Below are positions 1-38,992 of a DNA stretch of 38,992 nucleotides, one piece after another. How positions within the stretch are numbered: position 1 is the first letter of the stretch; each line of letters starts with the position of its first letter. Source of the stretch: SAR116 cluster bacterium (GTDB taxonomy: Bacteria > Pseudomonadota > Alphaproteobacteria > Puniceispirillales > Puniceispirillaceae); contig SHBD01000014.1 in the NCBI GenBank assembly GCA_004212735.1, positions 1 through 38,992 on the forward strand. Reading direction: 5' to 3'. Under the pieces are notes generated by a model. That model was not told where the DNA came from. It ran no database searches and saw nothing but the letters and a program-made list of their open reading frames with translations. The position numbers were made by a program, and so were the translations under genes.

Positions 1-264
1 CACTCCAGATGGCACATAAACGCCCTCTGGTTCACCATCCCACACATCATCTCCCCGCAAACCCAGCTTTTCAACCGTGACGTCGGCCACGACAGCATCA
101 ATCTGCCCGGTTGCGGGGACAATGCAGGTCTCGTACCCGGGCGTTGCATATTCAAAGCGGTCACCACGGGTCAATTTCACAATGTTGAAATAGGTCAACG
201 GAACATACGCATCGCGCACATCAATGATAGCTTTGTTTTGATTATTGAAAGGCGCGATATGCAT
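1..264 (-). CDS. IolB-like 5-deoxyglucuronate isomerase paralogue (partial, C-terminus off the edge)
   Basis: The first 88 codons of a gene that runs off the left edge; no stop is seen. It aligns by eye with the N-terminal half of KduI/IolB-family 5-deoxyglucuronate isomerases: LTYFNIVKLTRGDRF, then ETCIVPATG, and VYVPSG near the cut, matching the LTYxxF...GE..CxVxxxG...VYxP pattern of IolB. The ATG is preceded by GAGGAG with good spacing. It is the last visible gene of the inositol operon, 50 bases after the kinase at 315-1319. A complete IolB lies at 4021-4824, so this is a second, divergent copy. It may act on a related uronate or deoxy-sugar rather than the same substrate. The catalytic metal-ligand half is outside the window, so activity cannot be judged. 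Confidence 0.75.
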   Translation of the reverse strand, partial: MHIAPFNNQNKAIIDVRDAYVPLTYFNIVKLTRGDRFEYATPGYETCIVPATGQIDAVVADVTVEKLGLRGDDVWDGEPEGVYVPSGV

Positions 265-314
265 CTCGTGATCTCCTCATGATTTCTGTGCTGTTGGGTG
301 CCGCATCCACCTGT

Positions 315-1319
315 TTACGAGGACGCATAGCCAGCCATGAAACTGGCAAGCTCATGCCTGTTTGGCATCGCAGAGGCGCAGCCAGTTCTACTCACAACAA
401 GGGCTGCCGCCGCTGATCCCTCACGAATTACCACCTCAAGGCTAAGGCCATCCTGTAACCGCGCGAGCAATGTTCCCAAAAACGCATCGCCTGAACCGAA
501 TGGCTTGGCCAATTTTACCGGGAAAACGCCGAATTGCTGAATATCGCCGCCTAGCAACAGACGGCATCCTTTATGCCCCTGCTTGTAAACAATAATCTGC
601 CCGTCTGCCGCCATCTCGCGGGCAAGTGCAAAACCATCCCCATCAGCTCTGTCTCGGCTCGTGGCCAGCAGAGCAAACTCCTCATCATTCCCGACAATCA
701 TGTCACATTTGCGCGTAAAATTCAGCGTCCGTTCAGCTGCAACAGCCGAGGACTGCCATGCACTTGCACGGTAATCAACATCCAGAATCACCGGTTTTTT
801 CGCCTTCTGTGCAGCTTCGGCAAGGGTCTCGAGGGCGCGATCGGACGGACCATCAGACAGGGCAGTGCCTGTCAGTACGAGCGCTGCGACCCCATCAAAA
901 TCAATCCGAGACACATGGGCTTGCGAGAGCTGCATGTCACTGGCGTTATTGCGGTAAATGACAACATTCGCGTCATCTGGACGGCTCTCGGCAATCGCCA
1001 GCGAGCTACGGGTCATCGGTTCATCGGTGAAATGAAGATGATCTGTGTTAACACCATAATATGCCAGTTTCGAGGCGACAAACCGGCCAACCGCGTCATC
1101 GCTGAGAACTGACACAAGGCCTACATCCTTGCCATGACGGGCAATCGCGACAGCGATGTTTCCCGCTGAACCGCCGAGATCGGCAACGAAAGACGAGGCC
1201 TGTGTGATCGTTGTGCCTGCCGGCTCGGGATAAAGATCCATGCCGGCACGCCCAACAACAAGAAAACGACCATCTCTCAGGCTGGCAATGACCTCAGGTG
1301 AAGACAGGCGACGCCCCAT
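315..1319 (-). CDS. PfkB-family sugar kinase, IolC-like second copy
   Basis: A 334-residue PfkB/ribokinase-family kinase, cytoplasmic, expected to phosphorylate a sugar or deoxy-keto-acid with ATP. Near the N-terminus it has FLVVGRAGMDLYPEP and GGSAGNIAVAIARHG (substrate-side glycines). The PfkB signature 2 is at about 275-280 as GSGDAF with catalytic Asp278; the usual first glycine-alanine is replaced by GS. It resembles the kinase half of IolC but lacks the DUF2090 domain present in the full IolC at 6738-8651. Its ATG shares one base with the stop of the PhyH gene upstream (TAATG), so the two are probably translationally coupled. The position between a PhyH oxygenase and a second IolB-like gene suggests a kinase for a modified inositol breakdown product. 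5-dehydro-2-deoxygluconokinase or 2-keto-3-deoxygluconate kinase are the alternatives. Confidence 0.8.
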   Translation of the reverse strand: MGRRLSSPEVIASLRDGRFLVVGRAGMDLYPEPAGTTITQASSFVADLGGSAGNIAVAIARHGKDVGLVSVLSDDAVGRFVASKLAYYGVNTDHLHFTDEPMTRSSLAIAESRPDDANVVIYRNNASDMQLSQAHVSRIDFDGVAALVLTGTALSDGPSDRALETLAEAAQKAKKPVILDVDYRASAWQSSAVAAERTLNFTRKCDMIVGNDEEFALLATSRDRADGDGFALAREMAADGQIIVYKQGHKGCRLLLGGDIQQFGVFPVKLAKPFGSGDAFLGTLLARLQDGLSLEVVIREGSAAAALVVSRTGCASAMPNRHELASFMAGYASS

Positions 1320-2209
1320 TAAAAGACTTTCTTGGTGGCATCATGATTGGGATCATCCGGATCAGTCGTTTCAGCGCGCAAGAAGGCGTACGTAATATCC
1401 TCAACACCTTTCCAGCTGTAGGGATCATTGCCACATACCATAACAATATCACGCATATCACGCGTTGGGGAAATGCGCCCATCCCAATCCCAGGGCAACA
1501 TGGAATTCGCACTCATGTAATGATTCACCAGCGCCCTGCGGAACGTGCCTTCCGGTGCCTTGTTTGGGAAGCTGCGATGATGCAGATAGCCATTGAAGAT
1601 TATCGCAGCACCCCGTTTGACCTCAACAGAGATGCCCATATCTTCATCATCCGGGGTGCCTGTCAATTCATTGCCACTGTCAAAGTCGGCCGACCCATGA
1701 GGCGCAGTGTCATAGATCACACCATCTGCATGGCTGCCCGGTCTAACCCATAGGCAACCATTTTCAATCGTCGCGTCATCCAGTGCCAGCCAGACACCCG
1801 CCAAAGAACGGTCACGTGTCGGGATGAAATGCTCATCCTGATGCCAAGCCTGGCCCGGCTTTCCAGATGGTTTAATGAACAGCATTGATTGCATGCATTT
1901 GACATCTGGGCCAATCAGATATGACAACGTCTCTGCAATCGCCGGATGCGCAATAAATTCATCACGGATCAAATCAGACGCCTTGTGCGGGAACTGGACG
2001 GTCAGGTAACGCGATAACACCTCTGTGTTGTCAAGGTTGTCAGGCAGTTTTGCGATGCCACGCACCGCTCCCCGTTTGCCCCTACCAATTTCGGCAGCCT
2101 CAACCAAAAGCCTGTCACAATCCTCTTGTGACAGCATGTCTGGTATGACGACATATCCGTCACGATCGTAATCTGCCTTGATCTTCACCCAATGATCCGC
2201 GGTATCCAT
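1319..2209 (-). CDS. Phytanoyl-CoA dioxygenase (PhyH) family Fe(II)/2-oxoglutarate oxygenase
   Basis: A 296-residue non-haem iron oxygenase of the PhyH family, which couples 2-oxoglutarate decarboxylation to hydroxylation or oxidative demethylation of a small substrate. The facial triad is visible: H123-x-D125 in WHQDEHF and the distal His at 210/211 in LHHRSFPN, followed by an Arg at 224/225 for 2-oxoglutarate. The N-terminal DRDGYVVIPDML is typical of the family. I chose the ATG at 2209 because GGCGGGGGGAT precedes it; a longer reading from 2242 would overlap iolE. It lies 25 bases after iolE and is coupled to the kinase downstream. PhyH enzymes are not part of the standard inositol pathway. 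The substrate is unknown; an O-methylated or otherwise substituted inositol is a reasonable guess. Confidence 0.85.
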   Translation of the reverse strand: MDTADHWVKIKADYDRDGYVVIPDMLSQEDCDRLLVEAAEIGRGKRGAVRGIAKLPDNLDNTEVLSRYLTVQFPHKASDLIRDEFIAHPAIAETLSYLIGPDVKCMQSMLFIKPSGKPGQAWHQDEHFIPTRDRSLAGVWLALDDATIENGCLWVRPGSHADGVIYDTAPHGSADFDSGNELTGTPDDEDMGISVEVKRGAAIIFNGYLHHRSFPNKAPEGTFRRALVNHYMSANSMLPWDWDGRISPTRDMRDIVMVCGNDPYSWKGVEDITYAFLRAETTDPDDPNHDATKKVF

Positions 2210-2234
2210 TATATCCCCCCGCCTTGCATACCAG

Positions 2235-3134
2235 CTAGTCAATTACCTCAAACCCAGCCTTCGTCGCCGAACTTACAAGCGCATTATATCCAATCTTTGC
2301 ATATTCGAGAGGGTTCGCCTTGATCGGGTCCTGTTCAGCCTCGATTATCACCCAACCCTCATATCCAACTTCCGCCAGACGGTGCATGATATCATCATAG
2401 TCGATCATTCCGTCTCCAGGGACTGTGAAAACACCATCAAGAACGCAATCCAGAAAGGAGCGAGATTGTTTGTTGATGGATACCAGGACGTCCTCTCTAA
2501 TGTCCTTTGTGTGAACATGATTGATGCGCGAGCCATATTTGGCGATCACGGCCGCATTATCGCCACCGGCAAATAGCAAATGACCGGTATCAAGTAATAA
2601 ATTCACTGCCTCGCCTGTATGGTTCATCAACTGGTCAATCTCAGCCTCATGCTCCACAGCGGTGCCCATATGATGATGAAAAGTCAATGGCACACCAAAA
2701 TCCGCGCAATGTTCTGCAAGTGCCGTTAGTCTGCGCCCATACGCGGCAACATCAAAATCGGCCAGCTTCGGGCGACTGGCTAGCGGCCGCTCCTGTCTGT
2801 TCTGCACTGTTTCAAAGGTTTCCCCATAAACGATGACCGGGGCACCAACATCTCGGAACAACGTCAACTGAGGCGTGATCTGCTCGATCTCGGCGGCAAG
2901 ATCATTGTTGATAATTGTTCCTGAATACCAGCCGGAGACCAATGCCAGATCGTGATCATTCAGTACAGACTTCAGCGCACCAGCCTCGGTTGGAAACTTG
3001 CCACCATTTTCGGTGCCGGTAAAGCCCGCCTGTCTGGTTTCTGCAAGACATACCTCCAGGGGTGTCTCACCACCCAGCTGCGGCAGATCATCATTGCTCC
3101 ATGAAATGGGCGACATACCAAGACGGATTTTCAT
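2235..3134 (-). CDS. iolE: Inosose dehydratase IolE
   Basis: A 299-residue TIM-barrel enzyme of the AP-endonuclease-2/sugar-isomerase family. It matches IolE, which dehydrates 2-keto-myo-inositol to 3D-(3,5/4)-trihydroxycyclohexane-1,2-dione using a divalent metal. The N-terminal MSPISWSNDDLPQLGGETPL closely follows the IolE signature. Metal and substrate residues are visible in FHHHMGT, LLDTGHLLFAGGD, NHVHTKDIR and IIEAEQDP. Length is normal. The ATG follows AGGAAAATCTGA. It sits between two PhyH oxygenase genes in the inositol operon, which is an unusual placement. It supplies the substrate for IolD. Confidence 0.93.
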   Translation of the reverse strand: MKIRLGMSPISWSNDDLPQLGGETPLEVCLAETRQAGFTGTENGGKFPTEAGALKSVLNDHDLALVSGWYSGTIINNDLAAEIEQITPQLTLFRDVGAPVIVYGETFETVQNRQERPLASRPKLADFDVAAYGRRLTALAEHCADFGVPLTFHHHMGTAVEHEAEIDQLMNHTGEAVNLLLDTGHLLFAGGDNAAVIAKYGSRINHVHTKDIREDVLVSINKQSRSFLDCVLDGVFTVPGDGMIDYDDIMHRLAEVGYEGWVIIEAEQDPIKANPLEYAKIGYNALVSSATKAGFEVID

Positions 3135-3184
3135 TCAGATTTTCCTACGATAACAAAAATCAATTTAAGGCGGATGGCAAAGCC

Positions 3185-4015
3185 CTAACCAGCGGCTGAT
3201 TTGCCCTCGGCGTTGCCGGCAGCGGCTTCCTCCAGAAACTCTGGATAGCGCAAATTCGTGCCCAGAAGTTGATGCAGATCTGGTGATGCCGCCTCAACAA
3301 CATGCGCTGCGACACCTCGTTTGAGGTCCTCCATCGGCTTCACGAATTTGGGCAGATACTGGCCCAAAACAGATGTGCGCTCTCCCGCACTGTTATTTGG
3401 CATTGAGCAATGCCAGACGAGACCTGTGAACAGCAACAAGCTGCCGGGAGGACAGGACAATTGGATAAAAGCATCATCAAAGGCCTCTTTCGTGGGATAA
3501 ACGCCCGTCTTCTGAGAATTGGGAACGACACCGGTCGCCCCGTTTTCAGCGGTGAATTCATGCAGGCTGATCAACGACTGGCAATTCATGTGAAAGCCAG
3601 CATTCATACCCGCTGGAAATTCATCAGGATCATGCATGTCCCAGTAGGGATAATCGACATGCGGCTCTTGGCCCGGTGCCCCAGGCAGGAGACGGTTTGC
3701 CGCAAATGAACCAAGGATAAACTGTTTGCCGAGGATTTTGCCAAATACCTTCATCACGGCATTTTGTTGGACCATATCAACAAAAACCTGCCCTTTATTA
3801 AGCAGATTCCAGACGCGGCGTTGAAGGTGAATCTTGTCGGCATGCTCACCGTGAAAATGCGTTGCAGCCTGCGCTGTATCAGAATGATGGTTGATAATAC
3901 GGTTGGCCTCGGCAACCTCTGCCCCGTCAAAAACGCTCTCAAACAGGTGGTATCCCGGACCATTAAGCAAATCACCGATTGCTGTTTCGCAATCCCTGTC
4001 ACTAATTGTTCTCAT
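3185..4015 (-). CDS. PhyH-family Fe(II)/2-oxoglutarate oxygenase, second copy
   Basis: A 276-residue PhyH-family oxygenase. H119-x-D121 (EPHVDYPYW) and H202 (WHCSMPN) form the iron site, with R213 (GERTSV) as the probable 2-oxoglutarate anchor. It is only distantly similar to the PhyH enzyme at 1319-2209, so it is not a recent duplication and probably acts on a different position or compound. The ATG at 4015 is preceded by AGGGGTAACGGGA and lies 5 bases after the iolB stop; an in-frame ATG 10 codons upstream would overlap iolB and is less likely. The C-terminal tail is rich in Ala, Glu and Gly. The substrate is unknown. Confidence 0.85.
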   Translation of the reverse strand: MRTISDRDCETAIGDLLNGPGYHLFESVFDGAEVAEANRIINHHSDTAQAATHFHGEHADKIHLQRRVWNLLNKGQVFVDMVQQNAVMKVFGKILGKQFILGSFAANRLLPGAPGQEPHVDYPYWDMHDPDEFPAGMNAGFHMNCQSLISLHEFTAENGATGVVPNSQKTGVYPTKEAFDDAFIQLSCPPGSLLLFTGLVWHCSMPNNSAGERTSVLGQYLPKFVKPMEDLKRGVAAHVVEAASPDLHQLLGTNLRYPEFLEEAAAGNAEGKSAAG

Positions 4016-4020
4016 TCCCG

Positions 4021-4824
4021 TTACCCCTTCAAATTCATAATCCAATCATGTGCAGGATCATTTCGAAATTTCCAAATACGTTTCGGCCCAGCCATGACAT
4101 TCAGATAGTAACTCTCATATCCATGCGGGACTCCAACCGGATGATAGCCCTGCGGCACAAGAACCACAGATCTGTCATACGCCGCCATCGACTCATCAAG
4201 ACTGCGGTCATCATTATACACACGATGCATAACATAGCCTTGAGGCGGATTTACACGATGGTAATAAGTCTCCTCCAGATAGGACTCATCCGGCAGATCG
4301 TCAGTGTCATGTTTGTGCGGCGGATAAGATGACCAATTGCCCGATGGCGTGATTACCTCAACAACCAATAGGCTATCGGCAGGCTCAGTCTCAGGCAAGA
4401 TATTGCAGACATGCCGGGTGTTTGCGCCGGTGCCCCGGGTTTCCAGCGACATCAACTCTGGCGTGATATGACGTGGCGGATGAGTGCCATCAATTCCCGG
4501 TGCACGGCAGATGGCAACCTCTGAAGCCGTTGTCGCCTCCACCTTCCACGCGGTCTGCATTGGCACATAAAAAGCATGCGCCGGCACACCATCAAAAACT
4601 GACTCACGTCCCTGAATATGACCAAAATCAACATCGCCAGCTTTCAGTGAAGCCGCGCCACTCAGCAGAACGATGCACAATTCATTGCCGTCACCGCTGC
4701 CTTCTATGACACCGCCAGGCCCCAGATCATGCAATCCAAAGCCGACATGACCCCAGCCCGCACTCTGCGGCGTGATATCGTGCACCACAGTGCCACTTGT
4801 CGGTTTTACAAGTAAATCTGCCAT
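4021..4824 (-). CDS. iolB: 5-deoxy-glucuronate isomerase IolB
   Basis: A 267-residue KduI/IolB-family cupin that isomerises 5-deoxyglucuronate to 5-dehydro-2-deoxygluconate in myo-inositol breakdown. The whole length matches: LLVKPTSG at the start, SVFDGVPAHAFYVP in the middle, and the conserved C-terminal block NWSSYPPHKHDTDDLPDES, EETYYHRVNP, VPQGYHPVGVPHGY and GPKRIWKFRNDPAHDWI. The metal-site His and Glu residues (HKHD, EETYYH, GYHP) are all present. The start follows GGGGATGGCAA. It lies 64 bases after iolD. This is the authentic copy, in contrast to the divergent paralogue at 1-264. Confidence 0.95.
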   Translation of the reverse strand: MADLLVKPTSGTVVHDITPQSAGWGHVGFGLHDLGPGGVIEGSGDGNELCIVLLSGAASLKAGDVDFGHIQGRESVFDGVPAHAFYVPMQTAWKVEATTASEVAICRAPGIDGTHPPRHITPELMSLETRGTGANTRHVCNILPETEPADSLLVVEVITPSGNWSSYPPHKHDTDDLPDESYLEETYYHRVNPPQGYVMHRVYNDDRSLDESMAAYDRSVVLVPQGYHPVGVPHGYESYYLNVMAGPKRIWKFRNDPAHDWIMNLKG

Positions 4825-4888
4825 TTGCCATCCCCATCAAAATAATCAACATTCTTATTGTCACAGAACAAACTCACCAGCGACAAGG

Positions 4889-6736
4889 TCATTTATCACC
4901 TTTTTCCTGTCGTTTGCGCCCCTGCACATAGTTTTCATAAGCTGAGTTGACAGAACCACGGTCAGAAATCGCTGGCACGGCAACGTCCCACCAGACCCCT
5001 CCGGCCTCAGTACTGGGTCCGGGATCAGTATCAATGACAATCACATCTACACCTGTGCGACCGCTGGCCATCTGCACCGCCTCTTCCAACTCATCGAGCG
5101 ATGAGACTTTCTGTGATCGGGCACCAAGGGATGCAGCGTGCGCGGCATAATCAATTTCCGGCAATATCTCATGATAGGCATCAGCCAGCAGATTATTGAA
5201 TGGGGCGCCGCCAGTTGCCGCCTGCAATCTGTTGATACAGCCATATCCGCGATTATCAGTAATGATAAGGGTCATGGAAATGCCCATCATCACTGCTGTC
5301 GCTAGCTCAGAATTCATCATCAGATAGGAACCGTCACCAGCGAAAACGACGTTGGGGCGATCAGGCGACGCCATGTACACACCAATGCCGGCTGACACCT
5401 CATAGCCCATGCAGGAAAAGCCATATTCCATGTGATAGCCATCAACAGAACCGGCCCGCCAGAGCTTATGTAATTCTCCGGGCATTGACCCGGCGGCACC
5501 CACAGCAATCGTTGGGGACGGCACATTCCTATTTACCGCGCCAATCACGGCGCTGTCTGATGGCAAGGCGTTGCCGTCAGGCTTTTTGACAACGGCATCA
5601 ACAGCTGAGTCCCACTCGCCCTTGAGTGTCGCAAACTCCTGTTGGTAGGCAGCAGATGTACGATGCCCGGCCAACGCGTATCCCAACGCCTCAACCCCGA
5701 CAAGCGCATCGCCGACAACTGTCATGGCATCATGCTTGATGGCATCATGAAGTTGCACATTGAGCGCCAGAACCTGCCCCTTGATCAATCCATTTGAACC
5801 GGTCGTGAAATCCTGTAGCCGGCTGCCAACTGACAGAACCACATCAGCTCTCTGCGCAAGTTCATTCGCTGCCGAACTGCCGGTAACACCGAGTGATCCG
5901 ACATAATTTGGATGCGCCTCCGGCATCACCGATTTGCCAGCCTGCGTAGCAGCAACGGGGATGCCGGAACTCTCGGCGAAAGCTGTCAACGCGGCACTGG
6001 CGCCAGAATAGCGCACACCACCACCGGCAAGGATCAAAGGACGTTTCGCCTCTCTAATGACGGCAATGGCCTTCGCCATTTCGGCTTCATCTGGGCGCTG
6101 GCGACGCATCTCCCAGATCCTCGACGCAAAAAATCTATCCGGGAAAGCATAGGACTCAGCCTGAACGTCTTGGCAAAGCGACAGGGTGACTGGCCCGCAT
6201 TGCGCCGGATCGGTGAGCACTGACATCGCCTTTGGCAATGACTGGAGGATTTGCTCAGGGCGTGTGATGCGATCAAAATAACGACTCACTGGCCGAAAAC
6301 AATCATTCGCTGATACGGTACCATCGGCAAAATCTTCAACCTGCTGCAACACCGGGTCCGGTCGCCGGTCAGCAAAAACATCACCCGGAAGCAACAGCAC
6401 TGGCAAGCGGTTGACATGCGCCAGCGCTGCTGCAGTCACCATATTCGTGGCACCAGGTCCAATCGAGGAGGTGACAGCCATGAATCGCCGCCGGTTCATC
6501 TGCTTTGCATAGGCGATTGCAACATGGGCCATGCCCTGTTCATTATGGCCACGAAACGTCGGCAAGCTGTCACGCTGGCCGTAGAGCGCCTCGCCCAAGC
6601 CCGCAACATTTCCATGTCCAAAGATCGCCCAAACACCTGCAAATGCCGATGCAACACTTCCATCAAGCTGGCGAATTGACTGGGCAGCCATCCATTTTGT
6701 CAGAGCTTGCGCCATCGTAAGCGTTGTGGTCGTCAT
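4889..6736 (-). CDS. iolD: 3D-(3,5/4)-trihydroxycyclohexane-1,2-dione hydrolase IolD
   Basis: A 615-residue thiamine-diphosphate enzyme that opens the inositol-derived ring to 5-deoxyglucuronate. The ThDP-activating Glu is E66 in RGHNEQG. The central FAD/nucleotide-like domain contains LILAGGGVRYSG. The ThDP/Mg motif runs from GDGSYLMM at about 467 to NRGYGC at about 495. The early GNVAGLGEAL and GPGATNMV segments are typical of IolD. Length is normal for the family. The ATG at 6736 follows GGAGAGTAAA and lies one base after the iolC stop; an ATG 10 codons upstream would overlap iolC. Confidence 0.95.
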   Translation of the reverse strand: MTTTTLTMAQALTKWMAAQSIRQLDGSVASAFAGVWAIFGHGNVAGLGEALYGQRDSLPTFRGHNEQGMAHVAIAYAKQMNRRRFMAVTSSIGPGATNMVTAAALAHVNRLPVLLLPGDVFADRRPDPVLQQVEDFADGTVSANDCFRPVSRYFDRITRPEQILQSLPKAMSVLTDPAQCGPVTLSLCQDVQAESYAFPDRFFASRIWEMRRQRPDEAEMAKAIAVIREAKRPLILAGGGVRYSGASAALTAFAESSGIPVAATQAGKSVMPEAHPNYVGSLGVTGSSAANELAQRADVVLSVGSRLQDFTTGSNGLIKGQVLALNVQLHDAIKHDAMTVVGDALVGVEALGYALAGHRTSAAYQQEFATLKGEWDSAVDAVVKKPDGNALPSDSAVIGAVNRNVPSPTIAVGAAGSMPGELHKLWRAGSVDGYHMEYGFSCMGYEVSAGIGVYMASPDRPNVVFAGDGSYLMMNSELATAVMMGISMTLIITDNRGYGCINRLQAATGGAPFNNLLADAYHEILPEIDYAAHAASLGARSQKVSSLDELEEAVQMASGRTGVDVIVIDTDPGPSTEAGGVWWDVAVPAISDRGSVNSAYENYVQGRKRQEKGDK

Positions 6737-6737
6737 T

Positions 6738-8651
6738 TTACTCTCCTGCCTTGTCCCAGGCATCAATCAGGCCTGCAAACAAGTCTGTCATGTTAGCGAC
6801 AGCCGTGTCATCATCTATCCGTCCGTTGAGCCAATCCTGCGCGGCACCAGCAAAAATCGTCCTACCAACGGCAAATCCCTTTACCAGAGGTTCAGATTTT
6901 GCATTTTCAAAGACGCTTGCCAGCACATCGGGCTCGGCCTCCTTGCCGAGGACGATGATTCCCTGCAAATGTGGATCATTGGCACGTACAATATCGCCAC
7001 ATCGCCTCCAGAATTCCGCCTCTAGGACAGGCTCCAGCTTCCACCAATCCGGTAAAATTCCTAATTCGTAAAACCGATTCATCAAGGCATGGATCTGCTC
7101 AGGAGCGGCTGGTTTATCAGGTCGCGCCGTAATTATTTCTAGCAGGAACTCATGGCGCGTCCGGCGACACGCATCCGCAAGCTGAATGAGTAGTCGCTCG
7201 TGATGGATCCGAAGTTCCTCGCTGTCATCCATGCGGCAGGGAGCCAGAACTTTGACACAATGATTTACCGGCCACTCGGCAAGCCGCGACCCAATGTCCG
7301 GTTCCTCACTCAGCGCCAACGGGAAAACACCCGATTGTTCAATTGGCCGGCCAATCCACATATCATCATCCGATGCTGCGTGGAGCGCTGAGCGGCCAAG
7401 CTCGTCATCGACCAGAATGCCAACACCCTCGCCACGTCCCAGAAGATTACGCGCAGCAGACAGCGCCAGAGTTTTAAAGGCATCAACCGCACTTTCATCC
7501 CTGCCAGCCTGTTCGGCCCATTTGACAAACTGATGCCGGTGATCAAAGGCAAAGGCTGTCAGCCTGTCATAGCGACGGTGCCTTGTCGTTGACCAATGCA
7601 AATTCTCCAACGCCTGATCCTTGCGAAGGGCAAATTGGGTGCTGCCATTTTCCAGCAGATGTGTGAGCTCCGCAAACGATGGGTAGGCTGGCGCACAGCC
7701 ATGCCGCGAAACCGCGAGCGCCCCGCACGCATTTGCGAAACTGGCACAGGTGGCCAACGACTCATCACGCAGCCAACCGCGCAGAAACCCAGACATGAAA
7801 CCGTCACCAGCGCCAAGCGTGTTGTAAATCTCAATTTTCCTGACTGGGACGCTGATACCACTGTCCCATCCACCGATGTTAGCTGCGAACACAGTGCATC
7901 CAAGTGCCCCGCGTTTGCAGACAAAAACAGCAGCGCTAAGAGCCCGACATGCGCGCAAGCCAGCAAGCGTGTCAGTTGTCCCGCTGGCAATGTGCCATTC
8001 TTCCTCGGTTCCAACAACCAGATCACAATGTGGCAAAATGGTTTGCAGATGAGCCGTGACGGCCTCGCTTGCCGCAAACCTGCTCTCGCCATCTCCATGA
8101 CCACCGAGCGCCCACAGATTGGGCCGATAATCGATGTCAAAACAGACCCTGCGACCATAGTTGCGGGCAAGTTTCATCGCCTTGAAACTCGCATCGGCAA
8201 CACCTTGAGTGCTGAAATGCGTCCCCGTTACAAGAACGGCACTCGCCGAGGCAATGAAATCCTCATCGATGTCGTCCTCGCATATCGCCATATCGGCGCA
8301 ATTTTCACGATAGAAAATCAGCGGAAATTGCTCTCTATTTCGGATACCCAACAACACCAGAGCGGTCAATCGCTGGGCGTCGGTAATCACATTGGATGTG
8401 TCAACGCCCTCAGCCTCAAGCTGCTCTCGAACAAAGCGGCCCATATGCTCATCACCAACACGGGTGATCAGCGCCGACTTCAAACCAAGACGGGCGCTAC
8501 CGATGCTGATGTTGGTTGGGCTTCCACCAATATATTTGGCAAAACTTGCCATATCCTCAAGTCGGCCACCGACCTGAGAGCCATAAAGATCAACCGATGA
8601 TCGGCCGATGCAGATGACGTCAAGCTTTGGATTATAAGGCGTGTCACCCAT
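6738..8651 (-). CDS. iolC: Bifunctional 5-dehydro-2-deoxygluconokinase / DUF2090 aldolase (IolC fusion)
   Basis: A 637-residue two-domain protein. Residues 1 to about 340 are a PfkB kinase with VICIGRSSVDLYG, the GGSPTNISIGSARLG substrate loop and NTLGAGDGF with catalytic Asp283; this half phosphorylates 5-dehydro-2-deoxygluconate. Residues about 345-637 are DUF2090, found fused to IolC in many proteobacteria and thought to act as the 5-dehydro-2-deoxyphosphogluconate aldolase (IolJ role). Lys467 (CVKVLAPCR) and Lys538 (DWWKLEP) are candidate Schiff-base lysines. No separate iolJ is seen in the window, which fits the fused aldolase doing that step. The ATG has AAGG about 10 bases upstream. 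Confidence 0.93.
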   Translation of the reverse strand: MGDTPYNPKLDVICIGRSSVDLYGSQVGGRLEDMASFAKYIGGSPTNISIGSARLGLKSALITRVGDEHMGRFVREQLEAEGVDTSNVITDAQRLTALVLLGIRNREQFPLIFYRENCADMAICEDDIDEDFIASASAVLVTGTHFSTQGVADASFKAMKLARNYGRRVCFDIDYRPNLWALGGHGDGESRFAASEAVTAHLQTILPHCDLVVGTEEEWHIASGTTDTLAGLRACRALSAAVFVCKRGALGCTVFAANIGGWDSGISVPVRKIEIYNTLGAGDGFMSGFLRGWLRDESLATCASFANACGALAVSRHGCAPAYPSFAELTHLLENGSTQFALRKDQALENLHWSTTRHRRYDRLTAFAFDHRHQFVKWAEQAGRDESAVDAFKTLALSAARNLLGRGEGVGILVDDELGRSALHAASDDDMWIGRPIEQSGVFPLALSEEPDIGSRLAEWPVNHCVKVLAPCRMDDSEELRIHHERLLIQLADACRRTRHEFLLEIITARPDKPAAPEQIHALMNRFYELGILPDWWKLEPVLEAEFWRRCGDIVRANDPHLQGIIVLGKEAEPDVLASVFENAKSEPLVKGFAVGRTIFAGAAQDWLNGRIDDDTAVANMTDLFAGLIDAWDKAGE

Positions 8652-8707
8652 TATGTGCTACCTTATTTCAGACAAACATCCGACTATCCAACAGACAGGC
8701 AGACAAC

Positions 8708-9496
8708 TTAGACAGCCAATTCCTTGGCAAGATCACCGATTTCGGCACCGCCTGCCATCAGCCGTTTGATGTCATCACCTTCCAGATCCTTTGAGGTGCC
8801 ACTACCAATAACCTCTCCCAGCGACAGGAACGTAAAACGGTCTGCAATCAGCCGGGCGTGGATCTCGTTGTGCGTGATCAGGATGATGGCGATGTCACCA
8901 AGCTGCTGCACGCGCCGAATGGTTTTCAGGACTTCCATCTGCTGTTTTTGTCCAAGGGCCGAAGTCGGCTCGTCAAGAATAAGCACCTTGGCGCCAAAAT
9001 AAATCGCCCGCGCAATGGCAAGAGTCTGGCGCTGACCACCCGACATGGTGCCAACCGCCTGTTCCGGATCGGTAATGGTAATACCAATCTTGGCCATTTC
9101 CTCAGCAGCGATGCGATGCATCTCCTTCATCTTCATCAGCGCAAAGGGGCTGCTGAAATGCGTCAGTTCGCGACCCAGAAAGAAATTACGGGTAACTGAA
9201 CTAAGGGGGTTGAGGGCCAAATCTTGATAAACCGTACCGATACCAGCCTCAGTTGCGTTACGCGGCGATGCAAACTTTACTGCTTTACCTTCGACCAGTA
9301 TCTCGCCATCAGTGGCAGGAAAGACACCAGACAAAACCTTAATGAGCGTAGATTTTCCCGCACCATTATCACCAAGCAACGCATGCACTTCGCCGGGGTA
9401 AACCTTCAAGGACACACCGTTCAACGCCGTGAATGCACCAAATTTTTTGACCAGGTTGCGCGTTTCGACAAGGGGTGCTGCGTCTGAAATCGCCAT
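8708..9496 (-). CDS. Sugar ABC transporter ATP-binding protein (FrcA/CUT2 type)
   Basis: A 262-residue single-domain ATPase of a CUT2-type importer. Walker A is GDNGAGKST at 42-50, the Q-loop is VYQDLALNP, the signature is MSGGQRQ at 151-157, Walker B is LILDEPTSALG, and the H-loop is ILITHNE. Its one-domain length matches FrcA rather than the duplicated RbsA/MglA. The start at 9496 follows GGGGGCGATATAAC and lies one base after the permease stop. It energises uptake through the permease at 9498-11084. The operon context indicates myo-inositol or a related cyclitol as cargo, but the sequence alone does not fix the substrate. Confidence 0.92.
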   Translation of the reverse strand: MAISDAAPLVETRNLVKKFGAFTALNGVSLKVYPGEVHALLGDNGAGKSTLIKVLSGVFPATDGEILVEGKAVKFASPRNATEAGIGTVYQDLALNPLSSVTRNFFLGRELTHFSSPFALMKMKEMHRIAAEEMAKIGITITDPEQAVGTMSGGQRQTLAIARAIYFGAKVLILDEPTSALGQKQQMEVLKTIRRVQQLGDIAIILITHNEIHARLIADRFTFLSLGEVIGSGTSKDLEGDDIKRLMAGGAEIGDLAKELAV

Positions 9497-9497
9497 G

Positions 9498-11084
9498 TTA
9501 TATCGCCCCCATGATACGTTTTCGTATATTCTCATTGAGCAGCGCCGAAGCCACAATCACAAGACCAAGGAAGACACGATAGAAAGACCCATCGATGCCC
9601 GGTATATAGAAAAAGGCCTCTTTGGCGAGACCAAAGATAAAAGCACCAACAATGATGCCAAGCACCGTTCCAAAGCCACCAGTCATGACGATGCCACCAA
9701 TCACCGCCGCAGCAATCGCCTCAAGTTCCTTCAGGTTGCCGCGGGCAGCGTCAGCTGTATTTACCTCAAAGACCTGACAGGCTGCAAATATGGTCGCACA
9801 AAATGCCGAGAAGACAAACAGCGCAATCTTGACCTTGTTTGTTGGCACACCATTGGCCTTGGCCGCCATGAGATTACCACCAGTTGAGTAAATCCAGTTA
9901 CCAGCCTGTGTGCGGCTGAGAACGACATAGCAAAGCAGCGCCATAATCAGACAGATCATCACACAGGAATAAAGTCCCTGCGCAAACTGATTGCCAAAAT
10001 TATTGGTGTTCCAGTCAATCGGAAAATACAACCAGTCAAACACCGGCTCCATGATATCGCCGCCAAAGAAATTGGCGATGGGGCGTGCCGAATGAAGCGT
10101 ATCAATGTAAGCCCGGGCAATATCAATATCGGTCACAGACTTCGCCACAACAGGATCAATTTTGAAGGTGGCGATCTTGTCTTGAATCGTCGTAACCATC
10201 TGCTCGTTGCCCGACTCGATCGCGTTTTCGAGAGCTCGCTCAAGCGGTTTTACACCACGCTCAGTCATGATCGCAGTCTTCGCATCCGCCACCCGTTGAT
10301 AAGTGTGGGCCAACCGTTCGCTGAGCGAGGCCACGGTGTCAGCGGGCACATCCTTGAGGATATTCAGTAGATCAGTCTCGGGCAGAGCCTTTGCCGCCTC
10401 ACGTTCCATTTCCCCATGACCTGGTACATCAACAATGTTTTTGATGTCAGGAATTTCGGTCACAGTCGTAGCACCCTTGGCCTGATCCGGGCGATGGTTG
10501 AATGACCGGAGTGACACCTCGGTCAGTCCCCGCAGGAAGAACAAACCACCAAGCGTAACAATGAAAGACGGCAACCCCGATTTGACGACGATGTAACCCT
10601 GAAGCCAGCCGAAAAACAGAGTAAAGCAGAGGGTAATCAACAGCGCGCCGAGTGGCGAGACGTCAGGTATGTGCAGGAGCGTGAAAAACTCCAGATGAAT
10701 GCCGCCCTCAAACGATAGATAGGGGATGATAACCGAGAAACCCCATCGCAGTATCATCGCCATACAGGCACCAGCAAAGCCAATCATCGATCCAATCGAA
10801 AGATCAAACTCACCAGCAATAATCAGTAGACCAGCACCCAGTGCTATGATTGCCAGCTGCGAAATCACCTTCAGATTGTTGCGAATGCCAAGCGCGTTGA
10901 AACCCTCTCCGGCAAATGGGTTCCAAGAAAATTCACCAGCCGGAATAGAAAAATATCCAAGCATTCCGAACAGTAGCAACATGACGCCAATCGGACCAAT
11001 CTCAGGTCTGGCAAAAATTGTTGCAAACCATGATTTCGAGGCGTGGCGGTCAGCTTCCTGACGGGTCGTTTCAGACGTGTTCAT
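9498..11084 (-). CDS. Sugar ABC transporter permease (FrcC/RbsC type) with large internal insert
   Basis: A 528-residue inner-membrane permease of the BPD_transp_2 family. The membrane core is recognisable: LAIIALGAGLLIIAGEFDLSIG (contains the family's GxxxLSxG segment), GLPSFIVTLGGLFFLRGL, GNWIYSTGGN and the C-terminal AIAAAVIGGIVMTGGFGTV. Typical RbsC/FrcC permeases are about 320-360 residues. Here about 145 hydrophilic residues (195-340) are inserted after the GLFFLRGL helix. The insert is predicted helical and charged and should lie on the periplasmic side. The gene is second in the inositol operon, after the binding protein and a terminator-like hairpin. Function as a sugar permease is clear; the role of the insert is unknown. 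Confidence 0.9.
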   Translation of the reverse strand: MNTSETTRQEADRHASKSWFATIFARPEIGPIGVMLLLFGMLGYFSIPAGEFSWNPFAGEGFNALGIRNNLKVISQLAIIALGAGLLIIAGEFDLSIGSMIGFAGACMAMILRWGFSVIIPYLSFEGGIHLEFFTLLHIPDVSPLGALLITLCFTLFFGWLQGYIVVKSGLPSFIVTLGGLFFLRGLTEVSLRSFNHRPDQAKGATTVTEIPDIKNIVDVPGHGEMEREAAKALPETDLLNILKDVPADTVASLSERLAHTYQRVADAKTAIMTERGVKPLERALENAIESGNEQMVTTIQDKIATFKIDPVVAKSVTDIDIARAYIDTLHSARPIANFFGGDIMEPVFDWLYFPIDWNTNNFGNQFAQGLYSCVMICLIMALLCYVVLSRTQAGNWIYSTGGNLMAAKANGVPTNKVKIALFVFSAFCATIFAACQVFEVNTADAARGNLKELEAIAAAVIGGIVMTGGFGTVLGIIVGAFIFGLAKEAFFYIPGIDGSFYRVFLGLVIVASALLNENIRKRIMGAI

Positions 11085-11098
11085 AAGTTTTATTCCAT

Positions 11099-11128
11099 AA
11101 AAAAAGTGGGTAGCCAGAAGCTACCCAC
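11099..11128 (-). terminator. Intercistronic terminator-like hairpin between binding-protein and permease genes
   Basis: A perfect 9-bp inverted repeat, GTGGGTAGC (11106-11114) and GCTACCCAC (11120-11128) with a 5-base loop. Read on the minus strand it is followed directly by seven T residues (11105-11099). It lies 16 bases after the binding-protein stop. As in many sugar ABC operons it probably stops most transcripts, so that binding protein is made in excess over permease and ATPase. Confidence 0.85.
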
Positions 11129-11144
11129 CCCGATGTTTTGTTGC

Positions 11145-12050
11145 TTATCTGTCTACACCCGCGAGGGCGGCAACAGAAGAGGCGTTTGACTTGTCAACAA
11201 AGCCTGGACCCGATGGGATATTCGCGCCAGGAAGCAGGCCTGCACCGTTGGTGTACAGGTGCAGAACGACCACTGGCATGTAGCCCTGCAGACGCTGCTG
11301 CTGGTCAATTGTGTACTGAACCTTGCCAGCGTTGATCATGTCCATAACTGGTGGGCTGAGGTCAAAGCATGAGTGGTGAACTGACATGCCCAGCTCATCA
11401 ATCGCTTGCTGTACACCCACACAAACATGTGGTCCGACAGACAAAACAGCGTCGATGTCGGGGTTAGCCTGCAGACCGGCAGCCGCACGCGTTGGGATTG
11501 TGGCCGGATCGTTCGAGCTGTCGACCAATTTGATTGGCACAGACTCACCATAACCGTTACATCTGTCGTTCAGCGCCGTGTTGTAGGCTTCCTGAATGAA
11601 GCAGAGGCCCTTTGTTGCGCCTTCGGCTTTTGCACGCGCACCAGCTGACTGACCAGCGAGGAACTCAGGCTGACCAACATGCATAAGCGCGCCAACGTCC
11701 TTTGAAGATTCAAGACCTGAGTTCATCGTGATGACTGGAATACCCGCAGCGACAGCGTCCTTGATTGCCTGACCAAGCGCGTCTGGGTCGGGTAAAGACA
11801 CAACGATGCCATCTGGCTGAGTTGCAGCGGCCGCAGTGATTGACTTTGCCATATCACCCATGTCGCCTGATGGATTAAAGATGTATTCGAAGTCTGCACC
11901 AACATGACGTGCAGCGTCCTCTCCACCTTTTTGCACGACAGGCCAGAACGGATCCTTGCCCTCACCGTGGGTAATCATAACATAGCGCTCAGCGAACGCG
12001 GTTGTTGACAGCATCACAGTTGCCGCCAATGCCAAAATAACTTTTTTCAC
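11145..12050 (-). CDS. Periplasmic sugar/cyclitol-binding protein (Peripla_BP_4)
   Basis: A 301-residue substrate-binding protein of a CUT2 ABC importer. The GTG start at 12050 has a near-perfect GGAGG 5 bases upstream and gives a clean signal peptide, VKKVILALAATVMLSTTAFA, probably cleaved before ERYVMITHG. A longer reading from 12161 would add 37 residues in front of the signal peptide and is rejected. Mature-protein features include GKDPFWPVVQKGGEDAA and DGIVVSLPDPDALG, both typical of ribose/inositol-type binding proteins. It is the first gene of the inositol operon. Cargo is inferred as myo-inositol or a derivative from the downstream iolCDBE. Confidence 0.9.
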   Translation of the reverse strand: MKKVILALAATVMLSTTAFAERYVMITHGEGKDPFWPVVQKGGEDAARHVGADFEYIFNPSGDMGDMAKSITAAAATQPDGIVVSLPDPDALGQAIKDAVAAGIPVITMNSGLESSKDVGALMHVGQPEFLAGQSAGARAKAEGATKGLCFIQEAYNTALNDRCNGYGESVPIKLVDSSNDPATIPTRAAAGLQANPDIDAVLSVGPHVCVGVQQAIDELGMSVHHSCFDLSPPVMDMINAGKVQYTIDQQQRLQGYMPVVVLHLYTNGAGLLPGANIPSGPGFVDKSNASSVAALAGVDR

Positions 12051-12343
12051 GATATCCTCCCAAAAATACGTTAGGTAGCTACACACACCCTGATTTGAGT
12101 GTATTTTAACGCCCTGATCTAAAATCTGAGCGTTGAACAGACAACCCAGAAAGTTTGCCAATGTAAAGTAAAATTTCGCAAATCTCAGGAAAACATGCTC
12201 TCAGATTGTAACGCAATGATTCAAAATCTTTACTACCTTTACGGTTTGCGAGTTCGCGGTTTAATGTGGGCACCGCCTGTAGGCAGGCATCATCTCAAGC
12301 GGGTTCATCGGAACACACTATTACACGGTAAGAGGAATCAAAA
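12051..12343. promoter_or_regulatory. Divergent promoter region of the inositol operon and the Gfo/Idh-SDR pair
   Basis: A 293-base non-coding stretch between two divergently transcribed units. It must hold the promoter of the large minus-strand inositol operon and that of the plus-strand oxidoreductase pair. On the minus strand TAAAAT within GCGTTAAAATACAC is a possible -10 element, but no matching -35 was found. TTTGCC and GCAAAT half-sites flank an AT-rich core near 12162-12190. No regulator gene is adjacent, so the operator cannot be assigned. Confidence 0.45.
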
Positions 12344-13471
12344 ATGCGGCAGATTGGCATTGGAGTTATTGGAACGGGGTTTATGGGCAATGCGCACTCA
12401 ATTGCCTATAGTGCGTCGGCCTCGGTATTCGGCACAACGCTGCGGCCACGGCTCGAGGTGGTTTGCGACCTCAGTCCTGACCGCGCAAGCCAGCGCGCGA
12501 CAAACCTTGGTTTTTCCAACTATACCTCGGATTGGATGGAGGTGGTGAACAATCCGGCAGTCGAATTGGTTTCCGTCTGCACTCCCAACGACACCCATGC
12601 CGAGATTTCAATCGCAGCCCTTGCTGCCGGCAAGCATGTATGGTGCGAGAAGCCAATGTCGACCTCGCTTGAGGATAGCGCCGCCATGGCCGCCGCCGCC
12701 GCCAACAGTACCGGAAAAACGATTATTGGCTATAATTATACAAAGAATCCTGCCATTACGCATGCCCGTCACCTCATCGAACAGGGCACGATCGGGCGAG
12801 TCGCTGGCTTTTTTTGTCGCTATGATGTCGACAATGAGGCCGATGGCAATCGCCCTTGGTCATGGCGCATGTCGCGTGACAAGTCAGGTACGGGCGCAAA
12901 TGGCGATGTACTCAGCCACGTTATTTCAGTGGCACATTATCTGACCGGGTCAACCATCAAGCGCCTCTCCGGTGACATCGCGATTGTCCATCCTGAGCGT
13001 GACGACCCAGAGGTACCGGGCACCACAAAAACAGTGGACAATGATGATATGGTCTCCGCGTTAATCCATTTTGCAAATGGGGTTCGCGGACATATCGGGG
13101 CTAGCCGCGTGACCTGGGGCCGGAAATGCGGTTTACGCTGGGAGGTGCATGGCACCGAGGGAACAATTGTTTTCGATCAGGAGCGACTGAATGAAATCAA
13201 GCTTTTCACCCGCCAGAACGATCCCGCAACAGACGGCTTTCGCACCATTCTGACTGGACCTCTGCATCCTCCCTACTCCGCCTTTCTACCGAATGGCGGG
13301 CATAGCCTTGGTTACATGGATGTAAAAATCTGTGAGCTTCATGATCTTTTGACCTCGATAGAGTCAGGCGAGGATGTTTGGCCTAATTTTGAGGCGGGTC
13401 TGATCATTGAAAAGGTTATGGACGCTGTTGACCGGTCAGCAAGAGATCAACGCTGGGTGGATGTGGAATAA
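12344..13471 (+). CDS. Gfo/Idh/MocA-family NAD(P)-dependent oxidoreductase
   Basis: A 375-residue sugar or cyclitol dehydrogenase. The N-terminal Rossmann fold has GTGFMG at 10-15, and the family Lys is K103 in CEKPM. An Asp188/His192 pair in GDVLSHVISV resembles the catalytic D...H of inositol dehydrogenases. The C-terminal half is the usual beta-sheet substrate domain. AAGAGGAA precedes the ATG. It is only distantly like the IolG at 14277-15278. It is the first gene of a two-gene unit with an SDR, divergent from the inositol operon. It probably oxidises a ring hydroxyl of an inositol isomer or another pyranose/polyol; the substrate is not determined. Confidence 0.87.
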   Translation: MRQIGIGVIGTGFMGNAHSIAYSASASVFGTTLRPRLEVVCDLSPDRASQRATNLGFSNYTSDWMEVVNNPAVELVSVCTPNDTHAEISIAALAAGKHVWCEKPMSTSLEDSAAMAAAAANSTGKTIIGYNYTKNPAITHARHLIEQGTIGRVAGFFCRYDVDNEADGNRPWSWRMSRDKSGTGANGDVLSHVISVAHYLTGSTIKRLSGDIAIVHPERDDPEVPGTTKTVDNDDMVSALIHFANGVRGHIGASRVTWGRKCGLRWEVHGTEGTIVFDQERLNEIKLFTRQNDPATDGFRTILTGPLHPPYSAFLPNGGHSLGYMDVKICELHDLLTSIESGEDVWPNFEAGLIIEKVMDAVDRSARDQRWVDVE

Positions 13472-13475
13472 TCTC

Positions 13476-14267
13476 ATGCAGGCAAACAACAGCAGCAATC
13501 AAGTGATCATCTCGGGCGGCACGCAGGGCCTTGGCCTTGCGGTGGCAAAGATGATGGTTCAGCAGGGTTGCACGGCAATCATCATCACTGGACGCAACAC
13601 CCAAAAGGGCGAGGCTGCGGCAGCAGAAATTTCCGCCCTCGGCGCAGCTTGTGACTATATCACCTGCGATGTCGGACAAGAGGATGATTGTCACCGGCTG
13701 ATTGATCAGGCTCTCGACAGACTCGGCACGATCAATGCGCTGGTCAATTGCGCAGCCATTACAACCAGAGGGTCAATCCTCGATACCAGTCCCAAAACAT
13801 GGCATGAGCATATGGCAATCAATCTGACCGGACCATTCCTGTTGATGCAGGGTGTGGCCAGGCATCTTGAGGCAAAAGGAAATCCGGGCAGCATTGTCAA
13901 CATCCTGTCCACATCAGCGCATGTGGGACAGAGCTTCCTTGCTCCCTATTCGGCATCGAAGGGTGGCCTGATGACCTTGACCAAAAATGCGGCAAATGCG
14001 TTGCTCACTAAACGCATCCGGGTCAACGGCGTTGCGCCAGGATGGATGGATACGCCTGCCGAGGATGCAATCCAAAAGACGTATCATGACGCACCAGAAA
14101 ATTGGCTGGAGTTGGCCGAGGCCAAAATGCCGATGGGGCAATTGGCAAAGCCAGATCAATTGGCGCCCCTCATCGCTTGGCTGCTCAGCCCGGACTCAGG
14201 CGTCATCACCGGCTCGATCATAGATTATGACCAACAAATCGTCGGAGCACTGGCTGAAAATGGATGA
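13476..14267 (+). CDS. Short-chain dehydrogenase/reductase (SDR)
   Basis: A 263-residue classical SDR. The NAD(P) motif is SGGTQGLG near residue 15; NCAAI replaces the usual NNAG; catalytic residues are Ser in ILSTSAHVG and Tyr/Lys in YSASK. The start is uncertain: ATG at 13476 lies 4 bases after the preceding stop, with GTGGA upstream. ATGs at 13461 and 13407 are in frame but overlap the previous gene. The tail after the second PG region (VAPGWMDTP) is normal. It is co-transcribed with the Gfo/Idh enzyme and likely acts on the same polyol route. It ends 9 bases from the convergent iolG. Confidence 0.87.
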   Translation: MQANNSSNQVIISGGTQGLGLAVAKMMVQQGCTAIIITGRNTQKGEAAAAEISALGAACDYITCDVGQEDDCHRLIDQALDRLGTINALVNCAAITTRGSILDTSPKTWHEHMAINLTGPFLLMQGVARHLEAKGNPGSIVNILSTSAHVGQSFLAPYSASKGGLMTLTKNAANALLTKRIRVNGVAPGWMDTPAEDAIQKTYHDAPENWLELAEAKMPMGQLAKPDQLAPLIAWLLSPDSGVITGSIIDYDQQIVGALAENG

Positions 14268-14276
14268 TCAGGTCGG

Positions 14277-15278
14277 CTAGCCCACCTTCACCCTGACAGA
14301 CGCTCCGGTGCGAACAGACTCAACAGCTGCATCGGCAAGCAGCAGAGCATTCAGACCATCAACCCCTGTCGGGTTGGCAGGTGAACCATCTGTCAAGCTG
14401 GAGACGAAGCTAGCAATTTCATTGGCGTAGGCATCTATGTAACGCGTCATGAAAAAATCATGCAGAGGCGGTCGCATGTAGCCATTCGCCGTGGCGATTT
14501 CGATAGAGACTGGGCGCTGGTTTTCGGCAGCGACCATGCCAAGCGAGCCATGCACTTCAACCCGCTGGTCATAGCCATAGCTTGCCCGGCGTGAATTGGT
14601 GATCGTCACTTGTTTTCCCGACGCCATCTTCATAATCACTGACGCTGTATCAAAATCCCCCAACGGTCCAATTGCCGGATCAGTCAGCACAGAGCTGATT
14701 GCCTGAACCGTCTCGGGCATCTCACCCATTAAAAAGACGGCCATGTCAAAATCGTGAATTGTCATGTCCCTGAAGATTCCGCCTGAACGTTGAATGTATT
14801 CCGCTGGCGGCGCCCCTGGATCGCGCGAGGTAATGATGGCCATTTCCGGAGTGCCAATTTGGCCCTCCTCAATGGCTTTGCGAACCGCCATGAAGTGTGG
14901 ATCAAACCGACGGTTGAAACCAACCATCAAAAATCCATCCTCAGCCGCGACAACCTCAAGGCAATCACTCACGCGTGCCACGTCAAGGTCGATTGGTTTT
15001 TCACAGAAAATTGCCTTTTTTGCGCGTGCAAACTGTTCGATCAGGTCTGCATGCATATCGGTTGGAGTGCAGATCACGACCGCATCGATATCACTGCTGC
15101 CTGCAATTTGATCAATCGTGCGGACGTCACAGCCGTAGCGCTCGGCGATTGCATCCGCGGCGTCCGGCATTGGATCAGCAACAGCTCGCAAAACAGCATT
15201 TTCATTTCCTGCAACTGCCCGCGCATGTACCTGTCCGATGCGCCCCGCACCCAGAATCGCAAAATTTATCGTCACCAT
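14277..15278 (-). CDS. iolG: Myo-inositol 2-dehydrogenase IolG
   Basis: A 333-residue Gfo/Idh/MocA enzyme oxidising myo-inositol to 2-keto-myo-inositol with NAD+, the first step of the pathway whose later enzymes are in the operon to the left. GAGRIG is at 10-15, the family Lys is K94 in FCEKPID, and Asp171/His175 in FRDMTIHDFDMA are the catalytic pair known from Bacillus IolG. GFNRRFDPHF and YGYDQRVEVHGSLGM are also characteristic. GGGAGAAA precedes the ATG at 15278; an ATG 7 codons upstream lacks a good site. It is a lone gene, divergent from xylBA and convergent with the SDR. Confidence 0.93.
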   Translation of the reverse strand: MVTINFAILGAGRIGQVHARAVAGNENAVLRAVADPMPDAADAIAERYGCDVRTIDQIAGSSDIDAVVICTPTDMHADLIEQFARAKKAIFCEKPIDLDVARVSDCLEVVAAEDGFLMVGFNRRFDPHFMAVRKAIEEGQIGTPEMAIITSRDPGAPPAEYIQRSGGIFRDMTIHDFDMAVFLMGEMPETVQAISSVLTDPAIGPLGDFDTASVIMKMASGKQVTITNSRRASYGYDQRVEVHGSLGMVAAENQRPVSIEIATANGYMRPPLHDFFMTRYIDAYANEIASFVSSLTDGSPANPTGVDGLNALLLADAAVESVRTGASVRVKVG

Positions 15279-15499
15279 TTTCTCCCAAAAAGAGTTCACT
15301 CATCCCCCGAGATGGGGGCTATCTCTGCCGGATGCATGTGTGCTTGACAACGCGGCTATTTGTCAAACCCTAATCATCTTCGACAACAACCTTGATTTGT
15401 CATTAATTCATGAACACCATAGGGGCGTGGTTGCTCCGTATAAGCAACATTCTGCAAGTCTCACCAGTAGACAAGATGTCGTTTGAAGGGTCTTGATAC
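15279..15499. promoter_or_regulatory. iolG-xylB divergent regulatory region with TTGACAA inverted repeat
   Basis: A 221-base intergenic region serving iolG (minus) and xylBA (plus). It contains a perfect inverted repeat, TTGACAA at 15344-15350 and TTGTCAA at 15360-15366, separated by 9 bases. The arms also read as -35 hexamers (TTGACA) on both strands, so a regulator bound here could control both directions. TATAAG at 15439-15444 is a possible -10 for xylB without an obvious -35. No regulator gene is adjacent. Confidence 0.45.
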
Positions 15500-16957
15500 A
15501 TGTATCTTGGAATTGATGTTGGCACCTCTGGCGTGAAAGCCCTGCTGATTGATGATACCGACTCGGTTGTTGCCAATGACACGGCGCCGCTTGATGTTCT
15601 GCGGCCTCAACCCGGCTGGTCAGAGCAAAATCCCGAGGATTGGTGGCAGGCGGTGAATCTGGCAGTGCAAAGCTTGAGAGCCAGTCACCCCGCACAGATG
15701 GCGAAAGTACAAGGAATTGGGCTGTCGGGCCAGATGCATGGCCTGGTTGCGCTTGAAGCAAGTGACAGCGTTTTGCGCCCGGCAATTCTATGGAACGACA
15801 CGCGCAACGCCGCCGAGGCAGACGAACTCGATGCCGAGTTTCCCACTTTTCGAGAAATCGGAGGAAACGCAGTTATGCCTGGCTTTACCGCACCAAAGGC
15901 TGTTTGGATGCAACGGCATGAGCCGGAACTCTTTTCGAAGATAAACAAAATCCTGCTGCCAAAAGATTTCATCCGCCTGCGGATGACGGGCGAGTTTTGC
16001 GCTGAGATGTCAGATGGGGCGGGCACCCTATGGATGGATGTTGCACAGCGCTGCTGGTCAGATGAATTGCTTGGTCTCTGCGGCCTGAATAGCGACCAGA
16101 TGCCCCGGCTTGTCGAGGGTAGTGAGGTTTCTGGCACACTGCGAGGAGAGATTGCGGCAAGCTGGGGTATTGAGGGCACCCCGGTGGTTGCTGGCGGTGC
16201 GGGCGATAATGCGGCAGCGGCCTGCGGACTTGGCGTTATCGCACCAGGCGACGCATTTCTGTCGCTTGGAACCTCCGGCGTTGTTTTTGCCGTCACCGAC
16301 AGTTTTGCTCCAGCACCTGAACACGGCGCTCACGCGTTCTGCCATGCCATCCCTGAGACATGGCATCAGATGGGGGTAATTCTGGCCGCAACGGATTGTC
16401 TGAACTGGCTAGGCGATGTCACCGGACAAAGAGTTGAGGCATTGATGAATGAGTTTGAGGCCAATTACACCGAACCATCACCCGTGCTGTTTCATCCCTA
16501 TTTGTCTGGTGAAAGGACACCGCATAATGACGCCGGAGCAAGGGGGGCTTTCTTTGGTCTGTCACGCGCACATGATCGCCGCGAGATGACCCAGGCTGTC
16601 GTTGAAGGGGTAGCCTTTGCACTGGCTGACGCAATTGATGTTCTGGCCAACGCAAGCGCCAAGCCATCTTCGTTGCTGGCAACCGGCGGCGGAGCGCGAA
16701 GCAGACGATGGCTACAAATCATTGCCGCCGTTGCTCAATGCCCCATAGTGGTTCCGGCCGGCAGTGACTTTGGCGCCGCGCTTGGCGCTGCCCGGCTTGG
16801 CCGGATGGCAGCAGACGAATTAGAGGTGGCAGAGATAACAGCAATCATGCAAAAGCCAGATATGGCCGAGCAGATTGATCCCAATAAATCACTCACCGAT
16901 GCCTATGCCGGGACGATTGCGCGGTGGCGGGATCTCTATCACGCCGTAAAGTGCTAA
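15500..16957 (+). CDS. xylB: Xylulokinase XylB
   Basis: A 485-residue FGGY-family kinase that phosphorylates D-xylulose to xylulose-5-phosphate. MYLGIDVGTSGVK is the N-terminal phosphate loop, GLSGQMHG is the xylulokinase-specific motif, AGGAGDNAAAACGLG holds the catalytic Asp, and FHPYLSGERTPHND and LLATGGGARS complete the FGGY signatures. Length is typical. GAAGGG lies about 11 bases before the ATG. It is followed after 68 bases by xylA, forming a two-gene xylose operon without its own transporter or regulator in the window. Confidence 0.95.
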   Translation: MYLGIDVGTSGVKALLIDDTDSVVANDTAPLDVLRPQPGWSEQNPEDWWQAVNLAVQSLRASHPAQMAKVQGIGLSGQMHGLVALEASDSVLRPAILWNDTRNAAEADELDAEFPTFREIGGNAVMPGFTAPKAVWMQRHEPELFSKINKILLPKDFIRLRMTGEFCAEMSDGAGTLWMDVAQRCWSDELLGLCGLNSDQMPRLVEGSEVSGTLRGEIAASWGIEGTPVVAGGAGDNAAAACGLGVIAPGDAFLSLGTSGVVFAVTDSFAPAPEHGAHAFCHAIPETWHQMGVILAATDCLNWLGDVTGQRVEALMNEFEANYTEPSPVLFHPYLSGERTPHNDAGARGAFFGLSRAHDRREMTQAVVEGVAFALADAIDVLANASAKPSSLLATGGGARSRRWLQIIAAVAQCPIVVPAGSDFGAALGAARLGRMAADELEVAEITAIMQKPDMAEQIDPNKSLTDAYAGTIARWRDLYHAVKC

Positions 16958-17025
16958 GCGAAGGATCTGCCTGACTAAAGACCGACGATACAAATTCAAA
17001 CCTAGCAATCCAGCGGGAAACGACA

Positions 17026-18351
17026 ATGATCGAAGAATTTTTTAAGAGAAGCACGCCCTTTTCCTATGTTGGCGCTGATAGCGCGGCAAATGCCGGTTTC
17101 CGCCACTATAATCCCGATGAGACTCTGCTTGGCAAGCGCATGGAGGACCACCTCAGATTTGCAGTCTGTTACTGGCATAATTTTGTGTGGCCAGGCAATG
17201 ATCCCTTTGGTGGCGCAACCTTCGAGCGGCCGTGGTTTCCCGAAAATTGGTCCGGCACCCCGATGGATGCCGCAAAGCACAAGGCCGATATAGCCTTTGA
17301 AATGTTTCGTCTGCTTGGTGTGCCCTACTTTTGCTTTCACGATGCGGACATGCGCCCTGAGGGAGAGAATTTTGCCGAAAACACGGCAAATCTTCAGCAG
17401 ATGACCGATTACTTTGCTCAGAAAATGGAGCAAACTGGGACAAAGTTGCTGTGGGGAACAGCAAACCTATTTTCTCACCGCCGTTACATGGCAGGTGCCT
17501 CAACCAATCCTGACCCCGATATCTTTGCCTTTGCGGCCGCCACCGTTAAGACATGCCTTGACGCAACGCAAAAGCTTGGTGGAGCAAACTATGTGTTGTG
17601 GGGCGGTCGTGAAGGGTATGAAACCCTGCTGAACACAGCAATCGACCATGAGTTGGACCAGATGGGCCGATTTATGACAATGGTCGTGGATTACAAATAC
17701 AAGATTGGCTTTAACGGAACAATCCTGATTGAGCCAAAACCGCAAGAACCAACAAAGCACCAATATGATTTTGATGTCAGCACGGTCTATGGCTTCTTGA
17801 AGCGCTATGGCTTGGAAGAGGAAATCAAGGTCAATATAGAGCAGGGCCACGCCATTCTTGCCGGTCATTCTTTCGAGCATGAGCTGGCCGTTGCCAATGC
17901 GCTTGGCATTTTCGGATCGATTGACATGAACCGCAATGATTACCAGTCTGGTTGGGACACGGATCAATTCCCCAACAATGCGCCGGAAGTTGCGCTGGCC
18001 TATTATCACATCCTAGCTGGTGGTGGCTTCGTCACGGGAGGTACGAATTTTGATGCAAAGCTCAGGCGCCAATCTATTGATCCGAATGATCTGCTGCTGG
18101 CGCATGTTGGAGCGATGGACATTTGTGCCAGAGGCGTCAAGGCAGCAGCAGCGATGCTGGAGGATGGCAGCTTACAGGAAAATCTGATTTCCCGTTATGC
18201 AGGATGGGAAGGCGAGCTTGGCGGCGCCATCATGGATGGTGAGCATGATCTCGAAAGCCTTGCTGTCAAGGTGATTGATGAGCAGATCAACCCACAACCC
18301 GTCTCAGGCAAACAGGAAATTCTGGAAAACATCGTAAACCGTTTTATTTAA
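17026..18351 (+). CDS. xylA: Xylose isomerase XylA
   Basis: A 441-residue class II xylose isomerase, interconverting D-xylose and D-xylulose with two divalent metals. Catalytic His105 and Asp108 are in [12 protein letters not shown], metal ligands Glu236 and Lys238 in [18 protein letters not shown], and further ligands in [15 protein letters not shown] and the [17 protein letters not shown] block. The length and N-terminal [12 protein letters not shown] fit class II enzymes. GCGGGAA precedes the ATG. It faces the small membrane protein at 18412-18810 convergently. Confidence 0.96.
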
Positions 18352-18411
18352 TCAACAATCCGCAACGGGCAAAGGTCAGACATCAAAGGGCAACCAGTCC
18401 CTCCCCTGAAC

Positions 18412-18810
18412 CTATTTGTTGAATGTTTCCCGCATAGAACCAAAGATGCCTTCCAGACGGGGTGACAGCGAACAATCAGCTGTCATTTTCATTTCAGGCA
18501 TAATCGCCTGAGGGATGCCATCATAGGCGACGTCGGGATAAAGCGAGCTTGTCGCGAGCTGCAGCAATGTCCCCTCGGGTAACTTGATCGTTGCTTTCTT
18601 GTTGTAGAACGGTGCAGTTCTCCCAAGTTCCGGCGCAGAGACGACAAAGACCTGATCCAGAAGCTCGCATTGATTGTCCAGCATGATGGTTGCATTAACC
18701 ATCGGTTTGGGCTTCGGCTTTAAAATGCCGCTTTGCACAATCCACCAGCCGCCTACTCCAATAACAATAAAGCTGGTGGCCAATATCAAAACAAAAATGA
18801 AATCTTTCAT
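18412..18810 (-). CDS. Small membrane-anchored hypothetical protein
   Basis: A 132-residue protein I do not recognise. Residues about 4-27 form one strongly hydrophobic helix (FIFVLILATSFIVIGVGG), followed by KPKPKP and a periplasmic-looking domain of about 95 residues with two cysteines (CELLDQ and DCSLS) that could form a disulfide. A GGCGGTGAG site precedes the ATG at 18810. Codon use resembles its neighbours and the reading frame is uninterrupted, so I think it is a real gene. It is a lone gene, convergent with xylA and about 150 bases downstream of the end of the long operon. Function unknown. Confidence 0.7.
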   Translation of the reverse strand: MKDFIFVLILATSFIVIGVGGWWIVQSGILKPKPKPMVNATIMLDNQCELLDQVFVVSAPELGRTAPFYNKKATIKLPEGTLLQLATSSLYPDVAYDGIPQAIMPEMKMTADCSLSPRLEGIFGSMRETFNK

Positions 18811-18920
18811 CTCACCGCCGGGTCATTGAGTTGATGCAGAACGAAGATATGCATCTTTCGTACCGTTCCAAGCATCAAGCGATAAAACACACCTGCATTA
18901 GCCAGAAAATATCACATGAT

Positions 18921-18943
18921 TAACGCGTTTGAAGGGCGCGTTA
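18921..18943. terminator. Stem-loop after the long catabolic operon
   Basis: A perfect 7-bp inverted repeat, TAACGCG (18921-18927) and CGCGTTA (18937-18943), with a 9-base loop. It lies 15 bases beyond the stop of the Hyi-like gene on the minus strand, the last gene of the long operon. There is no clear T-tract after it, so it may be a weak terminator or an operator for the 18412-18810 gene. Confidence 0.35.
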
Positions 18944-18958
18944 TTGTCAACCTCGACA

Positions 18959-19720
18959 TTAGGATTTTGCCAACCAGTCAAGCGAGGCATCTGTCGGTCC
19001 GACAGGTTTGTATTCAGCACCAAGCGGCTTGATCCAGCCTACATCATCAAGCATTGCAAAAAATGAGCTCAGATCAATCTCCCCACCATCCGGTGGTCCA
19101 CGGTCAGGGATCGAGGCAAATTGAACATGCCCAATCAAGTGCCTGAGATCATGAAAGCGGTTGGCAATGTCACCTTCTGTTAGTCCGACATGATAGCAAT
19201 CGAACATCAACTTTAGATTGGAGGCGGCAATATCAGTGATTATCTCTGCCGCCTGCGTGGTATCGGTCAGAAAATAACCGGGGACATCGTGGCGATTGAG
19301 AGGCTCAATCAAAATATCTATGTTGTGGTTAACTGCCATCATGCAGGCATATTTGAGGTTGTCCATAAAGACATCATGCGCGTTCTCCGCATCAGTGATC
19401 CCTGCCATCACGTGAACCGACTGCACCCCAATTTCGGCACCATAGGCAATCGCCTGATCAATGGCCGCCAGGGCGTCCACACGGCGTTCTGGCAAGGCTG
19501 TCAGGCCAAATTCTGGCTTTGACAGATCACCAGCATATGTATTCAAGCCCAGCATTTGCAGGCCTGTTTCATCCAGCGCCCTGGCAACCGATCTGGCTGG
19601 CACGTCATAGGGCCAGTGGCATTCAACTGCATCAAATCCAGCCGCCTTTGCCGCATGGATGGCCTCAATCAGAGGCAGATCAGCCCAGAGAAAACCAAGA
19701 TTGGCGGAAAATCTGGCCAA
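18959..19720 (-). CDS. Hydroxypyruvate isomerase-like TIM-barrel enzyme
   Basis: A 253-residue AP-endonuclease-2-like isomerase/epimerase most like Hyi (hydroxypyruvate to tartronate semialdehyde). MARFSANLGFLWADLP, GFDAVECHWPYDVP, ILIEPLNRHDVPGYFL, KLMFDCYHVGLTEGD and LIGHVQFASIPDRGPPD follow the Hyi pattern including metal-site Glu, Asp, His and Gln residues. The start codon is TTG, preceded by GAGG 10 bases upstream; no nearby ATG fits. It lies 4 bases after the RraA-like gene, so the two are co-translated. Related TIM barrels include tagatose/fructose epimerases and 2-oxo-tetronate isomerase (OtnI); that last role would also fit next to an aldolase. Confidence 0.85.
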   Translation of the reverse strand: MARFSANLGFLWADLPLIEAIHAAKAAGFDAVECHWPYDVPARSVARALDETGLQMLGLNTYAGDLSKPEFGLTALPERRVDALAAIDQAIAYGAEIGVQSVHVMAGITDAENAHDVFMDNLKYACMMAVNHNIDILIEPLNRHDVPGYFLTDTTQAAEIITDIAASNLKLMFDCYHVGLTEGDIANRFHDLRHLIGHVQFASIPDRGPPDGGEIDLSSFFAMLDDVGWIKPLGAEYKPVGPTDASLDWLAKS

Positions 19721-19724
19721 GCTG

Positions 19725-20435
19725 TTAAGTCCTCGCTGCCTCGAATTCTGCCCAGGCTTTTTCCAACGTGTTAATATCGAACCCAGGTTCGCGCGCCGGG
19801 CCGAGAATGATCGACTCGCTATCTATCACAGACCGGATTGCCGGGGCGAGTTCCGGAATGACTTCGGCAGGAATGACGAGGGCACCATGGCGATCCGCAT
19901 GGATCAACTCATCCTGGGCGACCCGCATTCCCTTGATAGTGACGGGAGTGCCAATTTCAACAACATGAACAAATCCGTGGCTTGGTCCGATCGAGCCGGC
20001 CAATACCGGAAATCCATCATCCATAACGTCCAGGTCACGCATTACTCCATTCGTCACCGCACCAGCAAGACCCAGCCCGCGGTGAACAGCGACATGCACC
20101 TCGCCCCACCAGCCGGCGATGCAGTTCGGATAATCAACGTCTTCGATAACCGCAGCCGACGGTGATGCACCGCCAGCCATCGCCCGAAAGTAATCCATCC
20201 GACGCGACCGGATTACATCGGCCTCTTCATTTGCTGGAGCCAACCCGGAAATTTTTGCTGTACGGGCAAAACCCACGATAGCCGGATCACCCGGCTTGCA
20301 ATGCTGCATTGTGCCGCGAGTGAAGCGGTTGAAGCCGCGTTTACCCTGCGCCACCTCAATGGCATTGCACACTGTTGGTGTGTCCATTCTGCGCAACAGG
20401 TCCAGAAGATCATCCGGAATTAAGTCATCAGCCAT
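19725..20435 (-). CDS. RraA-family aldolase / regulator-like protein
   Basis: A 236-residue member of the RraA/HMG-aldolase family (PF03737). Some members cleave 4-hydroxy-4-methyl-2-oxoglutarate or 4-carboxy-4-hydroxy-2-oxoadipate, or decarboxylate oxaloacetate; others bind RNase E. The catalytic-type core is present: GWWGEVHVAVHRGLGLAG then VTNGVMRDLD, where the second Arg-Asp pair binds Mg-pyruvate in aldolases, and DRHGALVIP near the end. The N-terminal DTPTVCNAIE is typical. A GGCGGTGA site precedes the ATG. In this operon an aldolase or decarboxylase yielding a small keto acid for the Hyi-like enzyme is the most natural role. Confidence 0.82.
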   Translation of the reverse strand: MADDLIPDDLLDLLRRMDTPTVCNAIEVAQGKRGFNRFTRGTMQHCKPGDPAIVGFARTAKISGLAPANEEADVIRSRRMDYFRAMAGGASPSAAVIEDVDYPNCIAGWWGEVHVAVHRGLGLAGAVTNGVMRDLDVMDDGFPVLAGSIGPSHGFVHVVEIGTPVTIKGMRVAQDELIHADRHGALVIPAEVIPELAPAIRSVIDSESIILGPAREPGFDINTLEKAWAEFEAART

Positions 20436-20472
20436 TTTTCACCGCCTCGTTGATCAGTCTCAATAATTCCAG

Positions 20473-20536
20473 TGTCAAAAGGTGCTCCGCATTAGCAATC
20501 ACTGTCAAAGGCCTCCATTGACACGCCACCATTGAC
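20473..20536 (-). promoter_or_regulatory. Repeated motifs in the gap upstream of the RraA-like gene
   Basis: A 123-base gap inside an otherwise tightly packed operon. It carries TGTCAAAAGG (20473-20482) and TGTCAAAGG (20503-20511), which read as CCTTTTGACA and CCTTTGACA on the minus strand, plus two copies of GCC(T/A)CCATTGAC at 20511-20522 and 20525-20536 with a 14-base period. The TTGACA cores resemble -35 boxes. A secondary promoter or a regulator site for the last two genes is possible; no convincing -10 was found. Confidence 0.4.
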
Positions 20537-20558
20537 TCACCGTCAGAGGATCAATCAC

Positions 20559-21527
20559 CTAGCCAAGGTTCATTGTGGGACCGGCTGGATCATCAGTTTT
20601 CCAAACCCTGAACATGCTAACCTCACCGGTCATTGACGGTACAAGTGAATGAACAAGACCAGCCGGCATAAGACATGTGTCACCAGAATTCAGAATTGTT
20701 TCCCCTCCACTCCAACTCAGCTTCCAATGTCCGCGCGCGGGCATCAGAACCACAGGTTGATCAAAACTGACTGCGGTTTCGTCAAGAGAGCCCCGGGTGA
20801 CAAAATCAAGCTCGAATCCCGGCCGGTCACGCAGCATCGCATCTGGCCCGATTACCTTTGCCGGTTGGTGGTCGGCCAACGCCATCAGATCCCAATATCG
20901 TGCTACATAATGTGGCACCACTTCACCGGTCGACGGCTCGCCAAAAAACTCCATTTCCTTCGCGGTCAATGGTGGCATTGGGAGGACACCCTCGGGCAAA
21001 GCCTCACCTTTTTTACTGTCATACAGTCGACCATTCTGGCCCAGAACGAGACCGTGTTCAGCAGCATCAGTTATCACCTGCGGTGCCCAGATCACACCGC
21101 CTCCAGCATCATCTCCACCGAGAATGGCCATGATCAGACCATAGTCGGTGCCAATATTCTCAAAGCCCCGGAAGATGCCGGTAGGGATATTGAAAATATC
21201 TCCCTCCTCCAGCACAACCTCGCCAGCATTACCATCGCGCCCCCAGAAGAACCGCCACCTTCCCGATTGCACAAAAAAGACTTCAGCCGTCCGATGCGAA
21301 TGCAGGCTATTATGGCACTTGGGCGGTTGCCCGGCAGCGCCAATATTAAACCCAATCGCCTCGTTAATGTGAACGTGCTGATCCACACTTTCAGACACGC
21401 CTCCACCAATTATGGTAAAATTTTCCTTCTGATTACTGCCCGGTGTGTGCGCATCAATAAAGGCTGTCCGGCAAGGCATCAATGCACCACGGCGGACAAT
21501 ATTCTGTTCCATTTCCTCTAGGAGCAT
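20559..21527 (-). CDS. Bicupin protein (two cupin domains)
   Basis: A 322-residue protein with two cupin-like halves. The first holds SLHSHRTAEVFFVQSGRW with GDIFNIPTGIFRGFEN, the standard cupin motif 1 (HxH...E) and motif 2 shape. The second half has LMPARGHWKLSWSGG and DTCLMPAGLVHSLVP, with fewer metal ligands, so only the first site is likely to bind metal. The architecture recalls gentisate dioxygenase or quercetinase-type bicupins but neither is identified. The start at 21527 has AGAGG at good spacing; an in-frame ATG at 21557 is an alternative. It follows the MetE-like gene in the long operon. Isomerase, lyase or oxygenase are all possible. Confidence 0.75.
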   Translation of the reverse strand: MLLEEMEQNIVRRGALMPCRTAFIDAHTPGSNQKENFTIIGGGVSESVDQHVHINEAIGFNIGAAGQPPKCHNSLHSHRTAEVFFVQSGRWRFFWGRDGNAGEVVLEEGDIFNIPTGIFRGFENIGTDYGLIMAILGGDDAGGGVIWAPQVITDAAEHGLVLGQNGRLYDSKKGEALPEGVLPMPPLTAKEMEFFGEPSTGEVVPHYVARYWDLMALADHQPAKVIGPDAMLRDRPGFELDFVTRGSLDETAVSFDQPVVLMPARGHWKLSWSGGETILNSGDTCLMPAGLVHSLVPSMTGEVSMFRVWKTDDPAGPTMNLG

Positions 21528-21582
21528 CACCCTTGCCTCTTTCCTCGTACCATCCATTCAATCCATACCTGCCGATGTCTCA

Positions 21583-22722
21583 TCACACACCAAGGCGGCT
21601 TGACGTCAGCTTTGCACCCTCAACCAGCGATGCCAGCTTGGCATAGGCAATATCCGGATCCACTGCGCCAAATCCAGCAAAGGTGCCGAACCCACAATCT
21701 GAACCGGCAATCACCCGATCAGCACCAACGATGTTCACAAACCGCTCTAGCCGTTGGGCAACCAATTCGGGATGTTCGACAAAATTCGTCGTGGTATCAA
21801 CAACTCCCGGAACCAAAATTTTATCGTCGGGTATCTCTGCGCTGCGATCACGAAAGACGGTCCACTCATGGGCATGACGCGGATTTGATGTCTCAAAAAG
21901 GACAAAACGCGCCTGTGTCTGCATCAATGTTGAAAACACTTTGTCCATGTCGATATCGCATACATGTGGACCTTCATAATTGCCCCAACAGATATGCACC
22001 CGCACATGAGCCGGATCAATGTCGCGCAGCGCGTGATTGAGCGCCTCGACATGCAAAGTGGCGATCTTCACAAATTCCTCATCAGAGAGATCGGCAAAAA
22101 GCATATGCCGGGAGAGTGCCAGATCAGGACAATCAAGTTGAAGGTCAATGCCTGCGGCCACAATGGTCTCATATTCTGTCTTCATCACATCGGCGAGTGC
22201 TGCCAGATAGGCCTCTCTCGTCTTGTAATGCTGATTTTGCAGGAACAGTGAAATCACCCCGGGAGAGGCGGCATTCATAAAGGCACGCTTCGCCCCGTTT
22301 TTTGCCATACCAGCCTGCAGATTGGCAATATCTGCCTTTAACTCACCTTGCCCCTTCGAGGTGACTTCACCGGTACACATCGGCCGGGCATATTGCGGCG
22401 TGCCGCCGTCATCAGCAAGGCGTTGCAGAAAACCGGGAAATAACTTCAAATCCCCCGGCGCATTGCGAGGGCTGTCACCCGAAAATCCATTGTACCGGTC
22501 CTTGACGTAAGTCGCATAGGAAATTTTCGAGGTTTCACCATCTGAGACAATATCAATGCCGGCATCAACCTGCCGACGGACGGTTTGGTCACAGGCCTTT
22601 GTCATACAGGCATCAAACTCCGCCTGAGAATAAGGTGTATCATGCTCCCGGGCGAAGATGAAATCCACCACGTCCTGTGTGCGCGGCAATGAGCCAACAT
22701 GGGTTGTCAGTATCTTTGTCAT
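21583..22722 (-). CDS. Cobalamin-independent methionine synthase (MetE C-terminal domain) family protein
   Basis: A 379-residue protein matching only the catalytic C-terminal barrel of MetE. TKILTTHVGSLPRT at the start is typical of the short stand-alone family. The zinc ligands are conserved: H243-x-C245 (VHICWGN), E277 (LFETSNP) and C343 (GSDCGFG). Such short homologues include core methionine synthases, zinc-dependent methyltransferases and epoxyalkane:CoM transferase, all of which activate a thiol. The ATG at 22722 is preferred because it fits the family N-terminus and has GAAAGGGA upstream; a GTG at 22791 overlaps the previous stop by one base and would add 23 residues. In a catabolic operon a thiol-dependent methyl or alkyl transfer from the substrate is plausible. 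Confidence 0.83.
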   Translation of the reverse strand: MTKILTTHVGSLPRTQDVVDFIFAREHDTPYSQAEFDACMTKACDQTVRRQVDAGIDIVSDGETSKISYATYVKDRYNGFSGDSPRNAPGDLKLFPGFLQRLADDGGTPQYARPMCTGEVTSKGQGELKADIANLQAGMAKNGAKRAFMNAASPGVISLFLQNQHYKTREAYLAALADVMKTEYETIVAAGIDLQLDCPDLALSRHMLFADLSDEEFVKIATLHVEALNHALRDIDPAHVRVHICWGNYEGPHVCDIDMDKVFSTLMQTQARFVLFETSNPRHAHEWTVFRDRSAEIPDDKILVPGVVDTTTNFVEHPELVAQRLERFVNIVGADRVIAGSDCGFGTFAGFGAVDPDIAYAKLASLVEGAKLTSSRLGV

Positions 22723-22790
22723 CAAAGCGTCCCTTTCTTCCACAATCGATCCAAATGAGCGGCCTGTCTCAAGCTCCGAACCATCAGCCA

Positions 22791-23774
22791 CTAGTCTGTC
22801 TGCATCAGAATTTGCTTCCAGATCGCGACCTCATCGTAAAGCGTGAACTCACGCCTGATCAGGGGATGTCCATCGACAAGAGCACCAAATTCGACATGTG
22901 ATATGCCCATGATATAGATCTCGGCGCCAGTCGGCCGGCCAAAACTGCCCCACCCCTCATGTTTGCCATGCAGGCTCCAGCGGATAGCTGCACGCGGTGG
23001 CATCATCGGGTCTTCCCGGCCAATCTGATGGTCGATGGAAAATTGTGCCGATGGAAAGGCTGAGCGCAAACCAATCCAGAATTTGTCCACCTCGTTCCAT
23101 CCTCTGGCATAGGTCTGACCCGGATATTCGCCATGGATAGCGCGATCGTATTGTTCTGGGATCACCGCAAGGTCGGCACTCATGATCCGGTTCAGACAAT
23201 CAGCATAGCGGACACCCCACTCATTTTCATTACCGCGGCCCATATACGGGCCCTCTTCATAATTCGCCGATGACAGGGGCCGAGCACAGACCTCCGCACC
23301 GCCCTCATCGGCAATCAATTTGGCGGCCGCATCCCGCGCCGTCCAGCCAAGTTGCTTGGCAATGCCGCCATAATCACGAACGAGCCATTCATCAGTAATG
23401 GTGTTTTCAATCGCATAGCAATCGGCGATGGCACGAAAATGAACCTTTTTCCCGGTGGGTGCACCAAACATACTCTCGCCAAGATGTGTGCCGGTGCAAT
23501 AAAGCCTGTGCGAACTTAACATGCCCTGATCTTCGTTTCCTGACCAGATGACATCCTCTCCAAGGAGTTGGCGATCGGGAAACTCCACCAAAGTGCCCAT
23601 GGTGCTTGCAATGACACCTAGGTTGCCACGGGACGATCCCAGAGGCATTCGCAGATGCATGTCCTTGCCATAATATTCATGCAAGGTCGCGATGCCGCGA
23701 TCCTCCCAAATCTCTCTGGTAATCCCGAGAATATAGTCGGGAAAATCCTTAAATCTGGGATCAAAACCTTTCAT
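22791..23774 (-). CDS. NTF2/SnoaL-like protein A (tandem domains)
   Basis: A 327-residue protein with two NTF2-like (SnoaL/ester-cyclase-like) halves. First half: FKDFPDYILGITREIWEDRG, then APTGKKVHFRAIADCYAIEN. Second half: RIMSADLAVIPEQYDRAIHG and RPTGAEIYIMGISHVEF. This fold includes polyketide cyclases, ketosteroid isomerase, scytalone dehydratase and limonene epoxide hydrolase, so isomerisation, dehydration or ring opening are candidate reactions. It is the most divergent of the four NTF2-like proteins here. AAGGA precedes the ATG, one base after the LacI stop. Specific function unknown. Confidence 0.8.
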   Translation of the reverse strand: MKGFDPRFKDFPDYILGITREIWEDRGIATLHEYYGKDMHLRMPLGSSRGNLGVIASTMGTLVEFPDRQLLGEDVIWSGNEDQGMLSSHRLYCTGTHLGESMFGAPTGKKVHFRAIADCYAIENTITDEWLVRDYGGIAKQLGWTARDAAAKLIADEGGAEVCARPLSSANYEEGPYMGRGNENEWGVRYADCLNRIMSADLAVIPEQYDRAIHGEYPGQTYARGWNEVDKFWIGLRSAFPSAQFSIDHQIGREDPMMPPRAAIRWSLHGKHEGWGSFGRPTGAEIYIMGISHVEFGALVDGHPLIRREFTLYDEVAIWKQILMQTD

Positions 23775-23775
23775 A

Positions 23776-24798
23776 CTATTTTCCTTTCGCTGTCAACGCT
23801 GAACCACGGAGAACCAGTGGTCCATCAATTCTTACCTGACAGGGTGCGGCGCCCTCGTTTTCAATTTCGCTGAGCAATATATCGACTGTCGCCCTGATCA
23901 TTTGGTTCGTGCGCTGACGCACCGTGGTCAAATCATATGATGGCCAAGCAGCAGCCGGCACATCGTCATAGCCCACAATAGACACATCATCTGGTATGTT
24001 GAGCCCAAGTTCAGCCCGCAAGGTGTCCATTACCGCAAAGGCCATGTGGTCATTGGCGACAAACAACGCTTCGGGCCATGTGTCCCTGTCACCAGAAAAC
24101 ATCTGCCTTGTGGCATTGCGGGCTTGATCAAACTCGAAGTTACCTACACCACGCGCAAAAAGGGGCACGCCAGCGTCCTGCAAACCATCACGAAAGCCCG
24201 CTTCACGGTCTCGCTGGGTTGAAGCGCCTTCCCAACCCGCCATAAAGGCGATGCGTTCATGGCCGCCAGCAATCAGAAATTCCGCTACCTTACGCCCGCC
24301 GGCATAATTGTCTGATGTGACCGCGGAAATGGCCAGGTCATCCTGCGAGCGGTTGAACATTACCGTGGGGACACCGGCTATACGGCACCTGTTTGATAGA
24401 TCGGAAGACAGCGCCACTGACGCCGCAATGATGCCATCAACCTGATAATCAAGAATTTCATCGAGAACGTCATCGACATTTCCCACCGTGCGGGCCGCCA
24501 AAAAGACGAGGACATGATAGCCACGCTCCTGCAACTCGTTTGACAGCTTCTCAAGTGCCTCAGGATAAAACTGGTTTTGCAAGTAGGCCACAACAAGACC
24601 GATGATCCGACTCTTGCCAGATACCATGGCGCGCGCCAGAGAGTTCGGTCGATAGCCGAGCTCATTGGCTGCTTTGCGCACCTTCTCGACCGTTTGCCGT
24701 GATGCCGATGCACCCGGCGTGAAAACACGGCTCACCGCCGACTGGCTGACACCGGCACGGCGGGCAACGTCGATAGATGTTGCGTTCTCGCGGGACAT
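23776..24798 (-). CDS. LacI-family transcriptional regulator
   Basis: A 340-residue LacI/GalR-family repressor. The N-terminal helix-turn-helix reads TSIDVARRAGVSQSAVSRVF, followed by the hinge helix ELGYRPNSLARAMVSGKSR and a periplasmic-binding-like ligand domain (SIVGYDDVPAAAWPSYDLTT near the C-terminus). The ATG at 24798 overlaps the SDR stop by one base (TGATG); an ATG 5 codons upstream is less likely. It lies in the middle of the long catabolic operon, so it probably autoregulates the operon in response to the imported sugar or a metabolite. A palindrome with a central CG at 32956-32969, upstream of the first gene, is a candidate operator. Confidence 0.92.
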   Translation of the reverse strand: MSRENATSIDVARRAGVSQSAVSRVFTPGASASRQTVEKVRKAANELGYRPNSLARAMVSGKSRIIGLVVAYLQNQFYPEALEKLSNELQERGYHVLVFLAARTVGNVDDVLDEILDYQVDGIIAASVALSSDLSNRCRIAGVPTVMFNRSQDDLAISAVTSDNYAGGRKVAEFLIAGGHERIAFMAGWEGASTQRDREAGFRDGLQDAGVPLFARGVGNFEFDQARNATRQMFSGDRDTWPEALFVANDHMAFAVMDTLRAELGLNIPDDVSIVGYDDVPAAAWPSYDLTTVRQRTNQMIRATVDILLSEIENEGAAPCQVRIDGPLVLRGSALTAKGK

Positions 24799-25565
24799 CA
24801 GTCTGCTGTCCACCCCCCGTCAATCATCAGTGCACTGCCAGTCACAAGAGCCGAGGCATCAGACGCCAGAAACTGCACGGCACCCATGATGTCCTTAATT
24901 TCACCGACGCGCCCCAATTTTATCTTTTCCTCAATCCATTGCACCAGCTCGGGACGCGCAAAGGTTTGTTCAGTCAATGGAGTACGAATGAATGTCGGGC
25001 AAATGGTGTTGATCCTCACCCCATGCTTGCCAAATTCGACCGCCATTGCCTTGGTAAAGCCCTCAACAGCGTGTTTCGAGCCGCAATAGACAGCACGGTC
25101 GACGCCGCCAACCATGGCCATCTGACTTGAAATTGTGATGATTGACCCGGCACGGCCATCATCTATCATTATCCCTGCGGCAGCTTGCGCGGCAAAATAG
25201 GCACCGCGGAGATTGACATTCATCACCACATCAAAATCATCCGGCTTGGTTTCGAGTGCCGGTGAGTGCCGGGCGAGGCCTGCGCTGTTGACAAAAACAT
25301 CCAATGGCCGCAGCCGCGCAATCAGAGCGGCAGTGGCGTCAACATCCGTAACATCGCCTACAATTCCCTCAGCCGACAGCCCTTTTTCCTGCATGGCTGT
25401 AACAACCTCATCAATCTGATCAGAACGGCGCGCCATGATTACCACATGCGCTCCAGCCTCAGCCAACGCAACCGCACAACCAAGGCCAATTCCCGATGAA
25501 CCGCCGACGACCAGACTGCGACGCCCGGCAAGCGAGAAAGATGGGGTTTGGGGTAGTTTAGTCAT
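24798..25565 (-). CDS. Short-chain dehydrogenase/reductase (SDR), gluconate-dehydrogenase-like
   Basis: A 255-residue classical SDR. The cofactor motif is VGGSSGIGLG, followed by NSAGLARHSP, the catalytic Ser in ITISSQMA, Tyr/Lys in YCGSKHA, and INTICPTFIRTPLTE. The pattern is close to gluconate 5-dehydrogenase and 2-deoxygluconate dehydrogenase-like SDRs. It overlaps the upstream NTF2-like gene by 4 bases (ATGA) and the LacI gene by 1 base, so it is clearly part of the operon. It probably oxidises or reduces a hydroxyl of the imported compound; the exact substrate is unknown. Confidence 0.9.
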   Translation of the reverse strand: MTKLPQTPSFSLAGRRSLVVGGSSGIGLGCAVALAEAGAHVVIMARRSDQIDEVVTAMQEKGLSAEGIVGDVTDVDATAALIARLRPLDVFVNSAGLARHSPALETKPDDFDVVMNVNLRGAYFAAQAAAGIMIDDGRAGSIITISSQMAMVGGVDRAVYCGSKHAVEGFTKAMAVEFGKHGVRINTICPTFIRTPLTEQTFARPELVQWIEEKIKLGRVGEIKDIMGAVQFLASDASALVTGSALMIDGGWTAD

Positions 25566-26680
25566 TCCATAACCTCCGCGGTTGATATGGCGGGATTCAC
25601 CTGCATGGATAGACCATCATCAAATGGAATGGCAGCCATGCTGCGCGCCTTGTTGAATTCCCGCATACGTGCCAACACGTCCACGCCAAGCTGCATGTAA
25701 ACGTTCAGCACATCAAACTGCACCCAGTTTTCGCGAATTTTCCCGTCTTCAAGTCGCCAGAAATCAATGCTGCACAGCGTAATCTCGCGGCCAACCGGTG
25801 CAATCCCCATCCAGCCATCATGCGTCACCCTCATGCGCATATTCGGCCAGCCTGTCTCGCACACGTAATCGCCAACGGCAATCCAGTGTGAATGCAGGTC
25901 ATGCATCTGCTCATCAGCGAGGCGATCACCTGTCGGATCGACTTTGCGGTCAGGCATGCCGCGAAGGAACGGTATCTGGTGCCAATGCCGAAACCCGCGG
26001 ATGCCACGGCCGGTGCCAACGCCAGCCGGACCGTACCAGTTGAACCGAGGGTCCCAAAATTCTTCCAGCCGCATAACCCGTGGATCAGGGTCGTCGGGAT
26101 GCCGGCACAATGCGGTTTCCATCTGTTTGAGATGTTCAAGACCGGCCGCGCCATCGCCCGATGCTGTCAGCCCGTCTCCTGTCAACGGACCGGGCGTGCA
26201 GAGGAACGCACCCAACTGTGGTGCCATTGGCCATGCTGATGCTTGCATCATCAACTCGGGAACATCCCAGATGGCCTGTATCTCGGTCACCTTGCCGTTG
26301 GCAATTCTGAAAAATTCGTGATAGCGCATATGTGCCAGATGGCCAGTTGGCGGAATATCAAGGAACGGGGCCATGAAACTGCCAAAATAGTTTCCCATGA
26401 TGCCAACCCAGTCATCGCCCTCAGGCGTGGTACCGGCTAGGCAAATCAGGTCACGCCGCTCCAGATCGGGCATCGCTGCAAGCAACGGTGCATAAATCGT
26501 ATCATAGAGCGCCGTGGCACCCTGCAAATCACCAAACGGATGGCACATTCGAATGCGAATATCCGTTGCCGCCATATCGTCAAGCGCACGGCGCACTGGG
26601 TCTTCGGCAAAGGACTGAGCAGCCATGATGAAAGGCGCAATGACAGCTTTCAACTGATCGGCATGCGCGGCTCGGGTCAT
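25562..26680 (-). CDS. NTF2/SnoaL-like protein B (tandem domains)
   Basis: A 372-residue protein with two NTF2-like domains. The first half has [20 protein letters not shown] and [11 protein letters not shown]; the second has WYGPAGVG (215-222), [18 protein letters not shown] (317-319 is ENW) and QLGVDVL. Both halves match protein D (33076-34080) along their length, and the second half matches protein C (28047-28595), so B and D are full-length paralogues. It overlaps both neighbours by 4 bases (HisD-like upstream, SDR downstream). The fold suggests an isomerase, dehydratase, hydrolase or cyclase; no catalytic residues can be assigned. Confidence 0.82.
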
Positions 26681-27987
26681 TCTGCTGCCTCGCCAAAGGG
26701 TATGTTCTTCCCCCCATAACGACGCACCCTAACATTACATTGCTCAGCATGGCCCACAAACCCCTCCAGCATACACAGGCGCGATCCATATTCGCCGATC
26801 ATTGTCGCCGCTTCATCGGAGGTGATTTTCTGGTAGGAGTGTGTCTTCAGGAATTTACCAACCCAGAGGCCACCCGTGTAGCGACCAGCCTTTTTTGTGG
26901 GTAATGTGTGATTGGTTCCAATCACCTTGTCGCCATTGGCAACATTTGTCCGCGGCCCCAGAAACAACGCGCCGTAGCTGTGCATATTCTCGAGGTACCA
27001 ATCATCGCGTGCGGTCATCACCTGCACATGTTCATAAGCCATGTCATTTGCGGTGTGCAACATGTCCTCGTGGCTGTCACAGACAATGATATCACCATAG
27101 TTTTCCCAACTTGCAGCGGCTGTTTCGCTTGTTGGCAAAATTTGCAGAAGCCGGTCAATCTCAGCCATTGTATCTTCTGCAAGCTGACGGCTGTTGGTTA
27201 TCAGACATGCAGGTGAGTTGTAACCATGCTCAGCTTGACCGAGCAGATCTGTGGCGCATAACTCTGCATCGACTGTATCATCAGCAATGATCATAGTTTC
27301 AGTTGGTCCGGCAAACAGATCAATGCCAACTCTGCCATAAAGCTGTCGCTTGGCTTCGGCAACAAAAGCATTGCCAGGTCCCACCAGCATATGCACCGGC
27401 TTAATGCTCTCCGTTCCAATGGCCATGGCACCAACAGCCTGGATGCCGCCTAGCACATAAATTTCATGCGCACCGCCCATAGCCATCGCCGCAACAATGG
27501 CGGGATGTGGTTCACCATCGACTGGCGGAGCAGACGCGATAATGCGCGGCACACCTGCCACTGATGCGGTCAGGACCGACATGTGGGCTGACGCCACCAT
27601 CGGGAATTTACCGCCCGGAACGTAACATCCGACTGACTGTACCGGTATATTCCTGTGGCCGAGGATGACACCGGGCAACGTCTCAACTTCTATATCGGTC
27701 ATGCTGGCGCGCTGTGCTTCAGCAAAGCGGCGGATCTGGGTCTGGGCAAATTTTATGTCGTCCATATCCCGCGTCGAGACCTTGTTCATCGCGGCTTCAA
27801 TCTCGCTGTTAGTGAGGCGAAAGCGCTCCGGCTGATAATTATCAAATTTCTGGGAAAGGTCACGTACTGCCGTATCACCTCGCGCCGCAATGTCAGCAAG
27901 GGTCGTTTCCACCACTGCTTTTACCTTAGCATCATCCTCAGCTTTTTCTGAGTCAGGTTTGCTGCGCTTTAGAAATTCAATTCCCAT
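26677..27987 (-). CDS. HisD-family NAD-dependent dehydrogenase (HpsN-like, catabolic)
   Basis: A 436-residue member of the histidinol dehydrogenase family. It resembles sulfopropanediol 3-dehydrogenase (HpsN), which oxidises a terminal alcohol through the aldehyde to the acid. Visible motifs: [75 protein letters not shown] and [17 protein letters not shown]. The Gln-His of LGQAEHG and the Glu-His of YEHV are zinc/catalytic residues of the family. No other histidine gene is nearby and the neighbours are transport and NTF2-like genes. A catabolic polyol-to-acid role is inferred; the exact substrate, sulfonated or not, is open. Confidence 0.88.
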
Positions 27988-28037
27988 TGTCTATAATCCT
28001 TAAAGTTTTTCTCAGCCCGTGAGCCACCCAGTCGCCA

Positions 28038-28069
28038 GTCATTCGGTCATTCGGTCATTCGCTCATTTT
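28038..28069. repeat. 8-bp tandem repeat at the stop of NTF2-like protein C
   Basis: Three exact copies of GTCATTCG (28038-28061) followed by a degenerate fourth (CTCATTTT). The repeat covers the C-terminal codons and stop (28047-28049) of the NTF2-like gene on the minus strand. Because the unit is 8 bases, a gain or loss of one copy shifts the frame at the tail only. Confidence 0.7.
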
Positions 28070-28595
28070 CATCTGGCTGTGGTGGAACACGCTCACCACG
28101 GTCAAAAGTTTCCCATCCCTTGCCATCAAAAACATCGACGCCAAGCTGGGCCAATACATGCGGAAAATCGACCATCACCCAATTGTCAGCAATCTTGCCA
28201 TCCTCGACTTTCCAAAAATCCATATAACGGATTTCAATCCTCTTTCCGGTCGCCTCCACACCCATAAATTCACCAGAGTGAGTGGCTTCCTGTCGGCCGA
28301 AGGCAGCGGCCCATTCACCCATATAAAGGCGTGCCTCATCGATACACACTTTGTCTGAAAAAGCGGCCTGAAACGGACGTTGCCAATTGTCCTGAAATTC
28401 TTTGAGGCCAGTCTTGGTTCCACAGCCAGCGTTGCCCATCCAACGAAAGCTCTTGGCAAAGAATTCACCAATATCATCAATACGATGGTCATTCAGCCCG
28501 TCAACCATGCCCTCGATAACGGCACGGGTTTCATCAGTCTTTGTCATGTCCGTATCGCGGCTGAGGACCGCCTGTTCGGGTCGTGAACCTCTCAT
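28047..28595 (-). CDS. NTF2/SnoaL-like protein C (single domain)
   Basis: A 182-residue NTF2/SnoaL-like protein. RWMGNAGCG (51-59), SGEFMGVEATG, MDFWKVEDGKIADNWVMVDF and QLGVDVF match the second halves of proteins B and D, so it is a one-domain version of that family. The ATG at 28595 overlaps the permease stop by 4 bases (ATGA); an internal ATG 16 codons in is possible but has no good ribosome-binding site. The C-terminal codons fall in an 8-bp tandem repeat. It may pair with another NTF2-like subunit, since this fold often forms oligomers. Function unknown. Confidence 0.8.
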   Translation of the reverse strand: MRGSRPEQAVLSRDTDMTKTDETRAVIEGMVDGLNDHRIDDIGEFFAKSFRWMGNAGCGTKTGLKEFQDNWQRPFQAAFSDKVCIDEARLYMGEWAAAFGRQEATHSGEFMGVEATGKRIEIRYMDFWKVEDGKIADNWVMVDFPHVLAQLGVDVFDGKGWETFDRGERVPPQPDENERMTE

Positions 28596-29473
28596 CCTTT
28601 GACAGCTCCCGCAGTCAAACCGCTGACAATCTGCCGCTGGAAAACCATCACAAGGATAAACAGTGGAACGGTGGCAGATACAACCGAGGCCACGGCAAAC
28701 ATAACATTACCCTCGGTATAGGTTGATCCAAGAAAGGCGGCTACCTGCGGCACCATGGTTCGGTTTTCCTCTGCGAGTAGCATCGCCGTGACAGCGAAGT
28801 CGTTATATGCAAGAAGGAAACTGAAAAGCCCTGTGGTAATGACGCCGGGCCACATGACCGGAATGATTACATGGCGGAAAGCCTGAAACTGCGTGCAGCC
28901 GTCAACCTTTGCGCTCTCGTCCAATTCCTTTGGAATGTTCTGGAAAAAGGAATGCAGCATCCACAAAGTGAAGGGCTGGTTTATTGCCACGAGAACAATG
29001 ATGGTTGTCGGCAGGATGCCCCAGACGTTCCATTGAAAAAAGGGCAGCATGTAGCCCGCAACCAGGGTTATTGGCGGCATCGCGCGAAAAATCAGAGCCG
29101 CAATCAACAGCCAAAAAGTGTAGCGATACCCTGAGCGCGACAGCGCGTAGCCGCCAAGCGTACCAATCGTCAAGGACGTAAGCACAACGAAGAAGCAGAC
29201 AATGAATGTGTTGATGACATTGCGCAGGAAGCCCTCCTCAACCCAAGCACCGTGATAGCCAGCACCAGTGAACGGGCTGCCATGCGTTTCCTCTGTGCGA
29301 GCGCCAGTGATGGCATTTGTCCAGTCAGCGATCGAGAAGAAGTCAAGTTCGACCTTGAATGACCCCCACAACGTCCAGATAAACGGGAAGGCCGCCATGA
29401 TCAGCCAGATCACGATGAAGCTGGTCAGGGCTATCCGAAGGCCTTTCGGCAGGCTTTGTGCGCGTGACGCCAT
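28592..29473 (-). CDS. Sugar ABC transporter permease (MalG/UgpE type)
   Basis: A 293-residue inner-membrane permease of the CUT1 family, with about six membrane helices starting at FIVIWLIMAAFPFIWTLWGS. The EAA-like loop that contacts the ATPase reads IPKELDESAKVDGCTQFQAF. A longer periplasmic segment (about 45-80, with ITGARTEETHGSPF) lies after the first helix. It starts one base after the MalF-type gene and overlaps the NTF2-like gene by 4 bases. It works with the other permease, the MalK/UgpC ATPase and the binding protein of the same operon. Confidence 0.93.
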   Translation of the reverse strand: MASRAQSLPKGLRIALTSFIVIWLIMAAFPFIWTLWGSFKVELDFFSIADWTNAITGARTEETHGSPFTGAGYHGAWVEEGFLRNVINTFIVCFFVVLTSLTIGTLGGYALSRSGYRYTFWLLIAALIFRAMPPITLVAGYMLPFFQWNVWGILPTTIIVLVAINQPFTLWMLHSFFQNIPKELDESAKVDGCTQFQAFRHVIIPVMWPGVITTGLFSFLLAYNDFAVTAMLLAEENRTMVPQVAAFLGSTYTEGNVMFAVASVVSATVPLFILVMVFQRQIVSGLTAGAVKG

Positions 29474-29474
29474 C

Positions 29475-30500
29475 TCAGACTTTCCTTCTAAAATCCCGCC
29501 ACGTGCGGATCAAAACAGGTGTGAGCAGAATTGCCACACCAATGATGGTGATGACAGATGTCGCTGCCGCCGAGCTGAACTGCCTGGTTTCCCCGCCAAG
29601 ATCATTGAAGATCGCCCAACTCAGCGAAGTGGCATGCGCCTCGGCGTTAAAGCCAATAATCGGTTCAAAAACACGAAAATTGTCCATCAGTTGAATCAAC
29701 GTTACGAACATCACAAGCGGCATCAGATGGGGCAGGATTACATAGCGTACCCGTTGCAGACGGGAAGCCCCATCAATCTGCGCCGCCTCCATCTGATCCT
29801 GCGGCAGCGTCTGCAGCCCAGCATAAAAGATGACGAAGGCAAATGGGGCCGCGTGCCAAATGCCGTAGACTATCAGCGACACCCACATCAAGCCCGTTGA
29901 AGCCTTAAGCGAGAGTGACGGATCACCTGCCATCCATTGCAGCAGGTTACCCAGAATGCCACGGCTGTCGATCATCCAGTAGAGTACGAGTGCGCCGATC
30001 AATGGTGTAATGACAAAAGGCAAAAGCGAGAAAAAAATTACAACGCCGCGAAGCCTCGCGTAAATGGAGTTCACAGCCAGCGCAATAAGCAGTCCAAGCA
30101 CTATAACCATTGGCGTCACGGTAAAGATGAACACCAATGTAAAAGACATGGCCCGGTAAAATGGAAGGTTGCTGAGCGAAGCGAGAAACTCCGTCCAATT
30201 CTGCGAGCTGGCCCACGCCTCACCGACCTCTGAAATGGCGAGGTGACCTCGATCAAGATAGATGTCCAATCCCACAAAACGCCCAAGTGGCTGCTCAGCC
30301 CGAAGCGCTGCCGTCGCCTCCTGATCGATAGTGGTCTCTTCCGTACACTTGAAGGGCGTGCAAGTCTCCACCGTCAAAAATACGGCTTCATGCGGCGTGA
30401 ACATGGACTGCACGGTGACCGACACGATTGGCGTGGCGATGAACAATAGCATCGCAAGGCCTGTCGGCATGAAGAACCAGAAAAAAGTGCTGTGTTTCAT
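29475..30500 (-). CDS. Sugar ABC transporter permease (MalF/UgpA type)
   Basis: A 341-residue CUT1 permease. The N-terminal helix FFWFFMPTGLAMLLFIATPIV is followed by an extended periplasmic loop (about 35-105) that contains a CTPFKC pair and many charged residues; the remaining helices are typical. The EAA loop is LPQDQMEAAQIDGASRLQRV. It lies 62 bases after the binding-protein gene with a terminator-like hairpin between, and one base before its partner permease. Cargo unknown. Confidence 0.92.
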   Translation of the reverse strand: MKHSTFFWFFMPTGLAMLLFIATPIVSVTVQSMFTPHEAVFLTVETCTPFKCTEETTIDQEATAALRAEQPLGRFVGLDIYLDRGHLAISEVGEAWASSQNWTEFLASLSNLPFYRAMSFTLVFIFTVTPMVIVLGLLIALAVNSIYARLRGVVIFFSLLPFVITPLIGALVLYWMIDSRGILGNLLQWMAGDPSLSLKASTGLMWVSLIVYGIWHAAPFAFVIFYAGLQTLPQDQMEAAQIDGASRLQRVRYVILPHLMPLVMFVTLIQLMDNFRVFEPIIGFNAEAHATSLSWAIFNDLGGETRQFSSAAATSVITIIGVAILLTPVLIRTWRDFRRKV

Positions 30501-30520
30501 TTACTTCGCCAGCCAGCGTT

Positions 30521-30553
30521 AAAAGTTGCGGGGACGGATTACCCTCCCCGCAA
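30521..30553 (-). terminator. Terminator-like hairpin between binding-protein and permease genes
   Basis: A perfect 8-bp inverted repeat, TTGCGGGG (30526-30533) and CCCCGCAA (30546-30553), with a 12-base loop. On the minus strand it is followed by CTTTT (30525-30521). It lies 9 bases after the binding-protein stop and is expected to reduce transcription into the permease genes. Confidence 0.75.
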
Positions 30554-30562
30554 TCCCGCTTC

Positions 30563-31789
30563 CTAGAGGAAGCCCTTTTCTTTTGCCGCAGCCACATATG
30601 CAGCTTCGACATCGGCAAGCGCCTGCTCGGCACTTTCCTTGCCCTGCATGAAATCAGCAAGCTCGTTTCCAAGCGCCGTATGCAGCAGGCCCATGTAAGG
30701 CAGCATAGGATAAGGAATGGTGTTAGCTTCAGCAGCCGCAAAAACACCAACGGCAGCAGGAGTTGGCTTATAGCCGTCAATCAACCATACCGCCTGAGTG
30801 GCAACATCACTATCAGCAAGTATTGCCGGCCGAATTGCGTGCGTCATTGCAATGAAAGTCGATTCCGCCTCGGCATCAGAAATATTCTTGGCCACGGTCC
30901 AGCCGTCCCACCACAGGGTCGATGCCGGAATGGCACCACCGCCAGCAGTCATTGGACCGTCAATGGCAAAGCCATCTACCACTTCCTGTGGTACACCATC
31001 GGCGGTTACGAGAGTTGCAGCACGCGATCCCCACATATTCATGATCGCAACATTGCCAGCACGGAATTCAGCATTTGTCGCGTTGCTGTCATGGGTCAGG
31101 AAGTCAGGATTCATGTATTCGGAAAGTGACTTCATCATGGTGAGCGCTTTTACACCTGCTTCATTGTTCACGTTCGGCTGCGCTGAGCCTGACTTGAAAT
31201 GACTTCCCCCCATACCAAGGAACATATTGTTGAATTCCTGGGCGAGGTTCCAACCAGCCTTGTAGGCACCGCCGACCGGATTTGCCATGATACCTTTGTC
31301 GCGGATCATTTTCGCGGCTGCCAGCATGTCCTCATAGGTCTTTGGTGGCTCTACACCAATCTGCTTGAGAACGTCAGCCCGATATACGAGGTGTTGGGCA
31401 TTGGCCATAAAGGCGACTGCCATGACTTTGCCATCAATGGTGACAAGCTGGTTCTTCTTGAGGTCCTTGCCGTGCTTTGCGACAAGGTCATCCAACGGGC
31501 GGATAACATCCTCATTCATCAACGCAACAATCGAGGAGTTGGCGATGATGGCTGAGGTGTATTCTGCAGGATTGCCCTGCATGCCCGGGACATTGATCTT
31601 CTGATGATCTGCAGTGAGGTTGGTTGTCACCTCAGCACCAGAACATTCCTGTGCCCCTGCACCGACAGACTGAATTGCAGGAAATTCGTTGCCCACGACG
31701 GAGACGCGGGCGTTGATGCCACAGGCCATGGCGGATGTTCCCGCCAGGACGGTCATGACACCGGCCAATACTAACTTTCTGACAAACAT
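30563..31789 (-). CDS. Extracellular solute-binding protein (CUT1 type)
   Basis: A 408-residue periplasmic binding protein. The ATG at 31789 follows GGGAGAAACAT and gives a signal peptide MFVRKLVLAGVMTVLAGTSA ending in AMA before Cys. A longer reading from 31912 places 41 residues before the signal and overlaps the ATPase gene, so it is rejected. The mature part has SBP_bac_1-like features: NSSIVALMNEDVIRPLDDL, KVMAVAFMANAQHLVYRADV, KTYEDMLAAAKMI and AIMNMWGSRA. The mature protein begins with Cys, and a second Cys follows about 28 residues later (AQECSGA), so either a disulfide or a weak lipoprotein site is possible. Cargo is a sugar-like compound, not identifiable from sequence. Confidence 0.9.
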   Translation of the reverse strand: MFVRKLVLAGVMTVLAGTSAMACGINARVSVVGNEFPAIQSVGAGAQECSGAEVTTNLTADHQKINVPGMQGNPAEYTSAIIANSSIVALMNEDVIRPLDDLVAKHGKDLKKNQLVTIDGKVMAVAFMANAQHLVYRADVLKQIGVEPPKTYEDMLAAAKMIRDKGIMANPVGGAYKAGWNLAQEFNNMFLGMGGSHFKSGSAQPNVNNEAGVKALTMMKSLSEYMNPDFLTHDSNATNAEFRAGNVAIMNMWGSRAATLVTADGVPQEVVDGFAIDGPMTAGGGAIPASTLWWDGWTVAKNISDAEAESTFIAMTHAIRPAILADSDVATQAVWLIDGYKPTPAAVGVFAAAEANTIPYPMLPYMGLLHTALGNELADFMQGKESAEQALADVEAAYVAAAKEKGFL

Positions 31790-31866
31790 ATGTTTCTCCC
31801 TGTTTTCGGACGCAGCAACGTGGTCTGCATCACGGTTGCATCCGCCTGTGGCGGATAATCTCGGGA

Positions 31867-32919
31867 TCAAGTCCCGACTCGCGCACCTGTTTCTGCATCG
31901 AACAGGTGGCAAATATGTGAAGGCACCGACAGCTTAACTGGGTCGCCGATCGCAGCGCGAAAATCCTTTGCGGCACGGACTGCGATCAACTCACCGGCCA
32001 CGCGAACCGTCACCATGGTGGCGTCACCAAGCAGTTCAAGCGTGTAAATCGGGGCGGTAATCTCAGCCTTTCTGGAGTCTGTAACCGTTGCATCCTCCGC
32101 ACGAAAGCCAAGCGTGACCGGCCCATCAGGCGCATTAAAACCCTCGATTTTTACTTTCTCGGCGGCAAATGTGTCGCCTTTCAGCGAACCATTGATCAAA
32201 TTCATCGCTGGATTACCAATGAAACCAGCGACAAAGGCATTTGCCGGCCTGTCGTAGATTTCGGTTGGCGTGCCAACCTGTTGCACGACACCACGCTCCA
32301 TCACAACCACCCGATCGGCAAGCGTCATCGCCTCAATCTGGTCATGCGTGACATATATGGTTGTTACCGCCAATTCATGCGACAGGTTCTTGATCTGCGC
32401 GCGGGTTGATACGCGTAATTTGGCATCCAGATTGGAAAGCGGTTCGTCCATGAGGAATACATTTGGCTCACGCACGATTGCGCGCGCCAAAGCAACGCGT
32501 TGACGCTGTCCACCCGAGAGCTCCGCTGGCTTGCGATGGAGAAATTCATCAAGCTCAACCATCGCCGAAGCCTGGCGCACCCGCGCATCCTGACCAGCCG
32601 GGTCAATACTGCGTACCTTTAGGGGAAAGCGAATATTTTCATACACATTCATGTTCGGATAGAGCGCATAGCTCTGAAAAACCATGGCAACATCACGATC
32701 TTTTGGTTCCAGATCATTAATGCGTTTGCCATCAATGAAGATATCGCCCTCGGTAGCGTCCTCCAGGCCTGCAATCATCCGCATGGTTGTGGTCTTGCCA
32801 CATCCTGAAGGACCAAGCAAAACCAGAAACTCCTTGTCAAGGATCGTCAGATCAAAACCATCCACGCCAACAAAGTCACCCCATCGCTTACTGAGGTTTC
32901 GCAGTTGGATTTCTGCCAT
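31867..32919 (-). CDS. Sugar ABC transporter ATPase (UgpC/MalK type)
   Basis: A 350-residue CUT1 ATPase. Walker A is GPSGCGKTT at 36-44, the Q-loop is MVFQSYALYP, the signature is LSGGQRQR at 134-141, Walker B is VFLMDEPLSNLDAKL, and the H-loop is IYVTHDQIEAMTLADRV. The C-terminal third is the TOBE/MalK regulatory domain (VTLGFRAEDATVTDSRKAE). GGGGAGA precedes the ATG. It is the first gene of the long operon and lies 77 bases before the binding-protein start. Confidence 0.95.
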   Translation of the reverse strand: MAEIQLRNLSKRWGDFVGVDGFDLTILDKEFLVLLGPSGCGKTTTMRMIAGLEDATEGDIFIDGKRINDLEPKDRDVAMVFQSYALYPNMNVYENIRFPLKVRSIDPAGQDARVRQASAMVELDEFLHRKPAELSGGQRQRVALARAIVREPNVFLMDEPLSNLDAKLRVSTRAQIKNLSHELAVTTIYVTHDQIEAMTLADRVVVMERGVVQQVGTPTEIYDRPANAFVAGFIGNPAMNLINGSLKGDTFAAEKVKIEGFNAPDGPVTLGFRAEDATVTDSRKAEITAPIYTLELLGDATMVTVRVAGELIAVRAAKDFRAAIGDPVKLSVPSHICHLFDAETGARVGT

Positions 32920-33075
32920 AGATAACGTCTCCCCACACGCTCACACAAACTAAATTGCATACGCATGCACAAACTGTAGACATGTGGCAGATGGCTTGGC
33001 AAGCTCTTTTCTGGCACAAGCTATTTTCTCGCAATGGCAGGGTATGTCATTGAAAATGTCAGAGGCAGAAGGAAG
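32920..33075. promoter_or_regulatory. Divergent promoter region with LacI-like palindrome at 32956-32969
   Basis: A 156-base region between the first gene of the long minus-strand operon and the plus-strand NTF2-like gene. TGCATACGCATGCA (32956-32969) is a near-perfect palindrome with a central CG, six of seven base pairs matching. This is the shape expected of LacI-family operators, and a LacI regulator lies in the operon it would control. Promoter hexamers were not found with confidence. Confidence 0.45.
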
Positions 33076-34080
33076 ATGACAAAGTTTCAATCTGAAAAAC
33101 AGATTGTCAGGAATTTGTATAGAAGATTGGAAACGGTACCCACCGATCAGACCGACACCGCCCTGCAATTAGCTGTCAGCGATGATTATCTCTGGCGCGG
33201 CTTTCATCCTTTCAATGAAATTCGTGGCGGTGAGGCAGTTGCCAATCATTTCTGGATACCCTTGAGGACAGCGCTGACATCAATGCGGCGCCGAATGGAT
33301 ATCTTTTTCGCTGGCGTGAACAGCCTTGATGGCCCTGAGGGGGTCTGGGTTGTCTCAATGGGACATCTGATGGGATTGTTCGATGAAGCGTGGCTGGGCA
33401 TTCAACCAACCGGCAAAATGGTAATGCTCCGCTATTGTGAATTCAATCGGGTTGCGGACAACAAGATTATCGAAACCGCGATGTATTTTGACATACCGCA
33501 CCTCATGATGCAGGCCGGGCTGCAGCCTTTCCCGCCACAAAAGGGCGAGCATATGGTTCAACCAGGACCCATGACGCATGATGGATTGCTGTTTGAACCA
33601 CAGCCATCAGCAGAGGGTGATCGCACCCTCGCCGCCATTAACGCGATGATCTCCGATCTCGGTCAATGGGACAGCGGGCTGCCTCTGGAGGACGAGCTGC
33701 GTCGCACCTGGCATGAGACAATGTGCTGGTGGGGGCCAGCCGGCATTGGCGCCATCTATTCAATTGAACGCTACGCAAAACAACATTCTGGGCCCTTTCG
33801 CGCCGCGTTTACCGAGCGCTCAAAAACACAGCACATATGCCGCTTGGCCGAGGGCCATTATGGCGGATTTTTTGGATGGCCAAACTTTACCGCAACACTA
33901 TCCGGTCATTTCATGGGCATGCCAGCAACGGGATTGTCAGGGGAGTTCAGGGTCATCGACATTTATCGACGCGAGGGAGACAAGCTTGCTGAAAACTGGA
34001 TATTTATCGATATGTTGCATTTCTGGAAAATGCAGGGGTTGGACATTCTGGGGCAGGCGAGGGAGACACCAAACACATGA
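33076..34080 (+). CDS. NTF2/SnoaL-like protein D (tandem domains)
   Basis: A 334-residue protein with two NTF2-like halves. First half: QPTGKMVMLRYCEFNRVADN and FDIPHLMMQAG. Linker: PGPMTHDGL. Second half: WWGPAGIG (218-225), SGHFMGMPATG, IDIYRREGDKLAENWIFID and MQGLDIL. These match protein B at equivalent places, linker included. The ATG at 33076 has AGAAGGAAG just upstream; an in-frame ATG at 33034 is less well placed. It overlaps the amidohydrolase by 4 bases (ATGA), so the two are co-translated. It is divergent from the long operon and probably belongs to the same regulon. Confidence 0.83.
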   Translation: MTKFQSEKQIVRNLYRRLETVPTDQTDTALQLAVSDDYLWRGFHPFNEIRGGEAVANHFWIPLRTALTSMRRRMDIFFAGVNSLDGPEGVWVVSMGHLMGLFDEAWLGIQPTGKMVMLRYCEFNRVADNKIIETAMYFDIPHLMMQAGLQPFPPQKGEHMVQPGPMTHDGLLFEPQPSAEGDRTLAAINAMISDLGQWDSGLPLEDELRRTWHETMCWWGPAGIGAIYSIERYAKQHSGPFRAAFTERSKTQHICRLAEGHYGGFFGWPNFTATLSGHFMGMPATGLSGEFRVIDIYRREGDKLAENWIFIDMLHFWKMQGLDILGQARETPNT

Positions 34081-34943
34081 TCGACTCGCATCACCATCTC
34101 TGGGATCTCTCAGCTGTCCATTACCCATGGCTTGAGGCCAGCGGCGTTAACCGATTCTTTGGTGACCCAACACCCATTCAGCGTAATTATCTGATTGATG
34201 AGTTCAGATGTCATGCCAGTGCTGAGGGTTTCAAAGGTTCGGTGCATATTCAGGTTGGCGCCACAGATGGGTTTGCCGAAGCCAACTGGGTTCAGCAAAT
34301 CGCCGACCAGACCCCCGATTGGCAAATTGCGCAGGTGGTATTCTGCGATCTGACATCGCCTGATCTGCCTGCCCAGTTGGACGCATTCGAAGAGCTCACC
34401 ACTGTCCGTGGGGTTCGGCAGATTATTGGCCGCGCACCGGGCGAGGATGCGGCCACCGGGACGAATGATCTCCTGCGGTCGCCAGCTTTTCTGGCCGGAT
34501 TGATTGAGGTTGGCAGACGTGGTCTCTCCTTTGACCTGCAACTTATCCCGGAATTGATGGCAACGACGGCAGATATCCTTGAATCCGCCCCCGATACGAG
34601 GGTCGCACTATGTCATGCCGGCAGTCCCCATGATCGCTCCAGCCATGGTCTCGACAGCTGGGCGCGGAGTTTGCGACGTCTATCCACGTTGCCGCAAATT
34701 GTCTGCAAACTATCCGGCCTTGGGATGTTCGATCATGGCTGGACACCCCAATCTTTTACACCGATCATCGACACATGCCTTGATCAGTTTGGTCTCGAGC
34801 GCTGTATGTTCGGCTCAAATTTTCCGGTCGATAGTCTGTATTCCGACTATGCAACTCTTGTGGCGGCGCACCGCCAGATCGTGCCGGAAACCTGTCATGC
34901 CGCCGTTTTTGGCGAAACTGCAAAGACATTTTACAGCCTCTAG
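34077..34943 (+). CDS. Amidohydrolase-2 family hydrolase, lactonase-like (COG3618 type)
   Basis: A 288-residue TIM-barrel hydrolase. It starts MIDSHHHLWDLSAVHYPWL, the opening of the L-fuconolactonase/2-pyrone-4,6-dicarboxylate hydrolase group, with HxH at 5-7. The central RGVRQIIGRAPGE, ALCHAGSP and the C-terminal CMFGSNFPVD are also family features. Such enzymes open sugar lactones or cleave cyclic esters. In this cluster it would hydrolyse a lactone formed by dehydrogenase oxidation. It overlaps the NTF2-like gene by 4 bases. The exact substrate is unknown. Confidence 0.87.
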   Translation: MIDSHHHLWDLSAVHYPWLEASGVNRFFGDPTPIQRNYLIDEFRCHASAEGFKGSVHIQVGATDGFAEANWVQQIADQTPDWQIAQVVFCDLTSPDLPAQLDAFEELTTVRGVRQIIGRAPGEDAATGTNDLLRSPAFLAGLIEVGRRGLSFDLQLIPELMATTADILESAPDTRVALCHAGSPHDRSSHGLDSWARSLRRLSTLPQIVCKLSGLGMFDHGWTPQSFTPIIDTCLDQFGLERCMFGSNFPVDSLYSDYATLVAAHRQIVPETCHAAVFGETAKTFYSL

Positions 34944-34975
34944 ATTTCGGTGACGACATGGCCAGTTGACGATGA

Positions 34976-35554
34976 TCGGGAAATAGCGTTGAAGTGCTTA
35001 CCCCGCCTGCGATAACATTGCGCGCCATGAAAGGCCGTACACGTTTTATTGACATCGACAATCAGGAGGCGGGGTTGGCGGCAGCAAAAATCAATGCTGC
35101 AACCTGTCGCAAAGGCGGCAAGGTCCTTGTGCTTGAACCATCAGAAGAAGCTGAGGCGCAATCCAGCCGGTTTCTGGCATTCACCCAGCATTTCAAAGTG
35201 CAGGGACAATCTGCGAATTTGGTTTTTTTCAGAGACACTGATCATAAGCATGGCCCGCTTGAGGCGTTTTTGGCCACATTACGTGCTCATCGGGACATCC
35301 GCGTCCTCTATGGCCCCTTCAATAATGACTTCGTCGAACAGATTATTAAGCTCGGCAAAACCGAGGCCGCAATTGGCGACGTTGCAAAGATCGTTCATGA
35401 TCTCAGCGTCAATTCAACTCAGAAATTGAAAGATGGGCTGATCGACATCGTTGTCGACTCGAACCCCGCACAGGAGGCTTTTCAGGCCACGATTTTTATT
35501 GCGAGGGAGCATGGATTTGAGACCACATTCACCCAACGGCCAGTGAATTTTTAA
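34976..35554 (+). pseudogene. LacI-family regulator remnant lacking the N-terminal DNA-binding domain
   Basis: An open frame of about 190 codons that matches the C-terminal ligand-binding half of a LacI-type regulator. RFIDIDNQEAGLAAAK corresponds to the usual VGIDNRxAGRTAA, followed by GGKVLVLEP. VHDLSVNSTQKLKDG then IDIVVDSNPAQEAFQA corresponds to the HDLTxxTRxxLxxGxIDAVIDQNP block. There is no helix-turn-helix; upstream only a stop codon (34973-34975) and the end of the amidohydrolase gene are found. GTG at 34994 and ATG at 35027 have no good ribosome-binding site. I read it as the 3' remnant of a regulator that lost its 5' half, although a shortened protein that is still made cannot be excluded. 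Confidence 0.7.
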
Positions 35555-35572
35555 CCCTACACATCTGAAAAT

Positions 35573-35606
35573 CTGCCGATTGATGATTTTGTCTGACAAT
35601 CAGCAG
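35573..35606 (-). terminator. Stem-loop overlapping the glpD stop, probable terminator
   Basis: CTGCCGATTG (35573-35582) and CAATCAGCAG (35597-35606) form a 10-bp stem with a 14-base loop; as minus-strand RNA the one non-Watson-Crick position is a G-U pair. It overlaps the glpD stop and is followed by ATTTTC. The short T-run makes it a modest terminator. It lies between convergent glpD and the LacI remnant. Confidence 0.45.
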
Positions 35607-37213
35607 GTCATGGCCGCGTGACGTTGACTGACATAATTATCGATCGCCGCGATCTGCTGGGCACTCAATCGCAAACCCAGCCGCGTCCGCCGCCACACAA
35701 AATCCTCAGCTGAAGACACCCATTCATTCTCGACAACCCAATCAAGCTCAGCAGCAAAAACCCCTGCGCCAAAATCGGTGCCAAGATCATCTACCGTCTC
35801 AATCTCCTTCAGAATGATCCAAACGTCAGTTCCATAGGCGCGCACAAGGCGCCGCGCCGCGCCGTCTGGCATGAAGGGATATTTTGTCTCGGCCTCAAAA
35901 ACCAGCTGCTCAAACCCGTCAACCGCAAAATCACCGCCGGGCAAGGGCGCGGTCGCAGTCCAACTACCAGACATGCTTCCAAAGAAAGGACGAATTTCCT
36001 TCATCACGGACTCTGCCAATTTCCGGTAAGTGGTAATCTTGCCGCCAAAAATATTAAGCAGTGGAAGCCCACCCTCATCGTCAAGGCGCAGCACATAGTC
36101 ACGCGTGGCCGCCGACGCAGTGCCGGCACCGTCATTATACAATGGGCGGACACCAGAAAAGCTGGCGACGATATCGTCACGTTCTACTGGTGTTTCCAAA
36201 TAGCTGGATGCAAAGGCAAGGAGATAATCCGTCTCCTCATCCGAGCAAACAGGCGGTGCTGCGAGATCTGGGTGATCAACATCCGTTGTGCCGATCAGAG
36301 TAAACTCATTCTCGTAGGGGATGGTGAAAATGATTCGTCCATCCTCGCCCTGAAAAAAATAGCATTTTTCATGCTCATATAGCTTGCGCGTGACAATATG
36401 GCTGCCCCGAACAAGCCGAAGTCCATCCTGTGAGGGTCGGTGCGCTTTATTCCTTATAATATCCTCAACCCACGGACCACCCGCATTGATCAGACATTTG
36501 GCAGAAAAAATGCTACGCCTGTTTGTCTTGCTGTTATGTGTCCCGATCCGCCAGACCCCATCCTGGCGCTCTGCGCTTATGACCTTCGTACGCGGCATGA
36601 TCTGGGCGCCCCGATTCCGCGCATCGCGCGCATTCAGCACAACAAGCCGGGAGTCCTCCACCCAACAATCAGAATATTCAAAGGCCGTGTGGAACACATC
36701 CTTCAGCGGCTTACCGCTCTCGTCTCCTGCAAGATCGATGACCTTTGTACCAGGCAGAATTTTCCGTCCGCCCATGTGATCATAAAGAAACAGGCCAAGC
36801 CTGATCAGCCACGCTGGCCGTCGTCCTCGCATCCAGGGAAATATGCCTGCCAGAATGCGGGACAAAGGTGTCTTGATCTCAAAGCGCATGGTACGGCTGT
36901 AGGGAAGCACGAAACGCAGTGGCCAACTGATATGCGGCATCGCCTGCAATAGGATTTCGCGCTCAATCAACGCCTCGCGAACTAGCCGGAACTCAAAATA
37001 CTCAAGATATCGCAAACCACCATGAAACAATTTTGTCGATGATGATGACGTTGCTGAGGCAATGTCGTTCATCTCAGCGAGCCCAACGGATAAACCTCTT
37101 CCAGCCGCATCACGGGCGATGCCACAGCCATTTACCCCCCCTCCAATTATGAAGAGGTCGTAGGGCTGTTCCGCACTATTCGCCCGCCGTGACACATCAG
37201 AAACATCAGACAC
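35600..37213 (-). CDS. glpD: Glycerol-3-phosphate dehydrogenase GlpD (FAD-dependent)
   Basis: A 537-residue membrane-associated flavoprotein that oxidises glycerol-3-phosphate to dihydroxyacetone phosphate and feeds electrons to quinone. The FAD-binding motif IIGGGVNGCGIARDAAGRG is near the N-terminus, followed by SSSTKLFHGGLRYLEYFEF, ARDARNRGAQI, NAGGPWVEDI, FTLIGTTDVDH and the C-terminal GGKITTYRKLAE. Length matches aerobic GlpD. The start is GTG at 37213 with AGGAGA 8 bases upstream, overlapping glpR by 8 bases. Confidence 0.95.
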   Translation of the reverse strand: MSDVSDVSRRANSAEQPYDLFIIGGGVNGCGIARDAAGRGLSVGLAEMNDIASATSSSSTKLFHGGLRYLEYFEFRLVREALIEREILLQAMPHISWPLRFVLPYSRTMRFEIKTPLSRILAGIFPWMRGRRPAWLIRLGLFLYDHMGGRKILPGTKVIDLAGDESGKPLKDVFHTAFEYSDCWVEDSRLVVLNARDARNRGAQIMPRTKVISAERQDGVWRIGTHNSKTNRRSIFSAKCLINAGGPWVEDIIRNKAHRPSQDGLRLVRGSHIVTRKLYEHEKCYFFQGEDGRIIFTIPYENEFTLIGTTDVDHPDLAAPPVCSDEETDYLLAFASSYLETPVERDDIVASFSGVRPLYNDGAGTASAATRDYVLRLDDEGGLPLLNIFGGKITTYRKLAESVMKEIRPFFGSMSGSWTATAPLPGGDFAVDGFEQLVFEAETKYPFMPDGAARRLVRAYGTDVWIILKEIETVDDLGTDFGAGVFAAELDWVVENEWVSSAEDFVWRRTRLGLRLSAQQIAAIDNYVSQRHAAMTC

Positions 37214-37979
37214 CAGATGTCTCTCCTGTTACCACCCGGGTACCACAGCTTTTGGCTGCCTCAAGAAACTCTTCTGGGGGCTCACCATCCAGGATTACGT
37301 AATCCAGCTCAGACAGGTTACATATCCTCACCGGCGCATTGCGCTCAAATTTTGATTGGTCTGCCACAAGAATACTGGTGCGGGCATTTTTCAGAATTGT
37401 CCGTGAGACAGCAACCTCACGGCTGTCAAAGTCCAATATGGACCCATCAACATCAATCGAGGATGCGCCAATGACGGCGTAATCAACTTTGTATTTGGCA
37501 ATGAACTCGACAGCATCATCACCAACAATTGCCCCATCGGAGCGCCTAACACCCCCACCGACGATTACCAGATCCCGCAATTTCGAGTCACGCAGAATCT
37601 GAATGACATTGATGTTGTTGGAGATGACTACCAGCCCGGAGTGCTGTGTCAAAGCGTGAGCGACCTGCTCGGTCGTCGTGCCAATATTTAAAATGAGTGA
37701 GCAGTCATTGGGAATCAGACCAGCCGCAATGCGCCCCACCTTCTCCTTACCATCAATATTGAACAGGCGTCTGTCCTCGTAGCCGATGCTGGAGGTCGAG
37801 ACAAGTCGGCGCGCACCCCCATGGATCCGGCTGGCCAGACCACGGTCACAAAGTTCGCCAAGGTCTCGCCTGACGGTCTGTGCCGTGACGGTAAAGCGCG
37901 CTGCGAGCGTTTCCACATCCACTTTCCCAATGGTGCGGAGTTCCTCAATTATCTGTTCCTGCCGTTCATTCAGCGACAT
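37206..37979 (-). CDS. glpR: DeoR-family regulator GlpR
   Basis: A 257-residue DeoR-family repressor. The helix-turn-helix is VETLAARFTVTAQTVRRDLG, and the DeoR sensor domain follows with LILNIGTTTEQVAHAL (phosphate-binding loop), VVISNNINV, GGGVRRSDGAIVGDDAVEF and ILVADQSKFERNAPVRI. The first residues MSLNERQEQIIEELRTIGKV are typical of GlpR. It overlaps glpD by 8 bases and is divergent from glpV, the arrangement known for glycerol loci in rhizobia. Glycerol-3-phosphate is the expected inducer. Confidence 0.9.
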   Translation of the reverse strand: MSLNERQEQIIEELRTIGKVDVETLAARFTVTAQTVRRDLGELCDRGLASRIHGGARRLVSTSSIGYEDRRLFNIDGKEKVGRIAAGLIPNDCSLILNIGTTTEQVAHALTQHSGLVVISNNINVIQILRDSKLRDLVIVGGGVRRSDGAIVGDDAVEFIAKYKVDYAVIGASSIDVDGSILDFDSREVAVSRTILKNARTSILVADQSKFERNAPVRICNLSELDYVILDGEPPEEFLEAAKSCGTRVVTGETSGV

Positions 37980-38032
37980 CCAGCCACACTTTCAAATCAG
38001 CTCTTTCGCTCAATTTTTCACTTTATTTGCCG

Positions 38033-38047
38033 ATGTTCAACCAACAT
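38033..38047. promoter_or_regulatory. Candidate GlpR operator half-site pair upstream of glpR
   Basis: ATGTTCAACCAACAT forms ATGTT/AACAT arms around a 5-base centre, 54 bases upstream of the glpR start. The arms match the outer part of the E. coli GlpR consensus (ATGTTCG...CGAACAT) but the spacing is 3 bases shorter, so the assignment is tentative. Confidence 0.35.
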
Positions 38048-38126
38048 TAGTTCATTCGGAATTGCAACATAAATTTTCATTTATGTATTTTTGAATGCAA
38101 AACGAACACAAAAAAATAAAATAAAA

Positions 38127-38164
38127 TGGCTTTTTTCAGCCAAATTTTGAACTCGAGTCGAGTT
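38127..38164. terminator. Two small stem-loops in the glpR-glpV intergenic region
   Basis: TGGCT (38127-38131) and AGCCA (38138-38142) form a 5-bp stem; on the minus strand it is followed by a long T-rich run, which looks like a terminator in the leader side of glpR. AACTCG (38150-38155) and CGAGTT (38159-38164) form a 6-bp stem followed by T residues on the plus strand. They may insulate the two divergent transcripts. Short stems and an AT-rich background make this uncertain. Confidence 0.3.
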
Positions 38165-38184
38165 TTTCCTTAAATATTTTTAAT

Positions 38185-38214
38185 TTGACAAGCGTTTAAT
38201 GTTCGTATGAAAAT
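38185..38214 (+). promoter_or_regulatory. Candidate glpV promoter with overlapping GlpR-like site
   Basis: TTGACA (38185-38190) is a consensus -35; TATGAA at 38206-38211 is a -10-like hexamer at a 15-base spacing, shorter than ideal. ATGTTCG at 38199-38205 with TGAAAAT at 38208-38214 resembles the E. coli GlpR operator (first arm exact, second arm five of seven). A repressor bound here would cover the promoter. It lies about 50 bases before the glpV start. Confidence 0.5.
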
Positions 38215-38261
38215 GAGCACAATCGCTCAAAGCGATGTGATAACAACTGGGAGGAGATGTA

Positions 38262-38992
38262 ATGCGAAAGTATTTAGTCTCAGCAATCGCAGCAGTGTCT
38301 GTGGTTGCTGCAACATCGTCAGCACAAGCCGATATGGCAGCTGCAAACAAATGGATTGAAAGCGAATTTCAACCTTCAACTCTGTCAAAGAGTGAGCAAG
38401 CCTCTGAAATGGAATGGTTTGTTAACGCTGCGACACCATTTCAAGGGATGGAAATCAATGTTCTGTCCGAAGGTATTCCAACCCATTCCTACGAGTCAGA
38501 AGTCCTGACAAAGGCCTTTGAGGAGATCACAGGTATCAAGGTCAATCACCAGATCCTCGGCGAGGGTGAGGTGGTGCAGGCTGTTCAAACGCAGATGCAG
38601 ACCCAGCGTAATCTTTATGACGCCTACGTTAATGACTCTGACCTGATCGGCACTCACTCACGCCTTCAACTTGCCTACAATCTGACTGATTTCATGGCAG
38701 GCGAAGGCAAAGATGTGACCAATCCAGGTCTCGACCTCGACGACTTTATGGGAACACAGTTCACCACGGGTCCTGATGGCGATCTCTATCAGTTGCCAGA
38801 CCAGCAGTTTGCAAACCTCTACTGGTTCCGCAAAGACTGGTTTGATCGTGCTGATCTGCAAAAGGCTTTCAAAGCGAAGTATGGCTATGACCTTGGTGTG
38901 CCTGTCAACTGGTCTGCCTATGAAGACATCGCGGAGTTCTTCTCCAATGACGTAAAGCAAATCGATGGTGTCGACATCTATGGACATATGGA
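38262..38992 (+). CDS. glpV: Glycerol ABC transporter substrate-binding protein GlpV (partial, 3' end off the edge)
   Basis: 243 complete codons of a binding protein that runs off the right edge. GGGAGGAG lies 5 bases before the ATG. The signal peptide MRKYLVSAIAAVSVVAATSS ends in AQA before DMAAANK. The mature protein closely resembles rhizobial GlpV: WIESEFQPSTLSK, INVLSEGIPTHSYESEVLTK, LGEGEVVQAVQTQMQTQRN, YDAYVNDSDLIGTHSRLQL, TGPDGDLYQLPDQQF and ANLYWFRKDWFD. GlpV captures glycerol for the GlpSTPQV importer. Its place divergent from glpR-glpD supports the call; the transporter's other genes should follow to the right. Confidence 0.93.
   Translation, partial: MRKYLVSAIAAVSVVAATSSAQADMAAANKWIESEFQPSTLSKSEQASEMEWFVNAATPFQGMEINVLSEGIPTHSYESEVLTKAFEEITGIKVNHQILGEGEVVQAVQTQMQTQRNLYDAYVNDSDLIGTHSRLQLAYNLTDFMAGEGKDVTNPGLDLDDFMGTQFTTGPDGDLYQLPDQQFANLYWFRKDWFDRADLQKAFKAKYGYDLGVPVNWSAYEDIAEFFSNDVKQIDGVDIYGHM

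Follow-up and report, generated by a model that had tools for sequence, protein, structure and literature searches.

Fe(II)/2-oxoglutarate oxygenases as a putative side-entry to the inositol catabolic operon of a SAR116-type alphaproteobacterium

In this study, gene content and gene order gave good support for an oxygenase side-entry into the inositol pathway of a SAR116 cluster bacterium: the Fe(II)/2-oxoglutarate oxygenase gene PhyHa lies directly before iolE in all 11 family genomes that carry it, recurs in two inositol operons of other Alphaproteobacteria, and has been lost in near relatives that keep the rest of the operon as far as read. The window, namely the whole stretch of 38,992 nucleotides analyzed here, starts with the first base of contig C6. 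The operon as a whole is best explained as one for ordinary myo/scyllo-inositol catabolism in a SAR116-type alphaproteobacterium, with accessory oxygenases that would form such a side-entry, an explanation to which we give slightly less than an even chance.

Open reading frames, Pfam, NCBIfam, and inspection of starts and motifs gave the gene order iolC (kinase plus DUF2090)-iolD-iolB-PhyHa-iolE-PhyHb-PfkB2-IolB2 on the minus strand (Table 1), to which a class II aldolase is added in relatives. IolE, IolD, IolB, IolC, and IolG all scored above the NCBIfam cut-offs within one region. The original prediction of an intact iolCDBE core within positions 1–6736 thus stands with respect to gene content, but iolC lies just beyond that segment, the likely ATG of iolD being position 6736 itself. 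The arrangement is more than chance, because the same gene order was found again in relatives and all five genes tested are under purifying selection. Promoter-like sites were about as many as expected by chance (9 against 11.3), and terminator-like sites were in excess (28 against 12.0).

Table 1. Features of the inositol region in the window, with the scores on which their names are based.
Feature	Position	Strand	Evidence
IolB2, second KduI/IolB-family protein	1..264	-	PF04962 55 bits, TIGR04378 27.5 bits; 88 aa, cut by contig end
PfkB2, second IolC-like PfkB kinase	315..1319	-	PF00294 165 bits; TIGR04382 277.6 bits, cut-off 300
PhyHb, Fe(II)/2-oxoglutarate oxygenase	1319..2209	-	PF05721 131 bits, cut-off 22; ORF 1319-2242
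iolE, inosose dehydratase	2235..3134	-	TIGR04379 395 bits, cut-off 290
PhyHa, Fe(II)/2-oxoglutarate oxygenase	3185..4015	-	PF05721 66 bits, cut-off 22; ORF 3185-4045
iolB, 5-deoxyglucuronate isomerase	4021..4824	-	TIGR04378 330 bits, cut-off 205
iolD, trihydroxycyclohexanedione hydrolase	4889..6736	-	TIGR04377 875 bits, cut-off 715; ORF open to 6766
iolC fused to DUF2090 aldolase-type domain	6738..8651	-	NF047869 693 bits, cut-off 600; PF09863 339 bits
ABC sugar-type transporter: ATPase, permease, binding protein	8708..12161	-	three ORFs named by reading
GfoA, scyllo-inositol-dehydrogenase-like Gfo/Idh/MocA protein	12344..13471	+	best PDB relative 5ya8, 345 bits
Short-chain dehydrogenase (SDR) adjoining GfoA	13407..14267	+	PF13561 184 bits
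iolG, inositol 2-dehydrogenase	14277..15299	-	TIGR04380 405.5 bits, cut-off 355

The two oxygenases predicted to flank iolE with complete catalytic sites were both recovered as such. PhyHa and PhyHb belong to PF05721 by a score over the cut-off together with an HxD...H...R site, which in PhyHa consists of H129-x-D131, H212, and R223 (long-ORF numbering; invariant in 19/19 homologues) and in PhyHb of H134-x-D136, H221/H222, and R235/R236 (invariant in its 4 sequences). Their likely ATG codons, at 4015 and 2209, were picked from ribosome-site-like stretches. PhyHa is present in 11 of the 61 family genomes, and the same 11 were obtained among the 136 genomes of the order. With a dN/dS of 0.052 versus 0.048, PhyHa is as constrained as iolE, and the two genes are co-inherited (Mantel r 0.902; 0/10,000 permutations). 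No match to PhyHa or PhyHb was found in plasmid records at E 1e-20, nor was any match found in PHROGs. At the sequence level, the Fe/2OG site of PhyHa is complete, and the gene belongs to the operon as a conserved and co-inherited part that some genomes have deleted.

The arrangement is not unique to this genome, as the full PhyH-iolE-PhyH order occurs in 3 of the 11 PhyHa genomes, which are those with PhyHb (G000, G012, and G014). Three distinct PhyH-type genes recur at inositol loci, the third of them, PhyHc, being found in G038, G044, and G059, where PhyHa is absent. A HalD-like protein adjoining PfkB2 in G001 was left uncounted as a PhyH gene (21 bits, below the cut-off of 26; 23% identity to PhyHb in an alignment in which the HxD site was not aligned).

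Six relatives have an iolB-iolE junction without PhyHa, and in two of these (G051 and G054) the ends of PhyHa are joined in frame as the scar of a deletion, the operon being similar in other respects. Because of these junctions and scars, PhyHa is, as judged from gene order, an accessory and dispensable member of the operon; its loss, with the rest of the operon kept as far as read, fits an enzyme that opens the pathway to one more substrate. Outside the family, PhyHa lies within iolD-kinase-IolB2-aldolase-iolG operons at two loci of other Alphaproteobacteria (L041 and L094, 45–50% identity). These operons, the invariable adjacency to iolE, and the relatives that lost PhyHa yet kept the operon all agree with the earlier proposal that the oxygenases are extra to the myo-inositol pathway. 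At three Inquilinus loci, PhyHa is divergent from a Gfo protein that is 53–54% like GfoC of inositol operons, and the best solved relative of both GfoC and the Gfo copy of L037 is scyllo-inositol dehydrogenase.

Concerning the upstream neighbors, many relatives have transporter homologues upstream of their iol genes. The best NCBIfam model for GfoA is levoglucosan dehydrogenase (332 bits, below the cut-off of 650), and its nearest solved likeness is the Paracoccus scyllo-inositol dehydrogenase/L-glucose dehydrogenase. In a comparison with the Pl-scyllo-IDH residues K106, Y135, Y163, E165, R178, D191, H195, and H318, as given in excerpts of PMC5969746, GfoA retains 7 of the 8 substrate or catalytic residues, whereas Glu165 is replaced by Val. 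This E165V change was considered as a sign of an unusual substrate and rejected, as it occurs in 8/8 close GfoA homologues of the family, four of them from genomes without PhyHa; a second Gfo protein of G031 has E. Because the change is seen with and without PhyHa, and the PhyHa-less G054 has a transporter binding protein of 92% identity, neither indicates a special imported substrate. The SDR of the window is 49% like the one adjoining PhyHa in L036, and both GfoA/GfoC and the SDR are also present where PhyHa is absent.

In the mechanism that we propose, PhyHa would oxidize a substituted inositol or inosose, and the product would join the IolG/GfoA-IolE-IolD route. The likeliest chemistry appears to be oxidative O-demethylation, in which 2-oxoglutarate and O2 would yield succinate, CO2, and formaldehyde, although removal of another substituent is possible; the operon genes scanned included no formaldehyde-handling gene, which counts against an explanation of the demethylation type. 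PhyHb, the rarer second oxygenase, is presumed to have the same role on another position or compound. The PfkB2-IolB2-class II aldolase set would be a second lower pathway, not a branch dedicated to an analogue, and such a set seems to be the only IolC/IolB/IolJ in some other Alphaproteobacteria. A tentative and rather doubtful extension of this proposal is that PhyHa is the founding member of a family of cyclitol O-demethylases, or removers of substituents, that depend on 2-oxoglutarate and would enable SAR116-type and some other Alphaproteobacteria to use methylated inositols.

The second PfkB kinase and the second IolB-like protein are both real, the latter as a contig-end fragment whose full-length homologue in G012 (L020) has 281 aa as used in the comparison. 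Against the TIGR04378 cut-off of 205, the full-length IolB2 homologues score about 138–172 bits, and PfkB2 homologues score 260–323 on TIGR04382, with 10 matches in other genomes passing 300. The results point to a second IolB/IolC clade that is missed or only partly caught by the curated models, which affects pathway calls in marine Alphaproteobacteria.

The full earlier model, in which PhyHa and PhyHb alter the substrate and the ring-opened analogue has PfkB2, IolB2, and the aldolase reserved for it, could account for PhyHa, PfkB2, IolB2, and the aldolase being neighbors in the window type, in L028/L029, and in L041/L094, for PhyHc at the inositol loci of three PhyHa-less genomes, and for the canonical IolB mostly being retained alongside IolB2 in family genomes. 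However, in G001, G002, G007, and G054 (G002 and G007 being 76–77% complete), the stretch read has the PfkB2-IolB2-aldolase set but no PhyH gene. In 7 of 16 other genomes, no IolC/IolB-type protein besides PfkB2 and IolB2 accompanies IolD; of these seven, four (G090, G220, G310, and G394) have no PhyH gene in the stretch read, two (G213 and G441) carry PhyHa, and one (G388) carries another PhyH gene. The claim that the duplicate kinase and isomerase serve an analogue is therefore not upheld, and we consider the full model unlikely. As the sole such set in those seven genomes, PfkB2 and IolB2 would most simply do ordinary IolC/IolB work; the two sole-set genomes with PhyHa weaken the reading that the set is unrelated to PhyHa. 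The set may also have a wider role, for example on uronates, because it is located away from iolD in the f31 genomes G090 and G394 and no iolD was found in G317.

Three other roles for PhyHa were weighed against the side-entry. Kanamycin dioxygenase oxidatively deaminates an amino sugar, and this enzyme, KanJ, is one of the solved relatives (26 bits; Z 20.3); PhyHa might deaminate an aminocyclitol such as inosamine to inosose and feed IolE directly. Excerpts of PMC10107442 and PMC6637203 describe rhizopine use as dependent on inositol catabolism, which is in line with this idea; yet KanJ is far from the best match, and since the operon genes scanned included neither a ferredoxin nor another non-PhyH oxygenase, the operon is not a moc system, leaving deamination improbable. 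A passenger of unrelated role lodged in the operon is quite improbable as well: PhyHa adjoins an SDR in L036, and an SDR with an HpcH/HpaI aldolase in L095, with no inositol gene among the neighbors read at either locus, and it is lost without loss of the operon, but its fixed place before iolE, its co-inheritance with iolE, its presence in other inositol operons, and its scyllo-inositol-dehydrogenase-homologue neighbor all argue against such a passenger. Finally, PhyHa-iolE-PfkB2-IolB2-aldolase stands without iolCDB alongside in L028/L029, as if PhyHa replaced or bypassed IolD as a ring-opening oxygenase. This substitution was dropped as very improbable, as iolD was found elsewhere in both genomes, IolD is present in 10 of the 11 family PhyHa genomes (the exception, G009, is 58% complete), and PhyHa and iolD stand side by side in L041/L094.

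Methylated and otherwise substituted inositols are common solutes of plants and algae, and to our knowledge their opening by marine bacteria has been little studied. A conserved oxygenase in an inositol operon, with natural deletion mutants in close relatives, poses a concrete and testable gene-substrate question. None of the papers in the library searched was found to report an inositol operon with a PhyH enzyme. In the excerpted transcriptome paper PMC6637203, phytanoyl-CoA dioxygenase and inositol genes are separate table rows, and the SAR116 paper PMC12262181 treats inositol as an osmolyte precursor, the words "phytanoyl" and "dioxygenase" being absent from its main text as excerpted.

Compared with the classic myo-inositol iol operon (IolG, IolE, IolD, IolB, IolC, and IolJ), the window shares iolG, iolE, iolD, iolB, and iolC-DUF2090, but has in addition a pair of Fe(II)/2OG oxygenases and another kinase-isomerase set, joined by the aldolase in relatives. 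PhyHa has the family, fold, and Fe/2OG site in common with PHYHD1, SptF, AndA, FtmOx1, DhiD, and kanamycin dioxygenase, whereas its identity to them is 13–22% in structural alignments, and these known PhyH-type oxygenases, judged partly by entry titles, use other compounds. Among solved folds, those of fungal natural-product oxygenases come closest, with kanamycin dioxygenase lower down and none named an O-demethylase. Another close system is the moc system of rhizopine use, which is likewise an oxygenase front end to the inositol pathway and whose oxygenase demethylates. According to excerpts of PMC10107442 and PMC6637203, the mocDEF genes take part in the use of this modified inositol and inositol catabolism is required, and the title of a paper cited in the former names a ferredoxin oxygenase complex, whereas the oxygenases of the window are PhyH-type 2OG enzymes of PF05721. 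If PhyHa does found such a family of demethylases or substituent removers, its members would be 2OG enzymes corresponding to the ferredoxin oxygenase that serves rhizopine use.

The comparative data indicate that PhyHa, one of the two PhyH-type (PF05721) Fe(II)/2-oxoglutarate (2OG) oxygenases flanking iolE, is a selected and co-inherited companion of iolE. PhyHa was present in 11 of 61 Puniceispirillaceae genomes, which are also the only carriers in the order Puniceispirillales (11/136), and in an even sample of the Alphaproteobacteria it was found in 4 of 385 genomes, two of them from the family. In all 11 family carriers, the coordinates place iolE no more than about 70 bases after PhyHa. 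The PhyHa and iolE distances over these genomes were correlated (r 0.902, reached by none of 10,000 permutations), and dN/dS between the window genome (G000) and G012 was 0.052 for PhyHa, 0.048 for iolE and 0.054 for iolB, compared with 0.102 for the second oxygenase, PhyHb, and 0.160 for PfkB2, the second IolC-like kinase. Based on this correlation and the dN/dS values, PhyHa is concluded to travel with iolE and to be maintained by selection.

The window is the complete contig C6 (38,992 bases; genome of 2.49 Mb in 66 contigs), and several SAR116-cluster records are among the named near relatives of the locus. The minus-strand gene order is iolC-DUF2090, iolD, iolB, PhyHa, iolE, PhyHb, PfkB2 and IolB2 (a second KduI/IolB-family protein, cut by the contig end), with neighbouring frames overlapping or at most 64 bases apart. 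Upstream of the operon lie an ABC transporter (named by reading), the Gfo/Idh/MocA protein GfoA, a short-chain dehydrogenase (SDR) and iolG. The closest solved structure to GfoA was scyllo-inositol dehydrogenase 5ya8 (345 bits); of the eight residues that PMC5969746 names for substrate or catalysis in that enzyme, GfoA retains seven. The genome holds ten PhyH matches, only two of them within the inositol operon. A second catabolic-looking cluster (window 20559-34943) encodes four SnoaL-like proteins, a cupin, an amidohydrolase, a histidinol-dehydrogenase-family protein and a cobalamin-independent methionine-synthase-like protein, accompanied by ABC-transporter-like ORFs (by reading).

PhyHa is not essential to the operon: iolB adjoins iolE without it in six family genomes (G001, G003, G007, G051, G054 and G060), two of which, G051 and G054, belong to the same genus as five carriers. 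In these two, the junction holds a frame of 32 or 26 codons in which the first and last PhyHa codons are fused; it starts at the PhyHa start position, overlapping the iolB stop, and PhyHa-like terminal residues precede iolE. These frames are scars of in-frame internal deletion. Scored against G056, the N-end was matched by 4 and the C-end by 0 of 5,000 shuffles for G054, and by 0 and 7 for G051. Against the carriers G053 and G048, the C-end remained clear (0 to 19 of 5,000), whereas the N-end was weaker (23 to 1,028 of 5,000). No PhyHa remnant was seen in the junctions (33-59 bases) of G001, G003, G007, G060 and the outgroup G330. Loss of PhyHa while the pathway stays is the pattern expected of an accessory, substrate-widening enzyme.

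Deletion scars of PhyHa and its occurrences outside the Puniceispirillaceae
Feature	Locus	Coordinates	Arrangement
PhyHa scar, G054	L076	9560-9670	between iolB and iolE
PhyHa scar, G051	L077	1230-1370	between iolB and iolE
PhyHa, complete genome G213 (another family)	L094		iolD2-PhyHa-PfkB2-IolB2-aldolase-iolG
PhyHa, Pseudooctadecabacter MAG	L041		iolD2-PhyHa-PfkB2-IolB2-aldolase-iolG
PhyHa, Inquilinus	L037, L038, L042		divergent from Gfo protein, 53-54% identity to GfoC (inositol-operon Gfo protein) of L094
PhyHa, Verrucomicrobiales	L036		beside SDR, 49% like window SDR
PhyHa	L095		beside SDR and HpcH/HpaI aldolase

Thirteen of 19 aligned PhyHa proteins, namely those of the 11 family genomes, L041 and L094, belong to inositol operons, and three more, from Inquilinus, adjoin a scyllo-inositol-dehydrogenase-like protein (286 bits to 5ya8 in L037, where a LacI regulator is also near). 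Neither context was found among the genes read in L036 and L095; the 19 also include a fourth Inquilinus locus, L039, whose neighbours stay out of these counts owing to ORF calling. Two IMG/VR contigs (L112, L113) encode a protein 33% like PhyHa.

The predicted PhyHa structure has a mean pLDDT of 74.5, with weak stretches near the HxD site (residues 59-77 and 134-151). Among the matches listed, it has the same fold as SptF, AndA and FtmOx1 and, further down, kanamycin dioxygenase, with Z 20-24, rmsd 2.8-3.4 and 215-247 residues aligned in the best 50. As H129, D131, H212 and R223 are invariant in all 19 homologues, PhyHa is very likely an active Fe(II)/2OG oxygenase. Gene context points to a cyclitol substrate, and some form of accessory cyclitol oxygenase is a probable assignment; O-methyl removal, one of the reactions raised in the original prediction, is the leading candidate within it, though on balance less likely than not.

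PhyHb lies between iolE and PfkB2 in three of the 11 PhyHa genomes and is absent there in seven (the eleventh, G049, has broken frames and was left out); the PhyH-iolE-PhyH arrangement, sought in other genomes, thus recurs beyond G000 in G012 and G014. PhyHb also occurs in G011, whose contig ends within iolE, and class-wide in 2/385 genomes at E 1e-45, both from the family. A third type, PhyHc (382 aa, PF05721 101 bits in the L080 copy), occurs with inositol genes in L080, L081, L083, L096 and L103, with 45-56% identity to the L080 copy. That inositol loci repeatedly carry different PhyH-type genes hints at a shared kind of task.

The duplicate kinase and isomerase had been proposed to process the inositol analogue resulting from the oxygenases, and here the data do not support the proposal. 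In relatives, a class II aldolase (PF01116) joins PfkB2 and IolB2, which indicates a kinase-isomerase-aldolase unit. In G001, G002 and G007 this set lies away from the core, and in G054, which lacks PhyHa, the two lie together; none of the stretches read in these four genomes contained a PhyH gene. In G038, G044 and G059 the set follows iolD2 (aldolase cut or not reached in the latter two), and PhyHc occurs at inositol loci of all three. IolB2 was found class-wide in 13/385 genomes at E 1e-60, the window genome, with its cut copy, not being among them. Of 16 genomes examined with all three models, seven had IolD but, at the limits used, no IolB and IolC homologues other than IolB2 and PfkB2; among the seven, G213 and G441 carry PhyHa and G388 PhyHc, and no PhyH gene was present in the stretch read in G090, G220, G310 and G394. 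Based on these PhyH-free and sole-set occurrences, the set is taken to be an alternative clade of IolC/IolB/IolJ. As many family genomes retain both IolB and IolB2, some division of labour is possible.

Several settings of the set were also observed. In L105, L106 and L107 (G090, G317 and G394; about 1.4 Mb), it adjoins an aldehyde dehydrogenase and a Gfo protein, joined in L105 by an aldose epimerase. G090 and G394 have iolD at another place in the genome, and no iolD was found in G317. In G220, a GFA-family (glutathione-dependent formaldehyde-activating) protein lies directly upstream of PfkB2 (L101:11582-11998), and this stretch contains no PhyH gene. An alternative inositol operon recurs in L080, L081, L098, L099, L100, L102, L103 and L094, comprising, in parts that vary by locus, a LacI-like regulator (Pfam-checked in L094 only), an ABC transporter, Gfo - IolE-like (about 26%) - Gfo, and iolD2-kinase-IolB2-aldolase(-iolG).

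In the open-licence library searched, we found no paper linking inositol catabolism with a phytanoyl-CoA dioxygenase in such an operon. The PhyH-bearing arrangement is a new variation on the known inositol operon.
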